Part shown: piece after piece, positions 1 to 64,000 of the stretch
Layout of the letters: the number at the start of each line of letters is the position of its first letter
How positions within the stretch are numbered: position 1 is the first letter of the stretch
Notes under the pieces: model-generated
The model's input: only the letters and a program-made list of their open reading frames with translations
Told to the model about the DNA's origin: nothing
Database searches by the model: none
Assembly: GCA_004123355.1 (NCBI GenBank)
Contig: SCHM01000005.1
Location: 186,001-250,000 of the forward strand
Source of the DNA: Amphirosellinia nigrospora
Lineage: Eukaryota > Ascomycota > Sordariomycetes > Xylariales > Xylariaceae
Reading direction: 5' to 3'
Length of the DNA stretch: 64,000 bases
Program-made: the position numbers and the translations under genes

Positions 1-31
1 CGGCCTTTTCAACCAACTTACTTGAGCTTAG

Positions 32-961
32 ATCCTGAACCTCTTGAGAACATTTTATTTTCTTACATTGGGACTTGCAAAAGTCGCAATCCTTCATGAA
101 TGGGCCCGAATCTTCGTTCCCCGACCTGGCCGTAACTCATTTTTCTGGCTTTGCTATGCAGTGATAGCTGCAAATATCGCCCTCTATCTTGCTGCCATAC
201 CAATAACGTTTCTTATATGCATTCCTCAGCAGGCCTCGTGGAACCCCTTTATCCCCGGAAGGTGTATAAACAGATGGGCGGCTGACGTGTCTGCCTTTAC
301 TTTCCATCTTGTTACGGACATCTTCACGTTTCTTCTCCCGCAGGGTAATATGGACACTGAACATGCCCATGTCTCGGCGTGCTGGCGTGTCGGCAATATT
401 CTCGTTCGGTGTTTTGTAAGACTTTGACCTCTTTCTGATGCATAGTTTTAGCTAATCGATGTCTCATAGAACTTGCCTATGTGCCGCAGCGCGTGTATAC
501 ACCCTGGCCAGAACAGATTACTCTGGAGATGCAGTTTATAAAGTAAGCACGGTCATTATGTGGGTGTGGGCGAAACAACAGCATTGCTGTTCGTCTTCTG
601 TATACCTGCAGCCCCGAAAGCCTTTCGAGGAGAATTGGGTCTGACGACAGTGCTTGGACGTCCACTACGGTCTTGGACCGGAGCAACGTCAGCTTCAAGA
701 GCGAAGACCCCGGGCACCGAGGACTCTCTTAAAATGGCCAAACATCCAAAACGGCCATATAACCGCATCAAGGATGGTGACAGTCTACAACTTGAAACCA
801 CGGACACAACGTTCAACACAACAATGGATTTGGATAGAAACCAAACAGCTGGTATTACCAGAACTACAGAGCTTATTGTTGAAGAAGGAAGTGGAACGAA
901 TGTTGATCGTCAATGGGTACGGAGACAGCACCCTTGGATGGGGAGCAGAGGATCATCATAA
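32..961 (+). pseudogene. Fungal rhodopsin-domain (SAT4-type) integral membrane protein, 5'-truncated and frame-broken
   Basis: The product resembles the fungal seven-helix Rhodopsin_dom/SAT4 membrane family, whose biochemical role is mostly unknown. The first visible exon follows a TTAG acceptor at 28-31 and encodes the helix-rich stretch LGLAKVAILHEWARIF, the C-P-WNP/GRC loop typical of the family, and a D-F-LLP segment. An intron at 416-469 (GTAAGA...CATAG) leads into CAAARVYTLARTDYSGDAV. The next family block is GETTALLFVFCIPAAPKAF near 570-625. A hydrophilic tail ends with RTTELIVEEGSG at about 880 and a stop at 959-961. The reading frame changes near 344 (within a GGG run) and again near 560, and the two shifts cancel. 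No substitution-type stop codon was seen. The N-terminal helices lie outside the window. The frame changes could be real decay or assembly indels. Confidence 0.72.
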
Positions 962-2285
962 GGACCTATGACGCCCTTAGGCCACGATGTAATGTTGATT
1001 TAATGCGGCTGGGTAGACTATCAGAGCACATCTGGACCCTCGCAATCTCTCCTGATATCTTTCCTCTACCCCTTCAATGAATCGGAAGTTCCTCCTTTCT
1101 CACTGCTACCTTGCACTCGGTTTCGCCATCTTTGTGGCTTTTACTTGCTCCCGATGTCAAAGTCCCACCGTATTGGCTGGCCTATGTTTAATCGTAACGC
1201 ACGTGTTATATGTTATATGGGGAATCTAAATGAAACCCTTTCGCAGTATTTTATCTACAGCATATAACATAGTTTGGAGATAGCTGTCACACAGATAGGA
1301 TGTTGAGTTACGAGCCCCAGGACTATGAGCTCCCCAGATTCCAAAAAGGCCGAATACCCTCCGACCCGCTCTCACGGTCTAAGACATACAGAGTGAGGTA
1401 TAGGGTTATGAGTCATAATAGCCTCGAACACTCTCTGGCTGCCTTTAACCGGAGCTCCTATGAAACCTCTGAATTATTCTGTAGATAAGGACAAAGACCG
1501 AGGTTTCATTCTAGTAAAAGGGGAAACCAGAGACCGTAGAAGTTGCAAGCACTTGAGCACATCCTCTTACCATACTAAGTTGTGATTCATATTACAGTTG
1601 AAGTGCAACACAACGCGGAATCCAACCCTAAATGCCCCGCTTGTTGCGTGAGTCGATTAATATCGGGATCTCTTCTGCTCGGCTCCGAGTAGGGTGTATT
1701 GGGTACAAACCTACGGGCCCGAGGGCATCCTTATTTTGACACGATGAACTTGAGGTCACACCTACAACGAGGCTTCTTGTGCCTACCACTTACCATTTGT
1801 TTAGGATCACCGTGTCGCCGCCATCCTTCCGGCATATTTGCGCAGTGGTATTACAGACATGGGATACAGGTTGACAATCCTGCGTGGAGCGGGGCATGGC
1901 GCCTATTCCCTGCTCAAGAGGGGTGTTTCTGAAGCCTGATCTGACTGTATTTGGAGCACATTGGCGTTACATAGCATTAGGTAGTGAGTGATGCCATTTC
2001 ATTGGAGCAATCGCGAACACCAATGGAATGCAGCCACTCCTTCGTCTCCAAATTGCCACCCACTACAAGAGCCTCCCTTGCTCATCCGTTATCTAAACGC
2101 AGATGAACCTGTGCATAGAGACCTAGGAATGCACCATCCGCTTCCTCCCCAGAAGTTTTCTTCTGACGTCTATCAATCTCTCCCTTCAAAATTGTTTGTG
2201 ATCCACACACGATGTTAGTTTCCCGTTGACGCGCAGCTCAGTCAGCTACCCTAAGTATCGTTGTAGGAAATAGGTATTGTGCACA
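962..2285. other. Intergenic, no supported gene
   Basis: Only short open frames occur here (1300-1488, 1699-1932, 1988-2218) and none shows a domain or compositional support. The stretch is the 3' flank of the membrane-protein gene and the promoter side of the GMC oxidoreductase gene. Confidence 0.55.
1678..1689. promoter_or_regulatory. Perfect CTCGG-CT-CCGAG palindrome, possible Zn2Cys6 site
   Basis: A 5+2+5 perfect inverted repeat with inward CGG/CCG half sites lies about 600 bp upstream of the GMC oxidoreductase start. Fungal Zn(II)2Cys6 regulators bind CGG half sites in this geometry. That a factor binds here is inference from one short motif. Confidence 0.25.
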
Positions 2286-4370
2286 ATGCCTATACACAGC
2301 ACGCTTCCTGAAGACTTACGTCAAGTTGATGTCATAATCGTGGGCGGTAAGCCGGCAGTGTCACAATTATACTTTTTCTATGCGTGGGAACTAAATGTTT
2401 TTATACAGGTGGTACAGCAGGCTGCATCGTCGCCTCCAGGCTAGCCGACCAGGATCAAGACATCTCAATTTTAGTCATCGAAAGTGGTTCCAATAACCTC
2501 GATGTGCCCGTTATTACTCATCCCGCTTTGTACCGAGCGAACTTCGCACCGGAGCATGGTAATACGGTGACTTATACAAGCAAAAATCACAGCTCCTCCA
2601 TCGGGATGTTGACGTTACTGTCGGTGGCTGTCTGGGTGGCGGCTCATCTGTGAATGCGATGATATACGCTCGCCCTCAAGCTGTCGATTTTGATTCTTGG
2701 GGGTTCAAGGGCTGGACTAGCCGTGAATTAATGCCGTTCTTGCAGAAAGTAAGCTATTGACGCATTTTATTGAAAATGGTTTATTCCCTCTATCCTGCCA
2801 TATTTGCCTGGTGATGCTGATACGGAATGCGGTCAGCTTGAGACATTCCATTCTCCAAATAGCGGACAGGCGCACGGCTCAGAAGGCCCGATCCAAGTGT
2901 CCGCTAATAGTTTCCCCGGAGATTCTGTTAAGAGAGATTTTATCGATACGATGACGCAATTGGGCTATCCCGAGGTGAATGACCTGCAAGACCTTCATAA
3001 TGCGAATGGCGTTGCCCAGGCCTTCCGATATGTGTCCCCCGAACATGGCAAGAGGCAAGATAGTGCCCACAGATACTTGCACCCACGAATCCAACAGGAG
3101 GAGTTTCCAAACCTCCACGTTTTAGTCGAATCGCAGGTCACTCGACTTCTTGTTGGTGGAAATAAAAACGTCGGGGGCGTCGAATACAGATCAAACCCTC
3201 GGGTTTCGAAGGAAACGCCATCCGAGTTGCTGCAAATTGTCAAAGCTAGGAAGCTCGTTATCGTTTCAGCTGGTGCATTTGGGACACCTCTTCTCCTCGA
3301 AAGGTCGGGTATTCGGTGATAAGGGGTTCTGTGGAAAGCTGGAGTGCGAGCGTCTCACCATCTTCCTGGTGTCGGCTGTGACTTTCAGGATCATCAGTGC
3401 ATCCCGTTCGCATATAAATCGGGCTATCCACCGGGGAGCACCTTTGAGAGCATTTACAATGGAACAAGAAGTATTCCAGATTTGCTGGCAAATGATGATC
3501 CCATACTCGGCTGGAATGGAGTGGACGCCTCGGCTAAGATTCGGCCCACCGAGTCAGAAGTCAAGTCAATGAGTCCTGCTTTCGCAAGCGCTTGGGAGAA
3601 AGATTACAAGAATGTTGCAAGCAAGCCACTTGCATCCATGATCTTCATCAATGGGTATGGAAAGACTACGAATTTGATGCTTATTCGTATTAACCTTCTG
3701 TTAGAATCTTGGAGACCCAACTCCTTTTCCGAAAGGCGAGTACTTCACAATAGTTGCCTATACTACTTATCCTTACTCCCGCGGTCATGTAGTAAGTGCA
3801 AAGCTGGCTCATAGCTTGCTTGATGCGCAATATCGTACTCACTTGTGTTAGCATATCACTGGACCTCAGATCGACCAGCCCCCTGATTTCAAAACCGGCT
3901 ACCTGTCTGATGACGATGATCTCGATTTGGAGATTCAGCTATGGGCTTACAAGAAGCAGCGGGAGATAGCTAGCCGTATGGCGAGTCTCGCGAGCGAAAT
4001 ATCGGATCAACAACCGTCTTTTCCTCAAGACTCAAAAGCATCGTTGAACTCGCGCATCAAAGACTCGCCCGCAGGCGAAACTACTTTCGAGTACTCTAGA
4101 GAGGACGACGAGGCAATCAAGCACTTCATTCGTGGAAAAGTGGGAACAACGTGGCACCCACTAGGGACTTGCAAGATGGCGGCACTTGAACAGATGGGTG
4201 TTGTAGACGAAAGGCTGAATGTGCATGGCATGGTAGGTCTGAAGATTGTTGATTTGAGCATCGTCCCTAAGAATGTGTCTGGAAATACGATGAACGCTGC
4301 TTTGCTCGTTGGGGAGCGAGCTGCAGATATTATCATTGAGGACTTGGGACTAGATGGCCGCTCAGTGTAA
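2286..4370 (+). pseudogene. GMC-family FAD-dependent oxidoreductase, frame-broken
   Basis: This gene encodes a glucose-methanol-choline family flavoenzyme that would oxidise an alcohol-type substrate using FAD. The ATG at 2286 opens a short exon ending in VDVIIVG. An intron at 2347-2408 splits the Rossmann motif GGGTAG. Further family blocks are GGCLGGGSSVNAM (about 2620), DFDSWGFKGW (about 2690), GAFGTPLLLERSGI (about 3275), LPGVGCDFQDH (about 3360), the catalytic GTTWHPLGTCKM (about 4145) and VSGNTMNAALLVGERAAD (about 4275), where the second catalytic position is Asn. Other introns lie at 2749-2836 and 3792-3851. A few frame breaks interrupt it, so it is non-functional as read. Full family length, about 560-600 residues, is covered. 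It lies 2.4 kb upstream of the PKS start and probably belonged to that pathway. Confidence 0.8.
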
Positions 4371-4470
4371 TGGTGATTCGAGCACAGGAGCAGGGCAAGA
4401 GACTATAGTTTCACGCATTGTGTTGATTGTAGTATCATGATGCACTTGATTATTATATAAGCTGAGTTAC

Positions 4471-5226
4471 TTATGATCTGACAGCTTTTCTCGGTCTTCG
4501 GGCCGTAAATAGCAAGACCATGCCCACAAGCCTCGTCTCAACCTCTAAAAAATCCTCTTTCAGTGCCCTCCACGTCCTCTCTAGTATCACACAAGTTGCT
4601 GAATGAGCCTGCAAAGTTGAAAAATTGCAGAGTTAACCATGCAAGGCGACCAACTACATAGTCCTTTCCTAAAATAGTGCATCCCGTCAACACACCATCT
4701 TCACTCAACACATTTTTATAAGTAGATATCGCTCGCCACTTATCAGCCCCTCCGGGGACGCAATGGAAGAGGTTGAACATGGAGATAGAAGTGAAAGATG
4801 ATTCCTTCAATTCAGAGGGGAGAGGCTTTCTGATGTCTGTGCTCACGCATTGGATGTGAACATTCGGTGCGAGGCTGAGTATGTTGCTTCTAGCAGCCTC
4901 GAGCGAGTTGGTGTTCAGATCAACGAGTGTCAGATGGTAGTCACCCTTCTCGAGCTGTTGTAGAGCGACACCGGGAAAGTAGCCGTCCGCTACCCACAAT
5001 CAAGATGGCGAGTCGTGAAACCATCGTTGAAGTGCGGTACAAGGACTTTTTGAGGGTCGCAAGCCCACAAAACAGGGAAATTGAACTTGAGGACATAGAG
5101 CCGATACAATTTCAAGAAAAGGGGGGTATACACGCCGGAGCCGACAGCAGCTCTTTGGCCTCTGAAGATTTCCATGGGTATAAAGGTTGGGAGTTCGGTC
5201 AGTGAGCCACGAGGGTAAAAGGCCAT
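4471..5226 (-). pseudogene. Class I SAM-dependent methyltransferase, frame-broken
   Basis: This is a small fungal class I methyltransferase that would transfer a methyl group from S-adenosylmethionine, probably to a cluster metabolite. It reads from an ATG at 5226 (MAFYPRGSLTELPTFIP). The N-terminal YTPLFLKLYRLYVLKF and HLDCG segments match the start of this family. The SAM-binding region follows as DGYFP and LTLVDLNTNSLEAARSNI, then SISMFNLFHCVPGG. The C-terminal strand VGMVLLFTARRP is visible just before a stop at 4471-4473. Frame changes occur near 4990 and near 4550, both at single-base runs, with no substitution-type stop codons. It is transcribed away from the PKS across a 1.6-kb shared upstream region, an arrangement common in metabolite clusters. 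Confidence 0.72.
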
Positions 5227-6803
5227 AGTCGATTCACATGATAGCCTCCAAGTTCTTTATAAAATCCCGACGTTGCACTTCTCCCTCAACTTGTGTGATT
5301 GACAATATATAATGATCAAGCTACCGATTTGAGACAGGTCAAAGCCCAACGCAGCTTCTCACCTCACGAAACGGCCACAAGCAGTGACATGTCCACATGT
5401 TTCTTGGCAATATAAAGACTCTCATGAATGTGACACTTCACATGGCAGCTTATGGCAGTGGTTCCACAATACTTCTATTATCAGCTGACTGCATAATGCA
5501 AGTACCATGCAGTAACGCTACGGAGATATCAGTAATATTGGTTTTACAGATGCGAAGAGAGACAAATCTGACTACAAGAGGAGGGGCAAGCAAAGATTTA
5601 AACGAGACAGGAGGCCTGCATTGGCTAACGTATCGGACACAGCGCGGCGAGGATCCTTGCTGTACTACGTAGCTAGAAAATATAGAGCGCCGGATGAGCA
5701 ACCGGATTAGGCATCGGAAGATTTCGCTTGGGGAAGTCAGATCGCGAAGTTGTAGCTGTATGTCAATCAAAATTCGCTCATGGGCGCGGTTCGAGCCGCA
5801 AGGATGCATGGTGGATGGTGGCATAGGCCAGAATACGTGACATCTTTGTGTCAGTGGCATATAGTTGGCATTTGCCGTCGGCACGCTCCTGATCCTCCCC
5901 GCGAAATCCCGTCTCGCGATGCATCCAATCTCTTGTCGCCACATCCAGGATCTGGAGCGTGACGAGTAGCTTCATCGACTGCCCGCCTTTTGGAATGTGG
6001 TAACAATGTCGGTACGTTGGAGCTGTCACATTGCATTTCCGCATTTACCTTATCAATTGGTGATTCAAGCGTCGTATAATTTCACCGAGCCCTATTACAA
6101 CCGCAAGGGTTACACCAAACTCCAAAATCGCCATCTTGAAGTCGTATTGATAGCCCTATTGAGAACTGAAGGAATGATGTTACATTGACCCTCCTATAAG
6201 AACTGGCGGAATCGGCTCTTGCATGAGACCATGCATATTGAGACACGGAGAATAAGGAACACTTCCCGATGCGCGTTGCTAGAGTTTTGGACGAAGAGCA
6301 TGCCACGGAGTAGCGTTGTGTTGTATTATGACAGCGTAATGAGCTGCGTACAGTTAACGCACAGTACATGAGAAATTAAAAGGTTTTTCCATCGGGCGAA
6401 TACACACATCCCATAATCCTGATCCGTATCGCCTGAGAGGCAACTTCAGGCTTTCTGGATCAAGCTATGAACTAGTCTTGGGCAATATGAAACGGGTGAA
6501 AGTGGAATGGTAATAAGTGTCCAGCATCTCAAAAGGATGATCTAGCTTGGAGAGTATTGCTTTAAGATCAGTAATAGTATTTCCTAACATGTGCTAGTTT
6601 GAGACCAAGGATAACTTTCAAATAGCAAAGCTTTTGTCAATAACTATTATGAATATTGTTTAGAGTACAACCTTTCCATATATATAACTTCCCCAGCCTC
6701 TCTTCGCAGTCTGCATTCTTTTGTAGCTCAGATTTGCTCATCACATTGTAGTCTCTGAGCCATTACCGCCGCTGTGCTGTAAGAGGTCATAAATCACTAC
6801 ACC
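5227..6803. other. Divergent upstream region between methyltransferase and PKS
   Basis: About 1.6 kb separates the two divergent genes. It has open frames of up to 164 codons on the minus strand (5450-5944, 5778-6044, 6082-6369), but none shows a recognisable domain or consistent coding signal, so they are not called as genes. The right end carries the PKS core promoter. Confidence 0.5.
6679..6687 (+). promoter_or_regulatory. TATA-like box upstream of the PKS
   Basis: TATATATAA lies about 117 bp upstream of the PKS ATG and is followed by a pyrimidine-rich stretch (about 6688-6724), the usual fungal core-promoter layout. Assignment rests on position and composition only. Confidence 0.4.
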
Positions 6804-9564
6804 ATGTCACCGTTGATGGATCCTATTGCAATCATTGGCTTTGCTTTCAAGCTCCCTCAGGGTGTTGTTGATGAAAGCGACTTGTGGAGACTCTACTCGG
6901 TCGTAAAAACCTTATGACTAGTTGGCCCGATGATCGCGTCAATGCGGCTGGCTTCTATAACTGCGGAGTGGAGGGAGGGAATATGGTTTGTCGGCCCCTG
7001 GGTTGCACGTTTTTTGCATTTCATGGCTAAAATGCAAATAGCTTCCTACTCGCGGGGTCATTTCGTTACTCAGGACCCCGCGTTTTTGATGCCCCTTTCT
7101 TCTCCATCACTCCCGGTGAGGCTGCTGCAAGTAAGAAATTTTTATCTGTATAGGTATCGGCATAGAATGCATTTACTGTATTGTTCTTATCCCCGGCGTT
7201 TTCGCTCGAATGCTATATCTTTATTTCTGTGTCAGACAATAACTGTCGTGACAGTGGATCCTGCACAGCGTTGGGCATTAGAAACATCGTTTCGGGCCTT
7301 TGAGAATGGTAAGAATCCGTAACATGGAGCAAAGATTTTGTGATTGACATTCATAATACAGCTGGAATGCCACTTGCCAAGTTGAGCGGCTCCCGTACAG
7401 CTGTTTTTGGTTCCTGTATGTCTGATGACTATAAAACGATGCTGCTCAAAGACCCCCAACTGCTGCCGCGTACGGCAGCCACGGGTGCAACTCCTGCTAT
7501 TTTTGCGAATAGAATAAGCTGGTATTTTAATTTGACAGGCCCAAGCGTTGTTGTTGACACAGCTTGTTCTGGAAGCATGGTCGCTCTGGATCTTGCCTGT
7601 CAATCGTTGCGAAATGGGGATGCCTCAATGGTAAGTCAATCGCTCTAAAATAACTCAAACGACGCTGTATCACTCCGAAACTGATCATAACCGAGTTTCA
7701 TGAATAGGCTTTGATCACTGGGGCCAGTCTGTTGCTTACCCCTGAGTCGACGGTGATCTTGGGTAATATGGGCTTCCTTTCACCAGATGGTTGTTGTTTT
7801 AGCTTCGATGAGCGTGCGAACGGTTATGCACGGGGAGAAGGTGTGCTTGCTATGGTCATTAAACCTCTCTCAGATGCTGTTGCAAACAACGACATGATCA
7901 GGGCAGTTATACGTTCGACTGGTACCAACCAGGACGGTCGTACGCCTGGTTTAACTCAACCAAATCCTACCTCACAGGAGGACCTCATCCGCCGTGTCTA
8001 CGCTAAAGCAGGACTCGATCCAAGTTTGACTCGTTATGTAGAAGCGCATGGTACGTGTTGAAGTTCTGTGGAAGACCCCAAAATCGTTCATGAACACCCT
8101 TTGTTGTCTGTTAATATGTTGACTTGTTAATGTCCATATACAGGCACTGGTACTTCCGCCGGAGATCCAACTGAGACTGCTGCCTTACTTGGTGCTTTTG
8201 CAAACTACCGATCACATGACGATCCCTTATACGTGTAAGTTCTCTTCACATACCCAATTGATTGCTTCTTATGGTCTTGCACAGAGGTTCTATCAAATCC
8301 AACATCGGGCATCTTGAGGGCGGCAGTGGTCTTGCTGGCATCATCAAGACCATTCTTGTTCTTGAAAAAGGTGTCATACCGCCCACCGCACTGCTCGAGA
8401 AAGTCAATACTCGCATTGAAACGAGCTCCGGTGCACTTGTAGTAAGTTCTCCGCTTGGCGTAAGTGGCGGCAAATCTGACTATAAGAAGTTTCCAAAAGC
8501 ACCTGTGCAATGGCCTGTGAGAGGCATCCGGCGAGCGTCAGTGAACTCGTTCGGAATTGGTGGGACTAACTCACACATTGTTTTGGACGCTGCCTGCGAG
8601 TATCTCCACACTCACGGTATCCTAGGTTGTCATTCATGCCGCATAGACAATCATAAATGTGCTGACATCAAATCAAAAGACATCCCAGATGCTGGTCAGA
8701 CAACCAAACTCCTCGTCTGGTCAGCCTCCGACGAAAGCGCACTCATTCGCACACTCAAACAGTACGAGGAGTATTATAATTCGTCTATTCTGGGTGACTT
8801 CCACAAGCTCGATCAACTGACGTATACTCTGTCTGAGAGAAGGAGTCATATGACTTGGAGAGTTTGCGCAACAATTAATGCCGGAGAATGTCTTCGAGTT
8901 AGCGATATCCTTACTGCGACAAAACCAACTCGTTCGTCGAAAGGCAATTCCCTCGCTTTTGTCTTCACGGGCCAGGGAGCACAGCACGCCAATATGGGGT
9001 TAGAGCTATTACAATATCCAGTCTTTGGCCAAGCCCTTCAGGAAATCAATCGCATCTACGCTGAGCTCGGGTGCTCTTGGAACTTGATTGGTGTGTACAA
9101 CTCAACCCGAGTTCTAAAGGGTTAACAGACTGATCAATTTCATGATACAGATGAACTTCGTAATCAAGATCACATAAACTTGCCTGAATATAGCCAGCCT
9201 TTATGTACAGCTCTACAGATAGGCTTGGTTAAACTACTTCGGAAATTTAGCATTACGCCAGCAGCCGTCGTGGGGCATTCATCTGGCGAGATTGCTGCCG
9301 CGTAAGTCACTGAACCACGCGATGAATTGCATTATAACTAATTTTAGGCTACTAGTTACGCAGCAGGGGCTCTTTCGGAAAGAGCCGCTTGCATAATTGC
9401 ATATCACCGCGGTCAACTAGCGGGCAAGTTAGTAAAGTCAAGCACCGTCCGGACTAATATGATGTCAGTAAATTTACGAGAGGAAGAAGTCTCAAGCTAT
9501 CTTGCTTCAAACCCTCAGTGGCCAGAAAGTGTCAAACAGGTCCAAATTGCGTGTGTCAATAGTC

Positions 9565-9572
9565 CTATCAAC
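9565..9572. repeat. Left 8-bp target-site duplication (CTATCAAC)
   Basis: These last 8 bp of PKS coding sequence before the element match CTGTCAAC on the far side with one transition. In the AT domain this is the codon region for N-S-P-I-N, and the frame resumes with C-T-L-A-G after the right copy. Confidence 0.75.
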
Positions 9573-9735
9573 TAGGGTTCGGAAATGGGTACCCATAGGT
9601 ACCTACGGAAAACCCATAGGTTTTCTAAGTACCCAAAAAAACCCATAGGTTTTTTTTAATAAGTTAACCTATATATTTTAACCTATAGGTTTTTTTAAGT
9701 ACTTAGAAAAACCTATAGGTTTTTTTAAGTAAGTT
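9573..9735. repeat. Left subterminal palindromic repeat array of the transposon
   Basis: Several copies of the near-palindrome AAACCYATAGGTTT occur within about 160 bp of the left end, next to TACCCATAGGTACC. Subterminal repeats of this kind are typical transposase-binding sites in hAT elements. The binding role is inference. Confidence 0.55.
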
Positions 9736-12700
9736 TTACTTACGACTAAAAGTAAATATAAGCAATATTAAATTAAAAGCAAAGCTTATTTATAATTAAC
9801 GTTAAAATTTATCGATTAATTGTTTATTATAGCTATAATTATTACGCAAATATATACTAATTTTTATATTAATCTTAGAATAAATCCTAGCAATAAATTA
9901 AGCAAATATATATTCGAACTTATTTATTTTTTGCCTTGTATTGTTTGTTGCTGCTAAATTTTTCGGTTTTTTGTTTCGAGCAAGTTTTAACTAAGCTTAT
10001 GCTTTTTTATTTTTTTTTACAGTAGCTTTTGCAGCAATTTTTTCGTCTATTTTTATATAACTTTTAATAAACGGTAATATTATAATAAAAAAATAATTAA
10101 AAGTTATAAAAATATTAATATTAAAATTTAAATTATTCGTATAATAATAAATACTAAATAAATATTTTTAAACATAATATAATACGTTTAATATATATTG
10201 TTGTAAAATATGCTGCTAAATAAGCGAATTAATATATAAATTAATATAATATTAGTATAAAATATACTAGCTATAAAAAATATAATAATGCTTTTAAAAG
10301 CTTTTATTAAAGCTATAATAGTAAATTTTTAAATATAGGCGTTAAACATATAGCTATATAAATATTTTTTATAATACGGATAAAAAGTGCTTTTTTAATT
10401 AATAGGACTAAATATAAATTATTTTAGAGCTGCTAAATTTCTTGTAAAGCTTTATTTAAAACTAAATTAATATAATAAATATAAATATACTTTTTAAATG
10501 CTAACTTTTTATAGCACTAAGGAACTATTTAGCTAGTTTTTACTTGCTATTTTAAGCGTAGGTATATTATAAAATCCTAGTTTCTTAACTAGTTTTCGAA
10601 CTTTTTATATATTAAAGTTTAAAAGCTAAAAGCTTGTAAGGATTTTTATTAGCTATAAAAATTATTTTTTGCTTGGAAAAATATTTGTACCCGGTTTTAT
10701 ATTTTTAGTTTTTTAAAGGTTATTTATATAATGAAATTATATACCGATTAATATATAGAAAATAAATTTAAATTAATTATTTAAGATTTTAGCAGTATAT
10801 CGGATTTAGTAGGACGACCTTTTATTGTAACCCTTTTTTTTTAAGCATTAAAACTTTTTTCTATAGCTTTTTTTTTTTTAGTACAAAAACCTATTTTAGC
10901 AAATAACTATATAATAAAATTAGTATATAAATTAGTATATAAATTATAAATTAAAGCATACTTATTAGTTTGCTTATTTATAGCTTTTTTTATTACTAAA
11001 TTTTTTTATTAGTTTAAAAAAAGTTTATTTATAGTACTAAGACCTGTATATACTAGTAATAATATTATTTATTGTTTCTGGCTTAGTATTTATTATAGCT
11101 TTATTAACATATTGTTTAAAGCTATTGCTATATTAACTTTTAGTATATAATAAAATTATATTTTTAAATAGATTAAAAAGCTATTAATTTAGTAGTAAAC
11201 TTTTTTAAAATAAATTAATTAATATTAATATAAAATAGTTAGCAAATAATAAATAAATATATTATTAGCTTTAAAAAGTTAAATTTTTAAGCTTTTTTTT
11301 TAGTTGTTTTATTTTTTTTTAGCGAAGTTTAAAGTAATAGGGGTTCTTAGCGCTTTTATTTGTAAGCTTTAGCTTATTCTTTAAACTTTGCTAAATTTTA
11401 AAATTATTGCTTTATTGCTACTACTGTTTTTTTGTTGTTTTTATGTAACGTTTATAGTTCTTTTATATTTAATTTTTTAAGCTTAATATATGCTTAGTTG
11501 ATTTAATTATATAATTAATATATATATTAGTATATTTAGGCTATATTTATAAATTCTAAATATTTTATTGTTTGTTTATTTAGATTTATATTATTTGCCC
11601 CGCTATTTTAATAGCTGCGGAGTAACTATATTGATTAATATAATAATTAATATAAATATTTTAGTTTTTTATTTATTACTATTTTAGTTTATATAATAGG
11701 GCGATTAATTTTAATTAGCTAAAAATTTAATAATAGTTAGATTTAACTAAAAAAATAAAAAATTAATTAAAATTAAATATATAATAAAAAGTCCGACGAA
11801 AATTTTAAGTATAGTAAAGAGTTAATATATACTATATAAAAATAAAAAATAGTTATAAAAATTAAAAATAATATAATGCGAAAAATATATAAAAGTTTTT
11901 TATATAATAAATAAAAACCTATTTTTATTAAAAAAAGTAAATCTATACTTTTTAAAAAAAAACGTTTTTTTAAAAAATTTTTTTTTTGCTTTTTTATATT
12001 TTAAAATTAATATATAATTATATATTTTTATACAAATATTGTTTAATTATAAGTTTTATTTACAAGAACTTTAATATATTATATATTAATAATTAAAGTT
12101 ATAATAGTTAAAAAAATTATATTATTTAGCGGCTTAATATTATCCGTACTATTTTTCGGGCTAGTTCTAGTAAATTTAGGTTAATTTAATTCTAACTTTT
12201 TGTTTTTTTGTTTTTATAAAAAGTAAAATTCTGTATAATAAGGTTCTATATAGCAAAGTTTTATATAAAATCGATCTTTAGTATATTAAAAATAAGTTTT
12301 AAGATATATATTTCGATTTATTTTCGAAATAATCGGCAGGCCGAAAACTAATATTTTGCTAGCGCTAAGAATATTTTATAAACTAAGATTAATAATCGTT
12401 AAAATATCCGTATTAAAAAAAAATAATTATATAGGTTTTTAGGCTATTTTAGCTGTATATTTTATTGTTGTTTTTTTTTTTATTTTTTATTAAATAGTTT
12501 TTTATTTAAAAGTATTTATATATAAAATAATTAGTAGCGCTAGTATATAATTTCGTATATATATAGATAATATAAAGTAAGCTTGAAAAATACTAAAAAT
12601 AATTTATTTTGTTCGGGGTAATAAATATTATAAGTAAATAATTATATACGTTTTAGCGTAATAAAAGCTGCTTATATAAAAAGTATACTTTGTATAAGCG

Positions 12701-13670
12701 TTATAAGCTTAAATAAAATATGTTTAATAGTTTATTAGTAGTTTAACTAATTTAACTAGTATAATATACTATATATTTTTAGTACTAATTATATTTTAAA
12801 AAATAATATTTATAGTATAATAAGATTTTATTAATAATATATTATATAATATATAAATTATTTAATAGTTATAAGCTTTATATTTAAATTAGTTAAAATA
12901 TAAACATTAAAATATTATTATATTTTATTAGGACTAGATTATAAAAAGATTATTAGTTCGTTTAGATTAGCTAAAGTTTATTATTATATTTTTTTTATTA
13001 ATTATATTTTTATTAAAACGGATAGTATATATGTTTTAGCAAATTAATAGCGTATTTTATATTCTATTTGTTATTATGTTTATATATAAATATTTTACTA
13101 TTTATTAAATAGTTTATTAAGCTGTATAAAAGCTCTAAGACTAAGCAATACTACTAATATAAAAATATCTTAGTTATTGTTTTTAGTTTTTTTAATATAT
13201 TTATTAAGCTTTTTTTAACCGAAATTGATACTAGTAATAAATTTTTTTAATATACTTTTATTACGGTTGTTAAATATTATTTGCTGTGCTTTTAGCTATT
13301 GTTTATATGTTATAAAATATTTTTTTATAAATATAAAGCTAGTTAATATATAGCTTATGTAGTTTTATTTAAAAAAGCTAAAAATATTAGTAAGCTAAAT
13401 AAAATACGAAATAATACGCAATAATATTTAATATAAAGCTATATTGTGCTATTAATAACAAACGTAGCTAAAAACTTTTTAATAACTTTTTTGATAGCTA
13501 GTTGTAGTTTTTGTACTTTTTATAATATAAAAATAATTAAGTTTTAATAGGTTTTAATATCACGAACTATTGATAATTAAGGTATTAAACCTAACGATTT
13601 TTATATATTTTTAAACTGCTTTTAGTAGGCAATATTACTTTAAATATATGTTACTAATAATCGAAACTAT

Positions 13671-13715
13671 ATTAATTAGTATATTAATTAATATATTAAT
13701 TAATATATTAATTAG
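13671..13715. repeat. 12-bp tandem repeat inside the AT-rich element
   Basis: About 3.7 copies of ATTAATTAATAT in tandem, the first with one G. It is probably a by-product of AT-rich decay and slippage within the transposon. Confidence 0.6.
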
Positions 13716-16700
13716 ATTTAAAAAATACGTACCCTTTTTATTATATTACCCGTAATATTTAAACGGTATATTATTTCCTTATTTTTTATTTATTGTTCGT
13801 ATATAAACGTAGCTTATTTGATAGTTTTAACGCTTTATTAACGCCGATTTTTTTTAAAATATCGCTTAGTATTAATTAATAATATAAAAAAAGCAAAAAA
13901 AGTAAATAATATAAATTTTTTAACTAACTGTAATATTTAATTAATGCTAAATAAAGTTAATATTAAAGCTAGGTTTATTATCGTAAATATATATTTAAAT
14001 ATTTATATAAAAATTATATTTTTTTAAAAAACTAATAATTTGTTCTATATTAATATTTACTTGTTTAAATATCGCTAGATAAATATTAATAAAACGTTAT
14101 TATTACTAATATTTATCGATAAAATATACTACTACTTTTTAATAATATTCCGATTAGCTAGAGTTAATTTATATATCGCTAGTAACCCCGATATTAAACT
14201 TAGGAACAATTCTGTTAAGCTAGTATTAAATATAAAAATTATTATAAATGTAGTATATAAACAACTTTTTCCTATAAAATAGTAGCTATTTGTTACTAAA
14301 CGATATAATTAATATTTTTATATTTTTATTCTTAGTAAAATTAAACAAATAGTTTTTTAAAACCTAAAAACAAATAAAATACCGGTTTTTTATTAATATT
14401 ATTTACTATCGGATAATATATAATTAGTATAAATAAAATATAATATACTTTTGCTATATTTAGCTTTTAATTAAAATATTATTTTATAACCGTTGCTTAT
14501 ATTTTTCGCTAGCAAAATAAATATATAATAATCGCGTGCTGTTTAACTTTAAATATATAATATATATTAAAGCAATACTATATTTTTTATAGATTAGTTT
14601 TAGCTTTTTAATATTTATTTTTACGCTTTATTTTTAGTTATCCTAACTAGCTAATATTTGGCTATTTATATTCTATATTTTATCGATTTTATAAATATTA
14701 TTTTTTATTATAATATATATTTCGTATTATTTTTTCGATCGTAGCTATTTTTTAAATGTTTTATTTATTATTATTTAATATAAATATATAAAAAGCCCTT
14801 ATAGTTAAAAATAAGTTTTATTGTTTATTTTTAATATTTAAATAATATTTTTTAAGTTCGACGCTATTAATAGATTTATTAAAGCTTATATAAATATTAG
14901 AACTAAAGCAGCTAAAATATTTATTAAAAATAAATAATAAAATATTAATAAAAAATTTTCGATATTTAATATAGTATATTTATCGAGTTAAAAAAAAAAA
15001 ATAATTAAAAAGTAGCCTAAAAATTAGATTATTATTATTATTTTCTAAAATAGTTTTAGTTTAATAAAATAATAAACTTTTAATAATAAAATAATTGTTA
15101 TTATTAATTATAATATTTAAATCGTTTTAAATAAACTTTAAAGCAATAAAATTTATTATAAATAATAATAATAGTAATACGCTTTAATAAAATATTATTA
15201 TTAAGCTAGCAAAATAGTAAATTTTTTTAAATATATTAATCTATATATTTGTCCTTTTTTAGCGCTATTAGTACAATTATTATTTTCCTATTAAAATAAA
15301 CTATATAAACGCTATAATTTTTATATTCGCTTTTCTTTTTTTTATTAGTTCTTATTTATTTATTTTATTATATTTCCTTTTATTTAATTATTACTAAGTC
15401 TATTTCTTTATAGCTTAGTATATAATAGCACGTAAAAATCTTAAAAACGTTTAACTATAATATTAAAAGAATATTTAACGAATTTTTTTTATTAATAATA
15501 GCCGACCTATAACCTTTTGTTTATTTTTACTTTAGCTCCCTTTTTATATACTTACTTGACCTTGCTTTTTTTAAGCTTTTATTAGTATAAAAAATACCAA
15601 ACGGATAAAAATATAGCTTAGCTAATTTAGCAGTTATTAAAAACTAAAAAAAAAAAAAATATATATACGAAGGGCAGTTAACTAGAAACGCCGGTAAAAG
15701 CTAAAAAATATTAATTTGCTTAATTAATATAATAATTAATATATTGTTTATTTTGCTCTAGTTAATATTTTATAAAAAATCTATAAATACAACAAAATAA
15801 TAATTTATTAATCTTTTGTTTGTTATTCGTTTAATTTATAAAAAAAATAACTATTAAAATAATAGCTAAAAAATACTAATTTTAAAAATATTATTAAAGC
15901 TTTATAAAAAATAATAAAAGCTTATTTAATAAAAATATTTGCTTATATATTTTTTTTTTAGTTTTATAACTTAAATATTAATTATATATAAATACTAACT
16001 ATTATACTATTTACGTAAAACATATTATAATTACGCGCTTTAATATTTAATTATTAAAAAATCTTAGCCGAAAAATAAATATTCTTTTTATATAATAATA
16101 ATAATTAAAAATTAAAAACTTTAAAAAATTTTTAAAAGTATATCCTAATTAAAAAAATAATAAATTATATAAGCGGTAAAAAAAACAGCGGACTTATTTA
16201 TATATATTTTATATTATATATATATATTCGTATTACTTTTTTTTTTTAATAATATATTTTAGCTAATTATTATATTTTTTTTTTATTTATAACCTTTATA
16301 ACTTTTATTGGTTAGCCCTTCCCTAAAGCTAATTTTAATCGGTAAGTCTAGTTTTATAATTTTTAACTATAAAATCTTACTATATATATTTATTTTTTTT
16401 TTTTTATTATATTATTTACCTCTATATTTAATTATTATATTTATTTTATAATTTTATTTTATTATATTAATTTTATATTAATTTTTTGCGCAAATAGTTT
16501 TTAAACGTTTAAAAAAAAAGTTAGCTAATATAGCTACGCTAAAACGGCGTAAAAAAAAATCGTAGTTATCGAATAACTTATATATATAAAAAGCTTGTAT
16601 GTATATTTCCCGCTTACCCAAAAGCTAAAAAGCTTATAAAAAAACCTTACTATTATTAAGCGTTAGATTAAATATAAACAAGAAAATTAGCGAAATAAAA

Positions 16701-18319
16701 ACTTAAATATTATTTTAAAAAAAGTTAAAAACGTATATTAGCTTATTATTAAATAAATTAACAAAAACTAATATATTTTATATTAATTTTATATTAATTT
16801 TTTTTACTAACTATTATAACTATTAATTATAATAAAATAAACATTTTAATTAAATTATTGCTGCTTATTATATATATTATTTTTTTAGCGCTTTTAATAT
16901 AATTAAGCTAGCTATAAATATCGATTTTAATAATAAAAATCGCGATTTTTTTGTTCGTTTAAACAATAAGCTTAAAATTATCGATTTAAACGAAAATAAT
17001 CTTAATTATACTTATTATTTTATAAAAAATATTAAAAAAAAAAATATAAAGTTTTTTAAGCTATTAAACTATATTTTTAAATTCGCTTAAGAATAAACTT
17101 CGATTTTTATTTTGTTTAATTTTAATATTTTAATTTTTAATTAAAAATATATTATTTAAAACTATTATTTCGAAATAAATATTTTTTTAATTAATATATA
17201 ATTAGTATATATTAATAGTTTTTAAATTATTTAACCTTATTATTTTAAACCTTTTATTAATTACTTTTTATATTTTCGATAAAAATAAATATTATAAAAA
17301 TTTATACTTTATTAAACGTATATATTAAAAATCTTATTAATAATTTTAAAATATACTACTTATATTCTTATAATAAGTACTAACGAGCTTATATTAAAAT
17401 ATATTGCTATTTTTGCTTTTAATAACTTTTTTATTAATTTTTTAAAAATCGAATTATAATTATATAGCGTTTAAAAAAACGCTTAAATTTTTCCTTTTAA
17501 AACTTTATACTTTAAAATTAAAGCTTTTTAATACTAACTAGTTTAATTCCGAAATTTTATTTATTTTATCTTCTAAACTGCTCGGTTTTTAAAATTTAAA
17601 TAAAATAGAATAACTATTAGCTAAATTTACCCTAAATAAAATTACGCTTACTATAATTTTTACGTCGGATAAACTATAATTTGCCCGTTTTTTTTATTTA
17701 ATTTTTTAATAATATTAAAAAGTAGCTAATTTATTTTTTGCTTAATATCGAGCTATTTAACCTGTTTTTATTACTAAATAGTATATTATTTTTATTTAAT
17801 ATATTAATCGGATATTAATTTATATAATTAAAATAAACTATAATTTATCCGGTATAAAATAAAACGCTATAACGTTATTTTTCCTTAGGTCTTAAAGCTC
17901 CTGCTTCTAGTTATTTATAGTGTTCTTATTATTTTTAGCATATTATAAGAAATTTTAAGCTTTAAATATTTAGTTTTAAAAATCTTTTTAAGCTAACTTT
18001 TATTTATAATTTACTTAAGTTAGCTAAACTCTAGCAATTTAGCAATAAAAAAATACTATATAGTTCTAAGTTAAAATATTTTCTTGCTTTAATGCTAGCT
18101 TTATATAATATATTTTATTTATTATATATATTAAACAAACTATATATTATTCCTATATATTTTTTGTGCATTTTATTAAAATAAATTAATAATAAAGAAT
18201 TTTATACTGCCTATAGTTTAATTAATATATAATTAATATAATTAACTTGCTTTATATCCTTTTATTCTGTAATACTTTAATTTTATTAATTTTTATTAGT
18301 ATATTAGTTTAAAAAAATC

Positions 18320-18485
18320 TATATAAGTAATATAAGTACAAAAAACCTATATAAGTAGCATAAATACAAAAAAACCCACGTAGGTAACATAAGCAAAACC
18401 CATAAGTAAAAAAAAACCCACTATGCCCACATGGGTTTTCATAGGTTCTGGGTAAATGGGTTTTGGGTAAAAAATCCAAACCCTA
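18320..18485. repeat. Right subterminal repeat array of the transposon
   Basis: Repeated AAAACCCA / TGGGTTTT words (for example CCCACATGGGTTTT and AAATGGGTTTTGGG) and AACCTATA / ATAGGTT words lie within about 165 bp of the right end. They mirror the left-end array and support one element spanning the block. Confidence 0.5.
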
Positions 18486-18493
18486 CTGTCAAC
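18486..18493. repeat. Right 8-bp target-site duplication (CTGTCAAC)
   Basis: Copy of the left CTATCAAC with one A/G difference. PKS coding sequence resumes directly after it. The single transition could be RIP damage or drift. Confidence 0.75.
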
Positions 18494-21400
18494 TGTACCT
18501 TGGCTGGACCTGAGGAGGCGTTGTTCGTAATCCAAAAACAACTCGAGCGAGACGGCATCTTCGCGCAGAAACTCAGTACTGGGATAGCCTACCATTCCGC
18601 CGATATGCTGGTCGTCGCAGCCGAGTATCTTGAGCTTCTTTCGTATCTATCATCCGATGTCCCCACGGAGGCTACTGATATTTCAATGGTTTCGTCAGTA
18701 ACTGGGGAAGTCGTCCTACCCCGGCTTCTAGCAGAGCCTCAATATTGGGTTAATAATCTAGTTTCCCCGGTGCGATTTTCAGATGCCATGCAGGTATTTT
18801 CCGATCTTCCAGATAGCGTGTTTCCTAGTCGTAGGGCTGTGACCGATATCATCGAGGTCGGTCCTCATCCGGCCTTACGTCGCCCCATCCACGACAGTAT
18901 CCAGGCTTCTTCATGGGGCAAGGGAAGGGTTATACCAAGGTATCATTCTCTGCTGCACAGGAATAAAGGTCAGATGCGAACATTCCTAGGCACCATTGGT
19001 CAGATGTTTTGCCTTGGCTATCCCGTTACTCTATCGACTGTTGATCATTTGGATGACGCCGCTACACTTTTAGTGGATTGTCCTCAGTATCCTTTCGATC
19101 AGTCACTGCGTTACTGGAACGAGCCCAGACTCAGCCGCAATTCCAGGTTACCCAAGGGGCAACCGAACGCTTTGCTAGGGACTCGTTTCCTTGACGAAAA
19201 CCCTCTTCGCCCGAGCTGGCGGAAATACTGAAGCCTGAATCTATGCCATGGCTGAGAGAGCACATTGTAAGTTTCACTTGAAATAGCTAGAACAGTCCGG
19301 TTTTACTTACAATGGCTGATCACAGGTAAATGGTCTCCCCCTTTTCCCCGCCTGGCGTTCTGGTCATGTCGGTGGAAGCTGCGAAGCAGCAATTGCCCCC
19401 GGGTGTTCGAGCTCGCGGTTTAATCATCAAAAATGCCCAATTTGTCAATCCAATCATTATAGACGATAAGGCCAGTCCTACCGAAATCGTGCTTTATTTG
19501 CGGCCAGGGAAAGATACCAATGCACGACAGAGCTTGTTGTACGACATACAAGTGTGTGCTTATTATGACCACCGTTGGTCGGAATCCTTCACAGGTCAAA
19601 TTCAGGTGGATATCTATCAAGACATGAGTGAAGTAGATGTGGGAAAAGAGTCCCGCTTTGAGTCAACGCGTATGTCCGAAGACTACCACGAAGCCAGAAT
19701 AGCAAGCAATAAAGGCGTCAATCGACAAAGATTCTACGAGTTTACGGGGGAAGCTGGCCTCAATTATCTGAAGTCATTTCAGCTGCTGCATGACATACTT
19801 TGGGATGGTCATGTTGGCGCAACCGCGACTATTCGTGCGGCACTTGATACATGTCCCTCTACAGTCAATTTTCTTCACCCAACAGTCATGGACGCATCTT
19901 TCCAGCTAGCTCTAGTACCTATATCGGGTGGGCTATCAAGGGATATTGACTCCCTTGTTCCAAGTCGGATAGAAAAAGTATGGATCTCTGCGGATGGTTG
20001 GAATACCAAATCCGCTAATGTGTCAGTGGCGACCAGAGCCATGACAGGGAGGAGGAGTTATACTAGCAACATCCGCATCATGGACCATGAAAATCAACCG
20101 CTCTTCGTGGTAGACGGCATACTTATGACAACAGTAGCTGAAAAACGGGACACAAGAATGGAAATTTCTTCAAAACTGCTTTATGGAATTGACTGGAAGC
20201 CGCAGTTAAGTCTTTTATCGCCAATGCAGTTACGCCAAGTATGCCGCGACGAACCCGCAGCAGATGACGATCCCAATCACCGAAAGTTCTTCGCCAATAT
20301 TGAATCAGTTTTGATCATCTCCATTCGTCGGGCATTGCGTCGGATTTCTAACGAACAGTTGCTTTCGTTTCCACCGCACTTGGAAAGATATGTTTCTGCC
20401 ACCCAACGCTACCTGACAAAACAGTTCGATTCGTTTGACCGATGTGAAGATGAGTTCGATCATTTATTGGAACGATGTGAAAGAGAGCGCCCGGATTATA
20501 AGTTGGTGACTACAGTCGCACGAAACTTACAGGCACTGATTGAAAGCCGTCTGAATCCCCTGGAAACGTTTTTCCATGATGGGCTCGCAGATCGGTTCTA
20601 CGATTCGGCATGCCAATCAATCTTCAAACCCGACGTCAGGAAGTTCCTGGAACTAGCTTCACACGAGAAGCCAAGTCTCCGCGTTCTTGAAGTAGGTGCC
20701 GGAACTGGATCGATGACGAAGCAGGTCCTTGAAATTGTACAAGATTTAGAAGCACGGGATGGGACATCAAAGTTCCTAGACTATACTTTTACAGACATCT
20801 CGCCGTTATTTTTCAAGGCAGCTCGTGAGAAGTTTCAGACGTGCGAGTCGAGGATGATCTACAAAAAGCTAAATCTAGAATCTGATCCAGTGCAACAGGG
20901 ATTTGAAGAAGCAACCTTCGACATCATATTGGCTGATAGCGTGTTCCACGCTACATCCGACCTCGCACGCACACTACGCAACGTTCGAAGACTATTGAAG
21001 CCTAAGGGATATCTGATGTTTATTGAGATAAATCCGTTGGCTCACTGGATGAATATTATATGGGGCTGCTTCCAGGCTGGTGGCTATCTCAAGAAACATG
21101 GCGACTAGAGTCGCCGCTTGCCACTGAACAGCAATGGAACGACATTCTTCACGATACAGGATTTTCAGGTAATGATCTTGTTATTCGAGACAGCGAGGTA
21201 CCTTCTTGCCATGTGTGGAGTCTACTCATCACTACGGCGGTAGAAGAAGGTACAGCTGCTTTAACTTACCCCCAACCTGATCACAATACAGTGCTAGTCG
21301 TGGATCCCGAGTCTGCGGTACAGCATTCCATCGCGAAGAGGATTATAGCGCAGCACGGTGGAAGCATAACGCATCTTGCTGAGGCTTGTTGTATGAGCTG

Positions 21401-24158
21401 GACAGACGAAACTACGATGGTTTCGCTTCTTGAAATCGAAACCCCCTTTCTTGCAAATATGTCAGAACGGGAGTTCTACCAGCTAAAGCAACTAATGTCG
21501 AAGCCTCACGGGATATTATGGGTATCTAGTTCTCAAACCGACGATCCCGGCTTCCCACAATTCAACGTCATGACTGGCTTCTTCAGAACTCTCCAGTCCG
21601 AGTCGCCGTGGAGAACATTTGTGACGCTATTCATTCAAGCTTGCGATAATACAAAACCTGACAGCTCTGCAGCCTATATCTCTCAAGTCTTACGAACAGC
21701 AATCTACGAGTCAAATACACCCGAAACCGAATTCATTGTCCGTGACGGAATGATCACGACGGGGAGACTCATCAGAGAGCAAAGAATAAATGAAATTATG
21801 AATAATCTCGTCTCGCCCAGACTACATGAAGAGCCTTGGGGGTCAGGGTCACCTGTCAAGCTCGAAGTCGGCACCCCCGGAATCTTGGATACGCTCCGAC
21901 TAGTAGATGACTCTGAGTTCTATCGTAGCCCTCTCGCTCACGAAGAAGTTGAAATCGAGCTCAAGACTTGGCCAGTCAGTTTTCGAGACCTAATGATTGC
22001 GTTAGGTCGCCTGGAAGGAGAAGACGGACTTCTCGGATTGGAGTGCGCTGGAACAGTGACACGAGTCGGTTCGGCATGTCCCAACCTTGAACCTGGGGCG
22101 CCTGTCATATTGATGACGCCGGGTACAATAAGAACGTATCCCCGTGCCCATCAGAAAGCCATTATAAGAATCCCGGGCTCCCTGTCGTTCGAGGATGCCG
22201 TCTCCGTGATAAATCCTGCGATGACGGTCTACCATGCACTTAAAAATCTAGCGCGACTAAAAAAGGGAGAAAAGGTTCTGATACATTCCGCGTCCGGTGC
22301 TACAGGACAGATGGCAGTCTTGATTGCACAGTGGATTGGGGCTGAGGTATTTGCCACTGTTGGGTACAATCACAAGAAAGATTTTCTCACACGCAAGTTG
22401 AACGTCGCAGAAGATCATATATTCTGCAGCCGGGACCTCTCTTTTGCCAAAGGTATTATGCGAATGACGGGAGGCCAAGGCGTTGACGTGATTCTTAACT
22501 CCCTATCTGGCCAAGCGCTGCGAGCAACTTGGGAATGCATTGCATCGTACGGCAGATTCATCGAAATAGGAAAAACAGATATCCTGACTAACGCATCGTT
22601 GCCTATGGGTCAATTCCGAGGGAATGTTAGCTTCTTCGCTCTTGATATCCAACATATCTCGCAAACAGATCTTGATCTAACTCAAGCGCTACTGAAGTCT
22701 GTCATGGACATGCTCACTAAAGGGATCATCAAGCCACCTCTACCGACCCGCGTCTTTCCTGCCCAGAAAATCGAAGAAGCGTTCAGGGAAGTCCAGAGTG
22801 GGAAACATACGGGCCGTATTCTGTTGACTATCAACGACCACCCCGTGACGGTATGGCATATTAAAACGGCTTTTTGAGTATCATTACTAACTGATGATTA
22901 AGAAATTCATTCGCGATGTGCCGACATGGAAATTGGACAGTAATGCTTCGTATGTGATTGCAGGGGGTTTCGGCGGCCTCGGGAGGTCTATCATCAAGTG
23001 GTTAGTCACGAAAGGCGCCAAACACCTTATTGTCCTGTCACGTACCGGCACATCCTCTTCAGCGGCGGCCGTTGAGCTCGCTACCAAGCTCCGTACACAG
23101 GGTATCCGGGTCGCAGCACCAAACTGTGACTTGTCGTCGCCCACGATAGTACGCCGAGTACTGGACGAGTGCTGTCGCACAATGCCCACGGTCAAGGGGT
23201 TTATCAACAGCGCGAACAATCTACAGGTAAGTTTTCGTAGCAGTCAAGACTCGACGATTGGAAAATCGAGGCTTACATCATTTACCTTTATACAGGATTC
23301 AATATTCGACAACATGACTTACGAGCAATGGGATCGCACCCTACGTACCAAGATCTCTTCCTCTTGGACAATTCACGAACTTTTGCCTCGGGATTTAGAC
23401 TTTTTTGTTTTGCTCTCGTCGATTTCTGGCATCCATGGGATACCATCTCAGAGCAACTACGCTGCTGCGTGCACATACCAGGATGCCCTAGCTCGTTACC
23501 GCGTCGCCCATGGCCAGAAAGCTATCAGCCTGGACATTGGCTGGATGCGCTCTGTGGGCATTATATCAGAAAAGGACCGATATCTACAGACTTTCCGCAC
23601 TATGGCACACATCAACCCGATTGAAGAATGCGAACTCTTGGCGTTACTCGACATATACTGCGATCCAGCATTCCAGGCACATAATGAGTCAAAAGGTCAG
23701 CTAGTGATCGGTGCCATGACAGCAGCGGATGCCATATCCAACGGAAAGAAGCCAACGCCTGATCTCTTACGCCCGCTTTTCTCAGGCTTCTCCGCCCTTC
23801 CCCTGGATCTGAAAACACACTGCTCGAGGCTACTCTAGAGGACCAAACGGTTCAATTCCAACATGCGAAAAGTCCAGCCGACAGGCTCCAAATAGTTACC
23901 CAGGCCTTGATAGGAAAAGCCGCTAGATTACTCAACGTCGGCCCAGAAGACATCAAGGACGATAAATGTCTCTCTGATTATGGCGTGGACTCATTGATTG
24001 CTGTCGAGTTACGAAATTGGATCTCGTACGATTTCAGAGCGAGTGTAACCACTTTCGAGATCTTAGGTGGAAAAGCGATAGCTTCTCTGGCGGCATCTAT
24101 CGCAGAGACGAGTCAATTAGTTGCTGACGTCCAAAGTAGTGAAGATTCGATCACCTAG

Positions 24159-24921
24159 GGACCTGCCGAGGAGAGGCGGAATAGGAGACAAACATCAAAC
24201 GGCAGTTTGCGGCGCCAAGTAAAGGCCTTACCTAATTCATCGGAAAGGAGATTAGGTCAAGTACGGAATTCCTGAGACTAGGGCTTAGTTTCTTAAGGTC
24301 CTAGCGTAATTGTCGAACTGCGATAGGGTCTTATAATAGCTATTCGTTTCTTTATTTACACCTCAGCATGCACTACTGTAAGTCGTCTGGTTATTGACAC
24401 CTTATCTCCGGGGCTACACCACACCCTAGTCTAGCGTGTCCATTGGTTCGCTCGGAAACTTTGAGCTATGATTGGTTATTGCAAGGGTCAAGTTCCCCTC
24501 CTACCTCATCAGCCAAAACTGTATAGAAGTTAGTAACTGTGAGCGCATGATTGTGTGTTGACGAAGCCTTGCACTGTAGATACGACTTGGTATTAAAATG
24601 TATGGGAAAAGATGTAGGGATCTACCATAAGTGTAACCCTTATAATTGAGACGGCACCCGATAAAATCCGAGACCCCGGCGAGTAAGCATTAAAACCGCG
24701 GTTGTTGCACCATTTCTTATATATGATGAACAGAGAATATGCACTGATTTATAACATATTTATCTTACACCTCAGACACAGTAGTGAGAACCTGACAGGT
24801 CAACCTAACTCTGCTTCGCCATCCTATATTTTTTCTAAGCTCAAGTCGCCCATCTCATAACCTTACTCTCACTTCGTTTCTAAAACCCGAGTCATCTAAA
24901 CTTGGGCTCGTCATTTTGAAA
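24159..24921. other. Intergenic, no supported gene
   Basis: Non-coding stretch between the PKS stop and the SDR start. No open frame of note, RNA gene or repeat was recognised. Confidence 0.6.
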
Positions 24922-26036
24922 ATGGGGTCGCACTTCTCAAGCATGTGGACACAGTTCTTTCCACAAAGGCATCATTTACTGAGAAAGATGTGTCTGACCT
25001 CACAGGCAAAGTAAGTCTGCTAAACTCCCGGAGTTTATCTATGTTGGGTATATAGCTGACATTCTTTTCACTAGGTGTATATCGTCACCGGCGCAAATAC
25101 AGGCGTGGGAAAGCAATTATCCCGGCTTCTATACTCCAAAAATGCCAAGGTGTACGTCGCCGCCCGCTCCGAAAGCAAGGCAAACGAAGCTATCCAAGAC
25201 ATCAAGAAGAGTCATCCATCGTCGAGCGGTACCTTGCTCTTCCTTCACCTTGATCTCAATGACCTATCTTCTGTCAAGGCAGCAGCCGAAAGATTCTTGG
25301 CTTCTGAGACCAAGCTCCACGTCTTATTCAACAATGCCGGGGTTCAGAACTTGAACGGGGGCGCGAAGACCGCCCAAGGTTACGAACATCACTTGGGTAT
25401 CAACGATAGCGCCATTCCTGTTCACTAAACTCCTCACGCCGATCCTCGCCAAAACCGCTCAAGCAGAAGTGTCGACGCCCGGTTCCGTACGAGTCATCTG
25501 GGTCAGTTCGCAGGGCACCGAGCTAAGTGGGATAAAATCGATCGGCGTCGACATCAAACAACTTAGACTATCATGATGACGCGAGTGGGATAACGAAATA
25601 TGCTCTAAGCAAGGTTGGCAACTGGCTACACGGCGTGGAATACGCCAAACGCCACAAGGCGGACGGCATCATCAGCATTCCGCTCAACCCAGGAAATCTC
25701 ACATCTGATCTCTATCGTGACAATACGCAGATGGGTATCGGATGGTCATAAACTTAGTGGGGCATCCCCTATCGAAGGTGCTTATACGGAGCTATACGGA
25801 GGGTTATCACCAGATATCACGCTGGAGAAGACTGGGACCTGGGGTAATTGGATGACTTCCTCATTTTGGAGCTGTTAAATGTACTGACACGCGCCTATTT
25901 AGTTATTCCCTGGGGTCGCATGTCTGAGATTCGGAAGGACTTACAAGAAGCAACGAGGTCCGAAGCGGAGGGTGGTAATGGAAATGCAGCCAAGTTTTGG
26001 GATTGGACGGAGGAGCAAGTTAAACAGTACATTTAA
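24922..26036 (+). pseudogene. Short-chain dehydrogenase/reductase, frame-broken
   Basis: This gene encodes a classical SDR of the retinol-dehydrogenase/WWOX-like fungal type, an NAD(P)-dependent carbonyl or alcohol redox enzyme. The ATG at 24922 starts MGSHFSSM, and the segment before the intron ends in DVSDLTGK. After the intron (about 25010-25075) comes VYIVTGANTGVGKQL, the nucleotide-binding TGxxxGxG motif, then NNAG (about 25330), the Ser-containing WVSSQGTEL (about 25500) and the catalytic YALSK (about 25600). The C-terminal PWGRMSEIRKDL and FWDWTEEQVKQYI are typical of the family. The stop is at 26034-26036. About four frame changes interrupt an otherwise well-conserved protein. Its position 0.8 kb downstream of the PKS, on the same strand, suggests it is a tailoring enzyme of the cluster. 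Confidence 0.78.
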
Positions 26037-26410
26037 ATAGCCTAGGGACTAAAGTTAGGTGGCTTAGTCGAGATGAGGTTTGTTGAATTCAGTAATGTGT
26101 CTATTATAGTTAGAAGAATATTGTATTTCCTTAGCCATGCTATAACGCGTACAGATGGTGACAGTTCGGCTTCTGGGGAATGTTAAATAACGGAAGCTGT
26201 GGTAAGGGGTTTTCTCAGATCATGGACTCTATAACAGGCCGTACATATCCCATTAAGGTCAGGTTACACAAGAAATGAAGTTCTTGGGTGTTCTCTCCAT
26301 ACTCATGATGGTAGCCGTTGCATCCTAAACGTAGTAAATACTACATCTTATAATATTCGAACCGAAGGGTAACGGTGACTGACTCGACATTTAAATATTG
26401 CGCTAAATTC

Positions 26411-27851
26411 TTATGGCTCTTCTACCAAAGCCTTGAGCGCCTCTAGCTCCCTTCTTCACTCGGGCACTTTGCCTTGCCATTTCCCTCCTCTACCGCCGCC
26501 TTTAACATCTTTGAGAAGCTCCTTTATTTTCGCTGCAAAAGAAGTTGGCAGATCATCGTGGCCGAGGATGATAATGGGACCGCCTGTTTTGACCTTCACC
26601 ACCAGCCAAGACCACGACAACCCCAGGCGTTTTCACTGCATCTTTAATTTCAACAACGACTAGATTCAAGAAATCCAATCCGTTTTGGGACGATGTACCC
26701 ATGCATTCTTTCCGCTCTGTAATGCGGACTTGACCCGGTCACCTTCATACTTGGCGATCTCGGCAAGAAGACTCTTTTCTTGTTTCTTTAGCTCCGAAAC
26801 TGCAGCCACCTTGCTCTTGACACTGGCCAAAACTTCGTCGGGGCTGCCGGGTGACGACATGACCAATGCACTAGCTCGAAGAGTCTCGATAGATTTACTC
26901 GCCATCTTGATTGCTCGATCACCCGCAGAGAAAAAACAGCCGAGAGCGTTTCGCATTGACGACTTCGGTAGAGTGTAGTAGAATGAGAGAGATGTGCGAA
27001 GTCTGGGATAAATGGGTGCCACAGCATCTGTCAAGGTCAACTAAGAGGATGGTGTCAAGAGTGCTGGGAGACCTACGTGTTCTGATCTAACCCCCCGATG
27101 CTGACCACACGAATAAGCCCCTTATCCTTGTCATAGTCTTCGGGTAGTTTGTCCGAGTGACGTTGTCAGGTGTCATCACACTGATCGTAAGTTGTCACGA
27201 ATCGCTTCATTGCATTTCCGTTGTATATCTTGCATTTCTTCTGTAGATGGTTTTTCGCGGTAGGTCAACATAGTTCATACCATCACCTTGCCCATGCCCC
27301 ACCCAAGAGTTTTCAGATCGTGGTGGCGGGCCATGATGGCGGACAGCAGATGCTGACCAGTATGCTGTTGCATATGGTCCAGCGTCGGTCGAAGTCCACT
27401 TCCTGACGTACCTTGGCACCGGGGACTAACGGCGTAGGGCTATGATAACACATCGCAGCCCCTGCCGCTGTACAAACCGAATCGGGATAGGGTTTGGGAG
27501 AGGAGGCGACAAGAGTGAGACGATACCATAGTCAGACGGTTGTCCGCCGCCTAAAAGCTCGGTTAGATACACCTGGCGGGAGAATAAGGGGCGTAGATAA
27601 GGGGGTCAAATACCCTCGGGAAACAAGACCGAGTCGGCGAACTCCACGAGCCAGAGGTCAGTAGGCGGTGACCCAGGCGGTGCGGCCACAGTGGTCGCTT
27701 TGGTCTTTTCGCCGTTTCTTTGGTCGGCGAGCGGCGGCGTCAACTTGACGCAGGAAATAATCTCGGACTCGAGCTCCCGGAGATATGAGTCACGCTGGCA
27801 GGCCAGCGCCCCAACAACGCGAGCGTGAGGGGCCGGGCTGACGGCAGCCAT
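26411..27851 (-). pseudogene. Alanyl-tRNA-editing (AlaX/AARSD1-like) protein, frame-broken
   Basis: The product resembles stand-alone alanyl-tRNA editing proteins, which hydrolyse mischarged Ser- or Gly-tRNA-Ala. From ATG 27851 the N-terminus reads VVGALACQRDSYLRELESE and ADSVLFPEG, the start of the second additional domain. The zinc/catalytic block HMQQHTGQHLLSAIMARH lies near 27310-27365. The C-terminal region has a DHHA1-like coiled segment (PGSPDEVLASVKSKVAAV...ELKKQEKSLLAEIAKYE) and GGGRGGKWQGKV just before the end. The frame changes several times, mostly by loss of one base, while the protein blocks stay conserved. A housekeeping-type gene in this state is a warning about consensus accuracy. 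It is probably not part of the metabolite pathway. Confidence 0.7.
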
Positions 27852-28460
27852 GTTAACTCAGGACAGATACGGACGCAGTTAGTTTGTAGAGCAAGAAGTT
27901 AATTCAAACGTTCCGCTGTGATCTATTACCTTTCTCTCCTTATTTGCTTGGGTAGTCACCTACCTACCTAGGTAATTACAGTGAGGCAAGTTATAGCTCA
28001 ATGACCCACTCTTATGGCCCTAGATGATGCTAAAAATGCAGTGAAGGCAAGAGTCATCGCTAGATCCTTGCAAAAGGTGGGGTAGACTTACAACAGGACC
28101 TCAGCTCTGTGTCTATTAATAGCGAGGCAAAGAGAAATAGGGCGTAAATTCAAGACTCCGAAGCTCTATCGCCAGAGATCACCCACTTCTAGTAACTAGG
28201 GGAAACACCTTCATAGCTCCCTTGAATCGCTGAAATATTATTGAAATCTGAATATACTTCAAGGAGTTGTTGCTGTACTGTAGGTATATAAGGGTCGCAG
28301 ACGTTGCAGCGTTCGACATCACTGCTTTATCTTTTTTGATGGCGTGGTAGTATATGGCTACAATTCTATTGAATGATCACTATGCTTAATGAAACCGCCG
28401 GTATTTAGTTACACTGAGTATTAACGTCAACTTTAATATACAAGACTCAGCTGAGATCGT
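27852..28460. other. Intergenic, no supported gene
   Basis: This region lies between the divergent start of the tRNA-editing gene and the 3' end of the STAND-type gene. A TATATAAGG word near 28285 has no obvious downstream gene. No other feature was seen. Confidence 0.5.
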
Positions 28461-31405
28461 TCAATCGGCCGTCCCCTTGACGTCGAGATGAATGCCTATC
28501 TTCCGTGGCCTTGGCCTGTAGTAGGTGTCGGTATCTGGGTCTTGATCTCTCGCCTGCATTTGAGACTGCGGTCGCTGTCGTCGCTCAGAGACATGGTTCC
28601 GTCGCTCATTAATCCTCAATGAATCCTGTTGTCGCCCTCGAGATACGTTACGATCCGTGAGTCCCTCGAACTCAACAGTTCGTTGTCGGCGAGGCGGGCT
28701 TGGCCTCCGCTCAACATAGTCCTCGTAGTTATGGTTGACTAGGCTTCTATCTCGGGTCTGGCGTCTGACCATAGGGCTTCTACGTGTAGCGTTTCGTAGC
28801 GGGGGTTCGTACTCGTCAGGATCTGCCACTATCGCCGTCTCCTCGACGATCTGTCTTGCCCAGTCGATATCGGCCCAGGTCTGCCGTGCGGGGATAGGTA
28901 GAGTGGCTGCTCTATCGCCTTTCTGAAGCCGATGAACTCCGATATCATCATCGTCATTCTCATCTACTATCTGTGCATGGCCGACATTTGAAGTTTGCTC
29001 ATTGATCGGGAGTGCTGTGCTGGTGCCATCAGTGGTCTCTCTTCTCTGCGGCCTCGCAAAGGGCGATTGATTTGTAACTGTTTGGCTAGCCCAGTCTGTC
29101 TTGGCTCTAAACAGGGATTCCTTGACACCGGTGACTTTTCCATCTGGATTTCAAGGGGCTTTTCTAATGGAATATCGACTCCCTCTTCTGCAGGTTCAGG
29201 ATTCGTGTCGTTAGGCCCGGTTGCATCATACAGTGTTTCAGACTCCTCTGTCGCCACGTCGGTTGAGCGTGGCTGTTTATTTGGCAATACTGGGGAGTTT
29301 TCCGCTGAGTCCGCGTCGTAATTGTCGCTGTCATTTTTCGTCTTATATAAAGGTGTCCACTCAAGAAGTAATTGTTCAATGGCTTCTACCGCATGGGGCG
29401 ACATTTGGGGGTCGTACGGCTCCTTATCGAATTCGTTTGGATACCTTTGCCCCGCCCTTGCCGTCGACCTCGCCCTTGCCCTTAATTCCTCGTCGTGTAA
29501 AACCCCAACAGGCGTGGACGGGGCCGAGAGGTGGCCACGCTTCGGCCGTGGTGCTTAGACTCGGTCGAGTAAGAAATCCGTGGCGGGCTAGATCTGCGAA
29601 TGATGGAAACCCTATCACGATCACGATCAAGCTCGAGATCGCGATCGCGATCGCGCCGAGGTTCAACGTCTCTACGCAAATGGTAAATCTCATCCTCTAG
29701 CTCAGCCTCACGCTCATGTACTTGCACTGCAAGCCCAACTTCATTCTCTGTAAGTATGTAGGAATAGCTGTCACGACGGGTAGGACGCCGACGGCCGTTC
29801 ATGTTTTCTCTTGTTGATGAAGGAGTTGTTTTCGGATTTTGTGTCGCCCTAGACCGTATATCAGCTACATTGAAGTAATGGTAAATGGCAATGCTCGTAC
29901 CCCTAAATCCCCCTGAGTTTGATGAATTACCCTCATCATCTGAATCTGTGTCGTAATTATATATGCGGTTATTGATTATGATCGGCTTCGGAGGCGGCAA
30001 ATCTGGCTGTGGCGAGGCAAATCTCGAAGGTGAGTAAGCTTTGTCGTAGATTGAGGGTGAGCGCGGAAAGGCTGGCCGAGAGCGTCCACGTGATATTACT
30101 GACGGCACGGCAGGGCGGCTCGCTATGTCTTCATTCGCTCGCTCAATCTCACGTCGCCTCAAATCGACAGAGTGGCGCCGACGCCTGAGTTCTTCCTCCT
30201 TCTCACGTATCTCCGCCCATCGATGGTTTTCTTTCTTGTGCATCTTGATCACCCCCTGAGAGTTCTTAGTTGAGATAGTACCCTCGCTGTCTGTATCAGC
30301 GACCTCTCTCGATCTATCATTCCGATCATCGATCTTGTCCTCCATGCCCAAAAGTTGGCGGTCCGTAAGTGATGATTGAACAATATTGTTTAAGACTTGG
30401 TCGGATGTGCTTTGTTCCTGTTGTTGCTGCCTCTGTAGTCTTCTAGCAGCTGGGGGGCTCTGCGAAAACGGTTCCACGCAGACATAAACGATAACTCTTT
30501 TTACATACTTTGGTTTAAACCACTTCTTTGATCGAATGATTTCAAGTTGTCGAAACTTCCAGTGACACGGACGACCGGAAGCGCCCGATTTGGCTGTTTC
30601 AACGGACTGTTGAACTTGCATTTGCTGGTTCACAGCAAGCGTTGTCATCTTCTCTAGTACAGTCATCGGATTCTTATCCAAGTCAACCAATCGGCGTCTA
30701 ACCTCGGGAACATCCAAGTGCTCTTCTGATATTACACATCGATCCCAATCATCGGGGGTTTGGCTTTGATCAGTACTCGGGCCGAATGGTCCATACCTTA
30801 TACTCTGCAGATCTTTTCTTCCACTCTTCATCCATAATCAAGAGAGGAGTCACATCTTGAATCCGAGATATTCCTGCAATATTTAGTCCGTTTGACTGAC
30901 TCGGAGATTGTGCTGACGTTGGCTGCACTAATGGAGCATTGGAGATAAAATTCTCCAGCCCAGCGCGTTGTGCCTCTGGACCAATAGTGGGCTGTAATCG
31001 GCCGATATGTGAACGCTCCGCGCCTAATTCCGCTCTATCGAGGTTCTTCTTCAACCACGAATCGGAGCTGGAGTGGAGATCTGCTGCTGCTGCGGAAGGC
31101 CAAGGGTAGTGTTCCTACGCGGCCTCAAATCCGCCCCCCAACTCCAGTGCCTGTAGGGTCTTCCACTAGCAGCGAGACGCCGTCTGGCATATTAGATATC
31201 TCACCTTCAACGAACGCAATCACTACTTTCGCTGGCTTCTGCCAAACTTGGTACTCGATTTCTTGATAACTTCAAGATGGGCTAGTTTTCGGACTTGATC
31301 CCAGAGTTGTGTCGTAGTATTTTGTAGCGTCTGGACTTGCTCGGGCTTAAGAACGCTATCCTCTCAGCTAATTCTTTACCAGGGTGTCCGAACTTTATGC
31401 TCCCC
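28461..31405 (-). pseudogene. C-terminal part of the split STAND-type N-domain protein gene (charged, disordered tail)
   Basis: This is the downstream half of the gene that starts at 39943. It includes QVWQKPAKVVIAFVEGE (about 31240), DDWDRCVISEEHLDVPEVR (about 30740) and then a long Arg/Asp/Glu/Ser-rich region with REKEEELRRRRHSVDLRRRE (about 30190) and repeated DRDRD words near 29620. It ends with RPRPRKIGIHLDVKGTAD. Similar conserved WDR-ISEEHL blocks followed by charged tails occur in fungal proteins of unknown function. Several frame changes occur between 29400 and 31300. The part is separated from its 5' half by the LTR-element fossil. I infer a single original gene from strand, order and the matching type of protein. 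Confidence 0.6.
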
Positions 31406-31417
31406 TGAAGCTAAGTG

Positions 31418-31507
31418 GTTCTATAGGCCTACAGGGCCTACTATACAACTTTACTATCTATATTATATTTTTGGTATATTTAAGCTACGTATACGATATA
31501 TTATTTT
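31418..31507. repeat. Left LTR core of the retroelement fossil
   Basis: This 90-bp stretch aligns without gaps to 38020-38109. By hand I count 14 differences, all transitions, and in 13 of them the left copy keeps C or G where the right has T or A. The full LTR probably runs from about 31406 to 31535. Confidence 0.7.
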
Positions 31508-34500
31508 TACGCGTTTATTTTTATATAAATAAAAAGAAAATATTAGCTTTAAACTAAACGATTATAAATATAATACGTAGTAGAAAATTATCTAAAAATG
31601 CTTTTAGTATAGAATATAAGAACGAAAACCTTGGCGAAAAACTTTATATTTAACCTGTTTTTACTAATTTTAAGTACTAAAAACGTATTAGAAAACTTAT
31701 TAGCTTAGCTATTAATAAATAGCGATTAATAATAATAAAAATTCGATTGTAATTTTAAATATTATGTTTTTAAGAACGCGCGTTAGTTTACCGAACTTGC
31801 AAAAAACGGGCTAAAGCTAATACGGCAAAATAATACTTTTGTTAGAAAAAAATATATAAAAGCGTAAATTAGTAGTACGTTTACGTTGCTTCGAAAATAA
31901 TAAAGCTAAAAAAAAACTATAAATAAAAGGCGGCTATAAACGGACACTTAAACGGACTAGTAAGCGCTAGTAAAGCTAAGTTTTAAGTTTTAAAAAATCC
32001 GTAAATATTTTTTTATTATAATAAAAATAATAAAAAGTTTTTAATATTAAGCCGAAATATTTTAATAATATATAAAAATAAGCTAAACTTAATAAATTTA
32101 ATTAAATTATAAACAAGTAATTATATATTAACGGTAATTTTATAGCTATATATAAACTAAACGACCGGTTATTATAATTATTCTAGTAATAAAGCTAAAA
32201 TTATATAGCTTAAATATTAGTTTATAAATATATTGTTTTATAATATATATAATAATTTATAAATATTTATTCGAGCATTATATATATAATACGTACGATA
32301 AATAAGTTTACTTGCTAGATTTTAAGCTAGCTATAATATATAATATCCGGGCAGTTTTTAATTTATAGCGAGCTATATATAGTTTTTTAATATTATTTTT
32401 TATAGTGCCGAACTATAAATAAAAAAAATTAATTATAAAAGTTAATTTTTTTACGCTTTTAATTTAAAAAAAAATAAAAACGTTCTATTAGAACTATTTA
32501 TTTAATATAAAAACAAAAAGTAAACAAAATAAAGTTTACTATTGCTAAAACAAATCGAATTATATTTATAATATAAGCTTAAAGCGCTATTATTATAAAT
32601 ATATATATAAAATATAGCTCCGAAAAATATAAAAGCCCGGCGTTAAATATAAAATAAAAAATAAAGCTAGTAGAAAAATAAATAATATTTATAAAATGCC
32701 CGAAATATAATTGCTAGCTTAAAAAAAGCTAGCTAGATATTTTTTTAGTATTATAGTAAAAAACGGCTTTATTTTTAAAGCTAAAATAAAATATTTGTTT
32801 TTTTTTTTAAATTTTTAGTAAAAAAACTTTTTTTAAAATAATTTTTATTTTTTAATAGCAGATAAATAAAAAAAAATATTATATAACTATTTGTTCGGTT
32901 TAAATAAAATATTAGCGAATATTTTTTAGTTCGGTATATATATTAGCTATAATTTAAAACTATAGCTTAAAATTTCTTTAAATTTAAAGTTTACTAACGT
33001 AAACTATATAATAATTAAAACTTAAATTAAATAAAATTTAACTTTTTATCGGATAATTATAATTAGGCCGGAAAAAAAGCTTTTAAGCTTTTTATTAAGT
33101 TTAGTTTTAAAATTAAACAAAAATTAGCAAAAAAATATTATTTATTATACCCGATAAATAAATCGGTTAATAATTAAATATAGTCCGAATTTAGAACGTT
33201 AAAATATATAATAGTTTAAAATTTATTTAATATAATTTATAAAATAAAGCAGGGTTTATATTTAATTAAAAAAAATTTAAAAAACGTGTTTTAGATTATT
33301 TTAATAGTAATATTATAGTAGTAGTTATTTAAGTTTACGTAAAAAAAGGTTTATTATTATAAAAACTGTTTATTATTTAGTTTATATATAATATTATATT
33401 TATTTAACTTTTTTGTAAAAAGTTTTTATTAGCTTTTATAAACTATATTATAGCTAGTATAAATAGCTTATTATTTAAATAATTTTATTTATTATTCCGC
33501 CGAAAAAATTTTTTTAAATAAAAAGCGTATATTTTAAGTACGGCTATTTAGTAGACGTTTTAAATATAATTTAAAACCCGAAAAAAAACAACAAAAATAT
33601 ATATTTCGAGCTTTTAAGGATTAAAATCGATATAAAAACAATAGTAGTAAAGCTATCCGAAGCTAAGCTTTAAAAATAGTCTATTTAGCAGAAAAAATAT
33701 TAAAAATATTATTTATTTTTTACTATAATATCGAATATATAATAAGCTATTTAAGCTTTTATTAATAGTAGTTTTATTTAATAAAGCGTTTTTAGTAAAC
33801 TTTTAAAGCTTATTAGCTTATTTTAGCTTTTTTTTTTATTTATTATTATAAAATATAATAGCAGATTTATAATAATAGCGTAATTTATTAAATAAGTTTA
33901 ATAAAAAGTTTTTGCTAGTTAATTTAAATAAATTATTGTTTTATTTGTTTATAAACGCGTTAAAATAAAATTCGGGGGCTTTTAATACGAAGCTTTTTTA
34001 TCTAAAAAAAATTAAATTAAAAATTTCTTAGTTTTAAAAAATTAAATATATAACTAACGTTAAAAAAACGAAAAGCCGTTAATATATATTAATACGGCCG
34101 AAATTATAACGATTTAAATTATATTTTATTATTAATAAAACGTTTAAGCGTTATTATTATTATTTTATAATAATATAATAGCTAAAAATAAGCTTATTAA
34201 CGTATTAACGTAAAATTTATTATTAAACGTTATATAAGATTTTAATTTTAATAACTAATAAAAATATTTATTTTTAAGTCCGCTATATAATTTTATTAAA
34301 AAATAGCTTTATAAATGTTTATTATAGTTTAATATTAAAATAATTATTAATTTATATTTATTAATAGAACTTTTTATAAAATATCCGCTAGATAGCTTTT
34401 AATAATAAATAGCTAAAGTAATAAATAACCCGGATTATATCTAGCTATTTTAAACAAACGTTATAAAATAAATTTACCGAACGTACGAATTAGCTATTAA

Positions 34501-36089
34501 AAAGTATAAAAATTAGTACTAAGTTTATAAAGTTAATTTATAGCTAATAAAAAAAATAATATTAATTTAATATATTTTTAATAAAATATTTAAAAAAATA
34601 TAAAAAAAGTTTAAAAATTAACTTTTTTATTATATATATCTATTTATAATTAGTTTATATAAATTTAATGTTTAAATAATAGTTTTTAAAAGTTTATATA
34701 TTTGCTACTTTATTTAAAAAGCTATATATTTATTTTTATACTTAGTTTAAGGCTTAAAAAAATAACTAATATTAGCTTTTTTATTAAACCGTTTATTATT
34801 TTCCGAAGCTATAAAAAAAAAATAACTTTAAAATATAATAGTAGTAAATATAGCGTTTTCAGTAATATAGCATAAGTTTTTATATTTTAGAAAAATAATT
34901 TTATAAATTATAAAACTATTAATATATATAAGTTTTAAACTATAAAGCTTATAAAATTTTATATATAACTATTAAAAATAAATAATTATTTTAAGTTTTT
35001 TTATACGCAAGCAAAATAAATAAAATTTATACCGGAGTAAATATCGTATTAAACATAACTAATAGCTATTTATATTTAATATAGAATATAAGCGAACTAT
35101 TAAATTAAAACAAAAGCTATTAATATATAATAAATAGCGCGTTTTTATTTTATTTTTAGTTAGAAATATTTTCGAAAGTTAAAATAATAGCTATATTATA
35201 AAATCGGCTTACGAACTTTAAATATTTAAAAGTATATATTCGGGCTATAGCTTTTAAAAAAGCGCAACGTAATATATTTATAATATTAATATAAATAAAA
35301 AAAAATAAAACTACTAAACAAATAATTATTTAATATAATAAAACGTTATTATAATTCTTATTAATAAGTTTATTATAGTTATAAAAGCAGTTTATAATAA
35401 AAACGATAAAATAAATATAGCAAAATTTAAAAAACCTAAAAGTTATTATATAAAAAACAAGTATTATTAGTTCGGCAAATTAAAGTTAATTTATAAAAGC
35501 TATAAAAAAATAGCCAAGTTAAAAAAATTTAAAAGCTTAAACGTAAAAAAAAGTATTTTTATTAGTTTAATAAATTAAAATTAATTTATAAAAGCTATAA
35601 AAGTTTATAGCTAAAAAAAATAATAACTAGCTTATAAACTAAAAACGCGTTTTATAAGTCGCGCGTAAAGATTTTTTAATTCGTAAATAATTTAAAAAAA
35701 AAGCAAACTATATAAATAAATATATTTAACGATTTAAAAATAAGCTATACGTAATTTATAAAACTAGCTAAAACTTTATAATTTTTTTAATTATAATTTT
35801 ATTTTTAAAATTATTTAATTTATTGCTTTTATTTTTACTATATATAATATTATTTTTAACTTTTAAACTTTTTACGTTTTTACCCAGGTTAGCATTATTT
35901 AGGATAATAATCGCGGTTTTAAATTATAGCTATATTATTTTATTTTATAAAATCGGTTTTTTATAGCTTAATAAAAACGTTTTATATTTTAACAATTAAT
36001 TTACGTACGTTATATAAACGAAAAATAATCGTAAAATAATTATAAACTTATTAGTAATATATTTAAATTTTTATTTAGTTTTTAGGTTA

Positions 36090-36900
36090 TAACGTATTAC
36101 ACAAGCATCCTGCACATACAAGTAAGCTGCACACTTAAGCTTGGCATTTTATTAAAATTATAATAACTTTACGAAACTAAGCCTAATCGGGCGATAATTT
36201 TCAGGGCTAGTATATAACTATATATAGTATATAGATATAATTTTTTTAATCTTTTACGCTAGCTTAATAAGGTTATAAACCCCGGTTTTTAAAGTAAGCT
36301 AAAAATAAAGCTAAAATAAAATCTTAGTTAGTACTAGCGTATAATTTTATTTAAAATTTCAAAAAAGTAAAATTAGATTTAGCACGTTTTTTATATTATA
36401 TGTATTTTTTTCGAATTCTTTAAGCTAGGTTTAGTATTTCTTTTTATTTTTTAAAGTATAAAAAATCAATAAAAAGAAATAAAAAAAAATAAAAAAAATA
36501 AAAAAAATAAAAAATAATAAAAAAAATAATATTTTATCCTTTAAAAAATAAAAAGAAATACTAAACCTAGCTTAAAAAATTCGAAAAAAATACATATAGT
36601 ATAAAAAGACGTGCAATCTAATTTTATTTTTTTGAAATTTTAAATAAAATTATACGCTAGTACTAACTAGGATTTTATTTTAGCTTTATTTTTAGCTTAC
36701 TTTAAAAACCGAGGTTTATAACCTTATTAAGCTAGCGTAAAAATTAAAAAAATTATATATATACTATATATAGTTATATACTAGCCCTGAAATTATCGCC
36801 CGATTAGGCTTAGTTTCGTAAAGTTATTATAATTTTAATAAAATGCCAAGCTTAAGTGTGCAGCTTACTTGTGTGTGCAGGATGCTTGTGTGGTACGTTA
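36090..36900. mobile_element. 811-bp fold-back / MITE-like element nested in the LTR fossil
   Basis: Two long inverted arms of about 360-370 bp (36090-36458 and 36538-36900) flank an A-rich spacer of about 80 bp. The ends read TAACGTATTACACAAGCATCC and, inverted, TAACGTACCACACAAGCATCC. The arms are nearly identical and keep GC-bearing words such as CTAAGCCTAATCGGGCGAT that have vanished from the surrounding block. No coding capacity is visible. The structure is that of a fold-back or MITE-type non-autonomous DNA element. The target duplication is ambiguous. Confidence 0.7.
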
Positions 36901-38019
36901 CTTAAAACGTATAATAAAAAATAGTAATAAAATTCTCGTAAGCTTTTTTACGTTATTATATTTAAATTTAAGCTTTTAACGAAACGTTAATAAAACGTTA
37001 ACGAAATAAACTTAATATATTAATAAAGCGTAATTAATTTAAAACTTAAAAACTTATAAAAATATAGCTATTATTTTTATTATTTTATAAAACTTATAAT
37101 ATTATATATTTTTCGGAAATAAAAAAAATAAATTTAGCGTAAAATTTATTATATTTTAAGTTTAATAAATTATTAGCGGGCCGCGCAAAAAGCGTAAAAC
37201 TAGTATATTATTTTTTATATAGTTAAATAATAATAATATATAATATTTTTTTCGTTATAATCCGACGATTTTTAGTTTATAAGCTATTAGCAAACTAAAA
37301 GCGCTATATCGATAAATTATTAATAAGTTATAAATAATTCGTAAGCAATTTATAAAAATAAAAATATATATTATTAGCTACGGGCTTATTAAATAATTAA
37401 AATTTCTTTTTAAAAAAAAAATAGCAGGAATAAAGGCGGAGCAAAAGCAGTTTAAACTACGCTTTTATAACAAGCTATAATAAAAGCTTCGATAATATAT
37501 TAGCGATTTATTTACGATTTATAATAAACTTATAAAATTTATAAAAATTATAACTTATTAAATAAGCGTTAATAATAAACGTTTAATATAAAAGCGATAT
37601 ATAGCTAAAGGTAAAAAAGCTTAGTTTTATAAGTTATTAATATTTTAAAAATAATTCGTTATTTAAGTTATACTTTAAAAAAAAAAAAAGTACGTAAAAA
37701 TTAATAAAGCGAAAATAATAAAAGCAATAAAAAGATATTTATATTTAAAATATTACCGGCAAAAGCTTTACTGCTTTTATATACTGTTTTTTTACGCTTG
37801 TTTGCTATTTTTTTTTTATATTATTAAAAAAATTACAAATAATAAATAAGCGTAAATATATAAATATAAACTAATATTCGAAGCTTTTATATATATATAA
37901 AGCATATATAATTCGTTAAAGCTAATTATTAATTAAAAACTAGTTTATATTGCTTACGCTTTTTTAATATTTATTTTTTTTACTAAAACAAATACCTTAA
38001 AATATACTATAAATAAATA

Positions 38020-38109
38020 GTTCTATAAGCTTATAAAGCTTACTATATAACTTTATTATTTATATTATATTTTCAGTATATTTAAACTACGTATATAATA
38101 TATTATTTT
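38020..38109. repeat. Right LTR core of the retroelement fossil
   Basis: Direct repeat of 31418-31507, with T/A at nearly every position where the two differ. The full LTR probably runs from about 38008 to 38130. It marks the right side of the insertion. Confidence 0.7.
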
Positions 38110-38199
38110 CTTATTTACTATTTTTATTTTTTAAATAATTAAATAGTTAGTTAGTTAGCTTATTTTGTTTATTTTGTTTTTAGTTAGTATAAGCAGATA

Positions 38200-39943
38200 T
38201 AAGTAGTATTTAAAGCTTTTACGAGGCGTATACGGGGCGTATACGACTCGTTAAGCGCGACTGCTAATCGAAAACTAGCCTGTACGCTTACGCTCCCCAA
38301 TACTAGTACTTTCTTTACTAAACAAGTGCTTTGAGAGTGTGCTATAGATTGCTTTTTAGATCTAATACACTGGGAGTTGATACGCACCCTCATCATGTAG
38401 CACATAGGGTAAGATTTGACCCTGTATTCCTCGTATCTTTCTTTGGTGACGTCCTTTGGCAATAGAGCATTCTCCACATCTGATATCGCTACAATCTGTG
38501 CGCTCTGTGCTTTGCCATCGGTTGAGCTGCATTCGATGGGGAACTTGCGGTTGGAGAAGGGGAATTGCTCTTGCATCAGGATTACCTGTATCAAATATTT
38601 CAGACGCCTTGCCTGCCGTTTGTTTATACTTTAGGGAGTTCATTATATTCTTCGACGCGAAATGGCTTGCCGATGTCCGGACTTGCTTGTTTGGTATCAG
38701 CGACGTAAAAATCAGGCATAGCATTATTGGCTTCAGCTTGTGGTGGTGGCGCCGTGGGCCCGGTATCATCCGGGTTCGAGGTTGTGAGATCTTTGGGGTA
38801 GTCATTAGCCAACACTGAAATTGTACGACGGATAGTACGTACCATCTTCGTATCGTGTTGCCTTGTCTATTGAGGTCTGGAACTGGGCCGGTGGCTTTTG
38901 ATCCTATTTTTCGTTGAGTTTGAATTTCTACTAAAATAGTCCACCCATAACACATACTGGTGTATTCGTATGGCCGTTAATGTAACCATTATCACGTGGT
39001 TGTGACACAACTGACTGGGGGCTTCCTGTCCTTGGCGTGTCCATGGTGACTGGCTGTGACATCAAAGGATTTCTGGGCCGAGAACTGTTGAGATTACGTG
39101 GTTTTGAGTAGGCTGGGGGTTTGGACATCCCTCGATTACCAGCTACTGCCCGAGATGGTGTTTGCGGTCTCTTGCTATGATTAGGGACACGTGAAGGCCC
39201 ACGCCCGACATGGGATTGCCAGTTTTGGCTTTGCGTCTCAGTCTCTAAAGCAATTATTCGTGTATGGATGATCGTATAAGTCCTCTGCATCAATCGGATA
39301 TCTTCTTCAGTCGGATTGCTAGTTATAATTAGCGGCAGACTTGATAGATATCGGCAATATGCTACATACGGCTTTAATCGTTGCTGTCCTAGTGAAACGA
39401 CTTGGAGCAGCAGCACTAGGCTATCTTGATATCGTTGGAGTTGTTTGCAATACTTATCCAATTTAGAAGCCTTAGCGGGCCACCGAATCTTATCCCGCCA
39501 GCCCAGGGGATCCAAGGTAAGCTCAGACTCGATCTGTATCGGAGAACCAGGTGTATAGTGTTTGAGCTTATTGTCGAAATCGAGAAGTTTCACAACAAGC
39601 TGATCTTCGATTTCCGCAGGCCAATTGCCCGAAATAGTTGCCTCGACGCGCCAAAAACCACCAGGCATTTATTGGCGGTTGATTTGACTTCTTTCAACGA
39701 GCTTCCGGAGAATAAATAAAGCGGTTGCCCACGTTTAATATTGGCCAGTTCTTGCTCGAGGAAACCGTAAATCGCTTTCAGCGCCGACGTTGTCAAGCCG
39801 ATTTCATCCACGATAGCCTCAAGGCGCTCTTGCGCGGACCAAATCTGCGACAGGTAGTTGTAAAGAATCTGCGACAGCTGGATTCCAAAACCAGCAATTC
39901 CAACAACTGAGCCAGCTGCTCCTAGTGCCGTCACAGGATCCAT
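38200..39943 (-). pseudogene. N-terminal part of a STAND-type fungal N-domain protein, split by the LTR fossil
   Basis: From ATG 39943 the product starts MDPVTALGAAGSVVGIAGFG and continues IQLSQILYNYLSQIW and LTTSALKAIYGFLEQE. This is the hydrophobic helical signature of the fungal N-terminal (Helo-like / STAND-associated) domains found on NLR-type immune and incompatibility proteins. The next block, LDPLGWRDKIRWPAKASKLD (about 39500), is characteristic of this group. A Ser/Pro/Arg-rich linker follows, then KFPIECSSTDGKAQ and ERYEEYRV. No NACHT or NB-ARC domain is visible in either half, so this is probably a Helo-like domain fused to a disordered tail rather than a receptor. One or more frame changes occur, and the gene is cut near 38200 by the AT-rich insertion. 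Confidence 0.68.
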
Positions 39944-41920
39944 TCGGAAAGAATCAGATGTGCGATGATAGTCGAGCCATCGCCTGTACTAAGGATGGGC
40001 ATTGAAGTCCCGACGACATTCTGAGAAGTAATAGCGAAAAATAGTCGCATCTTACGTTATCAATGTCATTTCAGGCCCTGTGGGTAATTGCGGCGGTGGC
40101 GATGAGAGGATTGGGGGCCATAGACGGCGATTTGATCGCTTACGTCCCGGCTGCTCAGCTTAGGTAGGTACTTCGATGGTTCCCCCCTTCACATACGCCA
40201 CATAATAAGACAATGGTTCTCGAACGGGAATAATCAGATCGAGTCTCAAACATTCGCCCACTATAAAGTACATCCACCTTGCCAAGGCTCACGATTGAAA
40301 GATTTAGATTGGTGCTGCTACTCATTACGTGGGAGACAGAGCACGTCTAAGTCGAGGCTCTGCATGATGTTATGCATTGCCGATAGCAGCAATGTCAAGC
40401 CGACGCCGGGCAGTGCCACGCGCAGCCGTGTGGGTGTCGACGCCGTTGGCCCCTGTTCGATATACCCCTGACCCTGTACTATGGTTTAGTAGGCCGGGAG
40501 TGCAGCCATTACGTCGTGCAGCGCCGTAACACCCCGGAGCCAGTGATTAGCTCCGCTCGGGAGCGACTTGGTCTATCACAGTCAGACATGAGCAAAAGTG
40601 GACAAAAACAAACTAGCTCGGGCCCAGGTAGCTTCTTATCAATTTTGACGTATGACACGATATCGAAAAGTCGCAACCCTGGTGATCGGGTGCCCAAGAG
40701 TGTTGCAAAGCTCGGTTATAGGCGAGTCACGAAGCAGAGCTTCTCTTGCTACCGCAAGCAGCACCGACAATTCAAAGTCAGAATCTCAGACTTTTAGAAT
40801 TCATTACCTAATTAAGAAATAACCTTGGCCTCCCCGGTCCCTTTCCTTCCAATTCCTTCAAGGCCGTCTTATTCAAAACGGCTGCACGCAATAGGCCGAC
40901 AGTACAGCGACCGAAGGTCGTGTTCTAATCCGCCCGCGCTTTCCTTAAATTTGCGCACATACTTCCGTCATTCAAATAAATCGTAGAATGACCGAGATAA
41001 TAGAATTACATGCTCAAAGCAAAAGTTCAGGTCTCCCATTCAGTTCGGTAAAGCAGTATGTCAGCATTACAAAGCTATGTAGCGACCTCTTAGGCGCGCC
41101 TCTTGCTTTCAAAGGTGTTGGCATCAAATAATTGGTCTAGCTAAGATAGGAGGCAATGACTTCGGTTCGTGGAGGTTGGAAGGTCCAGATCGACTGGTTT
41201 TTGGTAATAGAACAAATATACGATATACTATACAAACACCGCTGTATCGACTGACAAGCTTTACACCTTTACACCACTAAATCCAACAGCTGCTCCCACT
41301 CACCCAAGTGATTGGAAGGTAGCTTACCCCTAGGCTGTAATGCATGCATGATAAATTATCACAGGCCGTGCAATGTAATATTCCGTTACATGAAACCATT
41401 AAAATATGATAACCGGCGGGCCAAACATTCCCTGCCTCTCAGGCCAACACGCACCTATTAAAATCAAGCTGGTGCCAAACATAATATGCAATGGCAAGTG
41501 GCGCATGATATTGACTCCAACTGCAAACCTCTCCTGTAGTAACAAATAATGCGAGATAAAGTAGGCTATGAATGATGACTGCATGGTATTCTAGGCGGCA
41601 CTGCAACCGCAGATCAGTGAGGGTGCCCCGGCCATTGCTTGCATCCAATATGCGTATATTTACCAGCTCGCTGTTTCTACTAGGAACTTGATCCGTTTAT
41701 CCCTCTACCTCATCTCATCGGAAATCATCTATCTCTTGGAGTTGACGCTCAGTTCACCTCAAGGGCCAGGCTTGGCGTTGTGTTTGCTCCTTTAGAAGCC
41801 TCCTTGCCCTTGGTTCTTCCATCGCCAAGCCCGCCCCCTTAATGCTCCATACACCGAACCTTTCCGAGAGCATCAAGAAGTCGCCAAGATAGATCAATCA
41901 GCCATCGGAAACCCCACAAA
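39944..41920. other. Intergenic, no supported gene
   Basis: Nearly 2 kb without a convincing gene. A 93-codon frame at 40516-40797 (+) and short minus-strand frames near 41400-41650 lack domain support. The left end is the presumed promoter of the STAND-type gene. Confidence 0.5.
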
Positions 41921-43377
41921 ATGAACAAAAGTGATGAGATCACGATTCTTGGCGTCCTCGACATTAGCTTCCACCGGGCGCACCGAGTGGAAGACAACGC
42001 CGACCCAGAGATCCAGCGCGTAACAACCAACGTTTCACGCAGCTCAAATATCTCCTTAACTTCGATCCGCGAAAATGAGTATCAGCTTCCATTCAAAGGT
42101 AGGTTTACATAGTCATACATCTCTCTATAGCGCACCTCTATGGAAACTGTTGCTGATACAAAGCGGGGTTAGTTGGTGATGGGCTAGCGATACACACTTT
42201 TTCGAACGGGACTTATCCTGTCAAACTAGAGATACGGGTTGGGGGGTCAATGCAGCATGTCCATCACAACAGCAACAGCAACAACAAGACTATTTCGTCA
42301 CACCTGGACAGGAGTGGATCGACGGGTGGCAGATTGAAAACGAGAGGGCGAGACAATTTGTTGTTGCCCGCAACGCAAAGTAATGTTTCCTCCGCCCTCG
42401 CAGAGCCTGACTGCGGGCTAATTTAAAAGCTGAGACAGATTTTCTCTGGCGAACATTGCTCCTGACTTGGTAGTCGAAGAAGGCATGGAAAAGTGTATCA
42501 CCATAGACATCGTGACGGCAGATGGGTGAGTTTAACGGGTTCAGAACAATATCCTAAGGTTTCCATGCTGACCTTCTTTCCATAGACCTGTCTTATACCG
42601 TGGAGGCTCAGCGTGCTACGAGCGTGTTCTCGCTCCTGATGAAAACGAGAATTGTGTTCCTGTGACTGCCAAATTCAAATCCGACGACGAGCAATACGAG
42701 ATCAACAATGTCCGACCATCCGATACGGTATGGCGATTGAAATGCTGCATTAGAGATAAGTGTAACATTTCACCGCACGATTTGATATCATGGACACCTC
42801 CCACATCGTAGACGGACCTCTAGTATGGGATATATTATTGGATACAGTCAAGATTTCGAACAACCTTTTGAGGACAGTATGCGCTATGTTTAACCCAGTT
42901 CCGCAAAAGCTCAACCTTATATGCTGTGCCTAACGGATATATCATTAGATATGTTAGTTAAGGACATCGGCATGAATAAACGGGTTAGTATATGTGTCAA
43001 AACATCTATAAAATCAGAACATGTACTGACAAATACTATGATAGATGCCATGGTCAGTAGATTGCCAATTCAAACAAAGGAGGCCTATGATGGGAGCAAG
43101 TCCAGTTATCTGTTTTGATGAGCCATGCGACCCGGCTATTACTGCGGCTGGCAAAATCAAGCAAACCCTCTTTACAGATAACGGCACAACCCACTGGGAT
43201 ACTGTCAGATACAAGCGTATCACCATCAGGCTAACTGATGTGAATTCGGTTCGCTTGCCGGAGATTGAATCGAACGGCGGAAGTCGTGCAAAGGTAGATG
43301 AAAGGACAGACAGAGGGTCGCTTAAATCAGTGTTAACAACTTCTGACGATCCAAACATCTATGGGCGTGAATTTTAG
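41921..43377 (+). pseudogene. Hypothetical fungal protein with GQ-WIDG...RQFV motif, frame-broken
   Basis: ATG 41921 opens MNKSDEITILGVLDISF. SIRENEYQLPFK is followed by an intron at 42099-42172 and then VGDGLAIHTFSNG. A poly-Gln run and YFVTPGQEWIDGWQIE with ARQFVVA follow at about 42280-42370. The G-Q-x-W-x-DG / RQFV combination recurs in fungal proteins of unknown function. Later segments (RGGSACYERVLAPDENENC, about 42603, and ITIRLTDVNSV, about 43220) look like two further domains, the first resembling a ubiquitin-like strand pattern. The frame changes near 42245 at a G run, and the 3' half is hard to assemble. The stop is at 43375-43377. The function is unknown. Confidence 0.5.
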
Positions 43378-43430
43378 CCCTACGTAGTATGGCCTGTGTA
43401 CCTAGTCAAGAACGAATAATATTTATTACC

Positions 43431-43469
43431 TCCCATGGGTTTTCCATGGGTACCCATTTTTGAACTCTA
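43431..43469 (-). repeat. Relic terminus related to the transposon inside the PKS
   Basis: Read on the minus strand, this segment begins TAGAGTTCAAAAATGGGTAC and continues CCATGGAAAACCCATGGG. This parallels the left end of the 9573-18485 element (TAGGGTTCGGAAATGGGTAC, then CCATAGG...GGAAAACCCATAGG). No opposite end or duplication was found, so it looks like a terminal fragment. Confidence 0.5.
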
Positions 43470-43874
43470 AGTGCACTCACCATAAGCATTGATTCTTGCG
43501 ACTAGATTATAAGCAGCAGTGCTATATATTCATGTACGGTCGGTATCCCCATTGTCCATCCTGGCAGGGTGGTTGGAATCAATTGGGCCAGGTAAATCCA
43601 TGGGATATGCGTCGCGTAGAAGTGGACATATACTGTTAATACTCTCGGAGTATTAACCGCGTCGTTTTATTCCGTGACAATATGATTGGTGCCCGCAGCC
43701 TGAGCAACTCCTTCGCTGACCTTGGAATTAAACAAGCGATTGTTAGAAAACCGAAGGATAACAATACTCGATGTGTACATTTATATGCCTATCCACTAGT
43801 AAACTAAGTTCAGCAATTATCCTATTGTAACATCCAGTTAAGCAACTTTTTTGTCGTCAACGGACTACTTCGCC

Positions 43875-44519
43875 ATGATTGGCACTTGCCCCGAATGTGG
43901 TGATAGCGATCTCTCAATAACGGGCAACATTGTGGGTATTCTGACTTTTGCGTTTGCGATCTTCATCTCCGGTTTAGCTTTTCTAAGCTTAGCGGATAAC
44001 GCATCGCAAGAGTCTTATAATGCAGTGAAGAAGAACATGGATATGGGCAACCATATAGACGAAATGAAAACATATTTTATGGGCAGAAACAACGAAAACG
44101 AACCATCTTTCGACCTCTTTAAGACACCTTTACGAAACACCATGAAGAGATTAATCGATACCAAAAGTATTTGGATGAAATACTATCCATATTCTATGAA
44201 GATCTTAAGATTCGATCACCAGAGGTGTTTTCCGAAGATAGTACAACTCGATCACCACCAAACTTATCTTGGTCGAGACGGGTTAGATGGTGTCTCGACC
44301 ACGGCAAAATCGCTGCTACTACGGCAAGGCTCGAGAGCCAACAACGTGAGCTAACGGCACTACAAATGACCTATCTTTTAAAGTATTTGCTTTTATTGAT
44401 GCAATCTTTGATATGGACTGATATTGCTTAGCAAGCTGGACGCCCAAGACACCGAAATCGCACGTTTGACTGCTGGGGTCAACAAAATAAATACATTTCT
44501 TCATGAGCCAAACAACTAA
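43875..44519 (+). CDS. Small single-pass membrane protein with C-terminal coiled coil, hypothetical
   Basis: ATG 43875 gives MIGTCPECGDSDLSITGNIV, then a hydrophobic helix (GILTFAFAIFISGLAFLSL), then a long polar helical region. This matches a common fungal pattern of a C-x-x-C-x-D-x-D-x-SIT-N head, one transmembrane segment and a coiled coil. The downstream part continues in another frame (AATTARLESQQRELTALQ, about 44306) and, after a probable intron (about 44382-44431), in LDAQDTEIARLTAGVNKI to a stop at 44517-44519. The frame change near 44165-44200 may be an indel or an unrecognised intron. A TTG start at 43851 is possible but less likely. The function is unknown. Confidence 0.5.
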
Positions 44520-44958
44520 AGGCCCCCTGCATGGAATGATTTTTGGCAGCAAGCGAAGCTGGTGGAGCTTAACGAATACCATTGGTGGAAGTCATAACTC
44601 GCCAGGGGATTCTTCTGATTCTTGATTCGGATAGAAGCTGTAGCGCCTGGTAGAATACCCAAGATCTTTGGGTACAAATAGACAATCAAGACTGTCCTAA
44701 TCAAAATGAAGAAAAATACGATGAGGCTTGAGACTTGAAGAAGATAACATTAGAGCAAAAGTCAAGCGCTTAGCGCTATGGTAGTAATAGGTATGCCTAA
44801 CATATAGGTAAAATGTGACCATAATTATAGGGTAATATAATAAGCTAGGCACCCTTTGGTTCGCGAACCAGGAATTTCATAAAGTCATATACACACAATG
44901 ATCCATTCATCTCTCAATACTTTCCAAATCCGTCTCCATACCACATCCCCACGACTCC

Positions 44959-46594
44959 TCAAACCGTCTCAACCCACTCCCCCCTCTTAGCACGCTCACA
45001 AAGCCCAAGCAAAACCCGCGCCCCCATCCTAAAGTCCTCGACCTCAACATACACCATGGCACTAAGCCTCCACCAGAGGGCGCCGCGATAAAAGCACGTC
45101 TGGAAGTACGTCCCGCTCTCTTCGACGCCTATTCTCTTGAACCACATCCCCACAGTCTTCGCATCCTTGGGATGAATCGTCCCCGGCTTCCCGGAGTCCG
45201 AGAACACGAGGGGTAGGCGCACGTTTGCGAAGTTGCAATCCCGCATGTGGGATTTGGCGCGTCCATTACCTCCGTGCCGAAGAGGGAGGCGGCCATGTCG
45301 CCGCTTTCGCGCGCTACGGAGCGGCAGTATGTCTTGATTGCTTCTTCGCCGCCGCAGACTTCGTTTCGGAAGGTTAGGGCCGCTAAGAGTAAGTTAGTAG
45401 AGTTGGGCGATTAGCAGAAAGGGGACAATTCATGTACTTTTGACAGTCAGGTAATTCGTCGTATCAAGAGTCGCTGCAACCTCATGTTAGCATGATCTCC
45501 ACAACTATAGTGTGCACCTTCATTGACCGTCATCGCGCGAATCATCACCAGCTCATCCGATACACCCTAGTAAAACAACTCACCAACAAAATCAAACAAC
45601 TCAACAAACGCATTCCCATTATCCTCATCCCCCTCCTACGAAACCGATGACTAGTCGGCAGACTCGTGCGGATGAGATTCTGATGTTTGCGCTTCACATA
45701 CAACGCGGCGACGCCCCTCGGACAAAGAGCCACTTTGTGCAGATTCGTGACCAGGAAATCCGGATCCAGCGTCTCGATATCGATATCGACATGTCCGATA
45801 CCATGCGCAGCATCCACCATGACCAGCGCGCCCTCGGCCCTGAGGGCGGGGACCAACCTCTCGAACGGGATGCGGAAACCCGGCATGCTGACGACCGTGT
45901 CCACGATGGCGAGCTTCACGCGCTCGGTCCCGCTCGCGTTTACCCTTCTCGCGGCCGCGACCATGGCGTCTACGATCTCGTCATCGGGTAGTGGGATGCA
46001 CACTAAAATGCTCAGAATCAGACACTCGTACTCAAAGCGCATTACAGAGGCAACTCGGAGGTTTCCAGAAACCGTGTTTCTCCATCACCAATCTCGGCTC
46101 TCCGTCACCGCGATAAGAGAGAAACATTCTTCCTCTTCCAAAAAAAAAAGAAGAAAAGAACTCACACTCCACAACCTCAACCCGAACCCCAAACGTCTCC
46201 TCCAACCACTCCAACCCACCGCGCACAGCCTCATAAACAACCTCATAAACAAGCACGACATCCCCCTTCACAAACCTCAGATTCTTCAACACAGTATCGC
46301 TGCCCGTCGTCGCATTCGGCACAAACACCAGATCATTCGTATCGCACGTCAACATCTCCGCCGCGAGATCCCGCGCCTCGCGCAGGCGCGCGGGCCACTC
46401 CAAGACAATAAACCGGTCGGGCGCCGCCTCGACCTCGGCTGCAGCGCCGCGTGGGCGCCGCGCACGCTCGCCGGGTACGTCCCGTACGAGCCGTGGTTGA
46501 GCGGCGTGTACCCCGGCGCGAAGGCGAAGTGGGCGTGGCGCATGGGTCGGCCGAAGGGGACGGCGGGGCGCGCCGGGGGTGGTGGTGCCGTCAT
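44959..46594 (-). pseudogene. Class V aminotransferase (isopenicillin-N-epimerase-like), frame-broken
   Basis: This is a PLP-dependent fold-type I enzyme related to fungal isopenicillin-N-epimerase-like and cysteine-desulfurase-like proteins; the substrate is unknown. From ATG 46594 it reads FAPGYTPLNHGSYGTYP, EWPARLREARDLAAEML and VFVPNATTGSDTVLKNL. An intron at 46003-46165 leads into CIPLPDDEIVDAM. The cofactor-binding region is VMVDAAHGIGHVDIDIETL, and the Schiff-base Lys is in TNLHKVALCPRGVAALYV (about 45730). C-terminal blocks are TFRNEVCGGEEAIKTYC (about 45350) and MWFKRIGVEESGTYFQTCFY, ending WVETV at 44959. Frame changes occur near 46420, 45640 and 45245. Its GC content is clearly higher than its neighbours'. 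It shows no link to the PKS cluster. Confidence 0.75.
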
Positions 46595-47457
46595 GGTTAT
46601 TCTGAGTAGTAGTCCCGATTTATTTATGCCGTGAAAGGGGATATACCAGGGTAGTGTGTCGTTGGGACCGGAGGGGTAGACGACGTATTACACAGGTTAT
46701 AATACCTATATATATAAATTTATATATCTATTTAAAAATCAAGTAATGAAAACCTCGCGATAGCAGGAGGTAGAATGACTCAAAACAGCAAAAGTGCCGG
46801 TCGAAGACCGAATGACTGAGTGACTAGTCGACGTAGTTCCGGTCCCCGACCGGCCCCTTCGTCCCTTTATCCATACCTCGTATTTACCCCTCATACCTCC
46901 ACTCCACTAGACGACCCCGAAGCCCGGAGCCGATGTCAAGTTGTATGTCCTCCGGTTTTACGTCCTATATTTGTCACACTGGGTATAGACTAGTTGAACG
47001 TGAGGGAAAACTTGCTCATTTTATGAGTCACGCTAAGACGTTAATACGTTCACAGCTTCTGTTTAAGATTCCATGGTCAGAACTACAAGTAAGATAAATA
47101 CCAATAAATATTAAACGTGTTGCCAGAAACCCCTATTTTCTCTTCTTTCTTTGTTTTGTAGTAGTGCTAAGCTAGGATCATTCGTAATCATCGTTCAGAG
47201 TTGGAGTTAGCTAGAGTGAGAAGAAAATGTATCCTAGTTGACCCGATAATCAAGCTTTGTACAGCACAAACGCCTTGTGAATGCAAAACTAACTTATAAA
47301 ATACCGCCGTTGCCCTGATTATGATGCCAAACAGTGCCTTCCTTCAACTTGTGTGCCCAGTGGCTTTGTACAACAAGGTCAGTTATATCTAGCATGACTC
47401 ATGGTTGCTGTAGTCGCCCTTGGTTGACTTTGGTTATGGTGTCGTCCCTGTCCCCCT
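46595..47457. other. Intergenic, no supported gene
   Basis: Upstream side of the aminotransferase gene and 3' side of the ubiquitin-ligase gene. No coding frame or repeat of note was seen. Confidence 0.55.
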
Positions 47458-48494
47458 TCACCAGTCGACGGCCCACCCGTTTTCTGCCAAAAATTCTTCA
47501 CAAGCTTGTCTGAGCCCTAAATTGGACCGCAAATCACTCGGAAATAGCGGTTCTCTGGTAAGCGGGTCGATAGGATTTCGCCGCAAGGCCTCCAAGATAG
47601 AAGCTCTTTCATACGACTTGCCGGTTTTGGTCTATTTGATATATTAGCTTGCAGTCAGTTTGGCCTCGGCGGCACCTCCCAAGCTATATTTGGCGAGGAA
47701 CTGGGATCACGTACTATAACAGGGTCGATCATTATACCAAAACTAATGTCATCAATCGCCCAATCAGGAACCTCTCGCTTTCGTTCCGAGGCCGACCGGG
47801 CCGCCTCAAAGGTGGCTTTGAGAAGGGCCGTCTTCTTGTCAAACTCCTGCGTCATCTCCTCCCGCTCGATGTCACCGGTATAGTTGGCCAGGTTCGCTTT
47901 GTGGTCTCGCTCCAGAAGTTGAGTGAGCTCGTTTTCGAGTTCCTGGCCCTCACGAATTCGAATCTTCTCTCCCTCATCCCAGCACCCTTCTTTACACCGC
48001 AATACTTGAGCGGTCAGCTGAGGCAGCGACCTGTCATTCGCCGCCGTGCCCATTCTATGTGCTTCGAGGGCGTTTTCGAGAGCACCGCGAAAGTCTTGTA
48101 TGGCGGCCAAACACTGGGAGAGGATGAAGTGGGCCTTCATGTTGGGGCCGCCCAACTTCAGGCAGGCTTGACAATCCGAGATAGCTGACACGTATAGGGC
48201 GAGTTTGGTCCTCGACAAGGCGCGGTTCGTGTAGAGAGAGGGGTTCGCGGCGTCTGCGATTATTCTAGGCGCGAGAGGTTCAATGTCAGCTGCCCAGAAT
48301 TATACAAAAGGTTTCAGACTAGACAGGCAATCACTAGCCATAAAGGCATAGATATCGGAGAGGAGAGGCTACAAACAAAAGACTGACGCTTTAGAATAAA
48401 GGCCTTCGGCAGCATGAAAGTTACCAGCCCCATAATGAATATTTCCCTCTTCCTTCAGCCTGGCGGCTTTCGCGGGATCGCTAACCATGGCCAT
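47458..48494 (-). CDS. CHIP/STUB1-type TPR + U-box E3 ubiquitin ligase
   Basis: This cytosolic co-chaperone ubiquitin ligase binds Hsp70/Hsp90 tails through TPRs and ubiquitinates clients through its U-box. From ATG 48494 (alternative in-frame ATG 48488) it reads AARLKEEGNIHYGAGNFHAAEGLYSKA. After an intron at 48265-48387 it continues ADAANPSLYTNRALSRTKLAL and MKAHFILSQCLAAIQDF, three TPR motifs. A charged helical linker follows. The U-box starts VPDWAIDDISFGIMIDPVI; an intron at 47632-47714 precedes TGKSYERASILEALRRNPID and PLTREPLFPSDLRSNLGLRQ. The C-terminus ENGWAVDW ends at TGA 47458-47460. All three exons join without a frame change, so this is one of the few clearly intact genes here. 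Total length is about 277 residues, as expected for the family. Confidence 0.88.
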
Positions 48495-50057
48495 AGCGAT
48501 AGGACGATGATGACGAAAAAAGAACAAGAGACGTGGCTGATTGTTCGCGGTGGTGGGTTAGAGAGGGCGAGATATAGGGCGTTAGTCGTGTGCTGTAGAA
48601 TGACTTGTGGAATAGTGTTATTCACAGTCACGATGGCGCGCAACGGACTATCGACATATGGATCAAGGGTCCGAGAGGGCGAAGGAGGGGTCGAATCTTG
48701 TCAGCAGCAGCCACCTCAAGACCAAGACCAAGACCAAGAAGAAGAAGAGCTGGGTCAAAAGTAGCGCAGGTCAGTGAAGGCAAGAGATTGCGCTATGTCG
48801 ATTGTCCAACAGCACAAGAGAACAAAGAAGCGCAAACGAGGCTCTTCAGTCAATTGACTCTCCCGGCAGCCAATCAATCGGTTGAACAGCGATATGCGTA
48901 TGCTCCGGTGGGCAGTCCGACAGGTGACACTGCGACCGTGGTGGTTCACGAGGGCAAAGAACAAGCAGAATGAGACGAGATGTAGAGTGTAAATGACATC
49001 TAATGATATATTATTGTATAAATAAGCAGGTGTTGCCGATTGTGCTGTCGTAGTCAGCCTCGCGCTTCCCCTTGAGCGTGATGGTGATGCGAAGACGACG
49101 AGGAAGGTGTCACCCGTACCCGTACCCGTTTGGAATCTGGCCAACGCTACTGCTGCTGCTGCTGCTTTCCAATACTGCACAAGTCTGGTATTCCAACTCA
49201 GAGTCAGATATGCACAAAGGAAGGTAGATCCGTGTACCTATAGGAGTAGGTACGCCTGCCAGAGTATGTGTGCCTGTGCCTATACGCATTAGCCATGTTC
49301 GCCAGCCTGTCGCATGCATTTGTAACGGGCGAAACTTCGAGAAGTTCTTTATCCTGGCGCGGTCTTCGGACATTGGGGACATTGGGGAAATTGGGGACGG
49401 AAGGCAGGGCACACTCTTAGCTAGCCCCTGTCTAGGCCCATTATCGCCTAGACAGCCCCGCCCGTCCAACTACACTCCTCCCGGGTAGGACACCCAGAGC
49501 AGGGCCAGTGGAGACAGCTGCCCTATCAACTTGCAGCTGCCCATCCGGGTTATCCCTGGCGCCACGAGTTGTTCTACAGGCAACATATACCTAGGTACCT
49601 TTGGTATTCAAGGCTGGTATGGCGGTGATACAGGCGCAGCAAACTTATTACATCGAGGCCTTTTAGATGGTCTGATCAAATTTGAATATGTTACCCAAGC
49701 TCAGTCTCAAACTATCACTAGTTTTGGTTCGTGTTAAGAAATAACCCTATCACTTCCTGCCACAACGGACGTCTCTCAGACTCTTACTTCTACCATCGCT
49801 ACAACTCATCAGAAATGCATTGTTAAGTAAAGTAACAATCCCTTGGACCGTAGATGCCAATAACCCGATTCCACGGTCGGGCCTCGCGACTCAAAGAGAT
49901 ACGCTGGGGCCCGGGTCTGCTAAGGCCGAAATCGGGAACTGTTCCGCTCACGATAAATGAGACGCCCCGACCGGTTATATCACCGTGATTTCCGATATAA
50001 TGTCTCTCGGTTCCCTTGCGCACATCCAAGCAGACGAGGGATTCCCCATGTTAAGGA
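48495..50057. other. Intergenic, with low-complexity patches
   Basis: This is the promoter side of the ubiquitin-ligase gene. It has simple repeats: CCGTACCCGTACCCGT near 49110, a TGCTGCTGCTGCTGC run near 49150, and ATTGGGGA repeats near 49374-49398. Open frames on both strands here are products of these repeats and are not called. Confidence 0.5.
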
Positions 50058-50850
50058 GCCTGCACTTAGATCATGATCAGTCCGCTGAGGAGCATCATAC
50101 AGATGCTCAGAGGCTTGTCGATTGAAAAACTCATCAGCACCGTCTGTTCTATTCGTGAACACGCAGTTCTAAGACCCTCTCATCTTAAGGCGATTCGTCG
50201 ATTCATCATGTAAAAGCTTCGCCAAGATCAGTTAGCAGTCGATGCCGGTGACATAATGGAACTCCGACACGCTTCGGCAAAGCACCTGCCGGCGCAGAAA
50301 ATCTCTCCATGACCAGCTCTCGACGCGAGTGCTATTAGCGAGGAAAATGATGAAAATTACAACGACCCAAATAAAGATAGCAATATTGAAGGATCAACGC
50401 CTTGAATTCGCGTCTGGATTCCGACAGTCTTGCTTAGAAAGCATCGCAGAGCTCAGAGAATCTCCCTTGTATAGCATCTCGAGTGGCAACCTAAGTACCA
50501 GGGTGATGAGGATCGAACAGAAGCTGAACGATATATTCAAGCTGGCCAACGTAGGAACGCTATTGTGCTGGTTAGTGAAGCTGGACCGACGAGATGTTCT
50601 AGGAGCTTGGGAAGCTGGAGATTAATGTGAGGTTATCCTACCACCCCTATACTATCATAAAACCCTGACACAGGCACGGGAAGGACGGGTCATCAAGAAC
50701 ATTTTGAGAACAGAGTATTTTGCACGGTCCACAGACAGCAAAATGACAGCCTCACATGTCAACGCTGTGATTAAGGTTGAGCTGTCGGAGAGCGAGGTTG
50801 CGAAAGGGGTCTGGGGGAAGATGGATGAGTTAATTACAGTGCCTGTTTAG
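50058..50850 (+). pseudogene. Degenerate hypothetical gene
   Basis: A coding-like frame from ATG 50058 reads MISPLRSIIQMLRGLSIEKL and REHAVLRPSHLKAIRRFIM, then, after one in-frame stop, QDQLAVDAGDIMELRHASAKH. Coding character returns at about 50695-50850 (VIKNILRTEYFARSTDSK, TASHVNAVIKVELSE, KGVWGKMDELITVPV) before a stop. The amphipathic, evenly mixed composition suggests a real protein, but I recognise no family. The middle part changes frame. It could be a decayed host gene or the end of a transposon ORF. Confidence 0.35.
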
Positions 50851-53052
50851 AACCCCAAACGAGCTCGAGGTTGGCCGTTTTGTTGTATTGATCACTGCTT
50901 AGGAGACTTCCTCCGGATTATTTGATAGTTCCATTTATATCGCAACTGTTAAAGCGTAGCTGGGATATTCATGCTCTCAATAGTCTAAGCTATGTTGTCG
51001 TTGCTGGTTAGACTGGGGCGTGTCGCGCCGCCAGAAGTGCTGACGGTGTTGGCTCCAAGGCAACCAATGTTCGCCTTGATGGACCCTCTGCGCTAGATGA
51101 GCTGTTGACAGTATAGATCGAGAAGGCCGGCCGGTTTATACACGCATAGGGGTTCCCTATTTGATCGATGGAAACCAAATACGCGACCAATCCCCTCCAC
51201 CTCGGTAAAATCACTTACGCTGTTCCAGTGCCTGTTGTGCCCTGTAACTTCACTACTTCCGCGTAACGCTCTTCTTGTGTGCGGGTGATACCTCAAGGAT
51301 AGTTGCGTACCATGAGGTTCGATATCACGAGTCTGAGAAAGATCCAGCGATGCTTCCTGGTGCACATATCGAATTAGCTACCCCCATGAGTCTGCATTTG
51401 ACATGGTGATTCCTGGAGTACACCGATCTTGGTTGCATCCAGTAGAACGGACCAATTCCCAGACCTTGTCACCATCCCACAGGAGAGTGCAGTGGTTTCA
51501 CGACGAGACACTCTAGATAAGCCTCCAAAGATCGGAGCAATCAAAATCAACGACACACCATGGCGGTATCACCGCAGTGCATAGCCTGACAGGCAAGCTC
51601 AAGCCTTACCATAGTTATCGAGCAAGGGGTGTAAACGACAAGTCTCGGGCGAAGAATGTTGTTGTACTAATCAATGCGCTTAGCGATCATAGACCGGCAG
51701 GTGCCGATTGCTGTAGTTCGCACCTAGCGCCACATCTACATCTCTCAATGGCATGTTCGCACAATCATAGGAGAAGGTTGAACGCTGTCGGACGTGTTAA
51801 GACAACTGCAAGGACGCGATGTCCGGCTCGATCTTTTTAAATGCCGAGAATATAAAGCGCGTGTTATGCTCATGCGGCAACACGAAATCCCTCCGAGTTT
51901 AGTCATAACGTCCTCAGTTAGAACGGCTTATCCAAGTATGCCGTCCGCGCCACTATCTCGCCCGCGTCCTGAGCTCTTTACGCTAATATGTACTCTACTA
52001 ACCTGGGCAAGAAGGAGAATGTGGCGGATGTGAGAAAGACTTCTTTCAAAAAATGGATATACATCCTGCTTGCGGCGAGAATGAACAGGTGGATGAGGGC
52101 GGTTTATTAAATTGTACGCTGTGCATAAAAGTCAAGTATTGTAGTAATAGATAGTAAAATTGTATGTCAGTGCCGAATGTGGATAGTTTTAATAAACTTT
52201 CAAGTGTCACTAAGCCTGGTAATAATATAGCAAGTATCGCAAAGGGACTCTTTGAGGCATATAATGGTCCTATAGCTACAGCAAAGCATAATCTACCTTG
52301 CTAGCCATTCCAAACCATAAAGCCAAGCAGGCTAGATCTATTCAACACTCAGTCAGATGCTGCGAATCGTATCTCTTTCTTACTGTATAAAAAATTTCAT
52401 CATGCGTTAATCCGCAATCAGATTTGAAACAAGCCATCAAAAAGTTTCATGCACGACAAGTTCCACAAACATCATTTTATCCCGATCCTATTAATCCATC
52501 GCCCCATTCTCAAGTCATGAAACGACCCTCGACGCCCTTACCGAAATTACAATATTCAATCTTCGATTTTCATATTTCCTCCGCTTCTGGTCATCATTCT
52601 AGTCGCATTTCCTCATGATGTAAACAAGCAAACACAGACATGCTTGTCTTCATTCGCCTTCACAGTGCTCAAACAAGTATGAGGTCATCGAACACATGGA
52701 AAACCTCCGTCACACTCAGGAAACATCTCACTCACGATTCACAAATGCAAAGTCCGAAGTAAAGCTAAATAGCTTTCGTATGTATATACTAGGTACCATG
52801 ACTGCAGTGCACGTACACGGGTAATGAGATATCTACAAGGTCCAGACTTGTCACCGTCTCTATCGAAGAGAGGCGCTCAAGTCAGGGAATGAGAAGGACA
52901 CACGGGGTATTTCTCTCATCTTAAAAACAAACTGGTGGGCTGATCTGGGCATTAATGCAATTCCTGATTACTTTCTTCGTAGCAAATTTTTTCGTAGCTT
53001 CCATCATCTCATCGCCTTGAGAACAAGGCAAGACAGCATTCCCTCGGCTCCA
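50851..53052. other. Gene-free stretch
   Basis: More than 2 kb with only short, unsupported frames (for example 51093-51365 and 51577-51840). The part from 52100 to 52600 is AT-richer. No RNA gene or clear repeat was recognised. Confidence 0.5.
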
Positions 53053-53960
53053 TTACAGGAGGTAAGCGGCGCCAGCGGCAAGGAACATGCCGACGATGCC
53101 AACCTGAGCACGAGAGCCAGCGCCTGTGGCCGGGGTCGAGGAGGTTGGGAAGCGCTGGAGGTTGAGCTTGGGGGCTCGGTGGTGCTACCGACCGAGGTGG
53201 TGAGGGTGGACGAGCCAGTGGGCACGATCGTGGTACCCGGGTATCCTGACGAGGAGGAGGGAGCGCCACCTTCAGACGAGGAAGTGGTAGGACCAGGATA
53301 GCTGGAAGAGCTATCGGTAGGCGTCGCGGTAGGCGTGTCAGTGGGCGTCTGGGTAGGACTGTCTGTAGGCGTCTGAGTAGGAGTATCCGTGGGAGTCGCG
53401 GTGGGAGTGTCAGTGGGAGTCGACGTAGGCGTCACGGTGGGCGTCTCCGTGGGCGTCTCGGTAGGAGTCTCGGTAGGAGTGCCTGTGGGATAGTTAGTGG
53501 GAGTCTCGGACGGACTCTCGGTGGTGGTCGTAGGAGTATAGGTCGGAGTATCCTGACTGGAGGTGGTTGTTGTGGAGGTCACGGGGGGGCTCGTAGTAGT
53601 CGAGCCGCCACTTCCACCAGCCGCAACGGCAGCACAGAATTTGTCAATGCCAGTCTGGACATTGCCTGCTCATTGGTCAGCTATCGTGTTGTTTGTACAT
53701 AAGTTTGATAAACATGATGGCCGGTGTCACATACCGTAGTCAGGCACACTGCAAGCGTCGCGCAGGCAAACCTCACCGTCCCGCCGGACCGTGTAGATCA
53801 ACGAACAGATGCAACTGTTGTCATCAGCGGCACAGGTGGTGTGCTGGGCGACCGAGTCATCGATACACTTGGGTGCGCAAGATGGCACGAAGTCGTTGAT
53901 GCTCAGGGCAGCGGCCATGGCAGCCATGGCTGGGAGTGCGAGGACACGAAGAGGCGCCAT
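53053..53960 (-). CDS. CFEM-domain, GPI-anchored, Thr/Pro-repeat cell-wall protein
   Basis: This is an extracellular fungal protein. CFEM domains bind heme or act at the wall and host interface. ATG 53960 starts a signal peptide (MAPLRVLALPAMAAMAAALS). The CFEM cysteines follow as PSCAPKCIDDSVAQHTTC, NSCICSLIY and CLRDACSVPDYG. An intron at 53666-53734 precedes NVQTGIDKFCAAVAAGG. A long Thr/Pro repeat, probably O-glycosylated and wall-spanning, fills 53310-53530. A GPI-type C-terminus is visible as TGAGSRAQVGIVGMF plus LAAGAAYLL ending at 53053, but it lies in a different frame from the repeat, with the change near 53135 at a C run. Read in the other frame the protein ends at 53004 without an anchor. 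I think the GPI end is the true one. Confidence 0.78.
53310..53525 (-). repeat. Thr-Pro-Thr-x tandem repeat within the CFEM gene
   Basis: About fifteen degenerate 12-bp units encode TPT(D/E/S/A/Q/V), for example TPTETPTETPTETPTVTPTS. The repeat forms the stalk of the wall protein and is prone to length change by slippage. Confidence 0.75.
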
Positions 53961-54111
53961 TGTGATGAAGTGATGAACAGGATGACTTATTGCTTCTTCT
54001 TGTCTTAGGTTGTAAGTTCAGTACTGTTCAGTTCTGTTTCGACAAACAATCTGGTAACAAAACAAAACAAGTTGAGGCTTCGTGGGGAAATCAGGACAGC
54101 GAGGGTAATCC

Positions 54112-54119
54112 TTTTTATA
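54112..54119 (-). promoter_or_regulatory. TATA box of the CFEM gene
   Basis: TATAAAAA on the minus strand lies about 155 bp upstream of ATG 53960, followed by a CT-rich stretch. It is a good consensus at normal fungal spacing. Confidence 0.5.
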
Positions 54120-56284
54120 GGGAGGTATGTTGATGAGGATGAGGATGGTTTAGTGTCGGCGTCGATCCAAATATCGATCTGTTAATAGTGTAGTCTGATT
54201 TTCAAACATTCGGTCATGGGTATTAGAGGGACTAGGGGCCGTTTCCAGCAGGTGATGAGATGGGGAAGATGCTCCGTATCTATATTGTCGGTCAGGATCT
54301 CGGGGATCGGCAGTGGCCCTGTCCATGAAGAAGGGCAACCACGATCTCCCGTCCCGACAGACGCCACTACGCACGTAAAAGTGGCAACGGCCATGTCGTC
54401 ACCCCAGTTCTGCCCCAGCATCTGCCACTATCTGCTAGTATCTGCCAGTACACGACGACGAGAGAGCCGCCGAGGTTACAGCGCGCGCCCGCGCCCTAGA
54501 GGGCAGCTGTCAGGCATTGCCGTGGCTGGCTCCCTGCGCTGTGCCGTCATAAGCCCCCTTGGGTTATAGCGTGTTATAGGGGCTGTTTGACCTCGGGCCA
54601 ATCAGATCGCCCAATGTCCGTTGCTAGGGGTGTCTCATTGCCTGATTAGGCAGGAGGGGCATCTGAAACGGAGGAGCTCAGCTTAGCCCCGTCTGCCAGG
54701 ACCAACGCTAAGACCCATTGTTGTTCCGCATATAGAGCTTAACTCACATAGGGTAGTTCGACTTACATAAGAGGTAACGTGCCATTTGGTAGTTGGTCAC
54801 TATCACCAGACTATCACCCTCCTTCACCCCAGCCTTCACCCCAGAATATGTGACTTGGCGTTGCCCGATACTCCCTCGTGTCGGCATTGCCTCTGTAGTG
54901 CGTTGCGGTGTCCATGTAGATCCATAGGTAGGATTTCCCATTCTAGCGGACAAAACCTTCGTCATGATTGGGCATTGCCTGTCCGGCCTCTGCTGCCAAC
55001 AACTTGCTACTTTCGGACCCTGCATTTCGTGTTCGTTGTGCATGAACGTCCACGTGAATTTTGTGATCACAAGGTTGGGCCCATATTGCATTGCCGTCCG
55101 TAATGCATCGAATCCCCAGCTCCCGGCAACGTGGATGGGTCACAGCTAGTGGAATACGATGTCGTATTTGTCAACGTAGCGCCAATTCTTGTTACTCTGA
55201 ATTGTCTCTGATGCTATAGGACTGAAAGCATCGTGACCTTGCCCGTCGATTAAGAACGGATACCTTGCCATATGTGTCGCACGGCTTTCTTAGGTCCGTG
55301 GATACTGTGATTGAATCATCTAAACTATCTTCGTAGCTCCATGTACATACCACTCGTATTAACTACTTTACTAAGACATCTCTATAGTGGTAATAATCGT
55401 TCAAGGCAAAGAAAAAAGACATCTGAGCTTAGTGCTGCGACACCGAAAATACTTTTCCCCGCTCATATAAAACCACCATCTCCAAAAAGAGAGTACTTTA
55501 GCCGACCTCAACTTCTAATTCGGCATTGTGGCCGGCGATGTGGTTTGATACAGTAAGCTCTTTAGCCCCTCTAATTACCTAATCATGGCCATTCATATCA
55601 TCTTTACTATGTGACAACCCGAAAAAGAGGTAGTTACCTTACTACCCAAAACGCCATGCGTAATAACCCTCATTGCCATTCTCTTAGCACACACTATATA
55701 TCTATGAATTTTGACGATACCTTCGCTTCGATACTATACGAAATACAGGACTTAGGTCTACTGGTTTCGATTTCTCTTTACTACCTAATGCAACCTGACT
55801 TTTTACCCTGTGTTTATAAATAGATCTAAAAGTATCCTCGTTTAGGAGAACCTCCGATTGTAAACCACTCAAGACGGGTCTGTACTACATGAAGCTGTTG
55901 TCTCAGTTCTCGTGTAATAGTCGGAAGTTGTGCGACCTTCTAGGACTCTTGGTAGCTTGAAACCCTGTATTCCATAATTCTCTGGCTCGTGCAGATGACA
56001 AGTGGTCCCTTGCACATCATAGAAGCTAGACTGGCCGAGGAAACGGAAGGGCTTCGATAATATATTTCATGGCCCACGCTAGTCATGTTTTGAAATCAAA
56101 AATGAGAAATATGAAGAACTAGGAAAGAGTGTCACACAATACAGAATGAAATCATACAGCTCCATCGGTGTTACCTTTCTCCATTTGTATTCATGAGCAA
56201 TCCAATCAGTAAATAAGCAAGCAAATCGCCCTTTTCCATGTCTTTCATTACACCGGTGTCACGAACCTCGCAAGGGGGGAGGGT

Positions 56285-56400
56285 GTAAACACCTGTTGTT
56301 GCACAGAGGACCAGTGAAGTCATCTCCGTGGGCTCTATGTGACTACTTGACTATATACAGAGAGTCTCTTTGTGCTCAGATCCCTGTTTCCTGGCAACCG
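56285..56400 (+). repeat. Interspersed repeat module, copy 1
   Basis: It starts GGGTGTAAACACC and contains CCAGTGAAGTCATCTCCGTG and ACTATATACAGAGAGTCTCT. Copy 2 lies at 57403-57530, and a shorter related piece lies at 56500-56590 (GACTGTATACAAGGAGTCTC). All are in the same orientation. The TGT start suggests an LTR-like end, but the type is unproven. Confidence 0.5.
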
Positions 56401-57402
56401 GGAATTAATTGCGTTACGATGAGAACTTTTAACCCATTCTATATAAGTGTGTTTTTAGAAATAATGATAGGTACTAATTAGATCTTTGTTATCGCACGAA
56501 GGTCTTCAAAACTACCGAGTGGACACTACCTAACTATCTGACTGTATACAAGGAGTCTCTTTGTCGACGTCTATGTGCTAATCCCTTGTGACAAGTTGAA
56601 TGTAGAAAAAGTTCCCGTCGGGGCTGGCAAGGATTGCGTGGCAGGGTTCAACTCGCAAATCTAAACTAATCTCGCTATTTAGCATCTCGAGTATCCCTTA
56701 GCTATGCTCATTCCGGGTATTTAAGTTGGCTCTCGAGTTCTATCAACTCTCGGAAGGCAACCATCTTGCCCGTCTCGCGCTTCCAATACAGCACCTATGT
56801 TAACTAATTAAGTCTTTAATAATAACATCTATTTTATTCAGCTTAGCTAGCGACGCATCCCCGCTGTGACTAATAAACGCCATAATGGTCAACATTTTCT
56901 CCAGAGTCATCGAGCGCCCCAAAAAACTCTAGTCAGTTGTCGTGGAAGATTGATGAGATCGCGCGGTTTTGACTGCATCTCTTTTTTGTACCTGCCTCGC
57001 TAAGCCCTTGTAAGGCTTCTTAGCTTTTCATCTTCGACGTCTCCTGCAAGCTCAGCAAGATTAAGATATCTGCCAATCGTTCGATAGATGCCTTGTTGAT
57101 ACTGTCCATAGGCTTGATTATAAAAGTGCCAAGACTGTTGCAGCGATCAACAGCTTCCCATTTAGGGAAGAGTTTTTGCGTTTTCCAAAGCCTCTAGGAA
57201 TGATAGAACCTACGCCTGTATACTACTACCGCATCAATTTCAAAGCGCGACTTCTTTAGAGCCGTAGTTAATTCCTTTGGCATAGACTCGTTTTTCAAGC
57301 GTATTGGATGGAGGACGTCGAGAAAAGTCTGTTCGGTGATGTTTATAGTATGAAGTGCTCTGCACTCCAGATCGACAATAGACAGTCATGGACTTCGCAA
57401 GT

Positions 57403-57530
57403 AGGGTGTAGACATCTTTTGCTGGACGGAGAACCAGTGAAACCATCTCCGTGGGCTCTATGTAACTATATGATTATACACAGAGAGTCTCTTTGTCTGG
57501 TCTGATCCCTATGTCTAGATCCCTGTTCCT
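57403..57530 (+). repeat. Interspersed repeat module, copy 2
   Basis: It starts GGGTGTAGACATC and contains CCAGTGAAACCATCTCCGTG and ATTATACACAGAGAGTCTCT, parallel to copy 1 about 1.1 kb upstream. Many differences between the copies are transitions. It may be the second end of a small, decayed element. Confidence 0.5.
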
Positions 57531-58650
57531 AGCATAGACATTTGTTGCTCGGCGAAGGTTCTCAGAACCAGCTTCGTGAAGGCTATCCAACTATATTATA
57601 GGGATCCTGTCTACGAGTACGCGAATGCGCCTTGCGTATTCACCGCCCACCCTCCCCCTTGGGCGATAATTGATACCTATGCTGTAGAAACTAGGCCAAG
57701 CAGCAACAGTTGATTTATTATTACATATTACAAACAGTCTGGCATACCAATCTCCTCAACTGAACTCTAGTTTAGCTGACTATGTTAATTGCTATTTCGA
57801 AGGTGCCATACTTCATTCAAGAGTTACGATTTACATTGATTTTTCCTTGAGGTCGTTAATAACATCTATTTCCTCAATTTAAGCTTTAACATTCCGATGG
57901 TGGATATCGTCAAGTTATCATGAAAACCTGGCCTTTCAAGTGATTTAAGGCTTCGACCCCGGCATTTTGTATGTGACTTCAGCAGCCGTCGCCTACGTTT
58001 CATGATATCAAACACACCAATAAGTGGTGATGAAGGTCATTGAGCTACATTATTGAGGAGGACTTTTGAGAGAGAAAAACGGAAGATAGACCGCAGTCCC
58101 GTTACCATTTAAGGTGATCTTTTCTTTTGCATAATTATTCAATAGATCAGCCACCTTTCTCGTTTTGGGAAGAGTTGCATTTTATCTACCCAATAGGAAG
58201 CTCACTAGGCCGGAAAGCCTGCAGATAAGCAATACTACCTACAACCAAAGGAACAAGCTTCGATTTAGGCATCACACAAAGTACGCAGAACCACGGCAGG
58301 CTTGCCTATTAAACGTAGTCTTTATTAGTCTCATCGGTTTTCAATATGTTTGCTAATTCTGTAGTAACTTTAAATTAAGTAAGAGTCGCTGTTCGACCCT
58401 TTACTCGCATCAGCTTCATAAAGCTAGTCAAACCGCCAATCCTCAGCGCCACGTTGGGGTCGGTCTCGACCCCGCCTCTCTCGCTCAGCTGAGAACCGAA
58501 TCATGACTGCATATTCTCAATTCGGCATGATTATGTAAGTGCCAAAGTTGGGCTGAGTTACAATCCCAGCGGGCGTGGCAGCGCAGAGATAGATCATACC
58601 CGGCATCAACCCCGCAAAACACCATAAATCACCATCGTGGAGATAAACCT

Positions 58651-61600
58651 GCTATGATCAAGTATGTCTCGGCAAGAAACACCTAGCGTTCACCGGACTG
58701 GGTTCACGCGGCTCTCTCGTGAGGACTCTTCACAATCTAGACCGCCGAAAGTCAAGTAAGCCAAGGTTACCCCTAGCAGTCCCATCTCTACACCCTGCCG
58801 ACCAGCTATTGCAGTATCATTTTCGTCCACGGCCTGAGAGGTCACCCACAAAGGACATGGGAGCACCAACAGATAGCAGAAATCGAAGAACCCACCGCGA
58901 CATCGAGTAAACGAACCCTCTTGAAGATATTTCATCGTCCCAAACGTGCCACATCACCCTACGCAAACGAAAACGGCAATCAGGAACCCTCTATAGAGCA
59001 CAAGGTGTTCTGGCCGCGCGATTATCTTCTCGAAGATGTTCCCGAAGCCGAAGTATGGACGTATGGATATAATGCGGACGTTATCGAAGGCCTATTTAAG
59101 GCCAATAATCAGAACAGCGTGTCGCAGCATGGTCGAGACTTCGCTGCAAAGTTCGAGAGGGAGATTGAAAATGAAGTGGGTTCACGGATCTGTCTTTGTT
59201 ATGGTTTTCTAATTTTTCATTCTAGGCACCTGTCATCTTCGTGGCGCATAGCCTCGGGGGGATTATCGTTAAAGACGTAGGTTTCGGCACAAATAGCACA
59301 GAATACACCAAGTGTTAGCGCTGATGTTATGTAGGCCATTCGCCGGTCTGAGCTTTGCCAATCACGCACAAGGCTGATCGTCTTCCTTGGTACACCCCAT
59401 CGAGGCAGTACAAAAGCTGGGTGGGGCGTTATTGCATCTAACCTCGCCAGCATTGCCTTCCAGGATGCGAACAAGAGGGTCATTCGAGCTTTAGAAGTAA
59501 ACGGCGAGATTCTCGATAATATTCAGGACGAGTTTGTGCGGATAACCCATAAAGCGGGTATTACCATTCATTCCTTCCAAGAAGCAACAGCCATGACAGG
59601 AATAAAGGGGATATCTGGCAAGGTATGGACTATCCCTTTGAAAGTTGCCTTGGCTTTTCGACGTGAGGATATAGCAACTGGGCATTATACTTCAAAGAGA
59701 CTTACCCGATAAGCTCGTTGCCGAGCGTTATGCCAAGGACATGCCGCTTACTAACGACAACCATAGGTTGTAGAAGACTATTCGTCGAAAGTCGGGTTGC
59801 CACCGGCATTTGAGACGGTTGAGAGTATCGATGCGAATCATACGCAGATAGCAAGGTGCACAAGCAAGACAGATCCACAATATCGTGATGTTGTAGGAGT
59901 GCTAAAGCGGTTCATCCGTACTGATGGCGAACTGAATGGCGACGATAGCAAGGCTCGGGAATCCGCCCCAGCTATACAGTTGGAATCGAAGAGAGACTCT
60001 TCTACAGGAGAGCCCGGAGTACAGCCAAGTAGTTAGTATATAATACCCTTATTAGCTGCCATGGATTATTAACCCTATTCAAGTACATGTTGGCGAACAA
60101 TCGCATCACATGTTGCAAGCTAACCGACGCCACTACCACATCCCAATTTCTAGGAACAGGCGATTTACCGGACGAGATGAGATTCTCGACCAGCTAAAGG
60201 AGAAGCTATTCATCAGCAAGGAGTGTCAGAAGCTCGCGATCGTCGGCCTAGGGGGTGTGGGTAAGACCCAAGTCGCACTACAACTAGCATACGGGTGAAA
60301 GACAAGCAGCCCGAATATTCCGTATTCTGGGTGCCGGCACAGAGCGATGAGAGCTTCGAGAAAGCCTACATAGAGATTGCGAGGCAACACAATGTCGAAC
60401 CCAAAGACGACGAAGACCTAAAAGAGTCTGTACGGAGATACCTCGAATCCGAAAGGGCTGGGAAATGGTTTCTGATCGTGGACAACGCAGATGATATGGA
60501 GACCCTATTCATATCCACCGGCCAGTCTCGTGGAATAGATTATTATTTACCCGAGACCGACAACGGTTTGACTCTATTTACTACACGCTCGAGAGAAGTG
60601 GCCGTGGCAGCAGCAGGAAGCGACGTGGTAAGCCTGCATGAGATGAGTAAAGATGAGGCGATAGGGTTCCTAAACAAGACCCTGATTGATAAAGAACTAC
60701 TTCGGGACGAATCAACAACAGAAGAGTTCGTTCAGGAACTTACATACCTTCCATTAGCCATCGCACAAGCTGCTGCCTATCTGAACCAGAATCAAATGTC
60801 GATCAAGAGATACCTCGTGCTCTTACGGAACACGGAAAAGGACCTCGTTAGCTTGATGAGTCGAGAGTTTCACGACAATACGCGGTACCGAGGGTCGCAA
60901 AATGCAGTAGCGACGACATGGCTGGTGTCATTCAATCAGATCCAACGATCCGATGCTAATGCTGCAGAATTGCTGTCATTTATGTCCTACATCGAGCCAA
61001 AAGGTATACCTCTATCGATTTTGCCTAGGCCCTTCGTAGATGCAGAAATGGAACATGCTATTGGTGTACTCTGCGGGTATGCTTTCTTAGTCCGACGAAA
61101 AGACGAGGAAACGTTCGACATGCATCGGTTAGTGCATATAGCCATACGGGTGTGGATAGAGAAACAAGACCTTGTAAAGGAGACCGAAACCAGGGCTATT
61201 CAACACCTTGAGGATGTTTTCCCATCTAACGATAAAGAAAATCGATCACAATGGAGGGAATACCTACCACACGCGCAACATGCTCTGAGGGTTAGCCAAG
61301 AAAATCGTGACGCGACGCGGTTCGATTTATTCTACTGGGTAGGACGTTGCTTATCCCAGGATCGACGATTTAAAGAAGCAATCATTGCCTTAGAAGAGAC
61401 ATATCGCTGGAGGAAGGAAAATCTTCTCACAGAGGACGAGAAACTATTAAATTCCGAGCACGCGCTCGCAATGGCTTGCACTAACGGCCGGCAGACCAAA
61501 AAAGCTATTGAAATACTCGAGCATGTTGTGGCCGTCGAAAGAAGAACGCTTATAGAAGATCACGACCGACTTGCGTCCGAGCACGAGCTCGCAAGGGCTT

Positions 61601-63016
61601 ATCTTACAGATCGGCAGATAAAAAAAGCTATAGAAATACTCGAGCACGTTGTGGCCGTCCGGAGAAAAACGCTTATAGAAGAAGAATCACAGCCGACTTA
61701 CGTCCGAGCACGAGCTCGCAAGGGCTTACCTTGACGATCATCAAACAAAAGAAGCTATTAAAATACTCGAGCATGTTGTAGCCGTCCGGAGAAAAACGCT
61801 TATAGAAGAAAATAACGCCCGACTTGCGTCGAGCACGAGCTCGCAGCGGCTTACCTTGACGATCATCAAACAAAAGAAGCTATTGAAATACTCGAGAATG
61901 TTGTGGCCGTCCAGAGAAAAACGCTTATAGAAGAAGATCACAGCCGACTTACGTCCGAGCACGGGCTCGCAACGGCTTATATATAGATCAGCAGATAAAA
62001 AGAGCTATTGAAATATTCGAGCATGTTGTAGCCGTCCGGAAAAAAACGCTTATAGAAGAAGATTACGACCGACTTGCGTCCGAGCACGGGCTCGCAACGG
62101 CTTATATTAACGATCGGCAGATAAAAAGAGCCATTGAAATATTCGAGCACGTTGTGGCTGTTGAGAAAGAAATGGATATAGGTGATGAAACCACACTTTC
62201 ACACGAGGGTTGGCTTGGAGAGGCCTACTTCAGAAATGGTCAGTTCGAAGAGGCTGTTAAAATATTCGAGCACGTCATAGCTGTTGGGAAAGAAATGGAT
62301 ATAGGTGATGAAACCAAACTTGCACGCGAGGGTTGGCTTGGAGAGGCCTACTTCAGAAATGGTCAGTTCGAAGAGGCTGTTAAAATATTCGAGCACGTCA
62401 TAGCTGTTAGGAAAGAAATGGATATAGGTGATGAAACCAAACTTGCACGCGAGGGTTGGCTTGGAGAGGCCTACTTCAGAAATGGTCAGTTCGAAGAGGC
62501 TGTTAAAATATTCGAGCACGTCATAGCTGTTGGGAAAGAAATGGATATAGGTGATGAAACCAAACTTGCACGCGAGGGTTGGCTTGGAGAGGCCTACTTC
62601 AGAAATGGTCAGTGCGAAGAGGCTGTTAAAATATTCGAGCACGTCATAGCTGTTGGGAATTAGATATAAGTGACGAAAGCAAGCTTACGTCCGAGTATTG
62701 GCTCGGAAAGGCCTACGTTAAAAATAGGCAGTTCGAAAAGGCTATCAAAATACTCGAGCGCATCGTGGCTGTTGGGAAGGGATTGGATATAGATGTCGAA
62801 CAGAAGCTTATACGCGAGTATCGGCTTGGGGAGGCCTATATTAAAAATGGGCAGTTCGAAGAGGCCATTAAAATACTCGAGCACGTTGTGGCCGCCGAGG
62901 AAGCGTTGGATATAAGTGATGAGTCGAAGGGCAAGACAAAGGATTTACTTGCAAAAGCGTACGTGATGCGAGAACCGATCCGGGCGCCGCCTCGTAGATT
63001 TAGTTGCCGATTCTAG
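58651..63016 (+). pseudogene. SesB-like hydrolase / NB-ARC / TPR receptor (NLR-type), frame-broken
   Basis: This is a fungal STAND/NLR protein of the kind used in heterokaryon incompatibility and innate recognition. The N-terminal alpha/beta-hydrolase (SesB-like) domain shows IIFVHGLRGHPQRTW (about 58818) and the nucleophile motif VAHSLGGIIVKD (about 59238). NB-ARC: RFTGRDEILDQL (about 60160), Walker A GLGGVGKTQVAL (about 60245), Walker B KWFLIVDNADD (about 60463), TLFTTRSRE, LPLAIAQAAAYL and MHRLVHIAI (about 61120). About twelve 41-residue TPR-like units follow. Introns: 59175-59225 and 59277-59336, then probably 59620-59766 and 60033-60089. The exact start is uncertain; ATG 58663 is a candidate but meets a stop. 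Frame changes occur near 60295 and at several places in the repeats. The stop is at 63014-63016. Domains and key residues are otherwise conserved. Confidence 0.82.
61447..62990 (+). repeat. TPR-like tandem array, 123-bp period
   Basis: Twelve (F/L)E-(H/R/N)V boxes recur about every 123 bp (41 residues) from about 61516 to 62878. Early units read AIEILEHVVAV and TLIEE, central ones AVKIFEHVIAVGKEMDI, late ones AIKILEHVVA. Three consecutive central units (62270-62640) differ at only two or so bases. Some early units are spaced out of frame. Confidence 0.8.
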
Positions 63017-64000
63017 GTTACTGCAGTTTCTATTTCTACTACCTTACAAAATAGTCTCGCGGGAAGCCAACAGATATATGTGTGTCGCAGGTCGCTAGGT
63101 ACTTGTCTTAAAAGTTATCTCATATGAGTCACGATCGACTGACACTAGCGGTTATGAAATAAAGCTTCGTAATCAACTACGCGCGAGAGGCTACAGAGCT
63201 GAGCACTGGTAGACTGGGCGGCAGAGATAAAGGGGTAAATACGCCGCCGATACTGTATCAAGAAGGACTCTAATAAGAGAGAGGTCTATTGATTAAAGGT
63301 AACATATTTAAATTCACGACATAACAATAACGCTCGAGACATGCCAAACAATCTAGCTAGCAATGGTAGATTACTCGACTCCTTTTCTGAATTGCTTGAG
63401 TTTATTCCTTTATCGTTTCCTACCTGTGCTAGATGTAGAGGCTAGTACCTACGCCCTGCCTAGGTATGGGCTAGTCGCACTACACCACAATACTTCGACC
63501 CTATCAGTAACCAATCCGCATTCTAGAAGCTGAACATGGCATCAGGATATAGAGTTACAACTAGACAGACCTCAGGGCAAATCTACTGAGCCTAAAAACG
63601 ACCTCCGACCACTACCCATTTACAAAACAACACTATGGTGATAGCTAAGTTTAATATCACCTACCTGGCACCAAGTGGGAAATACAAATCCCTTTTAGTT
63701 CGAAATACAACGAAACCACCACCACCAAATACCCACAAACGATCCGCACATCACGCGGAAACGCATACAGGGAAAACCAGAGGCTGCTTGATATCTCAAC
63801 TTCTTCAGCAAACATCACCCAACTGAGTTCAGGAGTTTCATAACACCATCCACAGTCTACCCAACATCACAAGAGCTCACCACCAAGGCAATAACCAGCG
63901 CCCAACACTAGCTCGATAGTTGTATATGATATACATGTCTTGTCAGTTCCAACTACCTAGGTAGATTCCCAGCATATGGCAACTAAAAATGTCTCTTGAC
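63017..64000. other. Intergenic, no supported gene
   Basis: Final kilobase after the receptor gene. Only a 63-codon frame at 63635-63826 occurs, and it has no support. Confidence 0.55.

Follow-up and report, generated by a model that had tools for sequence, protein, structure and literature searches.

The window analysed here, a 64,000-nucleotide stretch of Amphirosellinia nigrospora DNA, contains a polyketide synthase (PKS) gene that is interrupted by a long, extremely AT-rich insertion. This locus raises the question of what kind of mobile element has entered the gene and, given that its better-preserved relatives appear to encode histone H3-like proteins, what such genes might be doing in a transposon.

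The insertion and its RIP-type decay

The insertion was originally predicted to be delimited to the base, and its borders are indeed sharp. The 8,913-bp element (positions 9573..18485, GC fraction 0.16) lies on the minus strand if the orientation that puts the TTTGGA end leftmost is taken as plus. Duplication comparison places it between two 8-bp target copies, CTATCAAC at 9565..9572 and CTGTCAAC at 18486..18493 (neither with an assigned strand), and it ends in 11-bp terminal inverted repeats, TAGGGTTCGGA at 9573..9583 on the plus strand and TAGGGTTTGGA, inverted on the right, at 18475..18485 on the minus strand. The single mismatch between the duplications is a transition that fits a CpA to TpA change on the minus strand. 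The subterminal stretch adjoining 9573..9583 is mostly self-complementary, in the window copy and in the unmutated copies alike. In the searches with the element ends, the right end was likewise largely self-complementary, with 91% identity between positions 50-164 of its last 200 bases and their reverse complement.

The predicted split of the PKS gene is likewise seen in the Pfam matches, with positions 2-38 and 48-98 of the acyltransferase profile (PF00698) found to the left of the element and positions 159-314 to the right. The left part (8262..9572, plus strand) includes the end of the ketosynthase and the first part of the acyltransferase domain, and the right part (18486..23835, plus strand) includes the rest of the acyltransferase followed by dehydratase, methyltransferase, enoyl-reductase-like, and ketoreductase pieces. 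Given the ketosynthase, dehydratase, methyltransferase, zinc-dehydrogenase (enoyl-reductase-like), and ketoreductase matches, the interrupted gene can be assigned to the reducing polyketide synthases. It also contains an additional in-frame TAA at 9123-9125, although a very short intron might contain this codon. In addition, the reading frame shifts near position 19230, where the cause could be a lesion, an intron, or an error of the assembly. The assembly probably carries indel errors, as even the host H3 gene reads in several frames. Because of these errors and of the other stop and frame change in the PKS gene, the earlier suggestion that the locus dates the loss of the pathway to a single insertion is not established.

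Comparison of the window copy with the unmutated copy L010 over 8,856 aligned bases revealed 2,239 C-to-T or G-to-A changes, 5 changes in the reverse direction, and 44 transversions. Mutated sites comprise 87% of all CpA, 62% of CpT, 45% of CpG, and 39% of CpC dinucleotides, a spectrum that, on this alignment, is of the RIP type. The same pattern is found in four other long copies (L009, L011, L013, and L014). Once the RIP changes are discounted, the aligned window copy hardly differs from the unmutated ones. Windows within the element have a positive composite RIP index. The index is negative in 500-base windows with starts at 5501-9001 and 18487-23487 and turns positive once more at 23987 and from 31001 onwards.

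The element family and its predicted genes

The search for further copies covered a genome of 48.1 Mb, in which the window is part of contig C7. The terminal pattern TAGGGTTYGGA has 88 exact sites genome-wide, compared to 61 for the reversed pattern used as a control, so the 11-mer by itself is weak evidence. The 19 end pairs that were examined had been chosen by this pattern and accordingly carry it at both ends; they include 9 long copies (7.4-9.0 kb) and 10 short, MITE-sized ones (248-343 bp). In all 19 pairs, one end reads TTTGGA and the other TTCGGA, which gives the element a polarity. As the original prediction had it for other genome copies with the same ends, 18 of the 19 are flanked by an 8-bp duplication, perfect in 14 cases and with one mismatch, each time a transition, in 4; the duplication is absent from L022. 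By chance, such matches would be rare: none of 342 cross-pairings between copies had fewer than three mismatches. Searches with both ends detected a further same-strand end pair at C4:6474147-6482930, and end matches identified three wider same-strand pairs (C1:6383545-6398652, C4:4574789-4631515, and C4:4909396-4935543), whose spans of 15, 57, and 26 kb, respectively, may represent nested insertions.

The genome holds about ten 9-kb copies, three of which (L010, L015, and L016; ∼9.0 kb, GC fraction 0.419) are nearly unmutated and differ from one another in 53 alignment columns, mainly by short indels. Two of these three are located on C9, a 1.33-Mb contig, which perhaps parallels the situation described for Fusarium poae, where mobile elements on supernumerary chromosomes escape RIP. 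The long copy L012 (7,436 bp) is divergent, with 52% identity over 6,696 aligned bases and 1,537 transversions, and none of the four element proteins matched it in tblastn; this copy is included in the 19 end pairs and excluded from the five RIP copies discussed below.

Four genes, coding for a transposase, two H3-like proteins (H3La and H3Lb), and a protein referred to here as gene A, are predicted in the unmutated copies, with all exon borders being GT-AG predictions from the sequence. When the TTTGGA end is placed on the left, the transposase (5 exons, 959 amino acids) and H3La (8 exons, 468 amino acids) are encoded on the plus strand, and H3Lb (at least 3 exons and at least 128 amino acids) and gene A (5 exons, 496 amino acids) on the minus strand. 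In the window, the remnants of these genes are found at 9924..11682 (H3La, minus strand, 8 predicted exons), 12099..15156 (transposase, minus strand, 5 predicted exons), 15611..16095 (H3Lb, plus strand, at least 3 exons with an incompletely predicted N terminus), and 16494..18179 (gene A, plus strand, 5 predicted exons). Premature stops number 26 in the 448 codons compared for H3La, 10 in 127 for H3Lb, and 32 in 484 for gene A. The earlier statement that no transposase is readable holds for the window copy, with its 73 premature stops in 928 codons compared, but not for the family, whose unmutated copies encode one. Among the three unmutated copies, the frame is open in one for the transposase and in two for each of the other genes, and no single copy is open in all four predicted genes; assembly indels are the suspected cause of the broken frames.

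The assignment of the element to the hAT class, made initially from its 8-bp duplication, is supported by such duplications in other copies and by the predicted transposase, which matches the Dimer_Tnp_hAT domain (Pfam ID PF05699) at 39.9 bits, with a cut-off of 21.4. A 499-residue part of this protein had four matches in the PDB, all of them hAT transposase chains (best E value, 4.6e-5). Less mutated copies had been proposed as the place to look for either a hAT or a KDZ transposase; in the Pfam search of the four predicted proteins, the hAT dimerisation domain was present and there was no KDZ match. An element of this large size with extra genes might also suggest another large DNA transposon class, such as KDZ or Starship, and 8-bp duplications occur in Zisupton-type elements too. 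Nevertheless, such an origin appears highly improbable, with a hAT domain scoring above its Pfam cut-off, PDB matches consisting of hAT transposase chains, and neither KDZ nor DUF3435 matched in Pfam at E 0.1 by any of the four predicted proteins. Gene A had no Pfam match reaching its cut-off and no PDB match at E 1, and neither H3Lb nor gene A had a relative in the viral-contig searches.

Judging from these sequence features, the insertion is very probably a copy, inactivated by RIP, of a cut-and-paste transposon of the hAT class that has four genes and a length of 9.0 kb and was active recently. Its predicted transposase would move the element and probably also its 0.25-0.34-kb MITE relatives.

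H3-like genes and paired 9-mers

Both H3-like proteins contain an H3-type histone fold, recognised in Pfam by PF00125 at 71.2 bits in H3La and 117.1 bits in H3Lb, and their best relatives in the PDB are H3 and H3.Y chains (for H3La, the query consisted of its 209 C-terminal residues). The two are 38% identical to each other, 47% (H3La) and 55% (H3Lb) identical to the host H3, and 46% and 53% identical, respectively, to the product of the host CENP-A-like gene. H3La has, in addition, ∼290 extra residues at the N terminus and ∼75 at the C terminus. In the predicted exons, both genes have a phase-1 intron two residues ahead of ALREI and a second one six residues ahead of the isoleucine of IHAKR; introns within the H3 fold are 47 and 53 nucleotides long. 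The first of these matches is less firm, as a three-residue length difference adjoins it and makes it dependent on gap placement. The host H3 and CENP-A-like genes are uninterrupted at both places, and their visible introns lie elsewhere. Twelve of the 25 histone-family matches in the genome are H3La or H3Lb exons of the three unmutated copies; the RIP copies do not register in this search.

These observations bear on whether the H3-like genes are passive passengers, that is, a captured host H3 gene or transcript that is merely carried along. The transposase alone should suffice to move a hAT element, and each H3-like fold is nearer to host H3 than to the other H3-like fold. This reading has been published for similar elements, with transduplication proposed for Pseudocercospora in the account by Dhillon et al. 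(2019; PMC6710886). However, the introns at matching places are lacking in host H3, H3La has its long extra N- and C-terminal regions, and each of the two frames, though strongly diverged, is open in two of the three unmutated copies. Since both genes carry introns that host H3 lacks, the H3-like genes of the unmutated copies cannot be recent intron-less copies of host H3. Readable two-H3 copies, matching introns, and the paired motif described below favour resident element genes over a recent capture; a passenger status in general seems quite conceivable, if short of probable. The simplest reading of the sequences would be that one intron-bearing H3 ancestor was duplicated within the element lineage. 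A source with introns could also have been captured twice, and the greater closeness of H3La and H3Lb to host H3 than to each other also fits two captures.

As standing genes of the element, the two H3-like proteins could enter nucleosomes and act on the chromatin of the element, influencing its expression, the access of the transposase, or its shielding from silencing. A chromatin role of this kind is proposed tentatively.

The second unusual feature of the family is a paired 9-mer, TGTACTAAT-N2-4-TGTACTAAT. Among the exact matches listed for the 48.1-Mb genome, 62 in total compared to none for the reversed control, 54 are in the three unmutated copies (18 in each), 6 are in MITE-sized copies, and 2 are beside a single end match. 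With one mismatch per 9-mer allowed, L010 contains 19 pairs, compared to none in each of 20 first-order Markov controls. The two 9-mers of a pair start 11-12 bp apart in the long element. Most of the 19 paired TGTACTAAT sites of the window copy (span, 9853..18241, with no assigned strand) have decayed to TATATTAAT-like pairs, and 16 pairs are still recognised by a RIP-tolerant rule (control mean, 0.03). The five RIP copies retain 15 to 18 such pairs each, with control means below 0.1 and a maximum of 1; L012 has one, which is not above the control maximum.

None of the 19 pairs in L010 falls into the predicted exons, though these comprise 6,163 of its 9,023 bases. Twelve are in predicted introns in the gene orientation, as might be expected if the motif were merely a doubled splice branch point of the element introns; TACTAAT also resembles the yeast branch point. 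At least two exact 9-mers in the gene orientation are present in 10 of the 17 predicted introns. The branch-point explanation nevertheless looks rather improbable: three pairs are intronic but reversed, four lie outside the predicted introns, 7 of the 10 gene-less MITEs contain a pair by the rule applied to the long copies, and the exact matches listed include no pairs elsewhere in the genome apart from the element family. One of the four pairs outside the introns is located just before the start of gene A and may belong to a leader intron. The presence of the pair in gene-less MITEs suggests a role in cis, making the paired 9-mer a candidate site for mobility. An element protein would bind the pairs, with the transposase or the gene A product as the simplest candidates, and pairs in introns may serve additionally as branch points.

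A more far-reaching possibility is that the two dedicated H3 variants and the paired-site array together form a chromatin kit of the element that packages and marks its DNA and thereby controls how far it is expressed, transposed, or exposed to RIP and silencing. This idea would draw on an H3 variant with an N-terminal tail of ∼290 residues and on 19 dispersed paired sites per copy, with about one helical turn between the members of a pair, that avoid the exons and persist in most MITEs; we consider it unlikely.

Relationship to known hAT elements

The hAT transposase Hermes is not known to be accompanied by histone genes. Its C-terminal region (PDB 6dww and related chains) aligns with the predicted transposase over 64 residues, a distant relationship at 25.7 bits, and there are very weak alignments at the D-x-W-T and R-W-N-S-T stretches. 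The residues of a putative RNase H-like DDE triad are tentative assignments from short motif matches: the region of the candidate glutamate aligned with Hermes at 23 bits and that of the first aspartate at -4 bits, and the second aspartate was judged by eye from motifs.

hAT elements carrying H3-like genes are already known from the descriptions by Manning et al. (2013; PMC3538342) and Dhillon et al. (2019; PMC6710886), and the element reported here resembles them, compared by description, in combining a hAT transposase and H3-like genes between the same inverted ends. Such H3 genes in fungal hAT transposons have been explained as accidental captures of a housekeeping gene. What appears to be new are the readable two-H3 copies, the matching introns in both H3 genes, and the paired motif; in the parts of the open-licence literature covered by the search, there were no shared introns, no intact elements with two H3 genes, and no sign of the paired motif. 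The interest centres on the unmutated copies: being readable, they make proteins, introns, and cis sites comparable across fungi and directly testable, so that the use of its own histones by a transposon becomes an experimental question.

The element described from Pyrenophora tritici-repentis (PMC3538342) similarly has a hAT dimerisation domain, inverted ends, an H3-like gene (H3L), and an open reading frame of unknown function, and its copies, as reported, show little effect of RIP, like the unmutated copies here. It is, however, ∼5.6 kb long, carries a single H3L gene, and has a derivative of 2.3 kb, compared to 9.0 kb, two H3 genes, and 0.25-0.34-kb MITEs in A. nigrospora. The elements described from Pseudocercospora fijiensis and five other Mycosphaerellaceae (PMC6710886) are closer in size (∼9.5 kb) and share the hAT transposase domain, the 8-bp duplications, the decay by RIP, and the presence of one or two H3-like copies per element. 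According to that description, they have 20-bp inverted ends (18-bp in C. zeae-maydis) and hundreds of copies, compared to 11-bp ends and about ten 9-kb copies here. One of their H3 copies contains a 16-residue insertion that, at a guess, could be an unspliced intron. The H3-like copies in the Mycosphaerellaceae are all reported as broken by RIP and were read as intron-less captures, whereas the A. nigrospora genome retains three nearly unmutated elements with two intron-containing H3 genes.

Other features of the window

Besides the hAT element, the window contains another AT-rich island of the RIP type (31439-38109; GC content, 0.13 to 0.22), in which a stretch of 69 bp occurs twice as a direct repeat (88%; 31439-31507 and 38041-38109). 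None of the four proteins predicted from the nearly unmutated hAT copies (the transposase, H3La, H3Lb, and the gene A product) matched this island, which is possibly a decayed LTR retrotransposon. Upstream of the PKS gene, pieces of a GMC oxidoreductase and a methyltransferase-like piece (2774-4999) perhaps belong to the same gene cluster. The long open frames at 60265-62663 include tandem repeats of ∼40 residues each and look like a candidate TPR-type fungal NLR protein.

Relatives of the hAT element elsewhere in the genome

An AT-rich, divergent 7.4-kb relative, L012 (C4:9815933-9823368), has a TTTGGAC end that is common to 9 of the 10 MITEs; L012 may be related, in decayed form, to the parent of these MITEs. 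The 1.33-Mb contig C9 carries two of the three nearly unmutated hAT copies (L015 and L016), whereas the six remaining long copies in the set examined are all located on other contigs; C9 could be a RIP-poor accessory chromosome.

Histone H3 sequences outside the hAT family

The sole canonical-looking H3 gene found in the genome (L028, C4:3290684-3291147) reads in several frames, which suggests that the assembly contains uncorrected indels. Another H3-like sequence, broken and not part of the hAT family (L033/L051, C9:388467-388919), shares about 71% identity with the host H3 over 68 readable residues.
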